From contig CANNEA010000003.1 in assembly GCA_947503525.1 (NCBI GenBank), positions 186,001-250,000 of the forward strand: a DNA stretch of 64,000 bases, read 5' to 3'. The position numbers and the translations under genes were made by a program. The notes under the pieces were generated by a model that saw only the letters and a program-made list of their open reading frames with translations, did no database searches and was not told the origin of the DNA. Of this stretch, positions 1 through 64,000 are shown in pieces. Position 1 is the stretch's first letter, and each line of letters starts with the position of its first letter. Source of the DNA: an uncultured Carboxylicivirga sp. (GTDB lineage Bacteria > Bacteroidota > Bacteroidia > Bacteroidales > Marinilabiliaceae).

Positions 1-191
1 GAGGCCAAAAAGAAAGTCATAAAAAACACCGTATTGCTAATTAGAGCAAACGTGAAAACATATTCTTTACGCCTTGCAGATGGGAAATAAATACCCCAAA
101 CAAGTATGGCCAGAACTATAAAATTAAAAACAAATCGAACAACTAAACTTAATAAAACCGAATCGTTGGTGGTTTCAAATATCATATTCAT
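1..191 (-). CDS. DUF4956-type membrane protein, N-terminal part (runs off the left edge)
   Basis: Reading the minus strand from an ATG at 191 (a second in-frame ATG lies at 185) gives an open frame of 63 codons to the window edge. It begins MNMIFETTNDSVLLSLVVRF and has a hydrophobic helix followed by a basic patch (PSARRKEY) and a second hydrophobic stretch (FALISNTVFFMTFFL), which is the usual start of the DUF4956 family of small polytopic membrane proteins. It starts 4 bases after the stop of the VTC-domain gene, so the two are almost certainly one operon; these families are commonly paired. The function of DUF4956 is unknown; it may anchor or partner the polyphosphate-polymerase-like protein. 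The family call rests on the first 60 residues and on context. Confidence 0.7.
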   Translation of the reverse strand, partial: MNMIFETTNDSVLLSLVVRFVFNFIVLAILVWGIYFPSARRKEYVFTFALISNTVFFMTFFLA

Positions 192-195
192 TTAT

Positions 196-972
196 TTATA
201 CCACTAACGCAAGGCGTCTGTTTTCTTTTGCCATTAAACTGTCAACCTTACGTAAGCGAGGTTTAAACCTGTTATATTTCACTCCGTCGTTCAAAGCTAC
301 AGTTCCTAGACAATATTTACTAATAGATAAGGGCAAAAAACCTTGTTCTTTTATTGTGCGTGCAAAAGTCGAAAACACGTCTTCACGATTTCTTTTTATT
401 TCAACAATAACACAATTATTGATATTTAAATTTTTCGTATCGTTCGCGAAAGACATGTTTAGGTCAATCGTAATGCGTTCGCAAACATTCTTATTAACTA
501 ATGTTATTCGTTTAAATTCACTGGTTAATGTTGGAGACAGATCTTCTGCAAAGTACGGTGTATTTTCATGAATGAAATTTTGATTAATACCGTCTAATTG
601 ACGGTCAAATCTATCAACAGCTATTCGTTGCTTATGTGTGCGGTTTTTTTCCTTTAGCTTAATTTCAAGAAACTGATCTCCGCTTTCTGCATATTCGCGA
701 TACCTTACCTTATACCTTCGTTTTTTACCATTGTGATGTTCGTGATACATGGTAAGATTTTCAGTATCGTAATATGTGGTTTTATATGATAACAGTCGTT
801 CATTAGCAATTTCAACAACGTCGTAATCTTCTATGTGTGAAGAAAGAGTTGATACTAATGCTTCAGGTGACAATAGAAATTTGGTATCTATTCTATTCAG
901 CAATTTAACCCTACCCGTATCTTCCAAGTGGATTGAATCATAAAAACTTATAAGGTCCCTTACAATTTTCAT
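196..972 (-). CDS. Polyphosphate polymerase (VTC) domain protein
   Basis: A 258-residue soluble protein of the VTC-domain type, the fold of the yeast vacuolar transporter chaperone catalytic domain, which builds polyphosphate from ATP inside a basic tunnel. Typical motifs in order: RIDTKFLLS (about residues 27-35), YKTTYYDT (63-70), KKRRYKVRYREY (83-94), EIKLKEKNRTHKQR (103-116), VIVEIKRN near 190 and SISKYCLG near 220; the alternating Arg/Lys and Glu residues are the tunnel residues of this family. No signal peptide. It is the first gene of an operon with the DUF4956 membrane gene. Bacterial members are poorly characterised, so polymerase activity is inferred from family; a triphosphatase-like role (same tunnel fold) is an alternative. 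Confidence 0.82.
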   Translation of the reverse strand: MKIVRDLISFYDSIHLEDTGRVKLLNRIDTKFLLSPEALVSTLSSHIEDYDVVEIANERLLSYKTTYYDTENLTMYHEHHNGKKRRYKVRYREYAESGDQFLEIKLKEKNRTHKQRIAVDRFDRQLDGINQNFIHENTPYFAEDLSPTLTSEFKRITLVNKNVCERITIDLNMSFANDTKNLNINNCVIVEIKRNREDVFSTFARTIKEQGFLPLSISKYCLGTVALNDGVKYNRFKPRLRKVDSLMAKENRRLALVV

Positions 973-1502
973 ATCTTAATTTTTACAATTGCTTACGTAT
1001 TGTGAATAATTAAACATTGCGTTGTTTCGTCGTGCAAAAAACATATTTTAAAGGCTGAGAATTCATGATCTATATCACTTAGCCAATTTTTCGCTGACAA
1101 AATGCAAGTTGATCTATTGTATCTTGCCTATTGAATGTGTTAATGTGCAGTGAAATAGATATATACAATACATGTCAATTCATTACAAAGATCTTATAAC
1201 AATTGTTAATTAATATTAATTGAAGAAATGTATCTTTTATGCATTACTTTAATTGAAAACATAACCTCAATTTTTAAACAATCATTGTTACTGTATACTC
1301 AAGCATCGCTCCAAAAGATGTAATGTCCACAATACGAGATAGGTACGGTTTTTGAGCTTCGTTTTTAATGTTCGGAAATGAACGTTTATGTGCGCATAAA
1401 CGCACATCTTGTAACATAATTCACAATTTTTCTTTCATTTTCATTAACCTTATGAATGATCTACCGTATGAATACTCAATAATGCCCGTAAACTAAATAT
1501 AA
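973..1502. other. 530-bp divergent intergenic region
   Basis: A very AT-rich spacer between the divergently transcribed VTC operon and the GH16-like gene. I find no ORF of convincing length and no RNA gene. Near its right end (1383-1407) there are two overlapping inverted repeats, listed separately. Promoters of both operons must lie here, but I see no clean TAnnTTTG box close to either start. Confidence 0.6.
1383..1407. promoter_or_regulatory. Two overlapping, mutually exclusive inverted repeats
   Basis: CGTTTATG (1383-1390) and CATAAACG (1395-1402) form a perfect 8-bp stem with a TGCG loop. ATGTGCG (1388-1394) and CGCACAT (1401-1407) form a perfect 7-bp stem with a 6-base loop. The two stems share bases, so in RNA only one could form; in DNA they could be overlapping dyad operators. 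The site lies about 100 bases before the GH16-like start. Function unknown. Confidence 0.45.
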
Positions 1503-2957
1503 ATGGCTTCAATATTTCAATCTATTTTTAACGGTAAGTATCCACAAACGGCTAAATACGAAGAGCAATTAGAGAGGCTTCAAGCTGATTATGTGCGTTT
1601 TAAAGAGTTCGAAAAATCTGCTCAAAATAATAGATTTCAGGAATTGGATAAACATGTTCATTCCGGAGATTTCATTAAAAAAGTAGACCAACTCAAGAAT
1701 GAGAAATTTAAGGACTCGAAAGAATACCGACAGTTAAGGGAATATCATACTTTAAAAAAGTCGAGTGATCTAAAGAATTATTTCAAGTATAAAGCATCTG
1801 GATACCCTGAAAGAATCAATTCAATTAAAGAATCAGCTCAGCTCAACGAGTACAAAGAGCTTAAGGAGTTTGTTGGGAGTGATACTTTTAAGGAAGAGAA
1901 AAGTATGAAGGGATTTAAAAAGACAGATTCCTATCAACAATATAAGAAGTATAAAAGTGTTCGTAAAGCATCTGATGTAAAGTTCTATTATAAGCAAATT
2001 GATTCAGCTAAGTATAAGAACTATCTGAACATTCATGATTCAGAGCGTTTAACTTCATTTAAAAGTTTAGAGAAGTTAGTTCAGTCTCAGGAATTTCTGG
2101 CACTTAAGAGTGAATTAGAAGATCCTAAACGTTTCAAAAAATCAAAAGAATACGCTTCTATTTCTGAACTGGAAGAAATTAAAAAGTCACCTGAATTCGT
2201 TTGGTTTCAAAAAACAGCAGAGAAAAATCCGTTTGGAGATATAGGTAAGTGGAAACTAACCTTTGAAGATGATTTTGATGGTACTTCCATAAGTAAGGAA
2301 AAGTGGATTAATGGGTACTATTGGGGTAAAGCTTTGCTCAACGATGTATATGTACTTTCACATGAAAAACAGTTTTTTTGCGAAGACAATACAAGCCTTA
2401 GAAATGGTATTGCACATTTATCCACAAAAAATGAAAAGATTCAAGGTAAAGTTTGGGATGAGAAATTTGGATTTGTTCCTCGCGAATTTGAATATTCTTC
2501 AGCGCTTATAAGTACGGGGCAAAGTTATCGTCAGCAATATGGTAAAATTGAGGCGAAGGTAAAAGTTGATCATTCTGCTCCTTTGAGCCACGCCTTTTGG
2601 ATGGTTGGAGAAAACATAGCACCACAAATTGATATATTCAGATTTTCAGATAAGGGTGCTAAAGGGTATACTGTTGGATGTCATAATTTAGACAAGAATG
2701 GTAAGCCATTAAATGAATTAAATTCAGTGAATGGGGCTAAATTTAATTCTGATTTTTATATCTATACATTGGAATGGTCGAAAGACAAATTAACCTGGTT
2801 TGTTAATGGTGTTAAGGTGCACGAACAAACTAAGAATGTTCCTCAAGATCCAATGTATTTTGTTTTTAGTTCTCATTTATTCGAAGAAAATTCTAAAATG
2901 AAACTTCCGGCGGAACTAAAAATTGATTGGATAAAATGCTATCAACAGACTAATTAG
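1503..2957 (+). CDS. GH16-fold protein with N-terminal lysine-rich repeats and altered catalytic motif
   Basis: 484 residues. The C-terminal half (about 248-484) is a concanavalin-like GH16 domain: WKLTFEDDFDG, SALISTGQSYRQQYGKIEAK, an aromatic HAFWMVG strand, YTLEWSKDKLTWFVNG and the closing IDWIKCY strand are all characteristic. GH16 enzymes carry ExDxxE; here the site reads QIDIFR (Gln375, Asp377, Arg380), so both catalytic glutamates are missing and the domain probably binds rather than cleaves glycan. Residues 43-240 hold three repeats of about 58-60 residues (43-100, 113-172, 182-240) rich in Lys, Tyr and Glu, with a shared pattern of an ELKEFV-like strand, a KxFKKSxxY motif and KKSxDxKxYxK. 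There is no signal peptide, odd for a GH16 protein. A terminator follows. The role is unknown. Confidence 0.8.
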   Translation: MASIFQSIFNGKYPQTAKYEEQLERLQADYVRFKEFEKSAQNNRFQELDKHVHSGDFIKKVDQLKNEKFKDSKEYRQLREYHTLKKSSDLKNYFKYKASGYPERINSIKESAQLNEYKELKEFVGSDTFKEEKSMKGFKKTDSYQQYKKYKSVRKASDVKFYYKQIDSAKYKNYLNIHDSERLTSFKSLEKLVQSQEFLALKSELEDPKRFKKSKEYASISELEEIKKSPEFVWFQKTAEKNPFGDIGKWKLTFEDDFDGTSISKEKWINGYYWGKALLNDVYVLSHEKQFFCEDNTSLRNGIAHLSTKNEKIQGKVWDEKFGFVPREFEYSSALISTGQSYRQQYGKIEAKVKVDHSAPLSHAFWMVGENIAPQIDIFRFSDKGAKGYTVGCHNLDKNGKPLNELNSVNGAKFNSDFYIYTLEWSKDKLTWFVNGVKVHEQTKNVPQDPMYFVFSSHLFEENSKMKLPAELKIDWIKCYQQTN

Positions 2958-2972
2958 ATATTAAATAAAGAG

Positions 2973-3005
2973 AAGGCTGAATTTATAAAATTCAGCCTTT
3001 TTTTT
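2973..3005. terminator. Rho-independent terminator
   Basis: A perfect 12-bp stem, AAGGCTGAATTT (2973-2984) with AAATTCAGCCTT (2988-2999), a 3-base loop, then a T run to about 3005. It ends the GH16-like transcript and overlaps the 3' end of the convergent gene at 3004. Confidence 0.88.
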
Positions 3006-4152
3006 ATTCCTTAGGGATTGTGAATCTATCCCAAAATTTCTTATCTGTTTCTTTACTTGAATAGTATTCTCTTGATTCAAAACCAGGTTGCATTTGTAAA
3101 TAATCATATGCAATCCATTCCATGTTTATCGATTTGTCATTCTTGTCTTTGCCTTTATAAACGATCTTACTAACAAGGTATTTACCATCTTCATTTTTTC
3201 GGTAGTTGGTATAAACAGAGTACGAATATGAGTTATCGGTTTCGGATTTTAGTTTTGAGCTTCTTCCTAATAATTGATAGTTGTTGGAAACTGCTTGAAT
3301 TTCGTTTCTCAAAATAGCATGGTTCTCCATAGAAATATAAACAACTCCTTTATAATCTGTAATTAATTCATCACCTGAAGTTGAGAAATCAGGCTTGTCT
3401 AGGCTATAACTAATTACCCAAACCGAATCATTGCTAAATTTCGATTTTTCTAATAGCTCAAGATTAAAATTATCAATAACTGAAGCATCCAATATATTTC
3501 CTCTTGTTCTGGCAATATCAAATTCTAATATGTCTTCAGCCCTAATAATGCCGCCCATTAAAGGTGTAATTTCATAATTATGGCGACTTTCGTCTACTTT
3601 ATAATTTCTCTTTTCAAAAGCGTTACTGTACGATCTGTCTTTGTAACCGCTTTCATCATTGAAACTTAATGCAAATTCACTTTTTTTATTTTTATCGATA
3701 GTTTGAGAATAATAAACCTTTGCTGAATACGAACCAGAATAATTATCACCAATCATGTTGGCGGAGGTCTTGAGAATTCCGTACAATTGTTTCGATTCAG
3801 CCATTATTTCTACCTGACCAATACCATAACTCTGAGGGAATAGTTTAATGGTCGACGGCGTATTTTGAACCAACTCCTTTACAATTATTTCCTTTGGTTT
3901 GTAGCCAACAGCAGAAATACGAAGAACGCTATTTTCAAAATCGTTACTGGCAATAAGTTCAAATTGCCCATTAAAATCACTTGCTGTTCCCATATAGGAT
4001 CCCACTATGCCTAGATTGGCAAATTCAACCGGTTGATTACTTTCAGCATCAATTACCACTCCTTTTAATGTAATATTTTGACCCTTTGCTGTAATAACAC
4101 TTCCTAAAACTATTAGGAGAACACAAACTGCTTTGAGGTTTCGTATTTGCAT
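3004..4152 (-). CDS. Exported protein with carboxypeptidase-regulatory-like domain
   Basis: 382 residues with a clear Sec signal peptide (MQIRNLKAVCVLLIVLGSVI, cleaved near AKGQ). Residues 25-110 are a CarboxypepD_reg-like beta-sandwich: ITLKGVVIDAESNQPVEFAN, then the GTASDFNGQFEL turn and LRISAVGYKPKEI, as found at the N-terminus of TonB-dependent receptors and other Bacteroidota surface proteins. The remaining 270 residues have no recognisable enzyme motif and look beta-rich, with many Tyr/Ser/Asn; this layout is common in Bacteroidota proteins annotated only as carboxypeptidase-like regulatory domain proteins. It is not a TonB receptor: there is no plug or barrel of adequate length. Probably periplasmic or outer-membrane associated; function unknown. 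Confidence 0.78.
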   Translation of the reverse strand: MQIRNLKAVCVLLIVLGSVITAKGQNITLKGVVIDAESNQPVEFANLGIVGSYMGTASDFNGQFELIASNDFENSVLRISAVGYKPKEIIVKELVQNTPSTIKLFPQSYGIGQVEIMAESKQLYGILKTSANMIGDNYSGSYSAKVYYSQTIDKNKKSEFALSFNDESGYKDRSYSNAFEKRNYKVDESRHNYEITPLMGGIIRAEDILEFDIARTRGNILDASVIDNFNLELLEKSKFSNDSVWVISYSLDKPDFSTSGDELITDYKGVVYISMENHAILRNEIQAVSNNYQLLGRSSKLKSETDNSYSYSVYTNYRKNEDGKYLVSKIVYKGKDKNDKSINMEWIAYDYLQMQPGFESREYYSSKETDKKFWDRFTIPKE

Positions 4153-4209
4153 TGTTGAACTTTTTTATATTTTTGATAAATTTATAAAACCATTTTTAAA
4201 GTCTTAGCT

Positions 4210-4929
4210 ATGCTCAAGAATATTTTTGTTTTATTGTCAATTGCCTTGATTTTCAACTCATGTGTTGTTTCAAAAAAGAAATATGATGCATTGATGTTAG
4301 AGAAGAATGATATATCCGGTCAATTATCTGATAAGAAAAAGGAAAATAAAGAGCTAAAAAGCAATTTGGATCATGCTGTGAATGATTTTGAAACGATGAA
4401 GAGTGACTTTGGAAAAAGTAATGCTTTACGTTCAGATGAGATTGCCGATTTAATGGTAAAAGTTACTCAACTTGCTGATGAAACGGAAGAATTAAATGCA
4501 AAATTACAAGAAACCGTAGGGAAGTTTAAAGCAAAGGAGAAAGCTGGTTACATGGCTGAAGAAGAATTGCAATCAACACTATTATTATTAAGTGCATTGA
4601 AACGTGATACAGCTAATCTTAATTATACTTTAACTCAGGCTAAGCAACGTAGTGTGAGTTTGCAACAAGAATTAATGGAGTCGAAGACTAAAGTTAGTGA
4701 GTCGAATAAAAAGCAGTATGAAGCTACTAAGGCCATGGAAGCTCAGACGAAGAGCGTGAAAGAAATGGAGCAGAAATTGGTGAAGAGTCAGCAAAATATA
4801 TCCGAAATTTCTACCGCGTTTATTGCTTTGCGTAAAGAGATGCTAACAGCTAAATCGAACAACAAAGCTCTGGATCCTAATCAAAATAGTTCGGTTAATA
4901 AAATTGCAAAGTTATTGGGACATTATTAA
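4210..4929 (+). CDS. Coiled-coil lipoprotein
   Basis: 239 residues starting with a lipoprotein signal (MLKNIFVLLSIALIFNSC, Cys18 as lipidation site) followed by VVSKKKYDAL, the sequence that usually opens OmpA-family lipoproteins of Bacteroidota. From about residue 25 to 215 it is nearly continuous heptad-like coiled coil rich in Lys, Glu, Leu and Gln. The C-terminal peptidoglycan-binding OmpA domain expected after such a start is absent: the protein ends in a short basic and polar tail (SSVNKIAKLLGHY). It may be a truncated relative of the OmpA-type lipoproteins or a stand-alone periplasmic spacer. It is divergent from the gene at 4152 and converges on the SLC13 gene with only 5 bases between stops. 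Confidence 0.75.
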   Translation: MLKNIFVLLSIALIFNSCVVSKKKYDALMLEKNDISGQLSDKKKENKELKSNLDHAVNDFETMKSDFGKSNALRSDEIADLMVKVTQLADETEELNAKLQETVGKFKAKEKAGYMAEEELQSTLLLLSALKRDTANLNYTLTQAKQRSVSLQQELMESKTKVSESNKKQYEATKAMEAQTKSVKEMEQKLVKSQQNISEISTAFIALRKEMLTAKSNNKALDPNQNSSVNKIAKLLGHY

Positions 4930-4934
4930 GCCAA

Positions 4935-6719
4935 TCAGGAATCGAAATACATTAAGCTAAGTATTGTTACGGTTCCGATTAGGTACATTATTGTCAGAGG
5001 CAATCCTATTTTAAAGAAATCTTTAAAATTATAGCCACCTGGTCCGTATACCATCAGGTTTGTTTGGTATCCGATAGGCGTTAAGAAATTGGCAGCAGCA
5101 GCGAAGGATACAACAAGTATAAATGGCATTGGATCCAGACCTCCATTTTTTGCTACAGTTAAAGATATGGGGAAAATTACAGCAACGGCAGCTTTATTGG
5201 TTATGTAGGCGGCCAATACGGTAGTTATAAGATATATGCCAACAAGTAAGGAGACCCTGCCGAATGGTAAAAATACCGAAATGACAAAATTGGCTATCAT
5301 ACCGGCAACACCAGTCTTTATCATAGCAGTTCCAAGCGCAAGAGACAGAGCAATTATCACACCAAGATTGTAATCAATGCTTTTGGGTAAGTCTTTAGCT
5401 GAAACTACTTTAAGAATGGTTATCATGGCCAAAACGATAAGTAAACCCAAAAACAAAGGCACTAACTTTACCGCTGAAAGAAATATGGCCAAAAGTGTTC
5501 CACCAAACAAGGCCCATATTTTATAGCGCTCCGGTTTTCTTAATTCCTTTACTTTCGAGATTACGTAAAAATCGATTTCGTTCTGTAAATGACTGGAGAA
5601 ATTCTCACCGGCTAATAGTAAGAGTACATCACCGGCTTTCAGTTTCACATCATCAATACCACCACGGATTCTTTCACCATTTCGATGAATGGCTAATAGG
5701 GCAGAATCATAATTACCTCTGAAATAAATTTCTTTAACCTGTTTGGTTATCAGAGAACTATTGTGTGAAATAACAATCTCAACTATTTGTGATCGTTTTA
5801 GTTTCGACATCATACCAACGGATGGTACGGTTAAATCACTATTGTCAGAAAGTAATCGAGCTATATTGTTGTGATCACCTGCAAATCGCAATAAATCACC
5901 TTCCCGTAATACGAAGTTACCTTCCCGGATTTGGAATATTTCTTTGCCTCTGCATATTTCAACAACTAACAGACCATACTTTCCTTTAATATCTACATCC
6001 TTAAGAACTTTGCCAATAAGATTTGAATTGTTCCTGATTTCAGCTTCCACCAAATATTTTCTTTCCGACTCTTTAAAATCTTCTATAGCAGTAACTCTAT
6101 CGGGTAGAAGTTTGTAACTAAAGAAGTACAGGTATAAGAAACCCAGAATTAACATCGGAAAGCCAACCCAGAAGAAATCAAACATCTCTAATGGTCTTAG
6201 GTTTGGAAAGATATTCTGATCATTAACCATTCCACCCACGATTAAGTTGGTGGATGTACCAATGAGCGTAACACAACCGCCTAAGATGGCCGCATAGGAT
6301 AAAGGAACCAGTAGTTTAGATGAAGATACACCGTTTCGCCTGCTCCACTGATGCACATACGGCATCATAACCGCAACGAGTGGTGTGTTATTAAGTAATG
6401 CGGAGAATCCGCCAACCCATAACATCATTCGAGCTAAGAAACTATTGTATGTTGATGATACGGGAAAAATTCGAGCAAAAAATATCTCAATTACCGAGGT
6501 TTGCCGAATGGCATCACCAAGCAGCAGTAGCATGAGAATTACAGCAACTTGTTCGTTGGCAAAACCAGCTAAAATTTCGGCTGGGGTAAGAATGCCAAAA
6601 AGACCCAAGACCATAACTGCAATGAAAAAGGTGAACGCAGCACCCATTAACTCCATGTACAATGAGACTAGGATAAATGCAATAACAACAAATACTATAA
6701 TCACATCAAAGTATTGCAT
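4935..6719 (-). CDS. SLC13-family permease with two RCK_C domains
   Basis: 594 residues. About 200 residues of transmembrane helices at each end flank a cytoplasmic middle (about 215-390) holding two TrkA/RCK C-terminal domains (around KGKYGLLVVEICRGKEIFQI and, second, the SALLAIHRNGERIRGG stretch, each ending in GD(L/V)L). Conserved transport motifs include the re-entrant NNTPLVAVMMPYV and GGCVTLIGTSTNLIVGG, and in the second half ITNKAAVAVIFPISL and NFLTPIGYQTNLMVYGPGGY. This is the inner-membrane SLC13/DASS-like layout seen in sodium/dicarboxylate or sulfate permeases; the RCK_C pair is typical of the bacterial SLC13 permease subgroup. The substrate cannot be read from sequence; sulfate or a dicarboxylate is most likely. 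Confidence 0.85.
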   Translation of the reverse strand: MQYFDVIIVFVVIAFILVSLYMELMGAAFTFFIAVMVLGLFGILTPAEILAGFANEQVAVILMLLLLGDAIRQTSVIEIFFARIFPVSSTYNSFLARMMLWVGGFSALLNNTPLVAVMMPYVHQWSRRNGVSSSKLLVPLSYAAILGGCVTLIGTSTNLIVGGMVNDQNIFPNLRPLEMFDFFWVGFPMLILGFLYLYFFSYKLLPDRVTAIEDFKESERKYLVEAEIRNNSNLIGKVLKDVDIKGKYGLLVVEICRGKEIFQIREGNFVLREGDLLRFAGDHNNIARLLSDNSDLTVPSVGMMSKLKRSQIVEIVISHNSSLITKQVKEIYFRGNYDSALLAIHRNGERIRGGIDDVKLKAGDVLLLLAGENFSSHLQNEIDFYVISKVKELRKPERYKIWALFGGTLLAIFLSAVKLVPLFLGLLIVLAMITILKVVSAKDLPKSIDYNLGVIIALSLALGTAMIKTGVAGMIANFVISVFLPFGRVSLLVGIYLITTVLAAYITNKAAVAVIFPISLTVAKNGGLDPMPFILVVSFAAAANFLTPIGYQTNLMVYGPGGYNFKDFFKIGLPLTIMYLIGTVTILSLMYFDS

Positions 6720-6852
6720 GTGTATGAGGTCAAATTATTATGCTAATTTTGCGTTGTTCCAGGTTTATCCTAGTATTAACAAAAATATGAATTATTAATT
6801 AATAAACGAATTTTTGCTAATGCTCACCAATGACAGGTAATAGTTTTGATTT

Positions 6853-8685
6853 ATGAAGGACGAAAAAAGGAGAATAGAATTACTATCACCAGCTAAAAAT
6901 TTGGAGTGTGGGATAAGTGCTATAAATAATGGTGCAGATGCTGTTTATATTGGTGGTCCGGGTTTTGGAGCTCGTAAACAAGCGGGTAATTCCCTTGCCG
7001 ATATTGGCAAATTAGTTAATCATGCCCATTTGTTTGGAGCTAAAGTTTATTTAGCGCTTAACACTTTATTAATGGATTCGGAAATTGAAGCAGCCAATCA
7101 ATTAATTCATAAAGCTTATGATACAGGTATCGATGCTGTTATTATTCAGGATATGGGGCTTCTACAAACCGATTTACCTCCAATTCCAATCCATGCCAGT
7201 ACACAAACAGATAATAGATCTGTTGAGAAAGTGAAGTTTTTAGAAGATGTTGGTTTTGATCAGGTGGTACTGGCTCGCGAGCTATCTTTACATCAAATCA
7301 AATCTATTAGTGCCAATACATCTGTAGCACTGGAATATTTCATTCATGGTGCCCTATGCGTGTGTTATAGCGGACAATGTTATATGAGTGCTGCCATAAA
7401 CGGACGAAGTGCTAATCGTGGAGAATGTGCACAACCGTGTCGATTGAAATATTCTTTAAGGGATAGGAATGGTGAATTATTATATAAGGATAAACACCTT
7501 CTTTCGCTTAAAGATTTGAATCAAACTCCAAATATTGATGAGCTATTAAATGCTGGAATTAGCTCTTTTAAGATAGAAGGTCGACTAAAGGATAAGGAAT
7601 ACGTGTCAAATATAACAGCTCATTATCGAAATCAACTGGATAAAGTTCTGGATAAGAATACAAATTTGGCTAGAGCGTCTGTGGGTGTGAGTAAGGTGCC
7701 ATTTATTCCGGCTCCCGATAAAAGTTTTAATCGTGGATTTACAGAATATTTTGCACACGATAGGAAAGATCAGGTCTGGTCGATAGATTCACCAAAGGCA
7801 ATTGGTGAGAAATTGGGTAAAGTTGTTAAAATCAATAAGGATTCTTTTGTAATTGATACGGAACATGAGCTTAACAATGGTGATGGTCTTTGTTTTTATT
7901 CCAAACGAAAGGATTTGCAAGGATTGAGAATTAATACCGTATCTGGTAATGTTATTTCACCAAATCAAATGGCAGGAATTCGGCTTGGGGTAGAGGTTTA
8001 TCGAAATCATGATATTGCCTTTCAAAAAGAAATACAGAAAACCGAAAGCAAAAGAGAAATCGGACTTGATATAGTATTAAAAGAAAGAGAGAAGGTTTTA
8101 AACCTGACTATTACAGATGACAGCGGAATAATTACTTCTTCTGAATTATCAATTTCAGATGCTGAACCAGCACAAAATATTCAAAAATTGAGTGATCAAT
8201 TGCATAAGCAATTAGGGAAGCTTGGCAATACACCATATTATGCCAAAAACATTAGTTTAGACTTTGATGACCATTGGTTTGTTCAAATGTCGAAGATAAC
8301 TGAATTAAGAAGGCAAATAATTGAACAGCATTCATTAGAAAGGCTGCGAATTAATGCTCCAAAAGAATTGGATTTTAAGAAAACCAACATCAAATTCCCA
8401 AGTGAGCAGCTTGATTTTAAAGCTAATGTCACCAATAAAAAGGCAGAAGAGTTTTATAAGCAACATGGTGTTTTGCAAGTTGATTGGGGATTTGAAAAGA
8501 ATGCGCCCAAACATAGCATTGAAGTAATGCGTACTAAACATTGCCTGCTCTTTATGGATGGCAAATGCCTGAAACATCATCCTCAAGCCAATAAGTTATT
8601 GCCATTGACTTTATTTAACGAAAAGGATCAATATACTCTGGATTTCGATTGTAAGGCTTGTGAGATGAAGATCTTTAAAGATTAA
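6853..8685 (+). CDS. U32-family protein, RlhA-like (rRNA hydroxylation type)
   Basis: 610 residues. The N-terminal TIM-barrel part begins IELLSPAKNLECGISAINNG and contains ADAVYIGG, typical of U32. The signature around residues 165-200 (HGALCVCYSGQCYMS, then NRGECAQPCRLKY) supplies the cysteines that bind an Fe-S cluster in RlhA, TrhP and UbiU/V. A DUF3656-like middle domain and a C-terminal zinc-like CLLFMDGKC/CKACEM segment follow. The length and layout match E. coli RlhA, needed for 23S rRNA C2501 hydroxylation, better than the shorter tRNA enzyme TrhP. Although the family is often annotated as peptidase or collagenase, proteolysis is unlikely. It stands alone, with 82 bases to the next gene start. 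Confidence 0.85.
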   Translation: MKDEKRRIELLSPAKNLECGISAINNGADAVYIGGPGFGARKQAGNSLADIGKLVNHAHLFGAKVYLALNTLLMDSEIEAANQLIHKAYDTGIDAVIIQDMGLLQTDLPPIPIHASTQTDNRSVEKVKFLEDVGFDQVVLARELSLHQIKSISANTSVALEYFIHGALCVCYSGQCYMSAAINGRSANRGECAQPCRLKYSLRDRNGELLYKDKHLLSLKDLNQTPNIDELLNAGISSFKIEGRLKDKEYVSNITAHYRNQLDKVLDKNTNLARASVGVSKVPFIPAPDKSFNRGFTEYFAHDRKDQVWSIDSPKAIGEKLGKVVKINKDSFVIDTEHELNNGDGLCFYSKRKDLQGLRINTVSGNVISPNQMAGIRLGVEVYRNHDIAFQKEIQKTESKREIGLDIVLKEREKVLNLTITDDSGIITSSELSISDAEPAQNIQKLSDQLHKQLGKLGNTPYYAKNISLDFDDHWFVQMSKITELRRQIIEQHSLERLRINAPKELDFKKTNIKFPSEQLDFKANVTNKKAEEFYKQHGVLQVDWGFEKNAPKHSIEVMRTKHCLLFMDGKCLKHHPQANKLLPLTLFNEKDQYTLDFDCKACEMKIFKD

Positions 8686-8768
8686 ATTCTACAGCATTAA
8701 AGTGGTTGATCATAAGGTTATTTCATTGCATTTTTTATAAATTGCATGTACATCAAATCCATGCAAAA

Positions 8769-9938
8769 ATGAGCAAATCAAAGGTGAATCGCAGATCTTT
8801 CTTCAAATTGGCTACAGTGGCCGGAGCAGGAGCTGTTTTAGGACATCCAAAATCTATCTTAGCTGCACCAACCTTTCAGGATGAAGTGCAAAAGCCAAAA
8901 ACTAATATTGATGATGCTTTAAAATATCCACGTAACGAGAATTCTCTGCCTGGAAAATATCCCGGGCAAGTCGTTCAAATTACAGATGTGAAAAGTGTTA
9001 TTGATAATCAACCGCAGGAAGATGTAGCCTTTAAAATGATTGAAAAAGCCATGTTGGATTTAAGTGGTGAAAAGAATCTGAAGAAAGCCTGGAAGCAGTT
9101 TGTAAAGGATGATGAAATAATAGGCTTGAAAGTAAATCCAGTTGCAGGAAAACTTTTGACAACCAGTCATGCTGTTGTTCAGTCAATTGTTAAACATTTG
9201 GAGTTAGCGGGTATAAAGAGAAGTAATATTGTTATTTGGGACCGGCGCTTAATGCAATTGCACGAGACTGGATTTACTGAAGAAAATTATCCTGGAATTG
9301 TGATTAATGGAACGGAGCAGCAAGATAAGGATGGTGGTTTCTTTGATAAGGATGGTAAATTGTATGGCGAGAAAATGATTGATAAAGAGTGGTATTATTA
9401 TGCCGATGTGGAAGGAGAATATGATGAATATACCATGCCATATATGATTAACGGAGGCAAATATTCTTATTTCACGAAGATCTGTACACAGGAGGTTGAT
9501 AAAATCATAAATGTGCCTATTCTGAAGAATGCAGGTGCAACAACAACTTTATGTCTGAAAAATTTGGCATATGGCTGTATAAGTAATACCGGAAGACTGC
9601 ACAAGCAATTGTGGGCTGATACCTGCGCTCAGGTTTGCGCTTTCCCGCCAATTAGGGATAAGGTGATTTTAAATATTGTGGATGGATTAAAAGGTTGTTT
9701 TAATGGAGGACCAGCTGCAAATCCGCAATTCTTTTGTAATTACCATACTATTCTTGTTGGAACAGATCCGGTTGCCATTGATCGAATTGGACATGATATT
9801 GTAGTTAAAAAGCGAATTGAAGAAGGTATTCAAGAAGAAGATAAGATTGATCGTCATGGTTTCTTGGAAATGGCTCAGGATTTAAAACTTGGTGTAGCGG
9901 ATATAGATAAAATAAAATTAAATAAGATTACTGTTTGA
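8769..9938 (+). CDS. Tat-exported DUF362 protein
   Basis: I start the gene at the ATG at 8769, not the longer frame from 8706, because it gives a textbook twin-arginine signal (MSKSKVNRRSFFKLATVAGA, hydrophobic core, cleavage near ILAA). The mature 360 residues are a DUF362 domain: EIIGLKVNPVAGKLLTTSHA, the NVPILKNAGATTTLCLKNLA core and the VGTDPVAIDRIGHDIV end motif. DUF362 proteins are often fused to or found with Fe-S domains; here CAQVCAFPP contributes only a short Cys pair and no ferredoxin domain is present. Tat export suggests folding or cofactor loading in the cytoplasm. The stop at 9938 is 2 bases before the next ATG, so it is tightly coupled to the DUF6599 gene. Function unknown. 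Confidence 0.82.
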   Translation: MSKSKVNRRSFFKLATVAGAGAVLGHPKSILAAPTFQDEVQKPKTNIDDALKYPRNENSLPGKYPGQVVQITDVKSVIDNQPQEDVAFKMIEKAMLDLSGEKNLKKAWKQFVKDDEIIGLKVNPVAGKLLTTSHAVVQSIVKHLELAGIKRSNIVIWDRRLMQLHETGFTEENYPGIVINGTEQQDKDGGFFDKDGKLYGEKMIDKEWYYYADVEGEYDEYTMPYMINGGKYSYFTKICTQEVDKIINVPILKNAGATTTLCLKNLAYGCISNTGRLHKQLWADTCAQVCAFPPIRDKVILNIVDGLKGCFNGGPAANPQFFCNYHTILVGTDPVAIDRIGHDIVVKKRIEEGIQEEDKIDRHGFLEMAQDLKLGVADIDKIKLNKITV

Positions 9939-9940
9939 GA

Positions 9941-10705
9941 ATGATAAAAATAATTACTGCGATTACAGCGTTCTTGTATATGCTTGTGAATGTTAATTTG
10001 TTTGCTCAAAATGAATTAAAACCAAATTCTGAACAAGTTTATGGAGCCGATGCTCTATATGGCTATATGAATGGAGGCTCTGAACTTTATAAGGAATATG
10101 GTTTCAGGAAATTAACAGTGCAAGAATATGTAGTAGAAGGGGAGTTGGTTACGGCAGAATGCTACGAAATGGAAAGTCCGCTTATGGCCTTTGGAATTTA
10201 TTCGGTTAATATCTACAAATGTGCGAATTGTATTGATCTAAATTTGGAAACAAGCTGTTGTAATCCCTACCAAGTTCAAGCTTATATTGGCAACTATTAC
10301 TTCTCAATTATTAACTCTTCTGGAAGTTCAGCTGGTCAGGAGGCCAATGAAAAGGTTTTTAAGTATTTACTAAGGGTTAATGAGTATGATAAAGCATTTG
10401 AGCTTCCTTCAGGTATTACTGAGTTAGATGGCAAAAGCCTATTCTATTTAAATGGAGAACTTTCTATTGCTAATAGAGCATCCGGATGGTTGAATGTTTT
10501 CAGGCAACTTAAACTGGAGAGTTGTTATCTTATTAAGTTGAACAATTCAAAAGCAAGTATTCTTGTTTGTTCTTCTAATAATAAAGTAAAATTAGATAGT
10601 TATACTGATGAAACAATTCTTAAGAAAGAAAGGGCAGACTTTATTTATCTGATGCGGAATCCTGAGGAGGATGATCTGGCAAAAAATGTTTTCGAAGCGA
10701 TATAA
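9941..10705 (+). CDS. Exported DUF6599-family protein
   Basis: 254 residues from the ATG at 9941. A Sec signal peptide (MIKIITAITAFLYMLVNVNL, then FAQ) is followed by the hallmark GADALYGYMNGGSELYKEYG of the DUF6599 family, then EMESPLMAFGIYSVNIY. A Cys cluster (CANCIDLNLETSCC, about residues 88-101) could bind metal or form disulfides. It is translationally coupled to the preceding DUF362 gene and ends just before a strong terminator; the pairing suggests both act together outside the cytoplasmic membrane. No enzymatic motif is known for this family. Confidence 0.75.
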   Translation: MIKIITAITAFLYMLVNVNLFAQNELKPNSEQVYGADALYGYMNGGSELYKEYGFRKLTVQEYVVEGELVTAECYEMESPLMAFGIYSVNIYKCANCIDLNLETSCCNPYQVQAYIGNYYFSIINSSGSSAGQEANEKVFKYLLRVNEYDKAFELPSGITELDGKSLFYLNGELSIANRASGWLNVFRQLKLESCYLIKLNNSKASILVCSSNNKVKLDSYTDETILKKERADFIYLMRNPEEDDLAKNVFEAI

Positions 10706-10706
10706 G

Positions 10707-10740
10707 AAAAAAGCCGTCTTTCGACGGCTTTTTTTATTTT
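10707..10740. terminator. Bidirectional terminator
   Basis: A 12-bp stem, AAAAAAGCCGTC (10707-10718) and GACGGCTTTTTT (10723-10734), with a TTTC loop. A/T tracts on both sides let it serve the DUF6599 gene on the plus strand and the LytTR regulator gene that ends at 10734 on the minus strand. Confidence 0.9.
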
Positions 10741-11447
10741 GTGATTAAATTAATGTCATCCATTAATTTATCCTTATATGATTTTCCAATTGGAATGATC
10801 TTAGAACCTCCTTCATGAATAATAACTACGGAGTTGTCTTCAATCACCTTAATTTTGTTGATGTTGACGATAAAGGATCTATGAACTCTTACATAACGAT
10901 CCGGAGGCATTTTTTCTGAAATGGCCTTCATTGTGAAATGGATGGTATATTTATCCTTGAATGTGTTGAGTACAACATAGTTTTCAAGGGCTTCAATCCA
11001 TAAAATGTCATCGTACTTAACTCTAACTAAGGAGCTGTTATTCTTAATGAAGATTTCACTGCTTTCTCTCGAAACAGTTTCACTTTCTTCAAATCTTTCT
11101 TTCGCTCTGTTAACTGCTTTTATGAATCTTCCGTACTGAACAGGCTTTAGCAGGTAATCAGTTACATCGTACTCATAAGATTCCATAGCATATTTCTCCT
11201 GCGAAGAATATACGATAACCTGAGGTAACTCATCCAACGACTTAAGAAAATCAATGCCGCTCATTTCAGGCATTTCAATATCAAGAAAGATGAGATGAAT
11301 GGATTCATTTTCAGAATTAGATAGAAAATTGATTGCACTCACCGCACTATCAAAACTATCAACATGGTTTAATCCATCCGTTTTATCAATGAACTCCTGG
11401 ATTATTTTTGTTGAAAGTTTATCGTCATCTATAATAATGCAATTCAT
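10734..11447 (-). CDS. LytTR-family response regulator
   Basis: 237 residues. Residues 1-120 form a receiver domain: acidic pocket IIIDDD (4-9), phospho-acceptor Asp56 in FLDIEMPEMSG, switch residue near VIVYSS and the conserved Lys in DYLLKPVQ. Residues about 133-235 are a LytTR DNA-binding domain (KNNSSLVRVKYDDILWIEAL, then RVHRSFIVNINKIKVIE). Such regulators usually sit next to a LytS-type membrane histidine kinase; none is present nearby, so this is an orphan regulator whose kinase must be elsewhere. It is separated from TrmH by 70 bases on the same strand. The target genes cannot be deduced. Confidence 0.92.
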   Translation of the reverse strand: MNCIIIDDDKLSTKIIQEFIDKTDGLNHVDSFDSAVSAINFLSNSENESIHLIFLDIEMPEMSGIDFLKSLDELPQVIVYSSQEKYAMESYEYDVTDYLLKPVQYGRFIKAVNRAKERFEESETVSRESSEIFIKNNSSLVRVKYDDILWIEALENYVVLNTFKDKYTIHFTMKAISEKMPPDRYVRVHRSFIVNINKIKVIEDNSVVIIHEGGSKIIPIGKSYKDKLMDDINLITK

Positions 11448-11517
11448 AGAAACTGTTTTTTGCCAAATTTAAAAAAATATCACCATTAATAAAGAGAAGG
11501 AGTTAAAAAATGTAATA

Positions 11518-12198
11518 TTATTTACCTTCTTTATTTCTTTCATAAAATTCTTTAACCACCAGGTCGCATTTCTTTATCGATTTTTGCAACCAATCAAAGT
11601 GAATATTTTGTGATTCCTCTTCCGTTAACTCCCAATTGATATCACTTTGTCGTAATCGATGTGTTAAATGATGAATAGAAACAGCCGCTGCAACAGAAAT
11701 GTTCAAACTTTCGGAATATCCAAACATTGGAATTTTAATAAAGGCATCCGCTTCTTCTTTTACAATATCAGATATTCCTGTGAATTCTGTACCAAACACA
11801 AGTGCTGTTTTACAATCTTCAATGGGATACTGCTCAAGATCAATATCATTATCATGCGGGGAAGTAGCCACAATTTTATATCCTTTACTTTTTAGCTCCT
11901 GAATGGCCTGTCTGCTATTATTTTCATTTTCATTGTACTTGTTGATGGTTAACCATTTGGTTGAACCAATTACAACTTTTGGATTGATGTCGAATTTATT
12001 TCTGTTCTCAATCACATGAACATCTTGAACTCCAAAGCAATCGCATGTTCTTAAAACAGCACTGGCATTTTGGGTTTGATAAATATCTTCCAAAACAACG
12101 GTTAGATATTTCATACGATGAGACAGTACTTCGCGCATCTGATCTCTTCGTTCTTCAGTCATTACTTCTTCAAGAAACTCAATTAGGGCTTTTTTCAT
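11518..12198 (-). CDS. trmH: TrmH-family tRNA (Gm18) 2'-O-methyltransferase
   Basis: A SpoU/TrmH methyltransferase of 226 residues from the Met at 12198 (MKKALIEFLEEV); an in-frame ATG at 12219 adds 7 residues but homologues as I know them begin near the later Met. The motifs are clear: motif 1 IYQTQNASAVLRTCDCFGV, motif 2 KTALVFGTEFTGIS and motif 3 IPMFGYSESLNISVAAAV, which form the SAM-binding trefoil knot. The N- and C-terminal helices and the size match TrmH, which methylates G18 of tRNA, better than the rRNA enzyme RlmB, because the N-terminal substrate-binding domain of RlmB is missing. An inverted repeat lies just upstream. Confidence 0.85.
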   Translation of the reverse strand: MKKALIEFLEEVMTEERRDQMREVLSHRMKYLTVVLEDIYQTQNASAVLRTCDCFGVQDVHVIENRNKFDINPKVVIGSTKWLTINKYNENENNSRQAIQELKSKGYKIVATSPHDNDIDLEQYPIEDCKTALVFGTEFTGISDIVKEEADAFIKIPMFGYSESLNISVAAAVSIHHLTHRLRQSDINWELTEEESQNIHFDWLQKSIKKCDLVVKEFYERNKEGK

Positions 12199-12241
12199 AT
12201 GATTATAATTTACTTTCATTTGCCATATGGAACTCTCAAGT

Positions 12242-12285
12242 AAATTTGATCATCCTCCTGTGTGAAAATTTGGATCATCAAATTT
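12242..12285. promoter_or_regulatory. Imperfect 14-bp inverted repeat upstream of trmH
   Basis: AAATTTGATCATCC (12242-12255) is mirrored by GGATCATCAAATTT (12272-12285) with one mismatch in 14 and a 16-base spacer. The distal arm overlaps CAAATTTA (12279-12286), which on the minus strand reads TAAATTTG, a possible -7 box for trmH. It could be an operator or a leader hairpin. Confidence 0.4.
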
Positions 12286-12343
12286 ACATGCTCGTTTCAT
12301 GTATTACTTTCAATGAAAAACTTTCACATAAAAATGTTATCAC

Positions 12344-12372
12344 AAAAAAAAGAGAGCACTTAAGTGCTCTCT
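12344..12372 (-). terminator. Terminator of the HU gene
   Basis: A perfect 22-base palindrome, AGAGAGCACTT/AAGTGCTCTCT (12351-12372), followed on the minus strand by seven T (complement of 12344-12350). It lies 26 bases past the HU stop codon. Confidence 0.9.
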
Positions 12373-12397
12373 AAATATTTTTAGTTGCCTTTGTAAA

Positions 12398-12670
12398 TTA
12401 GTTGATAGACTCACTTAGTTCGCTACCAGCCTTAAATTTAACAACCTTTTTAGCAGGAATTTCAATTTCCTTACCCGTTTGAGGGTTTCTACCTGTGCGA
12501 GCACTTCTTTCAGATACACCAAAAGAACCAAATCCTACTAACGCAACACGACCACCAGATTTCAATGAATCACCTGTTACTTTAATAAAAGCATCTAAAG
12601 CTTTTTTAGCGTCTGCTTTTGTAATTTCCGCTTCCCCAGCAATTGCATCGATTAATTGAGCCTTGTTCAT
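12398..12670 (-). CDS. hup: HU-family histone-like DNA-binding protein
   Basis: 90 residues, the exact size of [22 protein letters not shown] opens the helical dimer domain, and the DNA-binding arm carries [20 protein letters not shown] with the intercalating proline of RNPQTG, closing with [10 protein letters not shown]. It acts as a dimer that bends and packages DNA. It has its own promoter and terminator, and one of the few strong Shine-Dalgarno sites in the window (AAAGGAG about 5 bases before the start), which fits a very highly expressed protein. Confidence 0.96.
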
Positions 12671-13153
12671 AATACTCCTTTTAATTATAGGGTTAAATAC
12701 TAAATAATTCTTAAACTTTCCTCTACAAATATAGAGTATTTCTAATGTTTACCAAATCTGAGCAATGAAATTTGCAAAAAAATGTACCATTTAAATATTT
12801 TGTGTTAATTGGCAATATTTGATTAGATGTTTCTATCTTTAAAGTACTTATGGAATAGAAGTGAATTTTTAGCAAAAATCTTTACACTTAATATTGAGTA
12901 TTTGAGATCATTTGATTTTACATTGAATTGTAAAGCATGGTAATTATGTTATCTAAATATGTATAAAGTTATTTTTCACCTACCATTATTATCTATTTTT
13001 CATTGCTCAACTTTACAAGCATTTCATTATATATCACGATTATTGGTTTAAATGTTTTCATTTTGGGGTATCAAACAAAAGGTATTACTTTCGTAGTACA
13101 TATTCAATGCTTTATTTAAGCATTACTTTTCAGTGTATTTTAATCATTAATTA
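12671..13153. other. 483-bp divergent intergenic region, hup promoter included
   Basis: AT-rich spacer between hup and the acetyltransferase gene. The hup promoter takes up the left end. In the remaining 390 bases I see no ORF, RNA gene or strong repeat, and no clean -7/-33 pair for the acetyltransferase gene (TTACTTTCG near 13085 is only a weak match). Confidence 0.6.
12726..12756 (-). promoter_or_regulatory. Bacteroidota-type promoter of hup
   Basis: On the minus strand, TTTG (12756-12753) is followed by a 19-base spacer and TATATTTG (12733-12726), an exact TAnnTTTG -7 box. Transcription would start near 12719, leaving a leader of about 50 bases with a Shine-Dalgarno site before the HU start. 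Confidence 0.8.
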
Positions 13154-13705
13154 ATGAAGATAACAGACCTTTCTAAATATGATAATTCTTGGTTTAATAC
13201 TGGTGCTGGAGGTGTTAAACGAACATTGTGGTTTTTTATAAATGCATTGTTTTTTATTAGTCCTTTAAATCCTTTTTCCGGTATTAAAGTCAGACTGCTT
13301 CGGCTGTTTGGTGCAAAGATTGGTAAAGGTGTAGTTATAAAGCCTTCGGTTAATATTAAGTATCCCTGGAATTTGGAGATTGGTAATTATTCTTGGATCG
13401 GGGAAAAGGTATGGATTGATAATCTAGATTTGGTATCAATAGGAGAAAATTGTTGTTTATCGCAAGGAGCATTGCTTTTAATTGGTAATCACGATTATAA
13501 AAAGGAAACCTTTGATCTTATTGTAGAGCCAATTTATATTGAAGATGGGGTATGGGTTGGCGCAAAAAGCATAGTTACAGGAGGAGTGACTTGTGCTAAT
13601 CATTCCGTTTTAGCTGTCAATAGTGTCGCATCATCCAACCTGGAACCATTTGGAATTTATAGAGGTAATCCTGCAATTAAAGTTAAAACACGACGATTAG
13701 ATTAG
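13154..13705 (+). CDS. WcaF-type hexapeptide-repeat acetyltransferase
   Basis: 183 residues. Left-handed beta-helix hexapeptide repeats run from about residue 55 to 170 (IGKGVVIKPSVNIKYPW, LEIGNYSWIG, VSIGENCCLSQGALL, IEDGVWVGAKSIVTGGV), and NHDYKKETF holds the catalytic histidine position of this CoA-dependent family. The N-terminus (DLSKYDNSWFNTGAGGVKRT, then the hydrophobic WFFINALFFISPLNPF) is that of WcaF-family colanic acid or capsule acetyltransferases. It stands alone, with no glycosyltransferases nearby, so its glycan substrate is encoded elsewhere. Its stop overlaps the stop of the convergent reductive-dehalogenase-like gene by 4 bases (13702-13705). Confidence 0.87.
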   Translation: MKITDLSKYDNSWFNTGAGGVKRTLWFFINALFFISPLNPFSGIKVRLLRLFGAKIGKGVVIKPSVNIKYPWNLEIGNYSWIGEKVWIDNLDLVSIGENCCLSQGALLLIGNHDYKKETFDLIVEPIYIEDGVWVGAKSIVTGGVTCANHSVLAVNSVASSNLEPFGIYRGNPAIKVKTRRLD

Positions 13706-15051
13706 GAATTAAGCCATGACGGTAATTTTGCAGGCGAAGGTTTCGAACCATAAAAATAATCATCCAGCTTAACAGCCCAGTATCTGAAATTTGGAAAATT
13801 TTTAATTGTCCATCTTACCAGGTTATGTAATGCATTATTAGGGTGGGCATAAGGACAGGTACTCATGCATCGTCCACAGTCGGTGCCTGCTGTGGCCCAA
13901 TATTTAAAACAAGCATCTGAATTGATTTTCCATCGTTTAACTCCTGAAATCAGTTCCTGATCCTGGTCTGAAATGGCTTGTGCCGGACAATTAGTTGCAC
14001 ATTTCTTACATTTTTCACAGAAATCTTCTACACTATCATCAAATTTTCTTTTATCTGTTGGTAGTTCCATATTGGTGCTAACAACTCCAATTCTCATTCT
14101 AGGACCTAGCTCTTGTCCCATCAATAATCCCATTCTACCAATTTCGCCTAAACCAGCATCTCGCGCTACAAGTGGAGCAACTACCTGATAGTTGCCATCA
14201 ATATGTGCCCTTGCTTCATATCCATTTTGACGTATGAAATCAGCTAATTGCACCGCTATTACACCTGCTTGTAGATATCTGCTTGCAGATTCCATAATTA
14301 TTGAACTTGCCGGAGCAGCGGCAACCATATCATGTTGCATTTCTACGGTAAAGGCTATGCCAACTGAATGAGACGCTTCAATCTTTTTACCATATCTATC
14401 ACCACGACCTCCAACTGAATACCAGTGATAATCTTTTAATTTGGTGTAACCAACCGAAATTACACCATTACGTTTTAACCATTCATCAATAAATGGCTTA
14501 AAAGATGTCGTTTTTTGTTTAGTATTGATTTGTTTCACGGGGCCGTCTACCAACGAATGAAGTAAATCGACGGTGTGAAATGTGGAGCAACTGGCTTTGT
14601 ATGGGAACGGTTTATAAAATTTTGACTGTTCAGATAAAAGACCCGGAAGTGACCTGAATTGATTATCATTACTTAGGTGTTCCGGATACTCCTTGTAGTA
14701 ATCATCAAATCTTTGGGTATCAGGTTTTAGTTCATTGCGCGCAAACATTATGGTTCGTTCATCAATTTTCCCCAAAGGAATGTTTTCTTTTCGCCTTGAG
14801 AAAAAGTATGCTGGAATAAACAGATATAGGCAAAACAAAACTAATAGAATTGATAATGTAAACGATACCCATTGAATGGTAGTATTAAAAGTAAAAAATG
14901 GAAGGATAAATGGAATGCTTAAGAGTGATGTGAATAAGGCTTTCCATGCTGTTTTGTATCTGTGCTCACTAATGGATGTTACGCACATAAACAAGGTGAA
15001 GAGAATAAGAGTAATTCCAATAGCAACAGGTAGAATTTTGAAGAACTCCAT
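13702..15051 (-). CDS. Membrane-anchored reductive-dehalogenase-like Fe-S protein
   Basis: 449 residues. Three hydrophobic segments (about 4-26, 34-54, 58-84) precede a soluble domain of the RdhA type. Visible family marks are ARDAGLGEIGRMGLLMGQEL followed by GPRMRIGVV, two [4Fe-4S] motifs (Cys345-348-351-355 as CxxCxxCxxxCP and Cys381, 392, 395, 399 as Cx10CxxCxxxCP), and the terminal DYFYGSKPSP...LPSWL. RdhA enzymes use cobalamin and two Fe-S clusters to reduce carbon-halogen bonds. Classical RdhA has a Tat signal and a separate small 3-helix anchor RdhB; here the Tat signal is absent and three helices are fused in front. The related QueG is shorter and soluble. Substrate unknown; it could act on a natural organohalide or be a different cobamide reductase. 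Confidence 0.8.
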   Translation of the reverse strand: MEFFKILPVAIGITLILFTLFMCVTSISEHRYKTAWKALFTSLLSIPFILPFFTFNTTIQWVSFTLSILLVLFCLYLFIPAYFFSRRKENIPLGKIDERTIMFARNELKPDTQRFDDYYKEYPEHLSNDNQFRSLPGLLSEQSKFYKPFPYKASCSTFHTVDLLHSLVDGPVKQINTKQKTTSFKPFIDEWLKRNGVISVGYTKLKDYHWYSVGGRGDRYGKKIEASHSVGIAFTVEMQHDMVAAAPASSIIMESASRYLQAGVIAVQLADFIRQNGYEARAHIDGNYQVVAPLVARDAGLGEIGRMGLLMGQELGPRMRIGVVSTNMELPTDKRKFDDSVEDFCEKCKKCATNCPAQAISDQDQELISGVKRWKINSDACFKYWATAGTDCGRCMSTCPYAHPNNALHNLVRWTIKNFPNFRYWAVKLDDYFYGSKPSPAKLPSWLNS

Positions 15052-15137
15052 AGATTTGATTTTGTGTCCGTTTAAGGTGCTAATTTAATTAGATTGTCAT
15101 TGAAAATAACTGTCTTTTGTCAATCTCATGAATTTAA

Positions 15138-15752
15138 TTAGTTGGTTCTGAGGAATTCAATTTTTACAGATTCTACTTTTTCTAACCTACTATTAATTGA
15201 TGGAACTTTGGATTGTGGGCAACTCCATTCAATAGCGCATCTAAGATCAAAATCCTGTTTGTGTATTGTCGGATTTTCCTCCTTCATTATTCGCATAACA
15301 TCGTTCAATACACCATAGTCAAAGTCAATTCGGTAAACATCATTAACTGTACAGTCAATAATGGAGCCATTGGCAATGGCATCAATCGTAGCTTCTTTAT
15401 AGGCATGGATTAGTCCACTTGTTCCAAGTTTTGTGCCTCCAAAGTATCTGATTACTACCACAAATAAATTTGTTAACTCATGCGATTTAATTTGACCCAA
15501 TATAGGTTTACCTGCTGTTCCTGAAGGTTCACCGTCATCGTTGGCTCGAAATACTTTTCCATCAACTCCAAGTTGGTAAGCAAAGCAGTGATGACGAGCA
15601 TCGTAATGTTCTTTTTTTAATTCTTTAAGATGTTCTTTTATTTCATCTTCTGAAAAAACAGGGTAGGCGTAACTAATAAACTTACTTCCTTTTTCTTTGT
15701 AAATTCCTTCTGAAGGTTCTTTTAGTGTTTTGTATTTATCACTATCCGGCAT
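15138..15752 (-). CDS. yigZ: YigZ/IMPACT-family protein
   Basis: 204 residues. The IMPACT N-terminal domain has the family core: SKFISYAYPVFSEDEI, YDARHHCFAYQLG, NDDGEPSGTAGKPIL and VVVIRYFGGTKLGTSGLIHA, followed by a ferredoxin-like C-terminal domain (about 130-204). Yeast and human relatives bind ribosomes and restrain GCN2; the bacterial role is unclear though the family is nearly universal. It is on the same strand as the reductive-dehalogenase-like gene downstream but separated by 86 bases. Confidence 0.93.
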   Translation of the reverse strand: MPDSDKYKTLKEPSEGIYKEKGSKFISYAYPVFSEDEIKEHLKELKKEHYDARHHCFAYQLGVDGKVFRANDDGEPSGTAGKPILGQIKSHELTNLFVVVIRYFGGTKLGTSGLIHAYKEATIDAIANGSIIDCTVNDVYRIDFDYGVLNDVMRIMKEENPTIHKQDFDLRCAIEWSCPQSKVPSINSRLEKVESVKIEFLRTN

Positions 15753-15887
15753 GCTTTACTATTCTTCTTGTGTGCTTCGAAATTAGTAAAATCTCTTTCG
15801 TCAACAAATATGGTATTTTATCAACTGTATATAATTGGTTGTTTATGTAATTGTGGAATAGTAGTTTTATGCTTAAAATCGGAAAAT

Positions 15888-16364
15888 ATGATATTGAATA
15901 AATGGAGTTTATTAGTTTTTATTTCAGTATGTATCCTTGTATGTTCATCTTGTGATTTAGGGGATAACATTAAAAAACAAGAAGCGGTAAATGTTCCTTC
16001 TCAAGAAATTAAAGAACTCATACTAACTCAACTTGATTATTCACGTCAATGTTGGAATTCAGGTGATATGGAAGGGTATATGCGTGTGTACCATAACTCC
16101 GACTCCTTATTATTTATGGGACCTAATAAAATAACACGTGGATGGAAACAAACATTAGTGAACTATAAAAAAGGATACCCGGATGACAAAACTCGGGGAT
16201 ATCTGAAATATACATTTGCTCATTTTAACCAATTATCTGACGATTGTGTTTTAGTCATTGGACGATTTTATTTAGATAGAGAAATAGGTAATGCAGAAGG
16301 TAATTTTTCGTTAATTTGGAAAAAAATAAACGGGGAATGGAAAATTATTCAAGATCATAGTTAA
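15888..16364 (+). CDS. SnoaL/DUF4440-like lipoprotein
   Basis: I start at the ATG at 15888, which gives a 158-residue lipoprotein: signal MILNKWSLLVFISVCILVCS ending in SSC as the lipobox. The mature part is an NTF2-like (DUF4440) fold: LDYSRQCWNSGDMEGYMRVY, LLFMGPNKITRGWKQTL and the terminal WKIIQDHS, where the last conserved strand of this fold reads GEWKIxxDH. NTF2-like proteins serve as small-molecule binding cups, often enzymes or binding proteins; the exact role here is unknown. It lies 29 bases before kdsC on the same strand and may start that operon. Confidence 0.78.
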   Translation: MILNKWSLLVFISVCILVCSSCDLGDNIKKQEAVNVPSQEIKELILTQLDYSRQCWNSGDMEGYMRVYHNSDSLLFMGPNKITRGWKQTLVNYKKGYPDDKTRGYLKYTFAHFNQLSDDCVLVIGRFYLDREIGNAEGNFSLIWKKINGEWKIIQDHS

Positions 16365-16393
16365 AGTCCATAACTCAACAAACAATAATTCGC

Positions 16394-16918
16394 ATGACAA
16401 ATTTTAAGGAAGATTTGATGAAGGTAAAGGCCTTCGTATTTGATGTTGATGGAGTGCTGTCCACGCAAACCATCCCAATGAATGCAGAGGGTATACCTAT
16501 TCGTTCGGCAAATATAAAGGATGGTTTTGCAATTCAATTGGCCATTAAAATGGGTTATGCTATTGCCATTATTAGTGGAGGGAAAACTGAAGCTGTACTA
16601 AAACGATATAATGGACTTGGGGTAAAGGATGTTTTTCTTGGGATTTCGAATAAAGTACCGGTTCTTGAAAAATGGTTGCTTGAGAATGGGGTTAATGCTG
16701 ATGAAGTAATGTATATGGGCGATGATATTCCTGATTTCCAAGTGATGAAAATGGTGGGTGTTCCGGTTTGTCCATCTGATGCAGTTGAAGAAATTAAATC
16801 ATTGTGTAAGTACATCTCGGATAAGAAAGGCGGTGAGGGAGCAGCACGCGATGTTGTTGAACAGGTTATGAGAGTGCATGGAAAATGGGCTTTAAACACC
16901 AATGTAAAATCGTGCTAA
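16394..16918 (+). CDS. kdsC: HAD hydrolase, KDO-8-phosphate phosphatase (KdsC)
   Basis: 174 residues of the C0-type HAD fold without cap domain, the KdsC form that works as a tetramer. Catalytic aspartates are Asp17 and Asp19 in FVFDVDGVL; motif II is AIISGG, motif III includes the Lys of SNKVPVL and motif IV is YMGDDIPD. The conserved tail SDKKGGEGAARDVVE is a KdsC signature that reaches into the neighbouring active site. It dephosphorylates KDO 8-phosphate on the path to lipopolysaccharide inner core. Genes for lipid prenyl transfer (UbiA) and Maf follow on the same strand. Confidence 0.92.
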   Translation: MTNFKEDLMKVKAFVFDVDGVLSTQTIPMNAEGIPIRSANIKDGFAIQLAIKMGYAIAIISGGKTEAVLKRYNGLGVKDVFLGISNKVPVLEKWLLENGVNADEVMYMGDDIPDFQVMKMVGVPVCPSDAVEEIKSLCKYISDKKGGEGAARDVVEQVMRVHGKWALNTNVKSC

Positions 16919-16954
16919 TTAATAATATTTAGGTATTTTGCAGTTGATAATTAA

Positions 16955-17905
16955 ATGACAAAAATGGCCTATTTAAAACTGATTAGATATAAGAATTTAA
17001 TAATAATTGCGCTGTTGCAAATATTACTGCGATATGCGCTTTTGTTGCCAATACTTGATTCGTACGATATTCAGCCGGTGCTTTCTGATTTTCGATTTGC
17101 GCTGGTTGTATTAGCAACAGTACTTTTGGCAGCTTCCGGTTATGTTATCAATGATTATTTCGATATTAGAATTGACCGAATTAATCGGCCTGAATCAGTT
17201 GTGGTTGGGCGAAAGATAAGGAGAAGAACAGCTTTGTTCCTTCATGTTTTATTAACTTTTTCAGGTATTCTTATCGGTTTGTTTTTGGCATATGTGTCAC
17301 GTAAAGAAATTTATGCGCTTTTTTTCATTACCGTGCCGGTAGTGTTATGGTATTATAGTACAACTTTTAAGCGCCATATTTTAATTGGGAATTTAATTAT
17401 TGCCATGTTTACTGCCATAGTTGCCCTACTGGTTGTTTCAGTAGAATTTGCAATGCTTTCAAGGGCACATGGAATGCAAATACTACAAACCGAAGCGTGT
17501 TCTACAGCTTGGTTTTGGACTAGTGGGTTTGCCTTGTTTGCTTTTATTACCAATTTTGTTCGTGAAATAATTAAGGATGCAGAAGATATAAAAGGTGATA
17601 AAGCCGTTGGATGCAGAACTTTGCCAATAGCCTTGGGCATATCTTTAACAAAAATTTTTGTCCTATTAATTGAATTAGCTTCTATCCTTATTTTATGGTT
17701 GATCTACTTTTTTATTCCCCAAATAATGGATATTCCCTATGTAACTATCTATTTTATTGTGGGACTTAGCTTGCCACATTTTATCTTAATTGTTTTATGG
17801 ATGAAAGCTACCACATCTAAACAGTTTTATCATGTAAGTACCTTGGGCAAGGTAATAATGCTTTCCGGTATATTATTTCTATTGTTGGCAGGACAAGCAT
17901 TTTAG
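16955..17905 (+). CDS. UbiA-family prenyltransferase, geranylgeranylglyceryl-phosphate type
   Basis: 316 residues with about nine membrane helices. The two Mg-prenyl-diphosphate motifs are NDYFDIRID (Asn66 to Asp74) and DAEDIKGD (near residue 210). The family is that annotated in Bacteroidota as geranylgeranylglycerol-phosphate geranylgeranyltransferase, related to archaeal DGGGP synthase. The alternative, menaquinone side-chain transferase MenA, has a different second motif and usually sits with men genes, absent here. It is the middle gene of kdsC-ubiA-maf, a gene order I recall as common in Bacteroidales. The natural acceptor in bacteria is not settled. Confidence 0.82.
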   Translation: MTKMAYLKLIRYKNLIIIALLQILLRYALLLPILDSYDIQPVLSDFRFALVVLATVLLAASGYVINDYFDIRIDRINRPESVVVGRKIRRRTALFLHVLLTFSGILIGLFLAYVSRKEIYALFFITVPVVLWYYSTTFKRHILIGNLIIAMFTAIVALLVVSVEFAMLSRAHGMQILQTEACSTAWFWTSGFALFAFITNFVREIIKDAEDIKGDKAVGCRTLPIALGISLTKIFVLLIELASILILWLIYFFIPQIMDIPYVTIYFIVGLSLPHFILIVLWMKATTSKQFYHVSTLGKVIMLSGILFLLLAGQAF

Positions 17906-17996
17906 TTCGTCTTATTATACTGATTCAATCTCAAACCTTATCGATGTCATAAACTGGCAGAGTTAATTCATTTATATTTGTATTTTAAACTATAGC

Positions 17997-18590
17997 ATGC
18001 TTAAAGATAAGCTTTCGAATTATAAAATTATTTTGGCTTCTCAGTCACCCAGAAGGCAAGAGTTGTTAGGTCATTTGGATATCCCTTTTGAAGTGCTGAT
18101 AAAGGAAGATGTTGAGGAAGTTTATCCTTCTGAATTGGCTGTGCATGATGTGCCTACTTTTCTGGCAGAACTAAAGTCGAAACCTTATCAACTCGATTTG
18201 CAGAATAATAATTGGATTGTTATAACGGCTGATACTATAGTTGTTTGCAAGGATCAAATTTTGGGGAAGCCAAAGGATAGAGAGGATGCTATTAGAATGT
18301 TATCAATGCTTTCGGGTAAAGAACATGAAGTTATTACGGGCGTTTGTTTGAGTTCGAATGGCCGGAAAAAATCGTTTTCTATAAGCACGAAAGTTGTTTT
18401 TAAGTCTTTAAGTAAAGAGGAAATTGAATATTATGTAGATAACTATCAACCGCTGGATAAAGCAGGTGCCTATGGTATTCAGGAATGGATTGGAATGGTA
18501 GGCATTGAGCGCATTGATGGATCCTATTTTAATGTGGTGGGTTTACCTGTTCAAGCCCTTTACAACGAGTTAGAAAAATTTATAAATTAA
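17997..18590 (+). CDS. maf: Maf-family nucleotide pyrophosphatase
   Basis: 197 residues. The family signature is ILASQSPRRQELL near the N-terminus; TADTIVVCKDQILGKP holds the catalytic Asp, and DKAGAYGIQEWIGMVGIERI with SYFNVVGLPV completes the fold. Maf proteins hydrolyse dTTP, UTP or modified nucleoside triphosphates (house-cleaning) and are tied to arrest of septum formation in some bacteria. It lies 91 bases after ubiA and 11 bases before the S46 peptidase gene, so the run kdsC-ubiA-maf-S46 may be one transcript. Confidence 0.94.
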   Translation: MLKDKLSNYKIILASQSPRRQELLGHLDIPFEVLIKEDVEEVYPSELAVHDVPTFLAELKSKPYQLDLQNNNWIVITADTIVVCKDQILGKPKDREDAIRMLSMLSGKEHEVITGVCLSSNGRKKSFSISTKVVFKSLSKEEIEYYVDNYQPLDKAGAYGIQEWIGMVGIERIDGSYFNVVGLPVQALYNELEKFIN

Positions 18591-18601
18591 TCAGAGATAC
18601 A

Positions 18602-20782
18602 ATGAGAAAATTCCTATTGAGTTTAGCCACAATAGCATTACTTCATGTGCATACAAAAGCAGATGAAGGAATGTGGATACCAATGCTATTGCAGAAGTAT
18701 AACATTGAACAGATGCAAGAAATGGGTTTTAAACTTACTGCTGAAGATGTATATAGTGTGAATCAGGCCTGTTTAAAAGACGCTGTTGTAATCTTTGGAA
18801 GAGGCTGTACGGGAGAATTAATTTCTAATAAGGGATTAATTGTAACAAACCATCATTGTGGGTATGGTCAGATTCAGTATCACAGTTCGGTTGAAAATGA
18901 TTATTTGACCAATGGCTTTTGGGCAATGTCACAAGAAGAGGAGTTGATCAATCCTGGATTGTCGGTTACTTTTCTAAAGCGAATGGAAGAGGTCACAGAT
19001 AAAGTATTGGATGGAGTGAGTGAGGATATGACAATTGCTGAACGCAATAAGGTGATTAATAAAAATATTGCCAGCATTAAGAAAGACGCCATTAAGGACA
19101 CACACTATCAAGCAGTTTTAAAACCTTTTTTTCATGGTAATCAGTATTTCTTATTTATCAATGAAGTATATAAAGATGTACGTTTAGTTGGAGCACCTCC
19201 GTCTGCCATAGGTAAATTTGGTGGAGATACAGATAACTGGATGTGGCCCCGTCATACCGGTGATTTCTCATTATTTCGTATTTACGCTGATAAAGACAAT
19301 AAACCGGCTGAATATTCTAAGGACAATGTACCTTATCAGCCAAAGCAACATTTCTCAGTTTCGATGAAAGGTGTTGAAGAAGGCGACTTTACTATGGTAT
19401 TTGGTTATCCGGGAAGCACCTATCAATATGTGCCTTCATACCACTTGGAAATGTTAACCGAAACCATTAATCCAAAGTTGATTGATGTACGAACAGAAAA
19501 GCTGAATATTTTAAACCGTTATCAGGAGGCTGATCCTCAGGTTAGAATTCAGTATGCTGCTAAGAATGCCCGTATATCCAACTCATGGAAGCGCTGGATT
19601 GGCGAAAACCGAGGCTTGGAAATATTGGATGCTATTAATAAAAAGCAAGCTTTTGAGGCTGATTTTATAAAGTGGACTAAAGCTGATGCTGAGCGTAGTG
19701 GTAAATATGGAAAGTTGTTGGAAGAGTACAAAGACTTGTATGTGAATTATACCGAATTCCGTTTGGCTAAGGACTATATTTCAGAAATTTTGTTCCGTAA
19801 TGGAATTGAAATTGCCTCAATGGCGAGTAAGTTAAACGAGTTAATGGTTTTGTATGTAAATGCTGAAGAAGCTGGTGCAGAAGTGGATAGTGAGCTATTA
19901 AGTGAGAAGAAAAGGAAACTGCTCGAGAAAACTGATCTTTTCTTTAAGAATTACCATAAGCCCATTGATCGCGAATTAGCTATTAAGCTATTGACGATGT
20001 TTGAGGATAATGTTCCAAATAAATTTCAGCCTGATGTTTATAATACCATTAAAAATAAATATAAAGGTGATGTAAGCAAATACGTTGATAACTTATTTAA
20101 GAAATCATTATTTGATGATAAGGATATTGTTGTTGATTTTATCAATGGATTTAATGCCAAATCCGGCAAGAAATTAATGAAGGATCCGGCTTATCAGTTA
20201 TATATGAGCTTTACTGATGTATATGGTAATGTGGTTTCAAAGAAAGCTAAAGAATACCTGGATAAGATAGATAAGTTAAATAAATCATATATGGCGGCTC
20301 AGATGGAGTTTCAATCTGATAAGACTTTCTATCCGGATGCTAACTTTACATTACGTGTTTCATACGGTAAAGTGGGAGGTTATGATGCACGAGATGGCGT
20401 GTATTACGGCCATCAGACTACGCTTGAAGGCATAATGGAAAAGGACAATCCTAATATCTACGATTATCGTGTGCCAGCAAAGCTTAAGGAATTATATAAA
20501 AATAAGGATTATGGAGCGTACGAAGTAAATGGATCAGTACCTGTTTGTTTTGCCGCAACAAACCATACTACAGGCGGAAACTCCGGAAGTCCTGTGTTAA
20601 ATGCGGATGGTCATTTAATTGGAATTAATTTCGACCGGGCATGGGAAGGCGTTATGAGTGATTTAATGTTTAATCCTGACCAATGTCGTAATATCTCATT
20701 GGATATACGTTACGTATTATTTATTGTAGACAAGTTTGCCGGAGCGGGTTATTTATTGGAAGAAATGGACATTGTTGAATAA
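18602..20782 (+). CDS. S46 dipeptidyl-peptidase, DPP11 type
   Basis: 726 residues with signal peptide (MRKFLLSLATIALLHVHTKA), placing it in the periplasm. The chymotrypsin-like double barrel with a large helical insert is that of DPP7/DPP11: catalytic His85 in NHHCGYG, Ser661 in GGNSGSPV. Eighteen residues after the serine stands Arg679 (INFDRAWEG). In Porphyromonas DPP11 the same offset (Ser655 to Arg673) places the arginine that selects Asp/Glu at P1, whereas DPP7 has Gly. So this enzyme should release acidic dipeptides from peptide N-termini, feeding amino acid fermentation. A terminator follows. Confidence 0.9.
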   Translation: MRKFLLSLATIALLHVHTKADEGMWIPMLLQKYNIEQMQEMGFKLTAEDVYSVNQACLKDAVVIFGRGCTGELISNKGLIVTNHHCGYGQIQYHSSVENDYLTNGFWAMSQEEELINPGLSVTFLKRMEEVTDKVLDGVSEDMTIAERNKVINKNIASIKKDAIKDTHYQAVLKPFFHGNQYFLFINEVYKDVRLVGAPPSAIGKFGGDTDNWMWPRHTGDFSLFRIYADKDNKPAEYSKDNVPYQPKQHFSVSMKGVEEGDFTMVFGYPGSTYQYVPSYHLEMLTETINPKLIDVRTEKLNILNRYQEADPQVRIQYAAKNARISNSWKRWIGENRGLEILDAINKKQAFEADFIKWTKADAERSGKYGKLLEEYKDLYVNYTEFRLAKDYISEILFRNGIEIASMASKLNELMVLYVNAEEAGAEVDSELLSEKKRKLLEKTDLFFKNYHKPIDRELAIKLLTMFEDNVPNKFQPDVYNTIKNKYKGDVSKYVDNLFKKSLFDDKDIVVDFINGFNAKSGKKLMKDPAYQLYMSFTDVYGNVVSKKAKEYLDKIDKLNKSYMAAQMEFQSDKTFYPDANFTLRVSYGKVGGYDARDGVYYGHQTTLEGIMEKDNPNIYDYRVPAKLKELYKNKDYGAYEVNGSVPVCFAATNHTTGGNSGSPVLNADGHLIGINFDRAWEGVMSDLMFNPDQCRNISLDIRYVLFIVDKFAGAGYLLEEMDIVE

Positions 20783-20830
20783 TTCATAGCAAAGGATTTA
20801 TTTGTTAGATTTTTCTTAATAAAAATATAT

Positions 20831-20862
20831 AAGGCGGTTTCGGTAACGAAATCGCCTTTTTA
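20831..20862 (+). terminator. Terminator after the S46 peptidase
   Basis: AAGGCGGTTTCG (20831-20842) pairs with CGAAATCGCCTT (20847-20858) with one G-T pair and a GTAA tetraloop, then a T run. It isolates the giant gene that follows as its own transcription unit. Confidence 0.88.
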
Positions 20863-21009
20863 GTTATTTGTGTTGTGTTTTTATCGTCTTGAAAATGATG
20901 AGATTATAAGTTATTTTGGTATATTGGGTTGAGTTCGTTGTTAATTCGCAGGAATCTTCACGAATTCGTTATTCAAAATCGGCTGTATTCAATAACCAAA
21001 TCCAATATC

Positions 21010-24000
21010 ATGCAATTAGAAAGTGCCCCCAGAACTGTTCTAAGGAAAGAAGCTCGAGAATTTATCGATTTGTACGCCTCCCTTGGAGAAAGAGCGGAAG
21101 TTTTGTTACCGGGTTTTATTTTCGATAACCTTAAAACCTTCGTTAAATTATGTCTTGAAGAGCCCAATGATCCCGCTCGACAGCAGGCTGAGATTCAAAA
21201 GTATCTTTTAAAGTTTCGTGAAGAAATTCCAGGATATGTTGATGTATCCTTAATGCTATTTCCTCATGAGGATTCCAAGGCGTTTATATATAATTCGCTA
21301 AAACGAAAGTTTAATGAGAAGGCAGCGGCTTATATTAACACTGAAATGGTGAATGAACAGGAAAAGAGCGAACTGAGTAATATTCTTAATACGCATGACT
21401 TTTCGGTTGGCACGCCTCCGGTAACTGATAAAACAATTAGTTTTTTGTCGAAGATAGTGGTTGGAGACTTACTGCAGGATCTTCGCCGATTCAGAGATGT
21501 GATTGGGGTAATTGGAGATATAGATGAGGCCCATTGGAACTATTTAATGGATACTTTGGAGCAGCTGATAAACCAAAGTACCCATTATACAACTAAAGCT
21601 GAAAAGGATAATTTTTTACACCGTACCGAATGGGCGGTTAATTTTAAAGGACTAAACGGACTGATACGCACGGTAGTGTCTGGTAATTCAGATATAGCCG
21701 TTGACCTATTAAAAGGAGATGTGTTTGGAGCGGATTGTGTTAAGGTAGTTGAAGGAATCAGCGGAGATGATTTGTTTTTACAGATGCAGAAGGACACCTC
21801 AAGTGTATTTGCTGTTAAGGTAAAACATATGCGTAAGAACATTTTTGCTGGTAGCAGGTGGTTTGCGATGCTTTCGCGATTGGTTATTATTGATAATTCT
21901 CCGGAATCGATGGCTTCAAATACATCATTGGTGTTTAGCTTTCATAATGGCATAATAAATACCCTTAATAAAGTACATACTAAAAAGCTGGGGGCGCCTG
22001 CAAATACTCAGTTGAATCTTCGATTGATTCTGGAAAATGTTAATGCAAAGTATTTGCTTGAGTTTAAAAATTTATTGGAAAACAAAATAAGTGAATACAA
22101 CGATGAACTCAAAGAACTAAAAACAGAACAATTAGGGGAGGTAGATGATGTAGTTAAAAATACCAATCTATTTAAGTTCGATGGATTTACGCGTCAGATA
22201 CTGAAAGATCGTTATTCCTTGCAGATGCTTCGTGATTTCATAGTTTTTATTCAAAACACATGCGACGAGAAACTGAGAAAGGAACAGAATAAACTATTGA
22301 TTGACCAATTTGAACATCTGGTTTCTAAGTACTTTTATTCGTCTAACACAAATTTGAAAATTGCCACAGTTTTAGAAGGAGGGGGGCGGAATCAGATAAA
22401 AACTTATGGTGAATTTCTACAAACCCGTCAGATAAAACCTCTCAAGCCTGAAATAAGGAAGAGGTGTAAAACCATTATTGATTTCATACCTGATAATTAT
22501 AAACGAACATTACATAATCATTTTCATAAAAATTTTGGGGTGAATCTATTTCTGGAGAAATATCAGAAATACATCACTAAGGTAGATAACGAATCAGATA
22601 ATAAGGGGCGATTTCGAAACGTATTAATAGATCTTGGGGTATTTAAGGATTTCCAGAAAAGAGAAACTGACGAACAAGAAATTATTAAAGGTTTTATAAG
22701 TGATTTGGGCAATCTGGATAAGACTTCGATTGCTGATGACGTTCAAATGATTATTCGTGACTTGTTGTTTTTTAAGGATAAAAGCCCCAAGCCATATATT
22801 ATTTACAATAAGGTTTTATCATGGGAATACACCGACCTTTTTGCTGATGATAAATTTGATATTAATCCTTTTGATATTGAGATTGAAAACCTGGATGATC
22901 AACGAATCGATTATGAGCGCATTCACAAAAAGTTGTCTCGTATAAAAAACACCCTTCAATTATTTGATGCAACCGGTAATTTATGGGATCGGTTTTGTGA
23001 AAATACCAGCATCATCGTAAATGATCCATCTAACCCAACGGGTTATTCTGATTTTAATGATGAGCATTTAATCAGTTTCTTAAAGTTCATCAATAATAGT
23101 AAAATCACCTTGCTGTTAGATGAAGCCTATACCGATAGTGTAAAAATAGCTTCGGATGAATTACCAAAGTGGCGAAGTATCTCACGCTATGTTCTTAATA
23201 ACGAAAATGTATATTCCAAGATCAGGGTGGTTTCATCATTGTCTACCACCAAAAACCTGTCGGGTGCAGGTGATCGTTTAGGAGCTTTAGTGGCGACGCC
23301 GGAAATGAAAGCGGTAACAGATTTTGCCAAAAAACGCAATTCAGCAAATAAAGGAAACAGCTGTTCTTTGTATTTCTTAAATAGAATTCTTCAAGTAGGT
23401 ATAGAGGCCAAAAAACTTAAGGATTCCATGGAATCGGAATTGCCTAAAAATGCCTCAAGGAGCAAGATTAATAAATTAGTTGAAGGTTTTATTGTCGCAC
23501 AGGTTGCTGAAAAACCCAAAACGAGCCGTAGCCTTTTAAAACCACTTAGTGAGTTTGAAGGAAGTCCATTACATTTATATTTATTAGATGAATTAGTATC
23601 CTTATCAAAACTTGATATATTGGGATTACCTGATGATTTTAAATATAAAGATGTCCCCTTCTTTATTTACTATCACAAGGAACTGGTTAAGGGATTAAAC
23701 CAATTTAGAGTTAATAAGAATTTTCGAAAGGAATCAAATAAAAGATTAAGACTTGCTAAAAAACTTGCGACACAAGTAATTGATGAAATGGGAATGGATG
23801 ACGTTTCGGTTCTTGAATCGGATGGAAGTTATCTTTTTAATCTTTATTTCACCGATTTCGGAACGTATAACGATTTGGAAGAATTCTCAAAGGTAATAGC
23901 CGCAGAAAGAGGTATTTCTGTTTTGCCATATAGGACTGGCGTGGTGCGCTTTTCTTTGGGCGGTTTTATTGATGGTTCCAAAATGAGTTATGAAATATTT

Positions 24001-27000
24001 GAAAAAGAAATTGTAACAGCATTAAAAATTTATCTTAGCTACTGGAGGGTGTTTCGCGCCTTGCGCATAAAAACAGACAAGTATGTTGAAACATCCATGG
24101 TGCTGCAGCAAATGTTTGAGGTGAAATCAGATCGGGATTTCCTTAATATCTTATTGATTGATTATCAACTAATACTTGGTGTCAAGAAATCGATTAATTC
24201 CTCATTGAAAATTAATGAAAATCGCTCGCTTTATCATACTTCGCCTCAAATAAGTGGTGTTACAATTACATCTATTGGAGATTCAAAAAATTCAGTAATT
24301 GAATTTTCAGGCGATGTGGGGGATTGCAGAAACGTTGAGGAATTTATTCAAAGTTCGGCTTTTACTAAAATTTACGAGAATCTTTTACCACAGATCTATA
24401 AGAAGATTCCACAGATTAAATATTTAAATTTTAATACTGTCGCTTCGCGTTATAGCAAAGCCACAATTTTAAAATACATCCATAACAAAAAAACCTTTCA
24501 TCCCAATCATTTTGTATTAGATGATCCTGAAGAGAAAAATACGATGCGGGAAATTCTAATAGAAATCGAACGCCTTTTGTTTTCGGATGAAAAAATGAAG
24601 ATCCTGACTTTGAAAGCCAGTGGTGATTATAATATGGATGTGGCCCGTTTAGAAGGGGTTAATATGGTATTGAAAAAGCATATACAAGAAATACTTCTTC
24701 ATTTCAATTTGCCATTTGAACAAGCCAGTATTGAACCAAGTCGTAAGGAAATAGTTAAGACGGCCTGTGAAATGTTTAATGAAGTTACGGGTATAAAAGA
24801 TTCTGAATTAAACCTTGAAAAATATTTAAGTCAATTTTTTGAATCATTGAGTGAAGATCCTCGTTTTGTTCAGGTGCCAATGTCAATGCGTTGTCTTGGT
24901 ATCATCATCGACTCAGTTAAAAAACGCATCTTCTCTGATGAATTAAGTGTATATGAAAAAGTACTTTATGTATATCTTCTTCAGCATGAAAATTCATTTT
25001 ACAGACATTCATTAAATAAATTAGAATATCTACAGAAAAAAATAGATGCGGTTTCAGACAGTGAACTTAAAGTTTACACTGAGAATATAATTAGCGAAAT
25101 ATTACCTCAGGAGATGAATGATATTATGCGCTACATTATTCGTAAGAAGGATATTAAAATTCCGCAGGATAAGCTTTATGAGGTTACACAGAAAGTAGTC
25201 AATTTTATTATTGAGGTTCAGAATTTAACCAAAGGCACTTCTTATTATCAACGCTATGCACATACCTTAATTAAGGTAGTGGAAGTGCATTTTAGTCGTC
25301 AGAATTCGAGTGTGAACCAATTGATTCAACATGGAGTTTCGCTCTATCGTCATTTTGAGATGGAAGATAAAACCTTGGAGAATTACGAGAATGGTTCTTT
25401 GAATTGGATCAATGAATTAATGACAAAATGTGGAGTTGTATCAGTTGAACAACCTATTCAAAGGCATACAAGAATAGTAACAGACGCAAAGAAACGTGAA
25501 TATCCATTCCATAAAATCGATCGATCAGAGGAAGTGTCGGATTATTTAATTGGTATGAATGAGGGATCGTCAAAACATAATTACTTAAAATCTATTGCAA
25601 CAAAACCAAGCTCTAAATTTTTCGAGCGTCGTTTGGCAAGTTTTGTTGCCAATATGGATCCGGATGATTATCGTTGTAAAATAATGCAGCATGGTGTTGT
25701 TAAGGAAATGATGGTCTTTCAAAAAGGATATATCAAGTACATGACGGATAATTTCCGCTTAATGCAATATAAAGATGTGTCGCTTAAAGATGCCATCAAT
25801 TTTAATCCCGATGTATTGCTATTCTTTGGAGCTCCTGAAAAAGTAATTTCGTTCCCTCAAGTTGGCTATTTTGATATAAAGGGACCCAATGGAAATATTA
25901 AAACAATAGTTACCCCACTTAAGAAAGAAGCGGATTATTTCGGTGATGTTAAGAAACCGCGTTTAAGCATGCTTAACGAAAAGGTTAAGGAATTGGGTGG
26001 AGTGCCAAAGCATGGCTCTTTGTTTGCCGTTGAGTTGGAAGATGGAAGCATATTTGTCATTGAAATTGACGGAGATAGTGGTGTAGGTAAGTCTGAAATG
26101 ATTGCGGCCCTGGTTTTGAAATGGATTAAACAAAACTTATCAGGTGTACGGTCCATTAAAATGATCGCCGGCGATATGTTTCATGTATTCAGAGATAAAC
26201 AAGGTAATATTTATGGTTTTGGAACTGAAGAAGGCGATTTCTCCAGAGTTACCGATTTTGATCCTGACTTTATTAAATACTATAAGTATTTGTTCGAAAG
26301 CAGCGCAGATAGTAATGTGACAGATTTAAACTCACGAAGCACGGTAAGCGGCTTGTGTGAGATTCAAATGCCATATAAAATCGATATTATCTTAACTGCT
26401 CATAACTACAGTAAAGAAGAAGCCGGAATTACGCGTGTGGATAATCCTGAAAATTTCATGATGTATATTGATTCGCATGGTGAGCGAAAAGAAAAGGCGA
26501 CGAGTCAGGATGGGCCTAATTTTCAAAGAACATTACATCGCTATACAGCTGATAAAAATATTGTTGAAGTTTTGGCTCAGCATGGCAATTACCTGGATGA
26601 TGTATTGGATTGGGAATTTGTTTCAAGTGAAAAGAAATATTATTTGGCCTCGTCATATAAAATGATGGATAAAATTGATATTGAGCAGGTGGTGAACAAA
26701 ATATTTGTGGGTAAGTCATTTAAATATCAGGATGAACTTGTATTGATTAGAAAGGTCAACTTTGATATTATTAAAAATCGCTTTGTTGCCAATGTGGTGT
26801 CTGCAAATGATCAGGTTCAGAATCTGGTTGTTATCTGTAGAAATATATTTAGTCAGATGTTTGACGCCTTGGCGAGTACCCCTGGTGGCCAGCCTTTTAT
26901 TGCGCAGGAAGGACAGGTAGAATCACGCTACTATTTAACTGACGTTTTAAGTGGTGGTAAAGATCGGAAAGGTGAGGGACGAAATGTTCAGTGCGGCATT

Positions 27001-27672
27001 GTTTCAACCGAAATAGGTAAAAAGGGAAAAGAGATTACCGGACCACAGAAAGCAGCCGAGGCTTTAACTAAACTAATTCAGGATCTTCGTGCGGGTAGTG
27101 CTGTGATAAATGAAAGGAAGAATATAGTTCGTCAATTGGTTCGCGAAAAATATGCCCATGTTTTTACAAATGGAGGTGGTAGTAATGAAATTTGGCGTTA
27201 TAATTTCTACCTATATCAACTTGATAAAATGATGAAAGCTGAGTTTGTAAGAATGGATGATCCTTCGGTGGTGGTTGATTTATCAGGCGTAAATAAATAT
27301 GAACCTAAAGATAAAAAGGAAGCATTTAGTCCACTGTTGGTCACTCCAAATTTAAATATAGAGTTGAGTAGTTTTGGGGAAACCAGTAATGAGTTAATGA
27401 GTTTGCCGAATTACCCTGAGTTTGCGGAGGAATTTATGGATGGAGCTGATGTGCTTTACGAGGCAAAAGGCTACTCAAATGAAACCATTGTTAATAATAT
27501 GATTACGCAGTTATTATTAATTGGTGAGTACATTGAATTTGATGATTTGTTAAAAGGTCGTATAACTGAGAAAGTTAATCGTGAGACAATTGCCGCTGCA
27601 AAATATGCGGTGATTCAGGAATTGACCAGGAGATCATCAAAAGAAACTAAAACTAAGGATAACAAATCTTAA
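21010..27672 (+). CDS. Giant aminotransferase-fold / P-loop kinase fusion protein
   Basis: 2220 residues from the ATG at 21010 (MQLESAPRTVLRKEAREF); a non-ATG frame 81 bases longer exists but is less likely. Residues 1-570 are mostly helical and unrecognised. Residues about 580-1025 form a class I/II aminotransferase fold: NPTG (675-678), DEAY (704-707), the Schiff-base Lys748 in STTKNLSGAGDRLG with Arg756 at the expected 8-residue offset, and a C-terminal VLPYRTGVVRFSLGG. Residues 1030-1650 are unrecognised. Residues about 1680-2000 hold a Walker A GDSGVGKSE (1688-1696) inside VIEIDGDSGVGKSEMIAA, closest to HPr kinase or ATP-type PEP carboxykinase, then RSTVSGLCEI and TEIGKKGKEITGPQKAAEAL. 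No signal peptide or membrane helix. It has terminator-bounded, single-gene context. Function unknown; it may couple a PLP reaction to phosphorylation. Confidence 0.85.
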   Translation: MQLESAPRTVLRKEAREFIDLYASLGERAEVLLPGFIFDNLKTFVKLCLEEPNDPARQQAEIQKYLLKFREEIPGYVDVSLMLFPHEDSKAFIYNSLKRKFNEKAAAYINTEMVNEQEKSELSNILNTHDFSVGTPPVTDKTISFLSKIVVGDLLQDLRRFRDVIGVIGDIDEAHWNYLMDTLEQLINQSTHYTTKAEKDNFLHRTEWAVNFKGLNGLIRTVVSGNSDIAVDLLKGDVFGADCVKVVEGISGDDLFLQMQKDTSSVFAVKVKHMRKNIFAGSRWFAMLSRLVIIDNSPESMASNTSLVFSFHNGIINTLNKVHTKKLGAPANTQLNLRLILENVNAKYLLEFKNLLENKISEYNDELKELKTEQLGEVDDVVKNTNLFKFDGFTRQILKDRYSLQMLRDFIVFIQNTCDEKLRKEQNKLLIDQFEHLVSKYFYSSNTNLKIATVLEGGGRNQIKTYGEFLQTRQIKPLKPEIRKRCKTIIDFIPDNYKRTLHNHFHKNFGVNLFLEKYQKYITKVDNESDNKGRFRNVLIDLGVFKDFQKRETDEQEIIKGFISDLGNLDKTSIADDVQMIIRDLLFFKDKSPKPYIIYNKVLSWEYTDLFADDKFDINPFDIEIENLDDQRIDYERIHKKLSRIKNTLQLFDATGNLWDRFCENTSIIVNDPSNPTGYSDFNDEHLISFLKFINNSKITLLLDEAYTDSVKIASDELPKWRSISRYVLNNENVYSKIRVVSSLSTTKNLSGAGDRLGALVATPEMKAVTDFAKKRNSANKGNSCSLYFLNRILQVGIEAKKLKDSMESELPKNASRSKINKLVEGFIVAQVAEKPKTSRSLLKPLSEFEGSPLHLYLLDELVSLSKLDILGLPDDFKYKDVPFFIYYHKELVKGLNQFRVNKNFRKESNKRLRLAKKLATQVIDEMGMDDVSVLESDGSYLFNLYFTDFGTYNDLEEFSKVIAAERGISVLPYRTGVVRFSLGGFIDGSKMSYEIFEKEIVTALKIYLSYWRVFRALRIKTDKYVETSMVLQQMFEVKSDRDFLNILLIDYQLILGVKKSINSSLKINENRSLYHTSPQISGVTITSIGDSKNSVIEFSGDVGDCRNVEEFIQSSAFTKIYENLLPQIYKKIPQIKYLNFNTVASRYSKATILKYIHNKKTFHPNHFVLDDPEEKNTMREILIEIERLLFSDEKMKILTLKASGDYNMDVARLEGVNMVLKKHIQEILLHFNLPFEQASIEPSRKEIVKTACEMFNEVTGIKDSELNLEKYLSQFFESLSEDPRFVQVPMSMRCLGIIIDSVKKRIFSDELSVYEKVLYVYLLQHENSFYRHSLNKLEYLQKKIDAVSDSELKVYTENIISEILPQEMNDIMRYIIRKKDIKIPQDKLYEVTQKVVNFIIEVQNLTKGTSYYQRYAHTLIKVVEVHFSRQNSSVNQLIQHGVSLYRHFEMEDKTLENYENGSLNWINELMTKCGVVSVEQPIQRHTRIVTDAKKREYPFHKIDRSEEVSDYLIGMNEGSSKHNYLKSIATKPSSKFFERRLASFVANMDPDDYRCKIMQHGVVKEMMVFQKGYIKYMTDNFRLMQYKDVSLKDAINFNPDVLLFFGAPEKVISFPQVGYFDIKGPNGNIKTIVTPLKKEADYFGDVKKPRLSMLNEKVKELGGVPKHGSLFAVELEDGSIFVIEIDGDSGVGKSEMIAALVLKWIKQNLSGVRSIKMIAGDMFHVFRDKQGNIYGFGTEEGDFSRVTDFDPDFIKYYKYLFESSADSNVTDLNSRSTVSGLCEIQMPYKIDIILTAHNYSKEEAGITRVDNPENFMMYIDSHGERKEKATSQDGPNFQRTLHRYTADKNIVEVLAQHGNYLDDVLDWEFVSSEKKYYLASSYKMMDKIDIEQVVNKIFVGKSFKYQDELVLIRKVNFDIIKNRFVANVVSANDQVQNLVVICRNIFSQMFDALASTPGGQPFIAQEGQVESRYYLTDVLSGGKDRKGEGRNVQCGIVSTEIGKKGKEITGPQKAAEALTKLIQDLRAGSAVINERKNIVRQLVREKYAHVFTNGGGSNEIWRYNFYLYQLDKMMKAEFVRMDDPSVVVDLSGVNKYEPKDKKEAFSPLLVTPNLNIELSSFGETSNELMSLPNYPEFAEEFMDGADVLYEAKGYSNETIVNNMITQLLLIGEYIEFDDLLKGRITEKVNRETIAAAKYAVIQELTRRSSKETKTKDNKS

Positions 27673-27754
27673 AAAGCCTGATCAAACATTATTCAGCAAA
27701 TATTCTTTTTAGCCTCTCACTTCTAAGTGGGGAGCTTTTATTTGTGTTAAAGGT

Positions 27755-28114
27755 TTAATCCTCCTTCCAATGAATTAAAAGATAAAGATCTTCAGCAAGG
27801 GCGAGGTAACCCTGATCGTAACATAAGTGGTAAATGCTGCCTTTTTGGGTAGTGTATATTCCTGTGCAATGGTTAAAGTCAAACCCTTCTTGTAATAATT
27901 TGCTTCGTTTTACTTTAGTTTTACCTGTTGTATTGATCTGCCTTAAAATACTGTAATTCTTCTTGAGTTGTCGATTGATCTTTTGTACAAGTATGTTGTC
28001 AGAACTGTAACGTTGGTTATTGAAACTATTACGACATTGATCTGAGCAAAATCTTTTATCCACGCGACCAACAATTGGATCTTTACATACGGGGCATATT
28101 CGTTTTTCTTCCAT
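27755..28114 (-). CDS. Small zinc-ribbon protein
   Basis: 119 residues. The first 30 hold two CxxC-type pairs, CPVCKDPI and FCSDQCRNSFNNQR, a zinc ribbon of the kind seen in DUF2116-like proteins. The rest (about 35-119) is a basic helix (NRQLKKNYSILRQIN) followed by GFDFNHCTGIYTTQKGSIYH and an aromatic C-terminus. I recognise it only as a Bacteroidota hypothetical family. It is divergent from ssb across 170 bases. A nucleic-acid-binding role is plausible from the zinc ribbon and basic character but not shown. Confidence 0.75.
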   Translation of the reverse strand: MEEKRICPVCKDPIVGRVDKRFCSDQCRNSFNNQRYSSDNILVQKINRQLKKNYSILRQINTTGKTKVKRSKLLQEGFDFNHCTGIYTTQKGSIYHLCYDQGYLALAEDLYLLIHWKED

Positions 28115-28284
28115 GAGCTTGTTTGTTTAAGTGTCAGATTACTAAAGATAAAAACGTTTTTAAGCAATTGCAAACGGTTTTAAACGAATAAAAAATAACT
28201 GTAAATGCTTATCAACCGACTTGTGCATTGGAGAGACTGCATCTTTGTTGTGTCAATTTAATTATTCATTTAAAAATTATAGCC

Positions 28285-28626
28285 ATGACAACTTTAAGGA
28301 ACAGAGTACATTTAGTAGGGAATTTAGGAATGGATCCGGAAATTAAATCATTTGACAATGGTCGTAAGCTGGCAAAGTTTACTCTTGCAACCAATGAAGT
28401 ATTTAATGGAGCCAATGGTCAGGAACGCACAGATACACAATGGCACAATGTTATTGCATGGGGCAAGCAGGCGGATATCGCTAAACAAAATCTTCATAAA
28501 GGAAATGAGGTGGCTTTAGAAGGTCGTCTTACTTATCGTCAGTATGAGGATAAGAATAAACAGACGCGCTATGTGACGGAGATCGTTTTAAGTAGCTATA
28601 CCGTATATCCTCATTCTAAAAGTTAA
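28285..28626 (+). CDS. ssb: Single-stranded DNA-binding protein, short form
   Basis: 113 residues from the ATG at 28285. A single OB fold: MTTLRNRVHLVGNLGMDPEI, KLAKFTLATNEVF, TQWHNVIAWGKQADIA and VALEGRLTYRQYEDKNKQTR are diagnostic. The protein stops directly after the OB fold (TVYPHSKS) and lacks the acidic DDDIPF-like tail with which housekeeping SSB recruits repair and replication enzymes. It is therefore probably an accessory SSB paralogue. A candidate promoter (CATCTTTG, 7 of 8 of the consensus, near 28240) lies about 40 bases upstream. A large hairpin terminator follows. Confidence 0.93.
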   Translation: MTTLRNRVHLVGNLGMDPEIKSFDNGRKLAKFTLATNEVFNGANGQERTDTQWHNVIAWGKQADIAKQNLHKGNEVALEGRLTYRQYEDKNKQTRYVTEIVLSSYTVYPHSKS

Positions 28627-28641
28627 TTTTAGTTAGTTTAT

Positions 28642-28692
28642 ACAGAAAAGCGATGGAAATGCCAATTTAATGTGTTTCCATCGCTTTTCTGT
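28642..28692 (+). terminator. Large terminator hairpin after ssb
   Basis: A perfect 18-bp stem: ACAGAAAAGCGATGGAAA (28642-28659) with its exact complement at 28675-28692 and a 15-base loop, followed by a T-rich stretch. Confidence 0.85.
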
Positions 28693-28731
28693 TTGTTTAG
28701 TATATTTTTGGCTTATATAAAGTCCTCAGGT

Positions 28732-28762
28732 TTTTTCGATCTACTAATTATTCCTACCTTTG
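28732..28762 (+). promoter_or_regulatory. Promoter of the SulP gene
   Basis: TACCTTTG (28755-28762) is an exact TAnnTTTG -7 box; the -33 position 19 bases upstream is a T run (28731-28736). Transcription from about 28769 would give a leader of roughly 115 bases before the SulP start. Confidence 0.65.
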
Positions 28763-28883
28763 CAGCCGCTAAAAATCCTATTGTATTGCTTATTTGCAAT
28801 TGAATCCACACATTTTATGGTGTTTGTCTAATGCTCATTGGAGTATTGGAATTGTATTGTATAAATTTTAAATATTAATATAG

Positions 28884-30422
28884 ATGGCTTTTATTAAGGA
28901 ACTAACATTTGGTTCAAATATTAAAACTGAGTTGTTATCAGGTATAACCGTTGCAATTGCACTTGTTCCGGAAGCAATAGCATTCTCATTTATTGCAGGT
29001 GTTGATCCACTTATTGGATTATATGCTGCTTGTATTATGGGCTTTTTTACCTCTTTGCTTGGTGGTCGTCCCGGAATGATTTCGGGAGCAACAGGAGCAA
29101 TCGCGGTTGTTGTTGCTGCCACAGTTCAGCAATATGGCGAAGCCTATTTGTATCCAACAATTATTCTGGGTGGTGCGATGCAACTTGCAGTTGGTGCGCT
29201 TCGATTGGGTAAATTTATTCGTCTGGTTCCGCATTCGGTAATGCTTGGCTTTGTAAATGGACTGGCCATTGTCATTTTCGCTTCTCAGTTTTCAATGTTT
29301 GGAACTGATGTTACTGGTGAATTTGCGTACTACACAGGGTCAAAACTATATGTCTTATTCGCCTTGGTGATTTTAACAATCGCTATAATGGTGTACTTAC
29401 CTCGTTTTACTAAAGCCATACCATCTGCATTAGTGGCTATTCTTGTAATTGCGGGTATCTCATTTATTCCTGGAGTTGAAACACCTACCGTTTTAAATTT
29501 GCTTAAAGGTAAATCTATGCAAGGAGGGCTGCCTTCTATTTTTACGGATTATCCTCCTGAGCTATTCAGCATGGCTACTTTAAAGATAATCTTTTTGCCT
29601 GCTTTGAGTGTTGCAGGTGTTGGTTTAATTGAGAGCTTGTTAACACTTACAATTATTGACGAACGAACTGATACTCGTGGTAGAGGAAATCGTGAAAGTT
29701 TGGCGCAGGGTCTGGCTAACATTGTTTCAGGATTGTTTGGTAGTATGGGCGGATGTGCCATGATTGGTCAAAGTATGATTAATATTAATTCAGGTGCTAG
29801 AGGTCGATTGTCCGGATTGATTGCTGCAATTACCTTACTGGTATTCATTATGTTTTTGTCTCCAATAATTGAGAAAATACCGGTTGCGGCTCTGATTGGT
29901 GTAATGTTTATGGTGGCCTATGGTACCTTTGAATGGTCGAGTCTTAAACAGTTTAAGAAGACGCCTTTTGCAGATTTTCTCATTATGATTATTGTAGCGG
30001 TGGTTACGGTTGTATTCCACAACCTAGCCTTAGCTGTTGCAATTGGAGTAGTTTTATCTGCATTATCATTTGCCTGGGATCATGCCATTGGTATTCATGC
30101 CCGACGCCGTAAGGATGAGGATGGAATTCTGCATTACGATATACATGGACCATTATTCTTTGGTTCTACGGCATCATTTGCTGAAATATTTGATGCCAAG
30201 AATGATCCGGAAAAGATTATTGTGGATTTCGAAAGCAGTAGAGTTGTTGATCAGAGTGGTATTGAGGCTATACGTAAGCTTAATGAGAAATACCAATTGC
30301 TAAATAAAGAAATATCATTCGTTAACTTATCGAAGGGTTGTAAGGATATACTTGCAACAGCAAAAATCGATATTTCAATTGACCCGGATAAACGTAAGTT
30401 TATGGTGGTATATGATGCTTAA
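28884..30422 (+). CDS. SulP-family anion transporter with STAS domain
   Basis: 512 residues. The membrane part opens IKTELLSGITVAIALVPEAI and contains the SulP signature SGATGAIAVVVAA and the NIVSGLFGSMGGCAMIGQS stretch; about 12-14 helices are visible. The C-terminal STAS domain (about 420-512) has GPLFFGSTASF and VDFESSRVVDQSGIEAI, with Ser in DQSG at the anti-sigma-antagonist phosphorylation position. SulP proteins move sulfate, bicarbonate, dicarboxylates or other anions; bacterial members with this SGxTGA type are often sodium-bicarbonate (BicA-like) or sulfate carriers. Substrate not determinable. It has its own promoter and terminator. Confidence 0.9.
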   Translation: MAFIKELTFGSNIKTELLSGITVAIALVPEAIAFSFIAGVDPLIGLYAACIMGFFTSLLGGRPGMISGATGAIAVVVAATVQQYGEAYLYPTIILGGAMQLAVGALRLGKFIRLVPHSVMLGFVNGLAIVIFASQFSMFGTDVTGEFAYYTGSKLYVLFALVILTIAIMVYLPRFTKAIPSALVAILVIAGISFIPGVETPTVLNLLKGKSMQGGLPSIFTDYPPELFSMATLKIIFLPALSVAGVGLIESLLTLTIIDERTDTRGRGNRESLAQGLANIVSGLFGSMGGCAMIGQSMININSGARGRLSGLIAAITLLVFIMFLSPIIEKIPVAALIGVMFMVAYGTFEWSSLKQFKKTPFADFLIMIIVAVVTVVFHNLALAVAIGVVLSALSFAWDHAIGIHARRRKDEDGILHYDIHGPLFFGSTASFAEIFDAKNDPEKIIVDFESSRVVDQSGIEAIRKLNEKYQLLNKEISFVNLSKGCKDILATAKIDISIDPDKRKFMVVYDA

Positions 30423-30445
30423 GTAAGTAGCAAAAAAAGAATACT

Positions 30446-30483
30446 AAAAAGGGAATTATTCACTACGAATAATTCCCTTTTTT
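30446..30483. terminator. Bidirectional terminator
   Basis: A perfect 16-bp stem, AAAAAGGGAATTATTC (30446-30461) and GAATAATTCCCTTTTT (30467-30482), loop ACTAC. A/T tracts on both sides serve SulP and the convergent HExxH gene. Confidence 0.9.
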
Positions 30484-30504
30484 ATGGCTAAAGTTCTTTT
30501 TAGT

Positions 30505-31146
30505 TTAATGATGATGCTCCATTTGATTTAAGATTGTAACAGGACTCATATACACTTCGGCTTTAAAAGCCTTATACTCTTCGCAAGCGTCAGAGTCATG
30601 TAATACATATGAAGCCCAATGGTATAACTGTTGACCAAAACCGGCGGCAATAGTCAGGCTGTCGGTATGTTGCTCTACCTTAATTTTACCTTGTTTTGAA
30701 AGGTATTGATAACCACGTTCCATAATCCCGGAAAGGCGACGACTTTCATAATCTCTTATGTGCATTAGTTCATGAGCAAATAAACCAATTCTTGCTTTAT
30801 TAGGAACATCATTGAGGTGCACGCCTTCAAAGTTCTTGTCATTATTCACCACAATTACGTATCTGCGGTTCTTTTTGCCCAATAGAACAGAAAAGAAATT
30901 GGGCCTTGCGGCCATGGTGGTTTTAAGTTTCTTGTTTTTGATTTTAATCCGACAGTTTTGTAAATCACTAAACTCGGCATAGGGTACCATAAAATCGTCC
31001 AGATAGGATTGTTTAAAAGTGGTATCCACCTTCAGTTTCCCTATTTTGTTGTATTTTTTTAGTTTTGGATTAACAATTTCCTGCGATATAGCAGAGCTGG
31101 CTGTTAATAGTCCAATCAGTAATAGTAATAAATCTCTCAACACCAT
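30505..31146 (-). CDS. Exported putative zinc metalloprotein (HExxH)
   Basis: 213 residues with a Sec signal (LRDLLLLLIGLLTASSAISQ). The motif HELMH (His125, Glu126, His129) in GLFAHELMHIRDYESR is a classic HExxH zinc site, and about 29 residues later EQHTDSLTIAAGFG supplies an ExxxD-like third-ligand motif (Glu158, Asp162), as in gluzincin peptidases. The predicted protein is small for a peptidase family; I cannot name one with certainty, and an M48-like minimal peptidase is the nearest description. It faces SulP across a shared terminator and has no operon partner. Activity is inferred from motif only. Confidence 0.7.
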   Translation of the reverse strand: MVLRDLLLLLIGLLTASSAISQEIVNPKLKKYNKIGKLKVDTTFKQSYLDDFMVPYAEFSDLQNCRIKIKNKKLKTTMAARPNFFSVLLGKKNRRYVIVVNNDKNFEGVHLNDVPNKARIGLFAHELMHIRDYESRRLSGIMERGYQYLSKQGKIKVEQHTDSLTIAAGFGQQLYHWASYVLHDSDACEEYKAFKAEVYMSPVTILNQMEHHH

Positions 31147-31225
31147 TTTCGTTCCCGTTTGCTATTGTTTTAGTTAAAACTCACTCTAAAGGTTACAAAT
31201 ACAATGTTAAAAAGTTTAAATGCAA

Positions 31226-31258
31226 AACAAAACCGAATGACAATTTGCCATTCGGTTT
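31226..31258 (-). terminator. Terminator of the ABC exporter gene
   Basis: AAACCGAATG (31230-31239) pairs perfectly with CATTCGGTTT (31249-31258) around a 9-base loop; on the minus strand the stem is followed by TTTTGTTTTGC. Confidence 0.75.
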
Positions 31259-31291
31259 CTCTTTTCTTTATGTTGATTTGTTATCTGTAAC

Positions 31292-33115
31292 TTAACTCAT
31301 CTGCATTGAATGAAGTTTTTTATAGATGCCATCGATGCCAATCAATTCATCATGAGTGCCGGTTTCCACAATCTCTCCTTCATTGAATACACAGATTTGA
31401 TCTGCGTTTCTGACTGTGGATAAACGGTGAGCTATCACCAATGATGTTCGGTTTTTCATTAAATTTTCCAGGGCATCCTGTACTAATCGCTCTGATTCGG
31501 TATCCAGGGCTGATGTTGCTTCATCAAGTATAAGTATTGGAGGATTTTTAAGAATAGCACGTGCAATGCTTAAACGCTGTCGCTGACCACCAGATAATTT
31601 GCTTCCCCGATCTCCAATTTTCGTTTCATAACCTTCTTCAGTTGAAGCGATGAATTCATGAGCATTGGCTACTTTAGCTGCATGGATAACTTCATCCATA
31701 GTTGCACTTTCTACGCCGAATGTAATGTTGTTGTATATGGTATCATTGAAAAGAATAGCATCCTGATTGACATTACCCATCAACTCTCTCAGATCAAATA
31801 GTTTTAAATCTTTAATGTTTACACCATCGATGTATATACCACCTTCCTGAACATCATAAAAGCGTGGTAATAAATCAACAAAAGTTGTTTTGCCGCTGCC
31901 TGATTGCCCAACTAAAGCCACGGTTTTACCTTGAGGAATAGTTAAGCTAACATTCTTTAGTACATTCACTTCATTATTGTATGAGAAAGAAATGTTTCTG
32001 TATTCAATGTTATTTTTGAACTCACTCATTTCAGTCGAGCCTTCATGTTCTTTAATGCTTAACTCGGCATTAAGTACCATTTCGATACGCTCATAGGCCG
32101 CCATACCTTTTTGTATGTTATAAGCGGCTTGAGAGAATGCCTTCGCCGGATTGATAATTTGATAAAACATTCCGAGATAAACAATGAAAAAAGAGAAGTC
32201 TAAAGAGTTATCCTGGTTTAGAATTAAGGATCCGCCGTACCAAAAAATGATCACAACCATTATAGTCCCAAGGAATTCACTTGTAGGATGGGCCAAATCG
32301 CGTCGGCGTTGCAGACGATTGTTTATTTGACGATAGTTTTCTGTTTCATCGCGAAAGCGTCTGGTAATACGCTCTTCAGCATTAAATGCCTTAATAATTC
32401 TAAGTCCGGAAAGGGATTCTTCAATGATACCTAAAATTTCACCAATTTTATTTTGCCCCTCCATAGAGGTTTTCTTAAGACTCTTTCCAATACGACCGAT
32501 GATAAAACCCATAATCGGAAGCACAATGAATACAAAAAGTGTAAGCTTAAGACTGACAAAAAACATTGAAATAAGCACGCCAATGATTATAATCGGGTTT
32601 TTAAGAAACATATCTAACGATGACATAACTGAGGCTTCCACTTCCTGAACATCAATAGTAGAGCGAGCCATCATGTCTCCCTTGCGCTCATCACTATAAA
32701 AACCAAGAGGCAATTGTACCATCTTTTTATATATTTTGTTTCTAATATCGCGGGTAACACCGTTACGAATGCCAACCATGGTATATGAACCAAGATAGAT
32801 AAAACCTGTTTTTAGAAGTGTCATACTTATTACGACTATCCCTAGCAGCAGTAATGAGGTTCCTGCGCCATAATGATCTTTAATAAGGGTTATATAGTAA
32901 TACACATTATTCTCAATCGCTTCGCTATCAAATGACCATTCCATAAGTGCCCTTACTTCCTGGTCATCTTGAAGAATAACCTGCAGCATGGGAGCCATTG
33001 CGGCCATTGAGGATATTATGAATAAGGTACTTAAAATATTGAATAAGAAAGCGAAGAGAAGGTTCTTCTTGTATGGGGGTAAATATAATTTAAGTACTCT
33101 AAAAAAGTCTTTCAT
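31292..33115 (-). CDS. MsbA-like ABC transporter, fused permease and ATPase
   Basis: 607 residues: an N-terminal six-helix type IV (exporter) domain (about 1-320) and a nucleotide-binding domain (about 345-600) with Walker A GQSGSGKTT, Q-loop NQDAILFND, signature LSGGQRQRLSIARA, Walker B ILILDEATSALD and the H-loop IAHRLSTV. Half-transporters of this type dimerise in the inner membrane and export lipid A (MsbA), lipids or peptides. No peptidase domain is present, so it is not a bacteriocin exporter. The MsbA role is suggested by family and by being a stand-alone gene; drug or lipid export cannot be excluded. Confidence 0.9.
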   Translation of the reverse strand: MKDFFRVLKLYLPPYKKNLLFAFLFNILSTLFIISSMAAMAPMLQVILQDDQEVRALMEWSFDSEAIENNVYYYITLIKDHYGAGTSLLLLGIVVISMTLLKTGFIYLGSYTMVGIRNGVTRDIRNKIYKKMVQLPLGFYSDERKGDMMARSTIDVQEVEASVMSSLDMFLKNPIIIIGVLISMFFVSLKLTLFVFIVLPIMGFIIGRIGKSLKKTSMEGQNKIGEILGIIEESLSGLRIIKAFNAEERITRRFRDETENYRQINNRLQRRRDLAHPTSEFLGTIMVVIIFWYGGSLILNQDNSLDFSFFIVYLGMFYQIINPAKAFSQAAYNIQKGMAAYERIEMVLNAELSIKEHEGSTEMSEFKNNIEYRNISFSYNNEVNVLKNVSLTIPQGKTVALVGQSGSGKTTFVDLLPRFYDVQEGGIYIDGVNIKDLKLFDLRELMGNVNQDAILFNDTIYNNITFGVESATMDEVIHAAKVANAHEFIASTEEGYETKIGDRGSKLSGGQRQRLSIARAILKNPPILILDEATSALDTESERLVQDALENLMKNRTSLVIAHRLSTVRNADQICVFNEGEIVETGTHDELIGIDGIYKKLHSMQMS

Positions 33116-33136
33116 TTTAATAAATTACAATTCGCA

Positions 33137-33144
33137 CAAATATA
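33137..33144 (-). promoter_or_regulatory. -7 box of the ABC exporter gene
   Basis: The minus strand reads TATATTTG, an exact TAnnTTTG box 22 bases before the start codon. No good -33 element is visible. Confidence 0.5.
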
Positions 33145-33231
33145 CTTAAATATTTAGGGCTATTAATAGATGATGGCTTAAGTGAATAAATAGTTGTTTG
33201 AAATGCTAATATTTAAGAATGGAACGTGCAA

Positions 33232-33262
33232 AAAAGAAAAAGCCACCTATTATGGTGGCTTT
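33232..33262 (-). terminator. Terminator of purB
   Basis: AAAGCCACC (33239-33247) pairs with GGTGGCTTT (33254-33262), loop TATTAT; on the minus strand a T-rich run (complement of 33231-33241) follows. It is 22 bases past the purB stop. Confidence 0.85.
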
Positions 33263-33284
33263 ATATTTATATTTTCAGAATGTA

Positions 33285-34640
33285 TTAAAATTTATACACA
33301 CCAGTATAGCTTTGAGGCGATATTGCTCTCATTTCGTCTTTAACCGAATCGGCAATGTCAAGCCCATCAATAAATTTAGCCATCGTTTTTGCATTAATCT
33401 GCTCATTGGTACGAGTTAACTCTTTCAAAGCTTCGTAAGGATTTGGGTAGTTTTCGCGACGCAATATCGTTTGAATGGCTTCGGCAACTACTGCCCAATT
33501 ATCTTCCAGATCTCTGGCAATGGCATCTTCGTTTAATAACATTTTTCCTAAACCTTTAGCCAGTGAACGAATTGAAATAATGGAGTGCGCAATAGGTACC
33601 CCAATGTTTCTCAATACCGTTGAGTCCGTTAAATCACGTTGTAAACGTGAAACAGGTAATTTCTCAGCCAAATGAGAGAAAATTGAATTTGCAATACCCA
33701 GGTTTCCTTCTGCATTTTCAAAATCGATTGGATTGACTTTATGTGGCATAGCACTTGAACCAACTTCACCTTTTTTGATTTTCTGCTTGAAGTATTCCAT
33801 CATTATATAAGTCCAGAAATCGCGAGCCAAATCAAGAAGAATAACATTAATGCGCTTGAAGTTATCAAAAGTCGCAGCCATGTTATCATAGTTAGATATC
33901 TGAGTTGTTAATTGCTCACGATCTAACTTTAGAGTATTATTCACGAACTTGTTACCAAACTCTACCCAGTCAATTTGTGGATAAGCTACATTGTGCGCAT
34001 TGAAATTACCGGTTGCACCACCAAATTTAGCCGAGCAAGGAACACCTTTTAATAAGGCTAATTGCTTATTCAGACGCTCAACAAAAACCTTCATCTCTTT
34101 CCCTAAACGAGTAGGGGAGGCAGGCTGACCATGCGTTTTAGCTAACATAGGAATGTCCTTCCAGTCGTTGGCCAATGCATCCAATTGCTGAATTAATTCC
34201 TCCAGTAATGGATAATAAACATCATGTACGGCATCTCTTAATGAATAAGGTACAGCTGTGTTGTTAATATCCTGAGAAGTTAATCCGAAATGAATAAACT
34301 CTTTGTATTCCTCCAGTTTAAGTACATCAAATTTTTCTTTGATAAAATACTCAACGGCTTTTACATCATGGTTGGTAACTGCTTCAATTTCCTTAACGCG
34401 ATCTGCATCTTCTAACTCAAAGTCTTTATAAATTTTTCTTAGTTCAGTATAAAGTCCTTTGTCAAAATTTGCCAATTGAGGCAGAGGTTCTTCACATAGA
34501 GCAATAAAATACTCTATTTCCACCAATACTCTGTAGCGAATAAGCGCATACTCAGAGAAGTATAAAGCTAGTCCATCAACTTTATTACGATACCTTCCAT
34601 CAATTGGAGAAATTGCAGTCAATAATTGAATATCCATCAT
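33285..34640 (-). CDS. purB: Adenylosuccinate lyase
   Basis: 451 residues from the Met at 34640 (or 450 from the adjacent Met at 34637). The longer frame from 34664 would begin almost at the -7 box, so it is not used. The N-terminus LTAISPIDGRYRNKVDGLAL and the signature GSSAMPHKVNPIDFENAEGN, which carries the catalytic serine loop, identify the PurB form of the fumarase/aspartase superfamily; TSQDINNTA and KTHGQPASPTRLGKE supply the other active-site segments. It splits SAICAR and adenylosuccinate in purine synthesis. Single-gene unit with promoter and terminator. Confidence 0.96.
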   Translation of the reverse strand: MMDIQLLTAISPIDGRYRNKVDGLALYFSEYALIRYRVLVEIEYFIALCEEPLPQLANFDKGLYTELRKIYKDFELEDADRVKEIEAVTNHDVKAVEYFIKEKFDVLKLEEYKEFIHFGLTSQDINNTAVPYSLRDAVHDVYYPLLEELIQQLDALANDWKDIPMLAKTHGQPASPTRLGKEMKVFVERLNKQLALLKGVPCSAKFGGATGNFNAHNVAYPQIDWVEFGNKFVNNTLKLDREQLTTQISNYDNMAATFDNFKRINVILLDLARDFWTYIMMEYFKQKIKKGEVGSSAMPHKVNPIDFENAEGNLGIANSIFSHLAEKLPVSRLQRDLTDSTVLRNIGVPIAHSIISIRSLAKGLGKMLLNEDAIARDLEDNWAVVAEAIQTILRRENYPNPYEALKELTRTNEQINAKTMAKFIDGLDIADSVKDEMRAISPQSYTGVYKF

Positions 34641-34666
34641 TTTATTTATTTGATTTTTTGGCAATG

Positions 34667-34674
34667 CAAAAGTA
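34667..34674 (-). promoter_or_regulatory. -7 box of purB
   Basis: The minus strand reads TACTTTTG, an exact TAnnTTTG box. Transcription would start near 34660, about 20 bases before the chosen start codon, and rules out the longer reading frame from 34664. Confidence 0.55.
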
Positions 34675-34737
34675 GTAAATTTTAAGTGAAAAGATTAGTT
34701 TTGGTTTAAGCTGATTTAATCAAACAAGAGCTAAATA

Positions 34738-35526
34738 ATGAATTATAGTCAAGGATTCCGTTTGGGATTAAAATCTTATAGCGTAGCATTCAAATTTATT
34801 CGTGTTAATCGACTTGGTTGGTATTTTATATTTCCACTCATTCTTAATGTTTTACTATTCTCTCTTGGTTTTTATTCTGTTATAGAATGGGGTGATATCA
34901 TTATCCAAAACTTAAATGAATTAATGGATGTTGATTCATGGGATTTCTGGGGAGCGTCTTTTGTTGCCGGATCAATTAAATGGCTGGTATGGATTATTCT
35001 TCGAATACTGTTTTTCTTAATATATGCCTATCTGGGTGGTTATATTATTTTGATTTTATTGTCTCCCGTATTTGCCCTTTTATCTGAGAAAACAGAAAGT
35101 ATATTGTCTGGAGTACAAACACCCTTTGATGCAAAGCAGTTTTTCAAAGATATTTGGCGTGGGGTTGTTTTGGCGATACGTAACTTACTGGTTGAAATGA
35201 TGTTCACATTATTACTCTTCATTTTGAGCTTTATTCCTGTTGTTGGATGGTTTACGGCTATAGTATTGGTGATATTATCGGCGTATTTCTACGGCTTTTC
35301 GTTTTTAGATTATAGTTTTGAACGTCGTCGTTTTAATGTTCAAACAAGCGTCAGATATATGAGAAGTAATAAAGGATTAGCTATAGGGAATGGCTTGGTA
35401 TTCGCTTTGGTTTTAATGATTCCTTTTATAGGTGTTTCTCTTGCCGGCTTTTTCTCTATTATTTCTGTTGTTGGGGCAACCATTGCTGCCAGAACTGCCC
35501 TTGAAGAGGAGAGAGATGGTATATAG
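34738..35526 (+). CDS. EI24-domain (CysZ-like) membrane protein
   Basis: 262 residues with about six hydrophobic stretches. The pattern is that of the EI24/CysZ family: GFRLGLKSYSVAFKFI at the start, a central LGGYIILILLSPVFALLSEK, the GVVLAIRNLLVEMMFTLLLF helix and FIPVVGWFTAIVLVILSAYF, with FYGFSFLDYSFERRRF close to the end. CysZ mediates sulfate uptake in E. coli; in Bacteroidota the family is untested and not next to cysteine genes here, although a cysteine-synthase-like gene lies 2 kb away. It is divergent from purB. A 21-bp repeat array follows its stop by 44 bases. Confidence 0.85.
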   Translation: MNYSQGFRLGLKSYSVAFKFIRVNRLGWYFIFPLILNVLLFSLGFYSVIEWGDIIIQNLNELMDVDSWDFWGASFVAGSIKWLVWIILRILFFLIYAYLGGYIILILLSPVFALLSEKTESILSGVQTPFDAKQFFKDIWRGVVLAIRNLLVEMMFTLLLFILSFIPVVGWFTAIVLVILSAYFYGFSFLDYSFERRRFNVQTSVRYMRSNKGLAIGNGLVFALVLMIPFIGVSLAGFFSIISVVGATIAARTALEEERDGI

Positions 35527-35570
35527 ATTTAATTAGGGTATAACTTTGTCAAGTTGTTTTTAAATTAATG

Positions 35571-35801
35571 GGCTCCTCAATAGTTTAAATTCGCTCCTCA
35601 ACACTTTAAATTCGTTCCTCAATACTTTAGATTGACTCCTCAACACTTTAAATTCGTTCCTCAATACTTTAGATTGGCTCCTCAGCTGTTTAGATAGCCT
35701 CCTCAGTGCTCAAAATTGCTTCCTCAAGTGTTTGGATTGACTCCTCCGGCCTTGGGATTAGTTCCTCAATGGTTTAAAAGTATTCCTCAGGGTTTCAGAT
35801 G
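35571..35801. repeat. Array of eleven 21-bp tandem units
   Basis: Eleven consecutive units of exactly 21 bases fill 35571-35801 with no indel. The best kept part is TCCTCAAYACTTTARATT preceded by a variable 3-base lead (e.g. CGT, CGC, GAC); units 2-5 are nearly identical, units 6-11 diverge progressively. Two units alternate (CGCTCCTCAACACTTTAAATT-like and CGTTCCTCAATACTTTAGATT-like). Each unit carries TCCTCA (TGAGGA on the other strand) at the same phase, and 21 bases is two helical turns. Read as peptide it would give heptads of the form xPQxFxx, but stops break every long frame. It lies between the EI24 gene and the sigma factor operon. Function unknown. Confidence 0.92.
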
Positions 35802-35936
35802 GGAGTTTAATAAACTAGAGGTATTTCAGTATGTTTTGTGTAGCTCTCAAAATATTTTCATTTTTAATGTTACCTTTTGTTGGGCTGTAACATCAATTAA
35901 GAAAGAACGAAAAAGTTTAATCTTAAAAATACAGTT

Positions 35937-36299
35937 ATGGAACCCACAATGATCCCTATTTTCGGAATGTTTACTGGTATAATTATAAATATTGCCATGT
36001 TTACCACTATTATATTGGCCGTATACTATACTACAAAAGCGAAAAATAAAGAACGTATGGCATTAATTGAAAAAGGTGCTGATGTTTCTGAGATTTATCG
36101 TAAAAAAGAGAATCCTAATTCTTTCTTTAAAACGGCTTCAATTCTTATTGGTATTGCAGTTGGTTTGGTGTTTGCCGTGGTTATTAGTAACTTAGGTTGG
36201 TTGCCAACGGTAGTTGCATACTTTGCCATGATCTTATTGTTTGGAGGTATTGCAATGCTTATTGCCGATGAATTATTAAAGCGTAAGAAATCAGCCTAA
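35937..36299 (+). CDS. DUF6249-type small membrane protein
   Basis: 120 residues. Helix 1 (about 6-29, IFGMFTGIIINIAMFTTIIL), a charged KAKNKERMALIEKGADVSEI segment, then two more hydrophobic helices (about 63-83 and 88-110) and a basic C-terminus. The sequence KERMALIEKG is the mark of the DUF6249 family, which in Bacteroidota is regularly encoded just before an ECF sigma factor. Its stop (TAA, 36297-36299) touches the ATG of the sigma gene, so it is part of that operon and may act in sensing or in controlling the sigma factor. Function unproven. Confidence 0.82.
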   Translation: MEPTMIPIFGMFTGIIINIAMFTTIILAVYYTTKAKNKERMALIEKGADVSEIYRKKENPNSFFKTASILIGIAVGLVFAVVISNLGWLPTVVAYFAMILLFGGIAMLIADELLKRKKSA

Positions 36300-36860
36300 A
36301 TGGATGATCAGGTGTACATACAGCGCGTACTTGAAGGTGAGCTTGATGCTTTTGCTTTTTTGGTAGAGAAATACAAAGATCAGGCTCTATCTGTTGCTGT
36401 TCGTATTGTGAAATATTCCGACCTTGCTGAAGATATATTGCAGGAAGCCTTTATTGGTGCCTTTAATGGTTTAAATAAATTTAAGGGTGAAGCCAGTTTT
36501 AAAACATGGTTTTTTCGAATCGTTTATAATGAGTCCATTCAATATCTTCGCCATAAGCAAGTGGAGCAAAAGCATGAAGAAGGAGTGAAAGAGTTTATGT
36601 ATTCTGGTGATACAAGTACTTTTGATTCATTGAAGCTGCACGATCAACAAAATATTATTGAACAAACCTTTGAGCAGATGTCTTCAAAAGAAGCAACTGT
36701 ATTACAGCTTTATTATCTCGAAGAATTGTCGATTAAAGAAATAAGTGAAGTAATGGGTATAAAGAATGATAATGTGAAGGTAATTCTACATAGAGCTAGA
36801 AAAAGCTTTTATCATTTAATAAGTACAACTTCGGAAAACAAGTTAATAGCGTTGATATGA
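36300..36860 (+). CDS. ECF-type RNA polymerase sigma factor
   Basis: 186 residues. Region 2 begins VYIQRVLEGELDAFAFLVEK and includes DLAEDILQEAFIGAFNGLNK, then FKTWFFRIVYNESIQYLRHK; region 4 (about 120-180) has SSKEATVLQLYYLEELSIKE and MGIKNDNVKVILHRARKSF, the helix-turn-helix that reads the -35 site. No region 1 or 3, as in extracytoplasmic-function sigma factors. It begins directly on the stop of the DUF6249 gene and overlaps the next gene by ATGA (36857-36860), so translation of all three is coupled. The downstream membrane protein probably regulates it. Confidence 0.93.
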   Translation: MDDQVYIQRVLEGELDAFAFLVEKYKDQALSVAVRIVKYSDLAEDILQEAFIGAFNGLNKFKGEASFKTWFFRIVYNESIQYLRHKQVEQKHEEGVKEFMYSGDTSTFDSLKLHDQQNIIEQTFEQMSSKEATVLQLYYLEELSIKEISEVMGIKNDNVKVILHRARKSFYHLISTTSENKLIALI

Positions 36861-37222
36861 AGAATGAAGATGATATACTAGATCAAAATGTATCGAGGCT
36901 ATTGGCTAAGGCGAAACAGCACACAACGAGTCTTGATTTTAAATCACGTTTGCTTCAACGTATTGAGATGTTGAATGAACTAAGGATTCAACGTAGTAGG
37001 TATATGAAAAAAGCCTTGGCAATGGTTGGTATTACAATAGTTCTTAGTCTCCTGATTATGTTTGCCCTTTCGGGTTTTGAGCAATTATTTATAGGCGAAG
37101 CTAATCAGCTGAATGAGATAATTCAGGTGTTTTTACTATCTATTATAGTCATGTTGGGAGGACTGATTTTATATGTCGGTAATACCTATTGGGAATTTAG
37201 CAGGAACCGTAGTATTGCCTAG
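36857..37222 (+). CDS. Membrane protein, candidate anti-sigma factor
   Basis: 121 residues. A soluble N-terminal segment of about 50 residues (DDILDQNVSRLLAKAKQHTT, then RLLQRIEMLNELRIQRSRY) is followed by two membrane helices (about 50-70 and 84-110). It has no zinc-binding HxxxCxxC motif of classical anti-sigma factors and I recognise no family. Its start overlaps the sigma factor stop by 4 bases, and the small cytoplasmic domain plus membrane anchor is the shape expected of an anti-sigma protein, so that role is inferred from position and topology only. Confidence 0.65.
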   Translation: MKNEDDILDQNVSRLLAKAKQHTTSLDFKSRLLQRIEMLNELRIQRSRYMKKALAMVGITIVLSLLIMFALSGFEQLFIGEANQLNEIIQVFLLSIIVMLGGLILYVGNTYWEFSRNRSIA

Positions 37223-37234
37223 AAATTCATTAAA

Positions 37235-37594
37235 ATGCCCTACCTAAAAGAAAGAATAAGAAGTTTTAAATATGCATTTAGCGGACTAAAACATTTAGTA
37301 GTTGGCGAACCAAATGCCAGAATTCATCTTGTGGCAGCATTACTGGCTGTTTTATTAGGATTCTATCTTGAGCTTGACAGAACAGAATGGTTGTGGATTT
37401 TATTAAGTATTGTTTTGGTAATAACAACGGAAGCAATAAACGCTTCCATTGAAGCATTGGCTGATGCAATTACAGAGGAGTATGATGAGAAAATTAAAAT
37501 TGCCAAAGATTTAGCTGCGGCAGCTACTTTGATCGTAGCAATTTTCTCACTTGTGGTTGCTCTTTTTATTTTTGTTCCCAAGTTGTTAGTCTAA
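37235..37594 (+). CDS. dgkA: Diacylglycerol/undecaprenol kinase family (DgkA)
   Basis: 119 residues with three membrane helices. The family signature ITTEAINASIEALAD (about 68-83) carries the catalytic and Mg-binding glutamates, and KIKIAKDLAAAATLIVA the conserved KD...A helix; EPNARIHLVAALLAVLLGFY is the amphipathic and first transmembrane segment. DgkA trimers phosphorylate diacylglycerol (Gram-negative) or undecaprenol (Gram-positive type) in the inner membrane; which lipid is used here is unclear. It lies 12 bases after the candidate anti-sigma gene, suggesting that the operon responds to envelope conditions. Confidence 0.92.
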   Translation: MPYLKERIRSFKYAFSGLKHLVVGEPNARIHLVAALLAVLLGFYLELDRTEWLWILLSIVLVITTEAINASIEALADAITEEYDEKIKIAKDLAAAATLIVAIFSLVVALFIFVPKLLV

Positions 37595-37620
37595 AAAGCC
37601 CCTCAGATTACTGAAGGGCT
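37592..37620 (-). terminator. Terminator of the cysteine-synthase-like gene
   Basis: AGCCCCTCAG (37597-37606) pairs with CTGAAGGGCT (37611-37620) with one G-T pair and an ATTA loop; on the minus strand a TTTTTAG tail follows. The plus side lacks a T run, so it mainly serves the minus-strand gene. Confidence 0.7.
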
Positions 37621-37659
37621 AAAACTATTAACTCGAACTATAACAAAACGTGATCTTTT

Positions 37660-38784
37660 TTATATCGTTGCAGGTTCTCTTCTTGCGCAATGTGGCAAGG
37701 AAAACTTGTTCTCTTCATCCTTATAGCAGTTTTCTAGGCATGAGCTCGGGTCACAACAGGTATGACAAACTCGTTTATAGGCAGCGTACTTTGTAAGTTC
37801 CACTCCTGTTGATAAAAAATCCGATTTAAGCGGTTCATCTTTCATTAAGTCTGTACTTAAGTATTTTTTGTTGTCATCTGCAAATACAGTGACAACTACA
37901 GAATCGGGTCCTAGTTGTTCCTGGATTTTTAGTGCTCCAATGAAATTAGCTCCACTTGAAATGCCCACTCCCAATCCTAATTCAGCACTAAGCTTTTGCG
38001 CCATTATAATTGAATCACCATCATCAACGGCAATTATCTCATCTAATTCATCCAGTTTTACAATTGATGGAATAAATTCATCTGAGATTCCTTGCACACG
38101 ATGTTTGCCAACTTTATATCCGGTTGACATAGTCGGGGAGTTTGAGGGCTCAAGAGGATGAATCTTTACTCCGGGTATGTTTTCTTTCAGATATTTACCC
38201 ACACCCATTACTGTGCCTCCGGTTCCTACTCCCGCAACAAAGGCATCCGGTGTAAGTGAACGGAACTTTAATTGCCAGTATAATTCCGGACCGGTTGTGT
38301 TGTAGTGAGCATCGCAATTATCGCCATTTGAAAATTGACGTGGCAAAAACGTGTTTTCATCGCCTTTAGCTAATTCATCAGCCATATTGATACTGCCGAG
38401 AAAACCTCCTTCTTCAGGTGTGACCAGTCGGATATCTGCGCCGTAACTTCTAATAAGATTTTTTCGTTCATCACTCATCCAGTTGGGCATAAAAATGGTT
38501 ACCGGATGCCCCATGGCTCTTCCAACGCCTGAAAAAGCGATGCCGGTATTTCCACTGGTTGCTTCAATAATGCGGTCGCCTGATTTTAGCTTGCCGCTTG
38601 CATAAGCCTTGTTAAGGATATGGTAGGCCATGCGATCCTTAATACTACCGCTCAGGTTCAGATACTCAGCTTTAGCGTATATTGTACGTTTGCTTCCTTT
38701 GTATTCAAAATCAATTGCCAAAAGTGGGGTGTTGCCAATCAATATTGAAAGGCCCTTCATCCTTTTGTTTTGAATGTCATCCAT
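37660..38784 (-). CDS. PLP-dependent cysteine synthase-family enzyme with Cys-rich tail
   Basis: 374 residues starting at [20 protein letters not shown] (the frame extends 17 codons upstream, but this Met matches the family). Fold type II PLP enzyme: Lys49 in [13 protein letters not shown] is the Schiff-base lysine, [11 protein letters not shown] the substrate loop and [11 protein letters not shown] the phosphate-binding glycine loop. It would make cysteine, or a related product, from O-acetylserine or similar. Unusual is the C-terminal extension with six cysteines within about 30 residues ([10 protein letters not shown], then ENC and PHC), which may bind a metal or Fe-S cluster or sense thiols. 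No partner gene; followed by a terminator. Confidence 0.88.
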
Positions 38785-39397
38785 AATTATGCGATTGTTT
38801 CTGGTGATAATTAATAATGTACTTTTAATTTGCAATATACTCTATAGACACTGATAAATGATGTTTGGGTGACTTAAATACGAAAAAAAAATAGTGCTTG
38901 TTACAATTTGTAATCTATTTGTTCTCTTTATCAACGATATATTAACGAATCTATAGATCTATATCTATTTGTATTTTATCTTTTATAAATTAAAATCGAT
39001 TATCTCCATCTGTTTCTTGCTGTTTTAAGACCTTGAATATAAAGCTTAATAGGAAACAAAAATTTAAGTTTGTTTTGAATTATTGGTTTGAAAAGTCCAT
39101 GACATATTTCTCTTATATTACGCAAGTTTACTCTGAAAACGGATGCAAAGTTAACTTGACTTATAGTCTGTAAGTGGTTACTTTTTAGGAATAAGTGTTC
39201 AAATCTTGCTTGATGATGTTTGACAAATCACTTTTATTAAAGAAATATTTCTATAAATTTCGAATTTTTAAGAATTATAGAGGATTTGTTACTTTTTTTT
39301 AACATTTGCGATAGTTGTAAGTTAAAGGCTCTATATATTTTTGACATCGAAAAAGCAATTAAAGAAATTTTGGTGTAATTATAAATTGTCTGAATTT
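38785..39397. other. 613-bp divergent intergenic region
   Basis: AT-rich spacer between the cysteine-synthase-like gene and the carboxylase operon. The carboxylase promoter is at its right end. I see no ORF, tRNA, strong hairpin or recognisable riboswitch in the remainder. Confidence 0.6.
39315..39343 (+). promoter_or_regulatory. Promoter of the carboxylase operon
   Basis: TTG (39315-39317), an 18-base spacer and TATTTTTG (39336-39343), an exact TAnnTTTG -7 box. The predicted transcription start near 39350 leaves a leader of about 48 bases before the ATG at 39398 and excludes the longer frame from 39341. Confidence 0.65.
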
Positions 39398-40954
39398 ATG
39401 AAAGTGTCTGAGAAAATTGAGCTACTCAAAAAAAGAAGAGAGGAAGCCAAAAAAATGGGTGGAGAGGCTCGTATTGCCAAGCAACACGAGAAAGGTAAAC
39501 TTTCTGCTCGCGAAAGACTAGATCTTCTTTTTGATGAGGGATCTTTTAGGGAAGTGGACATGTTTGTTGAGCATCGTTCCGTTAATTTCGGAATGGAGAA
39601 GGTAGAGGTACCATCTGATGGTGTAATCACTGGGCATGGGCTTGTTAATGGCCGTCCGGTATTTGCCTATTCACAAGACTTTACTTCACGAGGAGGTTCA
39701 CTTGGAGAAATGCATGCAGCTAAAATCTGTAAAATTATGGATTTGGCCGTTAAGGCAGGTGCTCCTGTTGTTGGTTTAAATGATTCCGGCGGTGCCCGTG
39801 TTGAAGAAGGTGTTGATGCCTTAAAAGGATATGGTGAAATATTTATGCGTAACTCACGTGCATCGGGTGTTATCCCGCAGATTTCTGCGATTATGGGACC
39901 TTGTGCCGGAGGAGCTGTTTATTCTCCTGCCATGACCGATTTTGTTTTTATGGTGAAAAAGCAAAGTCACATGTTTATTACCAGTCCATACGTTATTAAA
40001 ACAGTGACTGGTGAAGAAACTAGTTTCGAGGAATTGGGCGGAGCCATGGTTCACAATAGTAAAAGTGGTAATGCACATTTTGCTTGCGAAAGTGATGAAG
40101 ACACAATTGAGTCAATTAAAGAGTTACTTGAATTCTTACCAAATAATAATCTTGAGGAAGCTCCAGAAGTACCAATGGGTGATGATCCTGCAAGAGAATG
40201 TACAGAATTAGATACCATTATTCCGGACGATCCAAAAGTTCCATATGATATGAAAAGTATCATTGAGTCTGTTTTGGATAACGGTGAATTTATGGAAGTG
40301 CATGAGCATTATGCTGAAAACGCGATGGTTGGTTTCGGACACTTAAATAATCGTTCAGTAGGTATTATTGCTAATCAACCAATGATTCAGGCAGGTTGTC
40401 TTGATATTGATGCTTCGGATAAAATAAGTCGTTTTGTACGTACTTGTGATGCATACAATATTCCTATGATCACATTTGTTGATGTTCCCGGATACCTTCC
40501 TGGAGTTCAGCAGGAGTGGGACGGCATTATTCGCCACGGTGCTAAATTGCTTTGGGCATATGCCGAGGCTACTGTACCTAAATTTACAGTGGTTACACGT
40601 AAAGATTACGGAGGTGCTTATTTAGCAATGTGCTCTAAGCCTTTAGGTGCGGATATGGTTTTTGCCTGGCCATCGGCCGAGATTGCTGTAATGGGAGCTA
40701 AAGGAGCTGTTGAAGTAATTTCGACCTATAGAAAGCAGATCGCTGAATCTGACGATAAAGTTGCGAAGACTCAGGAAAAGATATCGGAATACGAAGAGGC
40801 ATTTAATGTACCTTATCTTGCTGCTAAGCGTGGATATATTGATGATGTTATTATTCCTAGTGAAACGCGTCAGCGATTAATTGATGCCATGGAAGTAATG
40901 TCAACTAAAACTGAGGTATTACCTCCGAAGAAACATGGTAATATTCCATTGTAA
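39398..40954 (+). CDS. Acyl-CoA carboxyltransferase subunit (12S / MmdA / PccB type)
   Basis: 518 residues from the ATG at 39398 (MKVSEKIELLKKRREEAKKM). Two crotonase-fold carboxyltransferase halves: the first has KLSARERLDLLFDEGSF, VFAYSQDFTSRGGSLGEMHA, GLNDSGGARVEEGV and SAIMGPCAGGAVYSPAMTDF; the second has IMIQ-type NQPMIQAGCLDIDASDKISR, FVDVPGYLPGVQQEWDGIIR and GGAYLAMCSKPLGADMVFAW. This is the family of propionyl-CoA carboxylase beta, methylmalonyl-CoA decarboxylase alpha and the 12S subunit of transcarboxylase. With the fused biotin-carrier/5S-like gene downstream, and no biotin carboxylase in the operon, a methylmalonyl-CoA:oxaloacetate transcarboxylase or decarboxylase role fits best. 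Confidence 0.93.
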   Translation: MKVSEKIELLKKRREEAKKMGGEARIAKQHEKGKLSARERLDLLFDEGSFREVDMFVEHRSVNFGMEKVEVPSDGVITGHGLVNGRPVFAYSQDFTSRGGSLGEMHAAKICKIMDLAVKAGAPVVGLNDSGGARVEEGVDALKGYGEIFMRNSRASGVIPQISAIMGPCAGGAVYSPAMTDFVFMVKKQSHMFITSPYVIKTVTGEETSFEELGGAMVHNSKSGNAHFACESDEDTIESIKELLEFLPNNNLEEAPEVPMGDDPARECTELDTIIPDDPKVPYDMKSIIESVLDNGEFMEVHEHYAENAMVGFGHLNNRSVGIIANQPMIQAGCLDIDASDKISRFVRTCDAYNIPMITFVDVPGYLPGVQQEWDGIIRHGAKLLWAYAEATVPKFTVVTRKDYGGAYLAMCSKPLGADMVFAWPSAEIAVMGAKGAVEVISTYRKQIAESDDKVAKTQEKISEYEEAFNVPYLAAKRGYIDDVIIPSETRQRLIDAMEVMSTKTEVLPPKKHGNIPL

Positions 40955-40964
40955 TTGAACAGTT

Positions 40965-41150
40965 ATGACAGATAGAGAAAAAAAGAGAAAAGCAGCCATG
41001 ATAGCTGTAGCCTATTATCTTGAGCAAGAGGCCTTGCAACAGAAAGAGGTGAAGGTTAGTAAAATGTGGGCAACTGCCGGCAAAGAAGTAATCATGGGCA
41101 ATAGAGCTTTGGTTCAGCGTCGCGGTCGTATTTTACGTTCTCGTGCATAA
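40965..41150 (+). CDS. Small OadG-tail-like protein of the carboxylase operon
   Basis: 61 residues. KKRKAAMIAVAYYLEQEALQ followed by KMWATAGKEVIMGNRALVQR and a basic end (RRGRILRSRA). The pattern resembles the cytoplasmic C-terminal tail of OadG/MmdD-type gamma subunits (an AAIAVAxxYLExE helix and a W...GR motif) but there is no membrane helix. It sits 10 bases after the carboxyltransferase gene and 54 bases before the biotin-carrier gene, so it is very likely an assembly or scaffold subunit of the complex. Small proteins in this position are common in Bacteroidota. Family assignment is by position and weak similarity. Confidence 0.75.
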   Translation: MTDREKKRKAAMIAVAYYLEQEALQQKEVKVSKMWATAGKEVIMGNRALVQRRGRILRSRA

Positions 41151-41204
41151 CAATTAATTATAGATGATGGATTGATAATCCTCAACCACTAAATACTGAT
41201 AAAA

Positions 41205-43112
41205 ATGAAATTCGATAAACACGGGGTTCTGGAAATGGCCCAACTTAATTATAATGCTGACCGTCCTGCGGCAGCTAACCCAATAAAAATTAACGATGTC
41301 AGCTTGCGCGATGGCCACCAGTCATTATTTGCTACACGTGGTCGTACTGAAGATATGTTGCCGGTAGCTGAAATGATTGATAATGCTGGATACAATGCTG
41401 TGGAAACATGGGGTGGAGCTACATTTGATACCATGCACCGCTTTTTAGCTGAGGATCCATGGGAGCGTTTACGTACCTTAAAGAAGCACATGCCGAAAAC
41501 ACCTTTTTCAATGTTGCTTCGTGGGCAGAATGTTGTGGGTTACCGTAACTATGCTGATGATGTGGTACAAGCTTTTGTACAACGCTCAATTGACAATGGA
41601 ATGGATATTTTCCGTTGTTTCGATGCATTGAACGACTACCGTAATTTTGAAACTGCCGCTAAAGTTATTAAAGACAATAAGAAGCATTTTCAGGGTGTAG
41701 TATGTTATACATTGAACCAACCTCGTTTGGGTGGTGATGTTTATAATATGGATTACTACATCAACAAGGTTAAAGAATTGGTAGAATTTGGTGTTGACTC
41801 CATCTGTATTAAAGATATGGCTGGTTTGATTGCACCTTACGATATCTATAATTTGGTTCGTGAAATCAAACAAATCACTGATATTCCTTTGAACTTGCAT
41901 ACTCACTTTACATCTGGCATGGGTGATTTAGCCATTTTCAAGGCGATTGAAGCGGGTATTGATATTGTAGATACATGTATCGGGCCTTATGCTTATCGTA
42001 CTTCTCACGCAGCTGTTGAGCCATTGATTATGTCATTGCTTGGTACAAATCGTGACTCCGGAATGGACATTAATAAGATTACTGCCATTTCAGACGAAAT
42101 GGAGAAATACATTCCGAAGTACAAGCACCTGGATAATAATCCTAAGTATGCTACAACCGATATTAATGTTTTGCTTCATCAAACGCCGGGAGGAATGCTT
42201 TCGAATCTGGTAAATCAGTTGAAAGCAATGGATGCTTTAGACAAATTACCTGAAGTATTCCGTCTTTTACCTAAGGTGCGTAAAGATTTGGGTAATATTC
42301 CTTTGGTAACTCCAACATCACAGATAGTTGGTGTACAAACAGTAAACAATGTATTGTTTGACTCTTTTGAAGGTGAGTATGCTCAAATTACTAAAGAGGT
42401 AAAAGACCTTTGTTACGGATTATATGGAAAAACTACTGATCCAATCAATCCTGAAGTTCAGAAGAAAGCCTTAAAAGATTACCCTCGTGGCGAGGAGCCT
42501 ATTACGGCCCGTCCTGGTTCAATCTTAGAACCTGAGATGGATGAGGTAAAGGCAACTTTTTGTGACTTGGCCAAAGATGTTGATGACGAAGTGTTATGTG
42601 CATTGTATCCTGTAACTGGTAAGCGTTTCCTTAAGTGGAAATACGGTCAGGAAGAAGTTCCAACTGAGTTCCAGGCAAAAACTATGGAACAAGTTGAGAA
42701 GGAAGAGGAATTGGTACGTAAAGCTTTATCCGGAGAATTAACTTCAAAAGGTAATGGTGGTGCTACCCGTGAATTAGAAGTGAAAGTAGATGGTGAAGTA
42801 TTCACTGTTGAAATCAACGATCCTAATGCTGCGGCAGGTGCTCCACGTGCACGTCGTGCAAAGGCTCAGAATAAAGAAGTAGAAGCAACAGGAAGCCTAT
42901 TGGCTCCAATACCAGGAATGGTTGTTGAATTTAAAGTAAAAGTAGGCGACGAGGTAAAAGTTGGCGATACTGTGGTTATTCTTGAAGCAATGAAGATGAT
43001 GAACAATCTGGATTCAACCGTTGATGGTGTTGTTTCTGAGATTAAGTACGACTCTGGTGATTCAGTATCAAAAGGAGATGTGCTAATGGTAATTGAACCA
43101 AAAGAAGCGTAG
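41205..43112 (+). CDS. 5S-like carboxyltransferase fused to biotin carrier domain
   Basis: 635 residues. A TIM-barrel carboxyltransferase (about 25-300) has DVSLRDGHQSL (Asp36), Lys203 in CIKDMAGL (the carbamylated, metal-bridging lysine) and the metal histidines 232 and 234 in LNLHTHFTSG; a PYC/OADA helical domain follows (about 310-490). After a linker rich in Ala and Lys the last 75 residues are a biotinyl domain with EAMKMM, biotin on Lys597. This is the layout of oxaloacetate decarboxylase alpha, pyruvate carboxylase subunit B, or the 5S plus 1.3S subunits of transcarboxylase. Neither the membrane beta subunit nor a biotin carboxylase is encoded here; see findings. A terminator follows. 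Confidence 0.93.
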   Translation: MKFDKHGVLEMAQLNYNADRPAAANPIKINDVSLRDGHQSLFATRGRTEDMLPVAEMIDNAGYNAVETWGGATFDTMHRFLAEDPWERLRTLKKHMPKTPFSMLLRGQNVVGYRNYADDVVQAFVQRSIDNGMDIFRCFDALNDYRNFETAAKVIKDNKKHFQGVVCYTLNQPRLGGDVYNMDYYINKVKELVEFGVDSICIKDMAGLIAPYDIYNLVREIKQITDIPLNLHTHFTSGMGDLAIFKAIEAGIDIVDTCIGPYAYRTSHAAVEPLIMSLLGTNRDSGMDINKITAISDEMEKYIPKYKHLDNNPKYATTDINVLLHQTPGGMLSNLVNQLKAMDALDKLPEVFRLLPKVRKDLGNIPLVTPTSQIVGVQTVNNVLFDSFEGEYAQITKEVKDLCYGLYGKTTDPINPEVQKKALKDYPRGEEPITARPGSILEPEMDEVKATFCDLAKDVDDEVLCALYPVTGKRFLKWKYGQEEVPTEFQAKTMEQVEKEEELVRKALSGELTSKGNGGATRELEVKVDGEVFTVEINDPNAAAGAPRARRAKAQNKEVEATGSLLAPIPGMVVEFKVKVGDEVKVGDTVVILEAMKMMNNLDSTVDGVVSEIKYDSGDSVSKGDVLMVIEPKEA

Positions 43113-43140
43113 GCTCTTTAAATTCATACTATATACTCCA

Positions 43141-43176
43141 AAAGGGGATAGGTCTATTGATCTATCCCTTTTTTTT
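43141..43176 (+). terminator. Terminator of the carboxylase operon
   Basis: AAAGGGGATAG (43141-43151) pairs with CTATCCCTTT (from 43162) with a G-T pair and about 10 loop bases, followed by eight T (43169-43176). It is 28 bases past the stop. Confidence 0.88.
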
Positions 43177-43321
43177 GTGCTTTCATTTCGGATAATGCTT
43201 TTGATGTTTCATTCTTCAATTATTGTTGTTCATTCATTTTCTCTTAAAAAGCCATCACGTTCATTCTACATTAGTGTTCTAAACCCAGCCAAAATTCTTT
43301 GGCTGTATCACTAACTACGCA

Positions 43322-44125
43322 ATGAATAGAGGAAAAAAATACCTGGTACTTTTAACATTATTATTGGTTCTGGCATCTTGTGAAAATTGGTTTGAATATA
43401 GTCCGTATCAAAACATTGTAGAGTCGCAATGGAAAGAACAAAATATTAAAAGTTACAATCAATTATTACCAATACAGGAAAAAGAGTTTGAGCCATTTAA
43501 AGTTGGTTTAATTAGCGATTCTCACACTTACTATGACGAATTTGAAAAGCAAGTAGAATATGTCAATACACGTAATGATCTGGATTTTATAATTCATTTG
43601 GGCGATATCACCTTGAGCTCAAATATTCGGGAGTTTGAATGGTACAGTACTATAATGAATAAAATCAATGTGCCTGTATTTACACTCGTAGGTAATCATG
43701 ACTGTTTGGGTAACGGATTTTCTATTTATACCGAAATGTTTGGAGAGTCTAATTTCTTCTTTGCTTATAAGGGTGTCAAATTTGTAATGTTTGATGATGT
43801 AATATGGGAGAAGAGTATTCAGGATCCGGATTTTAAATGGCTTGAAAAAGCTATTGCCAATGAAGGTGAATATCGATATGTAATCCCTTTTGCACATATT
43901 CCTCCATGGGATCAACAATTTACACAAGGCAACGAATTTCTTTATAATCAACTGCTATTATCCAATAATATTGATTTATCCGTACATGGTCACGGGCATA
44001 GTTACGAATATGCCCAGCCATACGATGATGTTAATTATCTGTCAGTGCCCAGCTGCATCCGTGATGAACTAATTGTACTTGATTTTCAGACAGACACATT
44101 GCTTATAGATAGAATAATGTATTAG
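43322..44125 (+). CDS. Metallophosphoesterase lipoprotein
   Basis: 267 residues. Lipoprotein signal: MNRGKKYLVLLTLLLVLASC, Cys20. The calcineurin-like domain (about 58-265) has all metal-binding blocks: GLISDSH, IIHLGDIT, VGNHDCLG, PFAHIPPW and VHGHGHSY. It is therefore a two-metal phosphatase or phosphodiesterase facing the periplasm or cell surface. The substrate is unknown. A small hairpin (CAGCCAAA 43286-43293, TTTGGCTG 43298-43305) lies just upstream. The next gene, an outer-membrane-like protein, follows after 39 bases on the same strand. Confidence 0.88.
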   Translation: MNRGKKYLVLLTLLLVLASCENWFEYSPYQNIVESQWKEQNIKSYNQLLPIQEKEFEPFKVGLISDSHTYYDEFEKQVEYVNTRNDLDFIIHLGDITLSSNIREFEWYSTIMNKINVPVFTLVGNHDCLGNGFSIYTEMFGESNFFFAYKGVKFVMFDDVIWEKSIQDPDFKWLEKAIANEGEYRYVIPFAHIPPWDQQFTQGNEFLYNQLLLSNNIDLSVHGHGHSYEYAQPYDDVNYLSVPSCIRDELIVLDFQTDTLLIDRIMY

Positions 44126-44164
44126 TGCTTCAAAGCAAGTATTAAGATCAATAACAAATAACTT

Positions 44165-44842
44165 ATGAGAAGGCTTTTAAAACTTAGCATGATATTTATA
44201 TTGCTTTGTCAGTTTGAAGGGGTTTTGGCACAATACATGTCCAGTCGTGATTCATCATATATCGATTTACCCGGTCCCTTGAAAAGGGCATATCAAACAC
44301 GAACCATGGTGATAAACAAAGATACAGTTCAATACCGGCGGCGTTGGTTTATTCCGGGTCAATATAAATTGCAATTTGCCGGAGAAATTGGATTTATGTC
44401 AGTAGGTTTTGGATATGAAATTACTCCACGCTATCAGCCTGCCTTATTTATTGGTTATGTAGGTGAGAATTTTGGAGGTAGTAAGAAATCCGTTGTGACG
44501 GTATCTCTAAAAAACAGTTTTTACCTGACTAAAGCACCAATTATGGATTTCTTTAATCCATACCTGGGTATTTCGATAAACTGGGGTAACACTCATAACA
44601 CCTTTAAAGCGCTACCCGATTATTATCCCGAAAAGTATTATTTTCAGAATAAGATACATTTCGCTCCATTTGTTGGTGGCGAATTGAAGTTTGATATAGA
44701 TAGGCCTTACTTTAATGGTTGGGGAATATATGCTGAACTTTTAACTTTCGATGCCTACTTACTTGAAGCAATCAGAACAAAATATGTGAAACCTCACATG
44801 GCTTTATCAATGGCAATTGGCATAACGTTCTATCTAAAATAG
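44165..44842 (+). CDS. Exported beta-rich protein, possible outer-membrane barrel
   Basis: 225 residues. Signal peptide MRRLLKLSMIFILLCQFEGV, cleaved near LAQY. The mature protein alternates polar and aromatic residues (YKLQFAGEIGFMSVGFGYEI, PALFIGYVGENFGG, VTVSLKNSFYLTK) and ends with hydrophobic LSMAIGITFYLK, an aromatic/hydrophobic C-terminus typical of outer-membrane barrels. I do not recognise a named family. It lies between the metallophosphoesterase and nfeD genes, 36 bases before the latter, so the three may be co-transcribed. Confidence 0.7.
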   Translation: MRRLLKLSMIFILLCQFEGVLAQYMSSRDSSYIDLPGPLKRAYQTRTMVINKDTVQYRRRWFIPGQYKLQFAGEIGFMSVGFGYEITPRYQPALFIGYVGENFGGSKKSVVTVSLKNSFYLTKAPIMDFFNPYLGISINWGNTHNTFKALPDYYPEKYYFQNKIHFAPFVGGELKFDIDRPYFNGWGIYAELLTFDAYLLEAIRTKYVKPHMALSMAIGITFYLK

Positions 44843-44877
44843 AAATTTTATTATTTTTATATCAAAATCTATGGATA

Positions 44878-46281
44878 ATGGTAAAAATAATAAACTTATT
44901 GCTTGTGTCTTTGTTCTTGTGTACTTCGGTGTTTGCGCAGGATACTGTTGATAGTATTGATGTTAAGCAAGTATATACCTATAAAATATTTCGTGAAATA
45001 GGAAGTACATCGTGGATTCATACGCAGGAAGCATTTGCTGAAGCAGAAGAAATGAATGCAGATGTTATTTTACTTCATATGAATACCTATGGTGGGCAAG
45101 TTGTTTTTGCCGACTCTATTCGTACAAAAATATTAAATAGTAAAATTCCTGTACATGTATTTATTGATAATAATGCGGCGTCTGCAGGAGCATTAATATC
45201 TATTGCTTGTGATAGTATTTACATGCGACCAGGTGCCAATATTGGTGCGGCTACTGTGGTTAACCAAAGCGGCGAGAAAATGCCGGATAAGTATCAGTCC
45301 TATATGCGGGCAACCATTCGCTCTACCGCAGAAGCCCACGGAAAAGATACTATTGTTATGGGCAAAGATACGACCTATCAATGGAAACGCGATCCTCATA
45401 TTGCTGAGGCAATGGTTGACGAAAGTATATATATTGCGGGAATAAGCGATACTGGTAAGATTTTAACCTTTACCACTCTGGAAGCTATAGAACATGGATT
45501 TTGTGAAGGTCAGGCTGATAATTTAGATGAGGTCCTTGAAATGCTGGAAATTTATGAATATGAAAAGCAAGAGTTTAAGCCTTCCTTTTATGATGGATTA
45601 AAAGGTTTCTTGACAAGTCCGGTTTTACAGGGTATCCTTATTTTAATAATAATGGGAGGCATCTATTTTGAATTGCAAACACCTGGCGTTGGTTTCCCGA
45701 TTTTAGCTGCTGCCATTGCAGCCGTATTATATTTTTCACCCTTGTATATTGATGGGCTGGCTGCTAATTGGGAAATTATTATTTTTATAATTGGACTGGT
45801 GCTTATTGGCCTGGAGGTTTTTGTCATACCAGGATTTGGTGTGGCCGGGATTTCGGGTATTACATTAGTTGTGTTTGGTTTAACCTTAAGTATGTTGGAT
45901 AACGACTGGTTTAATTTTGAACCAGTTGGTTTTAACAAGTTGTTGGAAGCACTGGGTATTGTGCTTTCCGGATTATTTGGATCTTTATTGGCTATTATAT
46001 ACCTCAGCAAGAAACTACTCTCATCGAATACCTTTGGGTCAAAGATTGCACTTCAAACCGAGGAAAATGTGGACCTGGGCTATATTGGTGTCGAGGCTTC
46101 TTTGGTTGAAATGGTAGGTGAACTTGGAGTAGCTTATACAACGCTTCGCCCTTCAGGAAAAGTAATGATTAATGATGAGACCTACGATGCCGTTGCTGAA
46201 ACTGGTTTTATTGAAAAAGATACACCTGTTAAAGTCACACGTTTTGTGCATGGGCAATTGTATGTCATTAAATCTTCTTAA
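44878..46281 (+). CDS. NfeD family protein, long form with ClpP-like protease domain
   Basis: 467 residues. Signal or anchor MVKIINLLLVSLFLCTSVFA, then a ClpP-class serine protease domain (about 30-230): HMNTYGGQVVFADSIR, catalytic Ser102 in NNAASAGALIS, then MRPGANIGAATVV and a nearby Lys in GEKMPDKYQ consistent with the Ser-Lys dyad. Four to five membrane helices follow (about 250-390) and a C-terminal OB-fold NfeD domain (about 395-467; GVEASLVEMVGELG, then LRPSGKVMIN). Such proteins cleave stomatin-like partners in archaea; the usual adjacent stomatin gene is not present here. Membrane quality control is the likely area. Confidence 0.88.
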   Translation: MVKIINLLLVSLFLCTSVFAQDTVDSIDVKQVYTYKIFREIGSTSWIHTQEAFAEAEEMNADVILLHMNTYGGQVVFADSIRTKILNSKIPVHVFIDNNAASAGALISIACDSIYMRPGANIGAATVVNQSGEKMPDKYQSYMRATIRSTAEAHGKDTIVMGKDTTYQWKRDPHIAEAMVDESIYIAGISDTGKILTFTTLEAIEHGFCEGQADNLDEVLEMLEIYEYEKQEFKPSFYDGLKGFLTSPVLQGILILIIMGGIYFELQTPGVGFPILAAAIAAVLYFSPLYIDGLAANWEIIIFIIGLVLIGLEVFVIPGFGVAGISGITLVVFGLTLSMLDNDWFNFEPVGFNKLLEALGIVLSGLFGSLLAIIYLSKKLLSSNTFGSKIALQTEENVDLGYIGVEASLVEMVGELGVAYTTLRPSGKVMINDETYDAVAETGFIEKDTPVKVTRFVHGQLYVIKSS

Positions 46282-46290
46282 TTATTCTGT

Positions 46291-46848
46291 ATGAAAAAGC
46301 GTTGTGCCTGGTGCGAAAGTTCAGATTTATATCGGAAATACCATGATGAAGAATGGGGTGTGCCCTTGCATGACGATGATCAATTGTTTGAGTTTTTGAT
46401 TCTCGAAGGTTTTCAGGCTGGCTTAAGCTGGTCTACCATACTGAATAAACGCGAAGATTTTCGTATAGCCTTTGATGGATTTGATGCTCGGATAGTTGCT
46501 GAGTACACTGAAGAAAAAGTTCAGGAATTACTAAAGAACGAGAAAATAATTCGTAATAAATTAAAGGTAAGGGCTGCCATTACCAACGCCCAACATTTTC
46601 TTCGTATTCAAAAAGAATATGGTTCGTTTGATAAATACATCTGGCAGTTTACCAAGCACCAAACGCTTAAAAACAAGTTTAAGACTTTGGATGAAGTTCC
46701 TGCGACCACTGATTTATCTGATGTGATGAGTAAACAATTAAAGAAGAATGGCTTTAAGTTTGTGGGTAGTACCATATGTTATGCCTTTATGCAAGCCACA
46801 GGTATGGTAAATGATCATGTAATTGATTGCTTTAGGTATGAGGAGTAG
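46291..46848 (+). CDS. tag: DNA-3-methyladenine glycosylase I
   Basis: 185 residues, the size of Tag. It starts 9 bases after the nfeD stop. The zinc-snap residues are Cys5, His18, His176 and Cys180 (NDHVIDCFRYEE), and the recognition segment is YHDEEWGVPLHDDDQLFEFL, followed by EGFQAGLSWSTILNKRE and the catalytic helix-hairpin-helix region (LKKNGFKFVGSTICYAFMQA). It removes 3-methyladenine from alkylated DNA. The last 11 bases overlap the next gene. Confidence 0.95.
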   Translation: MKKRCAWCESSDLYRKYHDEEWGVPLHDDDQLFEFLILEGFQAGLSWSTILNKREDFRIAFDGFDARIVAEYTEEKVQELLKNEKIIRNKLKVRAAITNAQHFLRIQKEYGSFDKYIWQFTKHQTLKNKFKTLDEVPATTDLSDVMSKQLKKNGFKFVGSTICYAFMQATGMVNDHVIDCFRYEE

Positions 46849-47311
46849 ATTGATAAATATAATAATGCTTTCGAGCTACCTTTTATTCTCAAGCTTTAGT
46901 GGGTGTTATTTTAATCATGATTTTGGTATCGATTGTAAAATATTAGATGGTTATCCAAGAATAAAAGGTGATAGTATTTATCTACGTTATGTTGTTGCTA
47001 TAGATAGTAAAGTTATTAAGCCTAACTATGAGTGCGAATTTAAAACTGTCATGCTCTCTAATACACGGGAAAGAGCTTGTATTAAAAATCATATATTGAT
47101 TGGAGATGATTTAAACGCGAGTGGTGAACATGTGTCTTATTCTCATGGTGGCATATTTGAATTTGAAGATGTTATTCTATTTTCCGGTTTTGAGTCAGAG
47201 TATTACGAGATTACATTACGCACTCGGTTTATCAAGCATAAAAAAAGCGATAAAAAATGGTCTATAGATTTTGATGACTATTTCTTTTATCGTTCAGAAG
47301 CAGAGTATTGA
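46838..47311 (+). CDS. Putative lipoprotein of unknown function
   Basis: 157 residues from the ATG at 46838, inside the last codons of tag in another frame. Signal MRSRLINIIMLSSYLLFSSF followed by SGC, a plausible lipobox. The mature part (about 138 residues) is acidic-aromatic and predicted mainly beta (YPRIKGDSIYLRYVVAIDSK, SGFESEYYEITLRTRF, IDFDDYFFYRSE). I recognise no family. The overlap with tag suggests translational coupling but no functional link is evident. Two inverted repeats follow. Confidence 0.6.
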   Translation: MRSRLINIIMLSSYLLFSSFSGCYFNHDFGIDCKILDGYPRIKGDSIYLRYVVAIDSKVIKPNYECEFKTVMLSNTRERACIKNHILIGDDLNASGEHVSYSHGGIFEFEDVILFSGFESEYYEITLRTRFIKHKKSDKKWSIDFDDYFFYRSEAEY

Positions 47312-47373
47312 ATATGTTAATGCTTTATTCTATGCAATTTTTAGCTTCCTTCTGAATTGTTGCAGTAACTCAA

Positions 47374-47395
47374 AAAAAAAGACACGTCTTTTTTT
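47374..47395. terminator. A/T-tract hairpin, probable bidirectional terminator
   Basis: AAAAAAAGAC (47374-47383) and GTCTTTTTTT (47386-47395) form a perfect 10-bp stem with a 2-base loop, short of GC but with T tracts on both strands. It lies between convergent genes. Confidence 0.55.
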
Positions 47396-47420
47396 GAAAA
47401 ATACATTTTTTGTAATCCAG

Positions 47421-47462
47421 GGATTCGATCTCTATTTTATGAGCTAAATAGCGATCGAATCC
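47421..47462. repeat. Inverted repeat of unknown role
   Basis: GGATTCGATC-T-CTATTT (47421-47437) pairs with AAATAG-C-GATCGAATCC (47446-47462): 16 of 17 positions match around an 8-base loop. No T run follows on either strand, so it is not a standard terminator. It is 10 bases beyond the 3' end of the FAH-family gene. Confidence 0.6.
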
Positions 47463-47472
47463 TTACATGATT

Positions 47473-48084
47473 TTATTTTACCAAAAAGTCAAACATCATT
47501 TTATCACCCAGATAACCTTGCATTCGGTCATTAATTTTTATTGGACCAACGCCTGCAGGAGTACCTGTGTATATTAAGTCACCAATTTTAAGTGTAAAGT
47601 ATTGCGATACAATGGCTATAATATCATCGATGGAATAAATCATTAATGATGTATTGCCCTTCTGGCGTGTTTCCTTATTGACATCTAAATGAAAGTCAAT
47701 ATTTTGAACATCTTCATACTTATCCTTAGAAACAAACTCAGATAATACGGCAGAACCATCAAAGGCCTTTGCCTTTTCCCAAGGCAAACCCTTTTCCTTT
47801 AACTTTGATTGCAAATCACGTGCTGTAAAATCTATGCCCAGTGCAATTTCGGAATAATAACGATGTGCAAATTCCGGAGCTATGTTTTTACCCAGGCGAT
47901 TAATCTTAATCACCACTTCTACTTCATGGTGAAAATCCTTTGCAAAATCGGGTATGAAAAAGGGTTTGTTTTTTAATAATAGAGCAGAATCAGGTTTAGA
48001 GAATATTACAGGCTCACCAGGCATCTGATTATTCAGTTCCTTAATGTGATCAACGTAATTACGACCGATACAAAGAATTTTCAT
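47473..48084 (-). CDS. Fumarylacetoacetate hydrolase-family protein
   Basis: 203 residues, the single-domain bacterial size. It starts MKILCIGRNYVDHIKELNNQ; the metal-binding part has FHHEVEVVIKINRLGKN (His-Glu-x-Glu) and IALGIDFTARDLQ, with KAFDGSAVLSEF and IYTGTPAGVGPI completing the active site. These enzymes hydrolyse or decarboxylate acylpyruvates or tautomerise oxaloacetate; many bacterial members of this size are oxaloacetate tautomerases or acylpyruvases. It is 27 bases downstream of the DEDDh exonuclease gene on the same strand and probably co-transcribed. Confidence 0.9.
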   Translation of the reverse strand: MKILCIGRNYVDHIKELNNQMPGEPVIFSKPDSALLLKNKPFFIPDFAKDFHHEVEVVIKINRLGKNIAPEFAHRYYSEIALGIDFTARDLQSKLKEKGLPWEKAKAFDGSAVLSEFVSKDKYEDVQNIDFHLDVNKETRQKGNTSLMIYSIDDIIAIVSQYFTLKIGDLIYTGTPAGVGPIKINDRMQGYLGDKMMFDFLVK

Positions 48085-48111
48085 TACTTTATTATTAGCA
48101 GGTAAAGATTA

Positions 48112-48963
48112 TTAGAGTTTCTTGTTGAATTTATTGACCAGATCGTTTATATCATGGTTTTTCTGCGCCGGTTTCTTTTTAAAGGAAGGTTTCTGTGGCT
48201 TTAGCGCTATCCTTTCCTTTACATTTTCCAATACTTTAATGGTGTATCTAGGGAAATCACCCTTTTTCATCCAATCGTAATACGATGGATCTTTGGTTAA
48301 TACCGCTTCAACAGATTGGTTTTTGTATTTGCCAAAGTTAAAAACCTCTTCATCCTTATCGTTGTAAATTATTCGACCCATAAAATCGGCGTTGCGATTA
48401 AATGACGAAAAAGTATTAAGGAAATCCACGTCGTTTTCCAATTCAGGGTACCTTTCTAATTGCGACAATAACACTTCGTAAGTCGCACGGGTATCTGCTT
48501 CGGCTGAATGAGCATTCTCCAGATCTTTATCGCAATAAAATTTATATGCCGCTCCAAGCGTACGCTTTTCCATTTTATGAAAGATGGTTTGAACATCCAC
48601 GAATTGGCGTTCTTTCATTTTAAAATCAACACCCGCTCTAATGAATTCTTCTGCCAAAAGAGGGACATCGAATTTATTCGAATTAAATCCTGCCATGTCA
48701 CAGCCTTGCATCAGCTCAGCTATTTCATTGGCAAGCATTTTAAAAGTGGGTTCATCTTTTACATCTTCGTCATAGATGCCATGTATCTCAGAAGTGACTT
48801 TGGGAATTGGCATTTCCGGATTTACCTTACGGCAAAACGATTCTTCTTTGCCATCTGTATCAATCTTTAAAATAGCGATTTCAACGATACGATCCTTTGA
48901 TATATTAATTCCGGTGGTTTCTAAATCAAAAAAAACAATTGGATTCTTAAGCTGTAACTTCAT
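48112..48963 (-). CDS. DEDDh 3'-5' exonuclease
   Basis: 283 residues. Exonuclease domain (about 8-180): Exo I FFDLETTG (Asp13, Glu15), Exo II in GFNSNKFDVPLLAEEF, Exo III AHSAEADTRAT with His and Asp of the DEDDh type. It resembles the epsilon subunit of DNA polymerase III and PolC exonuclease domains, but the C-terminal 100 residues (KYKNQSVEAVLTKDPSYYDW is a motif also seen after this domain in other bacterial DnaQ-like exonucleases) and a lysine-rich tail differ from DnaQ. Probably a DNA repair or processing nuclease. A promoter is visible upstream. Confidence 0.9.
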   Translation of the reverse strand: MKLQLKNPIVFFDLETTGINISKDRIVEIAILKIDTDGKEESFCRKVNPEMPIPKVTSEIHGIYDEDVKDEPTFKMLANEIAELMQGCDMAGFNSNKFDVPLLAEEFIRAGVDFKMKERQFVDVQTIFHKMEKRTLGAAYKFYCDKDLENAHSAEADTRATYEVLLSQLERYPELENDVDFLNTFSSFNRNADFMGRIIYNDKDEEVFNFGKYKNQSVEAVLTKDPSYYDWMKKGDFPRYTIKVLENVKERIALKPQKPSFKKKPAQKNHDINDLVNKFNKKL

Positions 48964-48987
48964 GTTTACTTTCTAAAAAATGTAAAA

Positions 48988-48995
48988 CAAAAATA
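48988..48995 (-). promoter_or_regulatory. -7 box of the exonuclease/FAH operon
   Basis: The minus strand reads TATTTTTG, an exact TAnnTTTG box 24 bases before the exonuclease start. Confidence 0.5.
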
Positions 48996-49059
48996 GAGGA
49001 AATGACTGTGCTTACCATATGATAGATCGATTATTTGCGCAGTGCCAGATTAATATAAG

Positions 49060-50601
49060 TTATTCCTCTTCTTTGGGTTTAATAATGAGTTGCATGCGAT
49101 TGGCAATTGAGTCGTACCATTTTTCAGGTATGCTCAAACGCTGTGAGAATTGAGGCAAGTCATCCTCATCAATTTGAATGATATATTCGCCTGGTGTTAA
49201 GGCCATGATAAATTGCGATGAATCTTGGGTGGCTCTGTATCTGCCAACAATAAATTCCATGGTATCTCGTACTGTGATTCTAGGCGCAAATTCTGGAATA
49301 ACCAGACCAGTATCTGTTTGCAAACGTATGTCGCATTTAATTATCGCATTAAATGCTTCTTTCTCATTGAAGATTACCTTATAAATATCTCTTGCTCCAT
49401 ATCCTTCAGGTCGAATTGATGAAACATAGGCATGACGCTTACCATAAACCCAAGAAATATTATAGTTGTCATAGGTGTCATTTATGGGGTAGCCCATATT
49501 AACTGCTTCGCTCCAAGTTTGGGTTGCTTTGTCGTAATCAGAGTAAAACAAGTCATATCCTCCCATTGACTTATCATTATCAGAAGAGAAATAAAGGCGT
49601 TGGCCATCTTCGGATAGAACCGGAAAGTTCTCGTTATATTTTGTATTTATTTTTCCAGATAGTTCCCTTGCTACACCCCAGGAACCATCCGGTAATTTGA
49701 TTGAATAATAGAGGTCGGTATCCCCATTTTCCGAATCGCCCGAAAATAGTATCGAATCACCGCTAGCGGTAAACCACACTCCAAATTCAGCGCCTTGACC
49801 ATCCAAAGGGGTGCCATATTCTTTTAAAGCCTCAAACATATAGTTACCTAAATATTCAGCATAAGCCATTTGTTCTTCCTTATTCTTATTGTGAAAAACC
49901 ATTAATTGACTCCTGTATGGGTCAATGCCGGCTACCATTTCATCAAATACACTATTTATTTTAGATCCAATGGTTTTGCCTTTTTCATGTTGATGTTTAT
50001 TCATCTCTGAAACACAGATGTTGAAGTAATATATTCCGGCATAGCTGTTGTATCGTTTGTCAGATGAATAAAAAAGAACGTTTTCATCATAAGTAACAAA
50101 AGGGCTAATTTCGTTTCTTGATGTGTTAATGTTTTCGCCGAGGTTGATGAATTCTACATTTACAGACGATTGAACGAAAGCATACGCATTGTTAATAGTA
50201 GCTTGCAATGCAATACTTTTTTCTCTAAGTTCATCATCTGAATTAATCAGATGCTGGTTTTTTATAAGTTGATTTTTAGCCTCGTCAAACTGGTGATTAT
50301 GATATAGGGCTAAGGCATAATTAAAGTTGGCTTTAGCATTTTCGGGTTTGAGTTCAAGTAGTTTTTCTAAGTAAGGCAAGGCCTGTTCGCGTGGGGTATT
50401 ATCTTTTAAGTAACAGTCAATGATTTTTTCAAGTAGCTTTTCATCATTGGGTGCTTTACGATATAAGCGTAAATAATCTTTTAATGCACGTTCGTAATTA
50501 TAATATTTGAAGTACTTCTCGGCACGTTGTTCATATTTTTTCTGAGCAACAATATGCAATGATAAAACGCTAAGTATTGCGAGTATAAATATTCTCCTCA
50601 T
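49060..50601 (-). CDS. PorE-like TPR and beta-propeller protein lacking OmpA domain
   Basis: 513 residues. Signal peptide MRRIFILAILSVLSLHIVAQ; TPR helices (about 22-160: YEQRAEKYFKYYNYERALKD, then ALPYLEKLLELKPENAKANF); a PD40-type beta-propeller (about 160-410: FSGDSENGDTDLYYS, LYFSSDNDKSMGGYDLFYSD); and a regulatory-like beta domain at the end (about 415-500: IIKCDIRLQTDTGLVIPEFA). That order is that of PorE, a type IX secretion-linked peptidoglycan-binding lipoprotein, minus its OmpA-like C-terminus and lipobox. Without the peptidoglycan domain it may act as a related envelope adaptor. No other secretion gene is nearby. Confidence 0.78.
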   Translation of the reverse strand: MRRIFILAILSVLSLHIVAQKKYEQRAEKYFKYYNYERALKDYLRLYRKAPNDEKLLEKIIDCYLKDNTPREQALPYLEKLLELKPENAKANFNYALALYHNHQFDEAKNQLIKNQHLINSDDELREKSIALQATINNAYAFVQSSVNVEFINLGENINTSRNEISPFVTYDENVLFYSSDKRYNSYAGIYYFNICVSEMNKHQHEKGKTIGSKINSVFDEMVAGIDPYRSQLMVFHNKNKEEQMAYAEYLGNYMFEALKEYGTPLDGQGAEFGVWFTASGDSILFSGDSENGDTDLYYSIKLPDGSWGVARELSGKINTKYNENFPVLSEDGQRLYFSSDNDKSMGGYDLFYSDYDKATQTWSEAVNMGYPINDTYDNYNISWVYGKRHAYVSSIRPEGYGARDIYKVIFNEKEAFNAIIKCDIRLQTDTGLVIPEFAPRITVRDTMEFIVGRYRATQDSSQFIMALTPGEYIIQIDEDDLPQFSQRLSIPEKWYDSIANRMQLIIKPKEEE

Positions 50602-50739
50602 GATTTGGCCCTAATGGAATATAGCTTAAAGAAAATAAATACATCTAAATATAAAAAGTTATTGCTCAAAATGAGTTTTTAAATTTAAAATAGCTTACTC
50701 TGAACAAACTAGAATAGAACTTGTTAAATTTTTGTAAGT

Positions 50740-50766
50740 ACGATAAATATTATCGTTGATTCAACG
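50740..50766. promoter_or_regulatory. Fur-like palindrome with overlapping second dyad upstream of SOD
   Basis: ACGATAA (50740-50746), ATA, TTATCGT (50750-50756) is a perfect dyad whose core GATAA-3 bases-TTATC matches the spacing of the 7-1-7 Fur box. It overlaps a second dyad, CGTTGA-T-TCAACG (50754-50766). The site is 40-66 bases before the start of the superoxide dismutase gene. Iron-dependent control is inferred. Confidence 0.45.
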
Positions 50767-50805
50767 AGCTTCAATTGATTAAAATAGTATAAGCGAACAT
50801 AACTC

Positions 50806-51549
50806 ATGAAACGAAGACAATTTATTGGATTAATAGGACTTGGAGCTGCAGGTGCATGTGCGCCAGGTGGCAATAAAAGTAATTCAACTGAAAGCAAAAA
50901 TGAAGCATTAAAGGCTGCACCAATTTCGGGACATTTTTTTCCTGCCTTACCATATAATTATAACGCTTTAGAACCGTATATTGATGCGGAAACAATGGAG
51001 CTTCATTACGATAAACATCATAGGGGGTATTATAAGAAATTTACAGCTGCCATAGATGATAGCTCACTGGAAACCATGTCGATGAGGGATGTGTTTGGTG
51101 AAATGTCAAAGCATAATGATGGCGTTCGAAATAATGGTGGCGGCTATTATAATCATATGTTGTTTTGGGAAAATCTGAGTCCTGAAAAGTCTGAGCCATC
51201 AGCTCGCTTATTAAGTCATATTGTAAAAAACTTTAAATCGTTTGAAGGATTTAAGGAAGCTTTTTACAAAGCGGCTAAAACACGTTTTGGTAGTGGATGG
51301 GCCTGGTTGGTTTTAACCGATGATCGTAAGTTGAAAATTACTTCTACGCCCAACCAGGATAACCCTTTAATGGATGATGTTGAAGAAAGAGGTATTCCAT
51401 TGATGACAATTGATGTATGGGAACATGCTTATTACCTAAATTATCAGAATAGAAGAGGGGATTATATTAATGCCTTTTGGAGTATTGTTAATTGGAAAGT
51501 GGTAAGTAAGCGATTCGAAAAAGCACTTAAAGGAGAATGGTTAGGTTAA
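50806..51549 (+). CDS. Exported Fe/Mn superoxide dismutase
   Basis: 247 residues. The start MKRRQFIGLIGLGAAGACAP has twin arginines, a short hydrophobic core and a cysteine (Cys18) in a GAC context, so export by Tat, probably with lipidation, is expected. The SOD domain (about 43-245) has metal ligands His67 (ELHYDKHH), His117 (GGYYNHMLFW), Asp203 and His207 (TIDVWEHAYY). Both helical and alpha/beta SOD domains are full length. Fe versus Mn cannot be fixed from sequence. Export through Tat suggests that metal is loaded in the cytoplasm and that the enzyme guards the envelope against superoxide. A Fur-like dyad precedes it and a terminator follows. Confidence 0.9.
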   Translation: MKRRQFIGLIGLGAAGACAPGGNKSNSTESKNEALKAAPISGHFFPALPYNYNALEPYIDAETMELHYDKHHRGYYKKFTAAIDDSSLETMSMRDVFGEMSKHNDGVRNNGGGYYNHMLFWENLSPEKSEPSARLLSHIVKNFKSFEGFKEAFYKAAKTRFGSGWAWLVLTDDRKLKITSTPNQDNPLMDDVEERGIPLMTIDVWEHAYYLNYQNRRGDYINAFWSIVNWKVVSKRFEKALKGEWLG

Positions 51550-51577
51550 GAATTCGCCATTAAAGTAAATATATTAG

Positions 51578-51606
51578 GAAAAGCTCTTCGTCATGAAGGG
51601 CTTTTC
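51578..51606 (+). terminator. Terminator of the SOD gene
   Basis: GAAAAGCTCTTC (51578-51589) and GAAGGGCTTTTC (51595-51606) pair over 12 bases with one G-T, loop GTCAT. Confidence 0.85.
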
Positions 51607-51642
51607 TTGTATTTTCACCTTTGTTAGTAAGCAATATAAACT

Positions 51643-52233
51643 ATGAGAAAAATTTTGATACTGTTTGCCCATCCAATTTCGCATAAATCAAGGGTAAACA
51701 TTGAAATGATTAATGCTGTTAAAAATATTAGTGGAGTAACAGTGCATGATTTGTATGAAGAGTATCCAGATTTTTTTATCGATGTAAAAAGAGAACAGAA
51801 ATTATTAATGGATCATGATGTTATCATTTGGCAGCACCCTTTTTATTGGTACAGCGCACCTTCCATTCTTAAAGAATGGTTTGATTTGGTTTTAGAACAT
51901 GGTTTTGCCTATGGACATGATGGAAATTCATTAAAGGGTAAGATAGCAATGTCGGTTATAACTACCGGAGGAAAAAAGGAGACTTATTCAAGCAATGGAC
52001 TTAATTCATTTCCCTTGACTGATTTTCTAATTCCTTATAAACAATCTTGTACATTGTGTCAAATGGAGTATTTACCTCCATTTGTTGTGCATGGTACGCA
52101 TTTATTAGCGACGAACGATATAGAGTTGCTAAAGGTTGATTATGTCAAGTTAATAAGCTTATTAAAAGATGAGCAATTCAAATTAAAGGATATTGACAAT
52201 TCCATGTTTGTTAATGAATTCTTAAATAATTAA
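51643..52233 (+). CDS. kefF: KefF-type NAD(P)H flavin oxidoreductase
   Basis: 196 residues of the flavodoxin-like NQO1 family: ILILFAHPISHKSRVN (FMN-phosphate loop), IIWQHPFYWYSAPSILKEWF (flavin ring segment) and MSVITTGGKKETYSSNG. It sits 3 bases ahead of a Kef antiporter gene, the classical arrangement in which the ancillary flavoprotein KefF (or KefG) is required for full activity of the potassium efflux channel. It probably also reduces quinone-like electrophiles. The pair should act in electrophile defence through cytoplasmic acidification. Confidence 0.88.
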   Translation: MRKILILFAHPISHKSRVNIEMINAVKNISGVTVHDLYEEYPDFFIDVKREQKLLMDHDVIIWQHPFYWYSAPSILKEWFDLVLEHGFAYGHDGNSLKGKIAMSVITTGGKKETYSSNGLNSFPLTDFLIPYKQSCTLCQMEYLPPFVVHGTHLLATNDIELLKVDYVKLISLLKDEQFKLKDIDNSMFVNEFLNN

Positions 52234-52236
52234 TTC

Positions 52237-54141
52237 ATGCACATTGATTCGGTATTTATACAAATAATGATCTACCTTTTAGCAGCGGTAATTGCAGTGC
52301 CAATAGCAAAGAAGGTGGGTTTAGGTTCGGTGCTTGGTTATTTAATTGCGGGTATAGCCATTGGACCAGCATTATTCGGTTTTGTTGGTAATGATGGAGC
52401 TGATGTCATGCATTTTGCTGAATTTGGAGTTGTTATCATGCTTTTTTTAATTGGCTTGGAATTGCACCCCAGCATGTTGTGGAAAATGAAGCGACAAATA
52501 TTCGGATTGGGAGGTTTGCAGATTGGCATAACAACGGTATTAATTAGCTTTATCGCATCCTTCTTCTGGTTAAATATAGCTCAAGCCATAACCACAGGAT
52601 TAATTCTGGCCTTGTCTTCTACAGCTATTGTTTTACAAACGCTTTCTGAAAAAGGTAAACTACAAACTATTGGCGGTCGTCATAGTTTTTCAGTGCTTTT
52701 AATGCAAGATATATCTGTTGTTCCGATATTTGCTATTTTGGCGGTTTTTGCGAATCAGGTGGGCTCTTCATCAGGATTGGAAATTGGAGATGAGATAGTT
52801 GCGGAAAAAGGCTGGCAAAAGTTATTATTAATTGTTGGAGCTGTGTCGGTTATTATTGTTGGGGGTAAATATGCCGCACACTATATTTTTAAAGTAATTG
52901 CAGATACGGGACTTCGGGAACTTTTTACTGCCACAGCATTGTTAATGGTTATTAGTATAGCAGTTGCGATGGAGGCGGTTGGTTTATCCCCTGCTTTGGG
53001 CACTTTCCTTGCTGGGGTGATTTTGGCTAATAGTGAATACCGCTATGAGTTGGAAAACACTTTGGAACCTTCAAAGGGTTTGTTGTTGGGCTTATTTTTT
53101 ATTTCTGTTGGGGTTAGTATTGATTTTGTTCTATTGGTGGATAACCTGATGCTCATTCTGGGTTTGTTATTGGCATTGGTATTAGTCAAGTTTGGAGTGC
53201 TTCTGGCTTTAGGGAAGCTTTTTAAGTTAAATACAACTCAAAATCTGCTATTTACATTTAGCCTGGCTCAAGCCGGAGAGTTTGGTTTTGTTTTAATCTC
53301 CTTTGCTACTCAAAATGCTATATACGATGAATTTACTTCTGGCATATTATTAATAGTAGTGGCTTTGTCAATGTTAATCACTCCTTTGTTGTTTATTATT
53401 AATGAAAAACTGATTTCACCCAGACTTCTTAAAAGTGAGCGAAAAGAATCGAATTCTGATATTATTGAGGATACCGATAATCCGGTTATACTTGCGGGTT
53501 TTGGTCGATTGGGAATGGTATTGGGAAGGTATTTGAATGCTAACGGTGTTAAATCAACCATACTAGATATAAACCCTCATAACATACAGTACCTTAAAAA
53601 ATTTGGTTATAAGATTTACTACGGCGACATTACCCGACCGGAAATGCTCGAAGCTGCTGGAGCAGCAAAAGCTAAAGTTTTAATAATTGCCATGGGAGAT
53701 CGTCAGCAAATTGATAAATTAATTGAGGTTGCTTCTAAGCATTATCCTAATCTTAAATTAATTGTGAGGGCGGTTGATGTGGCGCATGATCTTGAGTTAA
53801 GAAATAAAAATATTGATGCACATCGTCAGGAAACGTTTGATTCTGCAGTTCAACTTGGTGCTGATGCATTAGAAGCATTAGGAGTGAGCAAAAACAGAGT
53901 ATATCGTTCTTCAGTAGCATTTAAACACTGGGATAGGCGATTTATGGATAATCTCCAGAAACGTTACGGAATTGATGATCCTCATTTTGTAATGGAAACC
54001 AAAAAATTCTCAGAACACATTGAAAATATTTTACTGATGCAGCAAAAACATCCTTATCAAGATATGGATTGTGCCTGGGATAATGAGCCACTTATTTCTG
54101 AAGCAAAGAAAGAAAAACCTGATGACGATATGAGAAAGTAA
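52237..54141 (+). CDS. kefC: KefC/KefB-type K+/H+ antiporter (CPA2) with RCK domain
   Basis: 634 residues. Twelve or more helices (about 5-390) of the CPA2 transporter: GSVLGYLIAGIAIGP, FAEFGVVIMLFLIGLELHPS, a LALSSTAIVLQTL helix and LGTFLAGVILANSEYR. The cytoplasmic RCK_N domain follows (about 410-530) with the dinucleotide motif GFGRLG near residue 420. This is the complete Kef layout gated by glutathione adducts in Proteobacteria; the Bacteroidota thiol that would gate it is unclear. Translationally close to kefF. The acidic tail after about 590 has no known role. Confidence 0.92.
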   Translation: MHIDSVFIQIMIYLLAAVIAVPIAKKVGLGSVLGYLIAGIAIGPALFGFVGNDGADVMHFAEFGVVIMLFLIGLELHPSMLWKMKRQIFGLGGLQIGITTVLISFIASFFWLNIAQAITTGLILALSSTAIVLQTLSEKGKLQTIGGRHSFSVLLMQDISVVPIFAILAVFANQVGSSSGLEIGDEIVAEKGWQKLLLIVGAVSVIIVGGKYAAHYIFKVIADTGLRELFTATALLMVISIAVAMEAVGLSPALGTFLAGVILANSEYRYELENTLEPSKGLLLGLFFISVGVSIDFVLLVDNLMLILGLLLALVLVKFGVLLALGKLFKLNTTQNLLFTFSLAQAGEFGFVLISFATQNAIYDEFTSGILLIVVALSMLITPLLFIINEKLISPRLLKSERKESNSDIIEDTDNPVILAGFGRLGMVLGRYLNANGVKSTILDINPHNIQYLKKFGYKIYYGDITRPEMLEAAGAAKAKVLIIAMGDRQQIDKLIEVASKHYPNLKLIVRAVDVAHDLELRNKNIDAHRQETFDSAVQLGADALEALGVSKNRVYRSSVAFKHWDRRFMDNLQKRYGIDDPHFVMETKKFSEHIENILLMQQKHPYQDMDCAWDNEPLISEAKKEKPDDDMRK

Positions 54142-54203
54142 CATTTTTGAAAGAATAGCGTTTAATAACTCTGGTGAGTTAATGATACTTAAATGTTTAT
54201 TCA

Positions 54204-55706
54204 ATGAAGAAGCGTAAGGCTTTAAATATCTATACGTTTATTGCCGTATGGACTATTATAATGGTAATTGGGTTTATTGGAATTACTTTATCCTTAAAGA
54301 TTGTTCAGGAAGAGTATGTAGAGTTACAACTAGATATCAACAAAAGAAATCTGGAATTCTATATTGGAATAATAGATCATAAAATTAAATCAGGCATAGC
54401 AGATGAATTAATAATTCAACAGTTTCAAGAACTTGTTGAAAGAAGTGATCCATCAAAAGGTTATGTGTGTTTGTTTGATAGTGATGAAGGTACTATGCTT
54501 TGTCATCCCAATCGTGACATGCTTGGACTTAAGGTGCCTACCTCTTTGACCATTAAAGATAACGTATTGGATTCTGTTTTAAGTTGGTATGATGTAATAA
54601 AAACCAGAACAGAAACCGGTGGTGTTTTATCTAAAATGGGTCAGTCGGAAATAACTTTTACGCGTCCATTAGATAAAACCAGATGGATGATTTCGTCGCA
54701 TGAAAATATTGGAGCTATAAAGTCGGAAATTGCCAGGCAGCGAAAAACTTTTTTACTCGGTTTTTTAGTATTTGCTACAGTAATGGCCATAGTTGCTGCT
54801 TATGTTGCTCGTAAATTAAGTAGCCTTTATGAAGCTAAAATCGAGGAGAAGAATAAATTGTTGGATGCCAGTAATACGCAACTTAAACAGTTTAATGAGA
54901 AAGTAGCTCAACAGCATAATCAAATTAAAGAGCAACATAAGAGCATTACAGATAGTGTAAAATATGCACAGAAAATTCAAGAAGCCATCTTAACACCTCA
55001 AACTTTAATTACAGATATATTACCGGATTCTTTCATTTTTTATAAACCAAAAAATATTGTATCCGGTGATTTTTACTGGTTAACAGAGAATGATCAATTT
55101 AAGCTAATTGCTGTCGGAGATTGTACCGGCCATGGTGTGCCTGGAGCATTTATGAGTGCAATGGCTATTTCGGCATTAAGCGAAATAACAGGAAATATAA
55201 CTAAGTGGAGTGCCAAAGCAATTTTATACTTATTACGAGCAAAAGTTATAAAGGCATTACACCAGGAAGAGTCGGATCCTTATGGAAAGGATGGCTTAGA
55301 TATTGGCCTTTGCCTTATTAATAAAGCGAACGGTGATATTGAATATTCAGGTGCATATCACGACTTATATATTCTGAATGATGAAGGTGTACATATTGTT
55401 AAAGGTGATAAAATGCCTATAGGTCTTCATCCAAGGTTGAACATGGAATTTACAAATCACATTGTAAAATATTCTTCCAACAACACATATTATTTAAGTT
55501 CAGACGGTATTATTGATCAATTTGGTGGTGCAGAAGGTAAAAAGCTTAAACGTAAAGGTTTTGTTAAAGTGATTTCAGGTTTAAATGGTAAGGCCATGTT
55601 AGAGAAGAAACATCGCTTGGGTGAATTTTTTATCAAATGGCAGGACAATGGAGGCCAAATTTTGGAACAAACGGATGATGTATTGGTAATGGGTTTTAAG
55701 GTCTAA
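54204..55706 (+). CDS. Membrane sensor with SpoIIE-type PP2C phosphatase domain
   Basis: 500 residues. TM1 (about 10-32), a periplasmic Cache-like sensor of about 145 residues (GYVCLFDSDEGTMLCHPNRD is a typical Cache/PAS-like segment), TM2 (about 184-204), a coiled coil (about 210-255) and a PP2C SpoIIE domain (about 260-500) with metal-binding SGDFYWLTE, VGDCTGHGVPGAFMSAMAI, SGAYHDLYIL and TDDVLVMGF. Such proteins dephosphorylate STAS antagonists and so control partner-switching sigma or signalling modules; no STAS or anti-sigma kinase gene is adjacent, though SulP in this window has a STAS domain. The signal sensed is unknown. Confidence 0.88.
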   Translation: MKKRKALNIYTFIAVWTIIMVIGFIGITLSLKIVQEEYVELQLDINKRNLEFYIGIIDHKIKSGIADELIIQQFQELVERSDPSKGYVCLFDSDEGTMLCHPNRDMLGLKVPTSLTIKDNVLDSVLSWYDVIKTRTETGGVLSKMGQSEITFTRPLDKTRWMISSHENIGAIKSEIARQRKTFLLGFLVFATVMAIVAAYVARKLSSLYEAKIEEKNKLLDASNTQLKQFNEKVAQQHNQIKEQHKSITDSVKYAQKIQEAILTPQTLITDILPDSFIFYKPKNIVSGDFYWLTENDQFKLIAVGDCTGHGVPGAFMSAMAISALSEITGNITKWSAKAILYLLRAKVIKALHQEESDPYGKDGLDIGLCLINKANGDIEYSGAYHDLYILNDEGVHIVKGDKMPIGLHPRLNMEFTNHIVKYSSNNTYYLSSDGIIDQFGGAEGKKLKRKGFVKVISGLNGKAMLEKKHRLGEFFIKWQDNGGQILEQTDDVLVMGFKV

Positions 55707-55855
55707 ACCAGAGTTTCAGATTTTTATAAAAACCATGCCAGTTAGCGTGTCAATCGATTTAAAGTCTTTTGCTTAAATAGATTTTAACAATCCTGTTTCA
55801 TTCGTGGCATACTTCTTGTTTAACTATTAGTGTTATTCACTCAAACAATGAAGCT

Positions 55856-55984
55856 ATGAAGAAGACGATAGATAATAGGGTAATAGCGAAACATATAGTT
55901 TTCGAACTATTTTTGACAGTATTAATTTCAATATTAGTTGGATTGGTGGTTTTTCTAACTTTTTTAGGAGCTTTCCCTATATAA
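55856..55984 (+). CDS. Possible 42-residue single-helix membrane peptide
   Basis: ATG at 55856 to TAA at 55984. The peptide has a charged N-terminus (MKKTIDNRVIAKH) and one long hydrophobic helix (VLISILVGLVVFLTFLG) ending AFPI. Positive-inside topology is good and the codon use is like neighbours. It is 150 bases after the phosphatase gene. The evidence is only composition and topology; it could be a chance ORF. Confidence 0.4.
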   Translation: MKKTIDNRVIAKHIVFELFLTVLISILVGLVVFLTFLGAFPI

Positions 55985-56218
55985 TTTAGTGTTCGGGATG
56001 CTAAGTTTTTATTTTACGATGGTACAATATTAATTTTAGTAGTGACAATTGTTTAATTTCATCGAAGTTAAAATAATTATACATTATCCTGTAAATCCTG
56101 ATTGAGTTAAATGTTGTAGATTGAACGATTGATTCTCTCTAAACTTCAACAAAGTGTAGAAAAACATACACAATATTCACTTACTCATAAGGCTAAAGAT
56201 TTTATTCAAAAATATTTG

Positions 56219-56254
56219 AAACCTTTTATATCTTTACGATATAAAAGGTTTTTT
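56219..56254 (+). promoter_or_regulatory. Terminator-like hairpin ending at the DUF2520 start codon
   Basis: A perfect 14-bp inverted repeat, AAACCTTTTATATC (56219-56232) and GATATAAAAGGTTT (56238-56251), loop TTTAC, runs into further T to 56254; the ATG of the next gene is at 56255. The T run makes it look like a terminator or attenuator in the leader of the DUF2520 gene. Confidence 0.55.
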
Positions 56255-57019
56255 ATGCGAATTGTTTTAATTGGTTCAGGTAATGTAGCTTCCCAGCTTG
56301 GTCTGGCATTGCATGCTGCAAACCATAATATGCTTCAGGTTTATAGTCGCGATATTAATAATGCCACTTTATTGGCTGATAAAATAAATGCAGATCCCAT
56401 TAATGATTTAACCAAAATTGATTATTCTGCCGATTTATACATCATTTCGGTAAAAGATGACGCATTAAAAAACGTTATTCAATCTTTGCCTGTACTAGAA
56501 GGCATCGTGTGCCATACTGCCGGAAGTATTGAAATAGATGTTTTATCGAAATTCAGTAATTACGGAGTTTTTTACCCCTTTCAAACCATTACTAAGAACA
56601 AGGACATTGATTGTTATTCATTACCCATTTTGCTTGAAGGAAACTCAGAAACAGTTCTAATGGAACTGCATAAGTTGGCAAAGGCAATATCTCAGAATGT
56701 TAACGAAGTATCATCCCTACAAAGGGGGCAGTTGCACATTGCTGCAGTGTTTGCATGTAATTTTGTAAACCACATGTACCGAATGGCTGATGACTTGCTA
56801 AAGGAATCTAACCTGTCATTTGATTTACTGAAACCATTAATATTGGAAACCGCCAATAAAGTAATGAGCATGGCACCAAGTGAAACCCAAACCGGTCCTG
56901 CTAGTCGAAATGATATGGAGGTTATCGAAAAACATTCGAGGAATTTACAATCAAAAGAACCTTATGACTATGTTTATGACTCATTAACTCAATTGATCTT
57001 AAAGGCAAACAATACCTAA
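56255..57019 (+). CDS. Rossmann-fold protein with DUF2520 domain
   Basis: 254 residues from the ATG at 56255 (a non-ATG frame 126 bases longer exists but runs through the hairpin and has no family match). The N-terminal NAD(P)-type Rossmann fold has MRIVLIGSGNVASQLGLAL, YSRDI, and YIISVKDDALKNVI; HTAGSIEIDVLSKFSNYGVF and PFQTI follow. The C-terminal helical DUF2520 domain (about 130-250) has HIAAVFACNFVNHMY and ETANKVMSMAPSETQTGPAS. It resembles pyrroline-5-carboxylate or ketopantoate reductases in fold; the substrate is not known. In Bacteroidales I recall this gene beside kdsC-ubiA-maf; here it is 40 kb away. Confidence 0.88.
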   Translation: MRIVLIGSGNVASQLGLALHAANHNMLQVYSRDINNATLLADKINADPINDLTKIDYSADLYIISVKDDALKNVIQSLPVLEGIVCHTAGSIEIDVLSKFSNYGVFYPFQTITKNKDIDCYSLPILLEGNSETVLMELHKLAKAISQNVNEVSSLQRGQLHIAAVFACNFVNHMYRMADDLLKESNLSFDLLKPLILETANKVMSMAPSETQTGPASRNDMEVIEKHSRNLQSKEPYDYVYDSLTQLILKANNT

Positions 57020-57454
57020 TAAACCTGAAGTATCTTTTTTTGTCAACGATGGATTTGGTCATAACTGTTCTTAATCAGCTGCTCGCTCTTCTTTTGGTTT
57101 GATGAACCAAAATTAACTTTTCAACTGCCTACTGTTCATTTTTGAGTATAGTACTATTATGAACTTACTTCTTTAGTCAACGACCATACAGTTTACATTG
57201 CCAGGGTGTGCTAAATATGAGTTGGTATAAATTAATAATCCCATAATTTAAACGCTTATTTGATTCGAAATGATTAATAAGACGTTCCTTATAATCCTTA
57301 ATCCTATAAATTAAAGGATGTTAAGAATTGGCAAATTTGCATAATGCAGATGCTTGTGGCACATAAAATGGTATTGAGCACGTACTATTAAAACTTAACC
57401 ATGTTTTTGTAACCACAACATAATTTTTGCGTTGAACGGGACAAAAGGTGGCAT
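57020..57454. other. 435-bp intergenic region
   Basis: AT-rich, no ORF above 20 codons with good character, no tRNA, and no terminator with a GC-rich stem after the DUF2520 gene. I see nothing else specific. Confidence 0.55.
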
Positions 57455-57931
57455 ATGAACACTGGGATGAAAAGATATATTGAACAATTGATTGAAGATC
57501 TTGCAACGGCTAAGGCTAATGCAGGCGTTAAGCTCAGTTTGCTACACAAAAATTCGTATAGTAATGAATATACACCTGTTTGTGAGGAAAAGGATGCTGG
57601 AATTTGTGTCTCGGATTTAATTGGTATGGAGAAATTCTTTTTCCCACGCACCAACTACCTTAATAATATTGAAGTCTCAGAATTGACTAATGAATTAATT
57701 GAAGTTTATAAGGCGCATGGGCTAAATCCAATTTTTGCACCATGTACCACAGATTTGATAAAGTATGGACATCTTCGTGCCTATATTACCCATCAGGTAT
57801 TTCCACTTGAAGGTCAAATGGTAGACATTGAAATGTGTGATTATCTTCCAACAGATTGTCCGTTTGCTTTTCTTTGTCCATCCGCCAAAAATGGATCAAA
57901 ATGTTGCGAGGAACATAAAAAGAGGGCATAA
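57455..57931 (+). CDS. Conserved-looking Cys-rich cytoplasmic protein, unknown function
   Basis: 158 residues, no signal peptide or membrane segment. The first 25 residues are an amphipathic helix (MKRYIEQLIEDLATAKANAG). The middle is mixed alpha/beta. Eight or more cysteines include the C-terminal MCDYLPTDCPFAFLCPS followed by KCCEEHKK, spaced as in a metal site. I recognise no named family; similar proteins in Bacteroidota are annotated as hypothetical. Single gene; its last bases overlap a palindrome that terminates the convergent TerB-like gene. Confidence 0.72.
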   Translation: MNTGMKRYIEQLIEDLATAKANAGVKLSLLHKNSYSNEYTPVCEEKDAGICVSDLIGMEKFFFPRTNYLNNIEVSELTNELIEVYKAHGLNPIFAPCTTDLIKYGHLRAYITHQVFPLEGQMVDIEMCDYLPTDCPFAFLCPSAKNGSKCCEEHKKRA

Positions 57932-57944
57932 ATTTATGCCTCTC
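57917..57944 (-). terminator. Terminator of the TerB-like gene
   Basis: GGCATAAA/TTTATGCC (57925-57940) with flanking GAGG/CCTC pairing forms a strong stem overlapping the stop codon at 57931; on the minus strand five T follow (complement of 57917-57921). Confidence 0.7.
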
Positions 57945-57947
57945 ACA

Positions 57948-58355
57948 TTATCTTAATAGTTGTTCAACGTCTTCAAATTGAATAAGAGACTTTTCGTTTT
58001 CTTTAACGAATTCCAATACTTTATCAACTTTCCGTAAGTTGATGTTTAGCCTAGATCCCAAATCACGGCATAATTGCATTTCTTTTTCGTCAACATTAAG
58101 GTCGACTTTCATCAGTTGAATCACCCTAAAGAACATAAAGAAACGTTCCTTTTCGGTACTTGGTGATTGAAAACTGAATTTGTCAATGTTGTCTTTTATT
58201 TCCTGAAGTTCCGAAGGTTTTATTCCCATGCTGACAGTAACAAATCCTAACCACATGTTTTCGGATGCAATAAGTTGATCATCCGCGTTAGCCATTTTTA
58301 TTAAGGTTGCTGCATAGCATTTCTTTTCATCGAAATAATCGGAGAATTGAAGCAT
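57948..58355 (-). CDS. TerB-family protein
   Basis: 135 residues, all helical. The TerB-like metal-binding arrangement is partly visible: KMANADDQLIASENMWLGFV and LMKVDLNVDEKEMQLCRDLG, each holding an acidic D-x-D/E-x3-E pattern as in the paired sites of TerB, the tellurite-resistance protein fold also found at the N-terminus of DjlA. No other ter gene is present, so tellurite resistance is unlikely. A general stress or metal-binding role is possible. Single gene with terminator on its 3' side. Confidence 0.78.
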   Translation of the reverse strand: MLQFSDYFDEKKCYAATLIKMANADDQLIASENMWLGFVTVSMGIKPSELQEIKDNIDKFSFQSPSTEKERFFMFFRVIQLMKVDLNVDEKEMQLCRDLGSRLNINLRKVDKVLEFVKENEKSLIQFEDVEQLLR

Positions 58356-58432
58356 AGGTTAAGTCGTTTCATTAATGATTTGTGCATAAATATAGCATAA
58401 TTATTAATTGAAAACATATGCAGATACTACTC

Positions 58433-58885
58433 TTAATCTTCTTTTGCTACAAACTTTAAAGAAATTGAATTAACGCAGTGCCTTGTGTTTTTGGATGTAA
58501 ATCCTTCACCTAAAAATACATGTCCAAGATGCCCTTTGCATTTTGTACAGATTATTTCCGTTCTACGTCCATCCTTATCCGGAATTCGTGTTACTGCTCC
58601 TTCAATTTCATCATCAAAACTTGGCCAGCCACAATTTGAATCAAATTTGGTTTTGGATTCATATAGTGGTGCATCACACTGTTTGCAAATGTATGTGCCT
58701 TTGCTTTTATGATTGGTGTATTCTCCGGTATATGGATGCTCAGTACCTTTGTTAAGGATGACACGTTTTTCGTCTTCTGTCAATTCATTTAATACCACTT
58801 TACTTGAATCTTGTGCCATTGTTTGATGTGTTGAGCTTATTATTAATACGATAAAGAATACAATACTTATTATTTTTCTTGCCAT
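58433..58885 (-). CDS. msrB: Exported peptide-methionine (R)-S-oxide reductase
   Basis: 150 residues. Signal peptide [20 protein letters not shown], cleavage near TMAQ, so the enzyme works in the periplasm. The MsrB fold has zinc ligands Cys67, Cys70, Cys113 and Cys116, the GWPSF segment, catalytic Cys137 in [10 protein letters not shown] and a candidate resolving Cys85 in NCGWPS. It restores methionine in oxidised envelope proteins; an external electron donor is needed and not encoded nearby. It has a clear -7 box. Confidence 0.95.
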
Positions 58886-58963
58886 GTGTCTTGTAATTGC
58901 TGTATATTTTATGACTTAATTATAGAATTGAGTATTGCTTAATTAAACTAATTATAAATAAAG

Positions 58964-58971
58964 CAAAAGTA
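58964..58971 (-). promoter_or_regulatory. -7 box of msrB
   Basis: The minus strand reads TACTTTTG, an exact TAnnTTTG box, 78 bases before the msrB start codon. Confidence 0.45.
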
Positions 58972-59157
58972 GCTTGAATTTGTTCATGATACTTATTTGA
59001 AATAAAGCAAGCGAATATACTAATTGTCATATTTTGTAAGTTTCAGAAAAACAGATGGATGGCTAGGGTTTCGAATTGTTAGGTTTATCGAACATGGAAT
59101 TGTTTGAAGTGTAGTTGACTGTGTTAAGTTAATGATTGTTAAGCTTTAAGAGCTAGC

Positions 59158-59187
59158 TTTGTTAATTGACTTGTTTTTATATATTTG
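59158..59187 (+). promoter_or_regulatory. Promoter of the etfBA-acyl-CoA dehydrogenase operon
   Basis: TTTG (59158-59161), an 18-base spacer and TATATTTG (59180-59187), an exact -7 box. It predicts a start near 59194 and a short leader, and decides the ATG at 59225 over the frame starting at 59159. Confidence 0.75.
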
Positions 59188-59224
59188 TCATCCGTTAATA
59201 ATTCTTTACCAAAATATTGAAGCG

Positions 59225-60097
59225 ATGGGATTAAAAGTTATTGTTCTTGCTAAGCAAGTTCCTGATACCCGAAATGTTGGCAAGGATGCCATGAAAGCTG
59301 ACGGAACGGTGAACCGTGCGGCATTGCCTGCCATCTTCAATCCTGAGGATTTAAATGCTCTTGAGCAAGCGCTCAGATTGAAAGATAGATACCCTGGAAC
59401 TAAAGTTACTATACTAACAATGGGACCGGGACGTGCAGCTGATATTATTAGAGAAGGTCTTTTTAGAGGAGCCGATGATGGTTATTTGTTAACCGATCGT
59501 GCTTTTGCTGGCTCTGATACCTTAGCTACCTCTTATGCTATTTCGTGTGCCATTAAAAAAATGGATGGGGTTGATTTAATTATTGCTGGTCGTCAGGCCA
59601 TTGATGGTGATACCGCACAAGTTGGACCTCAGGTTGCCGAGAAATTAGGTTTGCCTCAGGTAACATATGCCGAAGAAGTTTTGTCAGCCGACAAAAGTAA
59701 AATGGTTATTAAGCGTCGTTTAGAGCGTGGAGTAGAAACAGTTGAGATGCCTTTACCAGGTGTTATTACTGTTAATGCCAGTGCGCCTGATTGCCGTCCG
59801 CGTAACGCTAAATTAACAATGAAGTTTAAGCACGCGAAAACAATTACAGAACGTCAAGGTGAAGCAGAAGATTATATCGACATGACTGCTGATCGTCCAT
59901 ATCTTAACATTGCAGAGATGAGTGTTAATGATATTGAGTCAGATGCAAAATGGTTAGGTTTAACAGGTTCTCCTACTAAAGTAAAGAAAATTGAGAACGT
60001 TGTTTTCCAGGCGAAAGAGTCAAAACGCTTAACGCCTTCCGATGATGAGATTGATGAGTTAATGAAGGAATTAATTGCTAATCATACAATCGGATAA
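59225..60097 (+). CDS. etfB: Electron transfer flavoprotein, beta subunit
   Basis: 290 residues from the ATG at 59225, which lies just downstream of a promoter. ETF domain: VIVLAKQVPDTRNVGKDAM, NPEDLNALEQALRLKD, VTILTMGPGRAADIIREGLF, the AMP-binding IIAGRQAIDGDTAQVGPQ and TVNASAPDCRPRN. With EtfA it forms a heterodimer that carries electrons between acyl-CoA dehydrogenases and the quinone pool or ferredoxin. The gene order etfB-etfA-acyl-CoA dehydrogenase makes a complete unit. The AMP-site sequence does not by itself show whether it is a bifurcating ETF. Confidence 0.94.
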   Translation: MGLKVIVLAKQVPDTRNVGKDAMKADGTVNRAALPAIFNPEDLNALEQALRLKDRYPGTKVTILTMGPGRAADIIREGLFRGADDGYLLTDRAFAGSDTLATSYAISCAIKKMDGVDLIIAGRQAIDGDTAQVGPQVAEKLGLPQVTYAEEVLSADKSKMVIKRRLERGVETVEMPLPGVITVNASAPDCRPRNAKLTMKFKHAKTITERQGEAEDYIDMTADRPYLNIAEMSVNDIESDAKWLGLTGSPTKVKKIENVVFQAKESKRLTPSDDEIDELMKELIANHTIG

Positions 60098-60159
60098 TTG
60101 TAGACAGCTAATTGGTTTGAATTTTTCAAATCATATGTCGTAATCTTAAATCTTATACA

Positions 60160-61179
60160 ATGAACAGCATATTTGTAATTTGCGAAATAGATGAGGGGAA
60201 AGTAGCCGATGTTAGTCTGGAATTAATGACTAAAGGACGTTCCCTTGCCAATGAACTAAAATGTAAGCTAGAAGCTTTAGTTCTTGGACATAACCTTAAA
60301 GGAGTTGAAAAAGAGTTGTTTCCTTTTGGTGCCGATGTGGTACATGTTGGAGACGACGCTCGCTTAGACCCATATACAACATTACCTCATACATCGGTAA
60401 TTGTTGAATTGTTCCAAAAAGAACAGCCTCAAATAGCTTTATTAGGTGCTACTACACTGGGTCGCGATTTAGGACCACGTGTTTCTTCTGCTTTACAGAG
60501 TGGTTTAACTGCCGACTGTACATCGCTGGTAATTGGCGATCATGAGGATAAAAAAGCTAAAAAAGAATACAAAGACTTATTATATCAGATTCGTCCGGCC
60601 TTTGGTGGTAACATCGTTGCAACCATTATTAATCCTGATTGTCGCCCTCAGATGGCAACAGTTCGTGAAGGAGTAATGAAAAAAGAGGTTTATGACGCAG
60701 CTTTTAAAGGAAAAGTTAATAAGTTGGATATCGATAAGATGTTAAAACCTGAAGATTTAGTGGTGAAAGTAATTGAGCGCCACATGGAAAAATCTAAAGT
60801 TAACATTAAAAACTCTTCGATAATTGTAGCAGGTGGTTACGGTGTTGGGTCAAAAGAAAATTTTGCTCAACTGGAAGAGTTGGCTCATGTGTTAGGTGGT
60901 GAAGTGGGAGCTTCTCGTGCTGCAGTTGATGCTGGCTATGCCAGTCATGAACGTCAGATTGGACAAACGGGTGTTACTGTTCGACCTAAATTATACATTG
61001 CTTGTGGTATTTCTGGTCAGATTCAGCATACAGCTGGTATGGAAGAGTCGTCTATGATTATTGCAATTAATAACGATCCGAATGCACCAATTAATAAAAT
61101 TGCCGATTATGTAATTACAGGTGATTTGGGTGCTATTGTACCAAAATTGATTAAGTTCTATAAGAAGAACACCAAATAG
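60160..61179 (+). CDS. etfA: Electron transfer flavoprotein, alpha subunit
   Basis: 339 residues. N-terminal ETF domain (about 1-190) and the FAD-binding C-terminal domain (about 210-335): GGYGVGSKENFAQLEELAHV, EVGASRAAVDAGYASHERQI, GQTGVTVRPKLYIACGISG, then IAINNDPNAPI and DYVITGDLGAIVPKL are the FAD-binding signature of EtfA. It lies 62 bases after etfB and is co-transcribed. The FAD that moves electrons sits in this C-terminal domain. Confidence 0.95.
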   Translation: MNSIFVICEIDEGKVADVSLELMTKGRSLANELKCKLEALVLGHNLKGVEKELFPFGADVVHVGDDARLDPYTTLPHTSVIVELFQKEQPQIALLGATTLGRDLGPRVSSALQSGLTADCTSLVIGDHEDKKAKKEYKDLLYQIRPAFGGNIVATIINPDCRPQMATVREGVMKKEVYDAAFKGKVNKLDIDKMLKPEDLVVKVIERHMEKSKVNIKNSSIIVAGGYGVGSKENFAQLEELAHVLGGEVGASRAAVDAGYASHERQIGQTGVTVRPKLYIACGISGQIQHTAGMEESSMIIAINNDPNAPINKIADYVITGDLGAIVPKLIKFYKKNTK

Positions 61180-61309
61180 ATTACTAGACAAAAAGATGAT
61201 AGACATGTAGAATAAAGTCTAATCGTCTAGCATCTAAAAATCTATTATCTAATTAAATAAATGTTGGATCATGATACCGATTTATCGGGAATCAATAATA
61301 TAAAACAGA

Positions 61310-63010
61310 ATGGCAAATTTTTTCACAGATAACCCGGATTTGAAGTTCCACCTGGAGCATCCGTTAATGAAAAAGATTGTGGCTCTTAAAGAGCGCAATT
61401 TTGCTGATAAAGATAAATTTGATTATGCACCCATGGACTATGAAGATGCCATGGATAGCTACGAAAAAACCTTAGACATTGTTGGTGAGATTTGTGGTGA
61501 CATTGTTGCCCCAAATGCCGAGAGTGTTGATCAGGAAGGTCCAAAAATTGTTAACAACGAAGTGGTTTACGCCAAAGGAACCCAGGAGAATCTTGATGCC
61601 TTGGTGAAAGCTGGTTTGATGGGAATTACACTCCCTCGTAAATACGATGGTTTGAATTTTCCAATTGTACCTTACATCATGGCAGCAGATATTGTATCAC
61701 GTGCCGATGCTGGTTTTGTGAATATTTGGGGCTTACAGGATTGTGCTGAAACCATTAATGAGTTTGCTGATGACGATCAGAAGGAGCGTTATTTAAAACG
61801 TGTATCGCATGGCGAAACAATGGCTATGGATTTAACTGAGCCAGATGCGGGTTCTGATTTGCAAGCTGTTCAGTTAAAAGCTGAACTTAAAGACGGCAAG
61901 TGGGTACTTAATGGTGTGAAACGTTTCATTACCAACGGTGATGGACATATTGCATTGGTTTTAGCTCGTTCAGAAGAAGGTACGCAAGATGGACGTGGTT
62001 TATCTATGTTTATCTACGATCGCAACGACAAGGCTGTTATTGTACGTCGTTTGGAGAATAAAATGGGTATCAAAGGTTCGCCTACTTGTGAGTTAGTGTT
62101 TAAAGATGCGCCTGCTGAGTTGTGCGGTTCGCGTAAGATGGGATTGATCAAATATGTAATGGCACTAATGAATGGTGCTCGCCTTGGTATTGGCGCCCAA
62201 TCTGTCGGTGTATCTGAATCCGCTTATCGCGAGGCTTTAGCATATGCCAAAGAACGTGAGCAGTTTGGTAAGCCTATCATTCAATTCCCTGCAGTATATG
62301 AGATATTAGCAACAATGAAAGCTAAATTAGATGCATCTCGTACTTTATTGTATGAAACATCGCGTTACGTTGATATCTATAAAACATACATGCACATTTC
62401 TGAAGAGCGTAAACTTGAAAAAGAAGAGCGGAAGGAAATGAAGCGTTACCAGAAGTTGGCTGATTACTTTACACCATTATTGAAAGGTATCACTAGTGAG
62501 TACAGTAATGAACTGGCTTACGATGCAGTTCAGATTCACGGTGGTTCAGGTTTCATGAAAGATTATCCGGTTGAGCGTATTTATCGTGATGCCCGTATTA
62601 CTTCTATCTATGAAGGAACAACGCAATTACAAGTAGTTGCTGCCATACGTGGTGTAACTACTGGTGGTTTGTTAGATCGTATTCGTGAGTTCGAGGTAAT
62701 GGAATTAAAACCTGAATTACATGGTTACCGTCGTACATTAATTGGTATGACTGATGAGTATGAAAGAGCTGTGAAAGCTGTTGTTGATGTTAAGGATTCT
62801 GAGTATTTAGATTTCCAGGCACGCCGATTGGTTGAAATGGCCGGTAACATTGTAATGGGCTACTTGTTATTATTAGATACACAACGTGATGATAAGTTCC
62901 GCGGATCAACAGATATCATGATTAAGAGAGGTAAAGCAGATAACCATTCTAAGGCTGGTTTTATCTTTAATTCTACTATTGATGATCTTGGTTTTTACAA
63001 ACCTGAATAG
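61310..63010 (+). CDS. Acyl-CoA dehydrogenase
   Basis: 566 residues, longer than the usual 380-390 because of an N-terminal extension and a C-terminal helical extension. FAD/acyl-CoA motifs: MAMDLTEPDAGSDLQAVQLK, WVLNGVKRFITNGDGHIALV, IKGSPTCELVFKDAPA, the LAYDAVQIHGGSGFMKDYPV signature and YRDARITSIYEGTTQLQ with the catalytic Glu. The C-terminal part (about 470-566) is an acyl-CoA dehydrogenase C-terminal-type extension. Following etfBA by 130 bases, it should donate electrons to that ETF. The acyl chain specificity is unknown; a propionyl- or butyryl-CoA role is possible. Terminator follows. Confidence 0.93.
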   Translation: MANFFTDNPDLKFHLEHPLMKKIVALKERNFADKDKFDYAPMDYEDAMDSYEKTLDIVGEICGDIVAPNAESVDQEGPKIVNNEVVYAKGTQENLDALVKAGLMGITLPRKYDGLNFPIVPYIMAADIVSRADAGFVNIWGLQDCAETINEFADDDQKERYLKRVSHGETMAMDLTEPDAGSDLQAVQLKAELKDGKWVLNGVKRFITNGDGHIALVLARSEEGTQDGRGLSMFIYDRNDKAVIVRRLENKMGIKGSPTCELVFKDAPAELCGSRKMGLIKYVMALMNGARLGIGAQSVGVSESAYREALAYAKEREQFGKPIIQFPAVYEILATMKAKLDASRTLLYETSRYVDIYKTYMHISEERKLEKEERKEMKRYQKLADYFTPLLKGITSEYSNELAYDAVQIHGGSGFMKDYPVERIYRDARITSIYEGTTQLQVVAAIRGVTTGGLLDRIREFEVMELKPELHGYRRTLIGMTDEYERAVKAVVDVKDSEYLDFQARRLVEMAGNIVMGYLLLLDTQRDDKFRGSTDIMIKRGKADNHSKAGFIFNSTIDDLGFYKPE

Positions 63011-63031
63011 ATATAATAAAGTTTTATCATG

Positions 63032-63058
63032 AGCCCGAGGTGTATACTTCGGGCTTTT
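63032..63058 (+). terminator. Terminator of the etf operon
   Basis: AGCCCGAGGT (63032-63041) pairs with ACTTCGGGCT (63046-63055) with one G-T, loop GTAT, followed by T residues. Confidence 0.88.
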
Positions 63059-63189
63059 ATTGTGCATTGTACTTCAATTTTAAACCTGTGTTCAGGATCT
63101 AATTCTATAGATTTTCTATGTTTTACCGGATTCCTTTTAATAACACAAGCAAAAAAATTACATTTGCATCGCAATATCAAAGCAGTAAT

Positions 63190-64000
63190 ATGTCAAAAGA
63201 AATACAACCAACGCCTTATGTGTTGGAATCGGTGGCAAGTGGAAATCAGTTTGAAGATGAAGGATGGTCGCTGGATGCACCTAACGAATGCACGTTAATA
63301 CGAGCAGTTTACAGTAAAACACAATTAGATGTAAAGGATGCTGAATATGGTGTATTCCGATTCGCAGACTGGTTACCGGTTCATAAAATGTTGCAAGGTT
63401 CTTCCGCTCCTGTAACATTTAAAAGCGAAGGTTTAGCCAATCATTTGGGCTTATCTAATTTATATATCACCTTTAGCGGCTATTGGCCTGAAAAAGGCGC
63501 AAATTTTCGTACATGTTCGTTTAAAGAAACGGAAGCATACTCAGTTGGTGGGCGTTTATCTCTGGATGGAGGGACTGTTTTAGTAGTTGCATCTGCTGGA
63601 AATACAGCGCGTGCTTTTGCCAGGGTTTGTTCTGATAATAATATCCCTCTGTTATTATGTGTTCCTGAGGATAATATTGATGCCATGTGGTTTGATGAGG
63701 CCATAAATGATAATGTCAAATTAGTTGTTACTAAATCTGGAAGCGATTATTTCGATGCTATACATTTATCCAATTTAGCTTGTGAATTGGATGGTTTTAT
63801 TGCTGAGGGAGGTGCTAAAAATGTTGCCCGACGTGATGGTATGGGTACAACCACTTTATCTGCGGTTACTGAAATAGGGAAAATACCGGATTATTACTTT
63901 CAGGCGGTTGGAAGTGGAACAGGAGCTATTGCGGCCTGGGAAGCGAATAAGCGATTAATTGCTGATGGTAGATATGGTAGTAACTTTATGAAGTTGATGG
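63190..64000 (+). CDS. Cysteate synthase / threonine synthase-like PLP enzyme (runs off right edge)
   Basis: The ATG at 63190 opens a frame with no stop to the window end (270 codons). It begins MSKEIQPTPYVLESVASGNQ. GANFRTCSFKETEAYSV carries the PLP lysine in the SFK context of threonine synthase-like enzymes, VVASAGNTARAFARVC is the SxGNT substrate loop, and PDYYFQAVGSGTGAIAAWEA the glycine-rich phosphate loop. The variant TCSFKE instead of TGSFKD, and IAEGGAKNVARRDGMGTT, fit the cysteate synthase branch, which makes L-cysteate from phosphoserine and sulfite. In Bacteroidota this is the first step of sulfonolipid (capnine) synthesis. Threonine synthase is the alternative. Confidence 0.75.
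   Translation, partial: MSKEIQPTPYVLESVASGNQFEDEGWSLDAPNECTLIRAVYSKTQLDVKDAEYGVFRFADWLPVHKMLQGSSAPVTFKSEGLANHLGLSNLYITFSGYWPEKGANFRTCSFKETEAYSVGGRLSLDGGTVLVVASAGNTARAFARVCSDNNIPLLLCVPEDNIDAMWFDEAINDNVKLVVTKSGSDYFDAIHLSNLACELDGFIAEGGAKNVARRDGMGTTTLSAVTEIGKIPDYYFQAVGSGTGAIAAWEANKRLIADGRYGSNFMKLM

Follow-up and report, generated by a model that had tools for sequence, protein, structure and literature searches.

A conserved single-chain fusion of an aminotransferase-fold domain and a PEPCK-type P-loop domain in Bacteroidota that looks like a two-centre metabolic enzyme

The P-loop kinases with which the protein reported here can best be compared are the ATP- and GTP-dependent phosphoenolpyruvate carboxykinases (PEPCK; PF01293, PF00821), the C-terminal domain of HPr kinase (HprK; PF07475), whose reading frames mostly comprise about 340-370 residues, and the DUF4914 proteins (PF16260), which are separate proteins of about 630 residues. 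The pyrophosphate-type PEPCKs of Entamoeba and Propionibacterium comprise about 1130 residues. These PPi-type enzymes are described as not related to the ATP/GTP-dependent PEPCKs (PMC8100219). On the side of the pyridoxal phosphate (PLP) enzymes, the class I/II aminotransferases (PF00155), among them ACC synthase, GntC and aspartate 4-decarboxylase, share fold and catalytic set with our protein. That kinase and PLP-dependent activities can reside in one protein is known from Methanosarcina mazei MM2060, described as a threonine kinase/threonine-phosphate decarboxylase (PMC9986279). This precedent in kind qualifies the preliminary description of the locus, which had regarded the joining of a PLP enzyme to such a kinase as unfamiliar. 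What stands is the particular combination: literature searches yielded no description of such a fusion, and as far as they went, one with a PEPCK-type domain and two blocks of no known family is undescribed.

In the window, the whole 64,000-nucleotide stretch of DNA from an uncultured Carboxylicivirga sp., the protein of 2220 residues is encoded by one gene without an internal stop, as originally proposed (Table 1). Its reading frame extends over positions 20929-27672 if a TTG start is assumed and over 21010-27672 if translation begins at ATG; the latter is backed by the relatives, in which M1 is nearly invariant and opens the consensus MxxxGxPKAxL. The genome contains only one match to the protein (E ≤ 0.001). 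In agreement with the claim that the gene stands alone, it is flanked by a hairpin of 12 pairs upstream and by a convergent 119-residue ORF (27755-28114) for which no Pfam or NCBIfam family was found. Across the family as a whole, none of its neighbours is conserved.

Table 1. Features of the fusion gene and its product (positions refer to the window).
Feature	Position	Strand	Basis
Terminator-like hairpin separating the fusion gene from the Dpp7-like peptidase gene upstream	20831..20858	+	Consensus match only
Whole gene, 2220-residue fusion protein	21010..27672	+	ORF; single genome match; 47 relatives 51-82% identical
N-terminal block without a known family (residues 1-445)	21010..22344	+	Pfam, PDB profile search, model
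Fold-type I PLP aminotransferase domain, about residues 505-1020	22522..24069	+	Pfam PF00155; profile matches 1iax, 4my5; Foldseek
K748, PLP Schiff-base lysine by motif S-T-T-K-N-L..G-x-R-L-G	23251..23253	+	Identical in 48/48
Middle block without a known family (residues 1031-1440)	24100..25329	+	Pfam, PDB searches, alignment, model
PEPCK-type P-loop kinase domain, about residues 1441-2060	25330..27189	+	hhalign, Foldseek, profile alignment
PEPCK signature Y1643-x-G1645-x2-K1648-K1649-x6-N1656-x11-H1668	25936..26013	+	Identical 48/48; ungapped spacing as in 14 ATP-PEPCK frames
Walker A GDSGVGKSE, residues 1688-1696	26071..26097	+	G1688, G1691, G1693, K1694, S1695 identical in 48/48
D1722, presumed metal-binding Asp	26173..26175	+	Conserved residue; invariant pairs in alignments
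N1774-x-R1776, counterpart of N-T-R in ATP-PEPCK	26329..26337	+	48-sequence comparison; profile alignment
C-terminal extension, residues 2061-2220, variable tail at end	27190..27669	+	Alignment of relatives

Conservation extends over the entire chain, and the 47 relatives align with few gaps. Our set of 48 sequences consists of 46 straight-through proteins from 56 loci, one of which (L029) is short at its end, one protein from a further genome, and that of the window. These relatives rule out a chance product. All 14 aminotransferase and all 18 P-loop-domain residues tested are invariant throughout the set. Across four close pairs, with synonymous sites saturated, pN amounts to 0.07-0.18 in each block; strong purifying selection consequently acts on all blocks of the protein, which bears out the earlier supposition. 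A survey of the order found the fusion in 22 of 393 genomes. Its distribution is patchy: the carriers include named strains of Marinilabilia, Anaerophaga, Thermophagus, Geofilum and Ancylomarina, and five further genomes sampled from the window's own family all lack it.

The aminotransferase domain appears, from its sequence, to be an intact fold-type I PLP enzyme. PF00155 (Aminotran_1_2) matches residues 587-794 with 42 bits, above its curated cut-off of 19.7; the outer limits of the domain and a conserved insertion at about residues 810-900 are inferred. Foldseek matches the model to ACC synthase and other aminotransferases. The marks named in the preliminary description are all present, and NPTG (N675), DEAY (D704, Y707), S745, K748, R756 and VRFSLGG (R980) are identical in all 48 sequences. 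Following aspartate aminotransferase, we take K748 to form the Schiff base, D704 to face the pyridine nitrogen, S745 and R756 to bind the phosphate and R980 to be the C-terminal carboxylate Arg, with N675 of NPxG and Y707 presumably in their corresponding roles. The insertion and the long N-terminal block set the domain apart from class I/II aminotransferases, and all NCBIfam subfamily models score far below their cut-offs. Models for aspartate aminotransferase and aspartate 4-decarboxylase are absent from the ten NCBIfam hits up to E 10, and structures of these enzymes occur only lower down among the 50 Foldseek matches listed.

Second-best among the NCBIfam matches is TIGR01140 (CobD, threonine-phosphate decarboxylase), and HprK, a member of the superfamily to which we assign the P-loop domain, is a serine-hydroxyl kinase. 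With MM2060 as a precedent (PMC9986279), one could envisage a biosynthetic enzyme in which the P-loop domain phosphorylates a hydroxyl group and the PLP domain acts on the resulting phospho-amino acid (or amine) by transamination or decarboxylation. We consider this unlikely, as CobD reaches only 27.1 bits against a cut-off of 290.55, no cobamide gene lies among the ten scanned neighbours of the fusion gene, and the PEPCK signature, absent from the HprK loci fetched, would have no obvious use in such an enzyme.

Two conserved blocks, together about 900 residues, belong to no family that we found, as the preliminary description had noted of two large parts of the chain. Across 33 members, the best Pfam match was a FapA fragment (E 0.0019) for residues 1-445, and that for residues 1030-1480 had an E-value of 0.0012; the curated cut-offs were compared for the first member, in which both blocks fall below them. 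A PDB profile search with residues 1-445 gave no match at E ≤ 1, and the best match of residues 1030-1480 in a PDB sequence search had an E-value of 0.19. In the model, the N-terminal block consists largely of helices, apart from an alpha/beta part spanning residues 219-326; the least conserved stretch of the middle block, about residues 1261-1380, is predicted to be helical.

Profile and structure comparisons place the P-loop domain in the HprK/PEPCK/DUF4914 superfamily, and the Walker A motif lies about 940 residues after K748, both much as originally proposed. The domain is, however, not simply HprK-like: an HprK-type P-loop (GxSGxGKSE) and HG motif are combined with the KK...N...H residues at the spacing of PEPCK. 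This ungapped signature (Y-x-G-x2-KK-x6-N-x11-H), which the fusion has in common with ATP-type PEPCK, holds the Lys and His metal-ligand positions of PEPCK at fixed spacing, and by analogy with the Escherichia coli enzyme we take K1648/K1649 and H1668 to be metal ligands. It occurs 132 times (94 fused, 24 stand-alone and 14 ATP-PEPCK frames), occurrences that are not independent because several loci overlap, and in nothing else among the 2494 frames with at least 100 residues that were scanned from the window and 150 loci. It was likewise absent from the eight HprK loci fetched, and three DUF4914 sequences share the KK...H spacing and G-x-S-G-x-GKSE but do not match it in full. The fusion differs from PEPCK in its P-loop (GDSGxGKSE versus GLSGTGKT), in about 1440 further residues ahead of the domain, and in the adjacent Asp pair after the P-loop, which is present in eight of eight ATP-PEPCKs and eight of eight stand-alone proteins aligned, whereas all 48 fused proteins carry G1721-D1722.

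A profile alignment to ATP-PEPCK is co-linear over 268 columns, with P-loop and N-x-R in matching order (E 0.001, probability only 21%). Local comparison favours HprK over PEPCK, both for the fused form alone (88% versus 56%) and for the stand-alone form (94% versus 61%), the HprK match spanning 60 columns. Neither PF01293 nor PF00821 is listed for the window protein up to E 10; they appear weakly, far from family level, in 12 (best E 0.0042) and 4 (best E 0.0036) of 41 members, respectively. PF07475 (Hpr_kinase_C) gives the window segment 13.7 bits (cut-off 33.3) and is found weakly in 16 of the 41 (best E 0.0012), and PF16260 stays below its cut-off (5/41; best E 0.07). In Foldseek, the best 50 of 322 matches (E ≤ 10) are all PEPCKs (E 5.3e-6 to 3e-5, probability 1.00), with no HprK among these 50. 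The superposition is poor (TM 0.32 on the target with an rmsd of about 12; TM about 0.3 and rmsd 10-15 over the listed matches), so that the likeness holds at the level of the fold only, and the model is weak (pLDDT < 50) at P-loop residues 1690-1693 and at 1744-1781. The PEPCK spacing of KK...N...H and the exclusive presence of PEPCKs among the listed structures make carboxykinase-type chemistry on a small molecule no less likely than phosphorylation of a protein.

The HprK-type Walker A and HG motifs, the stronger local HprK match and the weak Hpr_kinase_C hits would nevertheless suit a regulatory protein kinase/phosphatase in which the aminotransferase part serves as a sensor of an amino acid or of the PLP state, for which the aminotransferase domain of MocR regulators sets a precedent; the PEP carboxylase encoded next to the stand-alone kinase might serve as a target. 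We regard such a role as quite improbable, given that the domain carries the invariant K-K/N/H signature of PEPCK, that the fusion has no linked target gene, and that the aminotransferase keeps each catalytic residue tested.

A stand-alone family of the same kinase, a single domain of about 577 residues, is found in Bacteroidota as well as on a plasmid of Limosilactobacillus, where the copy is annotated as phosphoenolpyruvate carboxykinase; no Pfam or NCBIfam name was found for it. hhalign relates it to residues 1440-2026 of the fused form over 433 columns (27% identity, 99.9%, E 3e-33). In four of eight genomes, all of one family, its gene lies directly upstream of that for PEP carboxylase on the same strand. 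ATP-PEPCK is absent from six of eight genomes with the stand-alone form versus 9 of 58 others of the order sample (Fisher p 0.001, uncorrected for relatedness; the search was limited to the ATP type). The sister kinase thus points to the PEP/oxaloacetate node, with the PEP carboxylase link coming from one family and from the stand-alone form only. Both forms together were found in none of 30 genomes, which is uninformative as about 0.45 would be expected by arithmetic.

Aspartate transamination yields oxaloacetate, the substrate of PEPCK. With both residue sets invariant, all blocks under selection, a domain of PEPCK type by fold and signature, and the stand-alone kinase pointing to the PEP node, we tentatively favour a bifunctional enzyme that links an amino acid, its oxo acid and an enol phosphate, most simply aspartate, oxaloacetate and PEP. 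The aminotransferase centre, with PLP on K748, would interconvert the amino acid and its 2-oxo acid. The PEPCK-type centre, which we propose because of the fold matches and the ungapped signature, would bind metal at K1648/K1649, H1668 and D1722, hold the phosphoryl donor in the P-loop and phosphorylate the enol of the oxo acid, a step probably coupled to (de)carboxylation, or run in reverse. In the simplest pairing, aspartate would be converted to PEP (gluconeogenesis), or aspartate made from PEP and CO2. The two novel blocks would keep both centres in one assembly, and the unstable oxo acid may be channelled by them. The comparisons demonstrate the fusion, its conservation, the superfamily of each centre and complete sets of conserved residues; activity of both centres, their sequential action, substrates, donor and channelling are what we infer from them. 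Counting against the bifunctional PEP reading are the sub-family PEPCK scores, the better local HprK score, the lost Asp, the poor superposition and weak model, the lack of an aspartate-specific family or a conserved neighbour, the usual co-occurrence with ATP-PEPCK, the absence from the other sampled genomes of the window's own family, and the restriction of the PEP carboxylase link to the stand-alone form in one family.

ATP-PEPCK is also present in 18 of 23 fusion-bearing genomes, a share no different from that among the remaining genomes, and the fusion is therefore no replacement for it. This co-occurrence, the patchy distribution, the two novel blocks, and the lack of a family-level match for the kinase and of a subfamily match for the aminotransferase would also fit domains that both act on a substrate pair unrelated to oxaloacetate, for instance at a step of specialised amino acid or cofactor metabolism. 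We hold this to be rather unlikely, with no pathway cluster found in the window or across the relatives and the stand-alone form pointing to the PEP node. Far less probable is kinship of the C-terminal half with the PPi-type PEPCKs and PPi as phosphoryl donor, an argument from function and size only (1180 residues in that half; one of two Asp lost); the PPi enzymes are described as unrelated to ATP/GTP PEPCK (PMC8100219), whereas the P-loop domain is apparently related to the latter.

Should the aspartate-oxaloacetate-PEP reading be true, the PEP-pyruvate-oxaloacetate node would, in many Bacteroidota, include a further, unannotated enzyme, and nitrogen metabolism would have a natural link to gluconeogenic metabolism within one chain. 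The stand-alone family may explain how PEP is formed from oxaloacetate in the six of eight carriers in which ATP-type PEPCK was not found. In its widest form, which we put forward as a doubtful proposal, both forms would represent a further, unrecognised PEP carboxykinase-type lineage, the fused chain running aspartate-oxaloacetate-PEP with two new domains for channelling. With the P-loop of HprK and the metal-site signature of PEPCK, the domain bridges these two groups and bears on how a protein kinase and a metabolite kinase diverged.

The fused gene, which joins an aminotransferase part to a PEPCK-type P-loop kinase part, is matched once in the 6.56-Mb host genome, in which the window occupies positions 186001-250000 of contig 3; its ATG is preferred as the start because the N-termini of its relatives favour it over an upstream TTG. 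A scan of named genomes yielded 56 loci, 46 of which, together with one further genome and the window protein, form our set of 48 proteins. The matched stretches in this set span 2154-2228 residues (L029, shorter at its end, was retained here and omitted from the hhalign profiles), and identity to the window protein is 51-82% among the 47 relatives, with few gaps. Ten loci were excluded: L032, L035, L042, L048, L050 and L057 as partial, L053 for a single stop four codons before the match end that is probably its normal stop, and the three copies listed in the table below, whose state may reflect either assembly error or decay.

Coordinates of the fused gene, of neighbouring reading frames and of related loci
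Feature	Source	Positions	Strand	Remark
Fused gene	window	21010-27672	+	2220 codons, uninterrupted
Alternative start, TTG	window	20929		+27 residues
ORF, 119 aa	window	27755-28114	-	no Pfam/NCBIfam family at E <= 1e-5
ORF, 213 aa	window	30505-31146	-	no Pfam/NCBIfam family at E <= 1e-5
Fusion copy	L010	7008-13872		many stops in one-frame reading
Fusion copy	L041	171-6819		many stops in one-frame reading
Fusion copy	L045	591-6269		residues 1-2209 matched in too few bases
Stand-alone gene (~577 codons) and PEP carboxylase	L096, genome G314	5652-10177
Stand-alone gene (~577 codons) and PEP carboxylase	L099, genome G427	3541-8028
Stand-alone homologue	L121, Limosilactobacillus fermentum plasmid CP033373.1	6794-8503		annotated phosphoenolpyruvate carboxykinase
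DUF4914 protein	L103	1468-3363
DUF4914 protein	L104	1492-3375
DUF4914 protein	L105	1498-3378

In four pairs of relatives, pN stays at 0.067-0.183 across all six blocks of the protein despite saturated synonymous differences (pS 0.76-1.03), which bears out the claim of the preliminary description that the whole chain is under selection. Divergence is correlated from block to block among the four main blocks (r 0.86-0.95), as in a unit inherited whole. Its hosts include Marinilabiliaceae, Rikenellaceae, Marinifilaceae and many other Bacteroidota. A quick midpoint-rooted tree of the relatives places the window's branch among Marinilabiliaceae (Bacteroidota), nests the copy from a Chlorobiota MAG, which may be a misassigned contig, inside the same family, and groups a long-branched copy from a Calditrichaceae MAG with Marinifilaceae. 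Surveying genomes for the fusion, as the preliminary description had suggested, thus brought up many full-length relatives but a patchy distribution: the fusion was found in 2/296 genomes of a phylum sample and the fused-type kinase in 22/393 genomes of an order sample (window counted in both). Of these 22, 21 have it in open frames of at least 2150 aa, and G622 has a frame of 1069 aa. The window's own family contributed five other genomes to the order sample, and all five lacked it. Judged from these sequences, the fusion is long-lived but patchy.

The ten neighbours scanned are largely housekeeping genes, with a KdsC-like phosphatase, a UbiA-type prenyltransferase, Maf and a Dpp7-type peptidase upstream and SSB, a SulP transporter, an MsbA-like exporter, adenylosuccinate lyase and two ORFs without family downstream. 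The terminator previously noted on the upstream side corresponds to a terminator-like hairpin of 12 pairs between the Dpp7 gene and the fused gene. No neighbourhood is kept across the fusion family; the commonest neighbour clusters recur in 8 of the 48 loci, a set in which short contigs are numerous. An upstream block common to Marinilabilia-like genomes (SPFH proteins, trehalose synthesis and a GH15 protein, annotated from the single genome of L008) was read as plain synteny. GC content, a weak test, gives no sign of a recent transfer into this genome (0.355 in the fused gene vs 0.357 in the window).

The aminotransferase marks recognised earlier in the fused protein are well founded. Pfam Aminotran_1_2 matches residues 587-794 with 42 bits against a cut-off of 19.7, and N675, D704, Y707, S745, K748, R756 and R980, along with seven further positions, are invariant in all 48 proteins. 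Moreover, a model of residues 1-1110 (mean pLDDT 81.7) yields structural matches to ACC synthase, GntC and other fold-type I enzymes. The family profile aligns with 4my5 in two pieces, one of which comprises residues 925-1004; the outer limits of this part probably lie at about 505 and 1020, with a presumed insertion at about 810-900. No aminotransferase subfamily model reached its cut-off in the NCBIfam scan.

The two large blocks previously described as lacking a recognised family gave scattered weak matches only. Pfam scans of 33 of the 48 proteins assigned no family to the N-terminal block (residues 1-445; best E 0.0019, a FapA fragment, in 24/33 members) or to the middle block (residues 1030-1480; best E 0.0012, in 1/33 members), PDB sequence searches with both returned nothing better than E 0.19, and the blocks share no mutual similarity. 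Neither was met outside a long fusion frame in 247 genomes, where only the best first-look candidates were scored; besides stand-alone kinases, the other matches there were a 105-aa frame (residues 2128-2209) and one aminotransferase-core match.

The P-loop part carries the signature Y-x-G-x2-K-K-x6-N-x11-H ahead of the P-loop. Among 2494 open frames from the window and 150 loci (739,838 residues, overlapping loci counted too) it has 132 occurrences, namely in 94 fused, 24 stand-alone and 14 ATP-PEPCK frames and in no other kind. It is absent from all 8 HprK loci; four HprK sequences keep the HG and the P-loop but not the KK. Both the KK and the H are retained in three proteins of DUF4914. All of the best 50 among 322 Foldseek matches (E <= 10) of a model of residues 1041-2220 (mean pLDDT 76.5, pTM 0.65, weak at the P-loop itself) are PEPCKs (E 5e-6 to 3e-5), but the superpositions are poor, at a TM of about 0.3 and an rmsd of about 12; this predicted structure supports the PEPCK fold, not its details. 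A co-linear full-domain comparison with PEPCK covers 268 columns (E 0.001, probability 21%). A local profile comparison limited to the core and made without realignment ranks HprK (88-94%) above PEPCK (56-71%) and DUF4914 (58-82%), a point for one of the rival explanations, a regulator of the HprK type; in this comparison the HprK profile came from the 4/8 fetched loci that fit the P-loop pattern and that of DUF4914 from 3 sequences. Against PEPCK, HprK and DUF4914, hhalign with the complete fused kinase domain found no match under default parameters, which is probably explained by shallow alignments (template Neff about 2.2-2.4). Nothing significant came from PDB sequence searches run with the kinase profiles, where HprK (E 0.09) and one ATP-PEPCK (E 0.29) appear amid chance Rab matches, and Pfam gave weak matches only, to PEPCK_ATP, PEPCK_GTP, Hpr_kinase_C, DUF4914 and P-loop domains. 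NACHT and STAND domains were matched in 28 and 18 of 41 members, respectively; in the single member with coordinates listed these matches are confined to the P-loop, and they were set aside because the signature and the fold around the P-loop are those of PEPCK.

One substitution speaks against a plain PEPCK: the Asp-Asp pair of ATP-PEPCK (8/8 aligned), also present in the stand-alone family (8/8), is Gly-Asp in 48/48 fused proteins. A relative of the PPi-type PEPCK is a further rival for this domain. We conclude that the P-loop part forms a branch of its own within the HprK/PEPCK superfamily, with a PEPCK-type catalytic layout; the residue roles are those of E. coli PEPCK. The earlier assignment to an HprK/PEPCK-like kinase thus stands for the superfamily; the domain is not simply HprK-like, since the signature and the listed Foldseek matches are those of PEPCK, even though local profiles favour HprK.

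Two weak kinase-profile matches, L119 and L120, look by eye like sigma-54 type response regulators and were, given this reading, dismissed as chance P-loop matches. DUF4914 proteins combine KKG...H at PEPCK spacing with GASGGGKSE, and to judge from these motifs DUF4914 seems to be an unrecognised member of the PEPCK superfamily. For HPr kinase (PF07475), the sample of the window's class (24 genomes, its own among them) gave no score above cut-off, vs 74/75 sampled genomes from the rest of the phylum.

Over 433 columns, the stand-alone protein (about 577-600 residues) can be aligned with the fused domain at 27% identity (E 3e-33). Matches in the order sample came from 32/393 genomes, 8 of them with stand-alone proteins and 2 with a weak P-loop match only, next to the fused ones. 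In 4/8 genomes (G314, G427, G601 and G665, from two genera of one Bacteroidota family), PEP carboxylase directly follows one stand-alone copy on the same strand, the matched stretches being 133-186 bases apart. ATP-type PEPCK was not found in these four, and PEP carboxylase gave no match in the other four. ATP-PEPCK is missing from 6/8 stand-alone genomes vs 9/58 others (an earlier sample of 60 minus two belonging to the 8; p 0.001, kinship uncorrected, ATP type only); the 8 span four families, three without ATP-PEPCK and one with it. Among genomes carrying the fusion, 18/23 have ATP-PEPCK. The Limosilactobacillus fermentum homologue, by annotation a phosphoenolpyruvate carboxykinase, shares 37% identity over 88% of the stand-alone query.

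Both superfamilies are already known; new here, as far as searched, are the architecture, the kinase branch and the two blocks, for which no name was found in the Pfam and NCBIfam models scanned. Nor did the literature searched, which covers few subscription papers, contain a description of such a fusion. The data establish the fusion itself, selection on it, its two superfamilies and the conservation of both centres. Activity, substrate, donor and channelling are putative in the fused protein; it might instead be a phospho-amino-acid enzyme, or its two centres might act on some other substrate pair. Our own proposal, the most economical one but tentative, and in our view possible rather than probable, is a two-centre enzyme that would link an amino acid, an oxo acid and an enol phosphate, with aspartate, oxaloacetate and PEP as the first candidate series.
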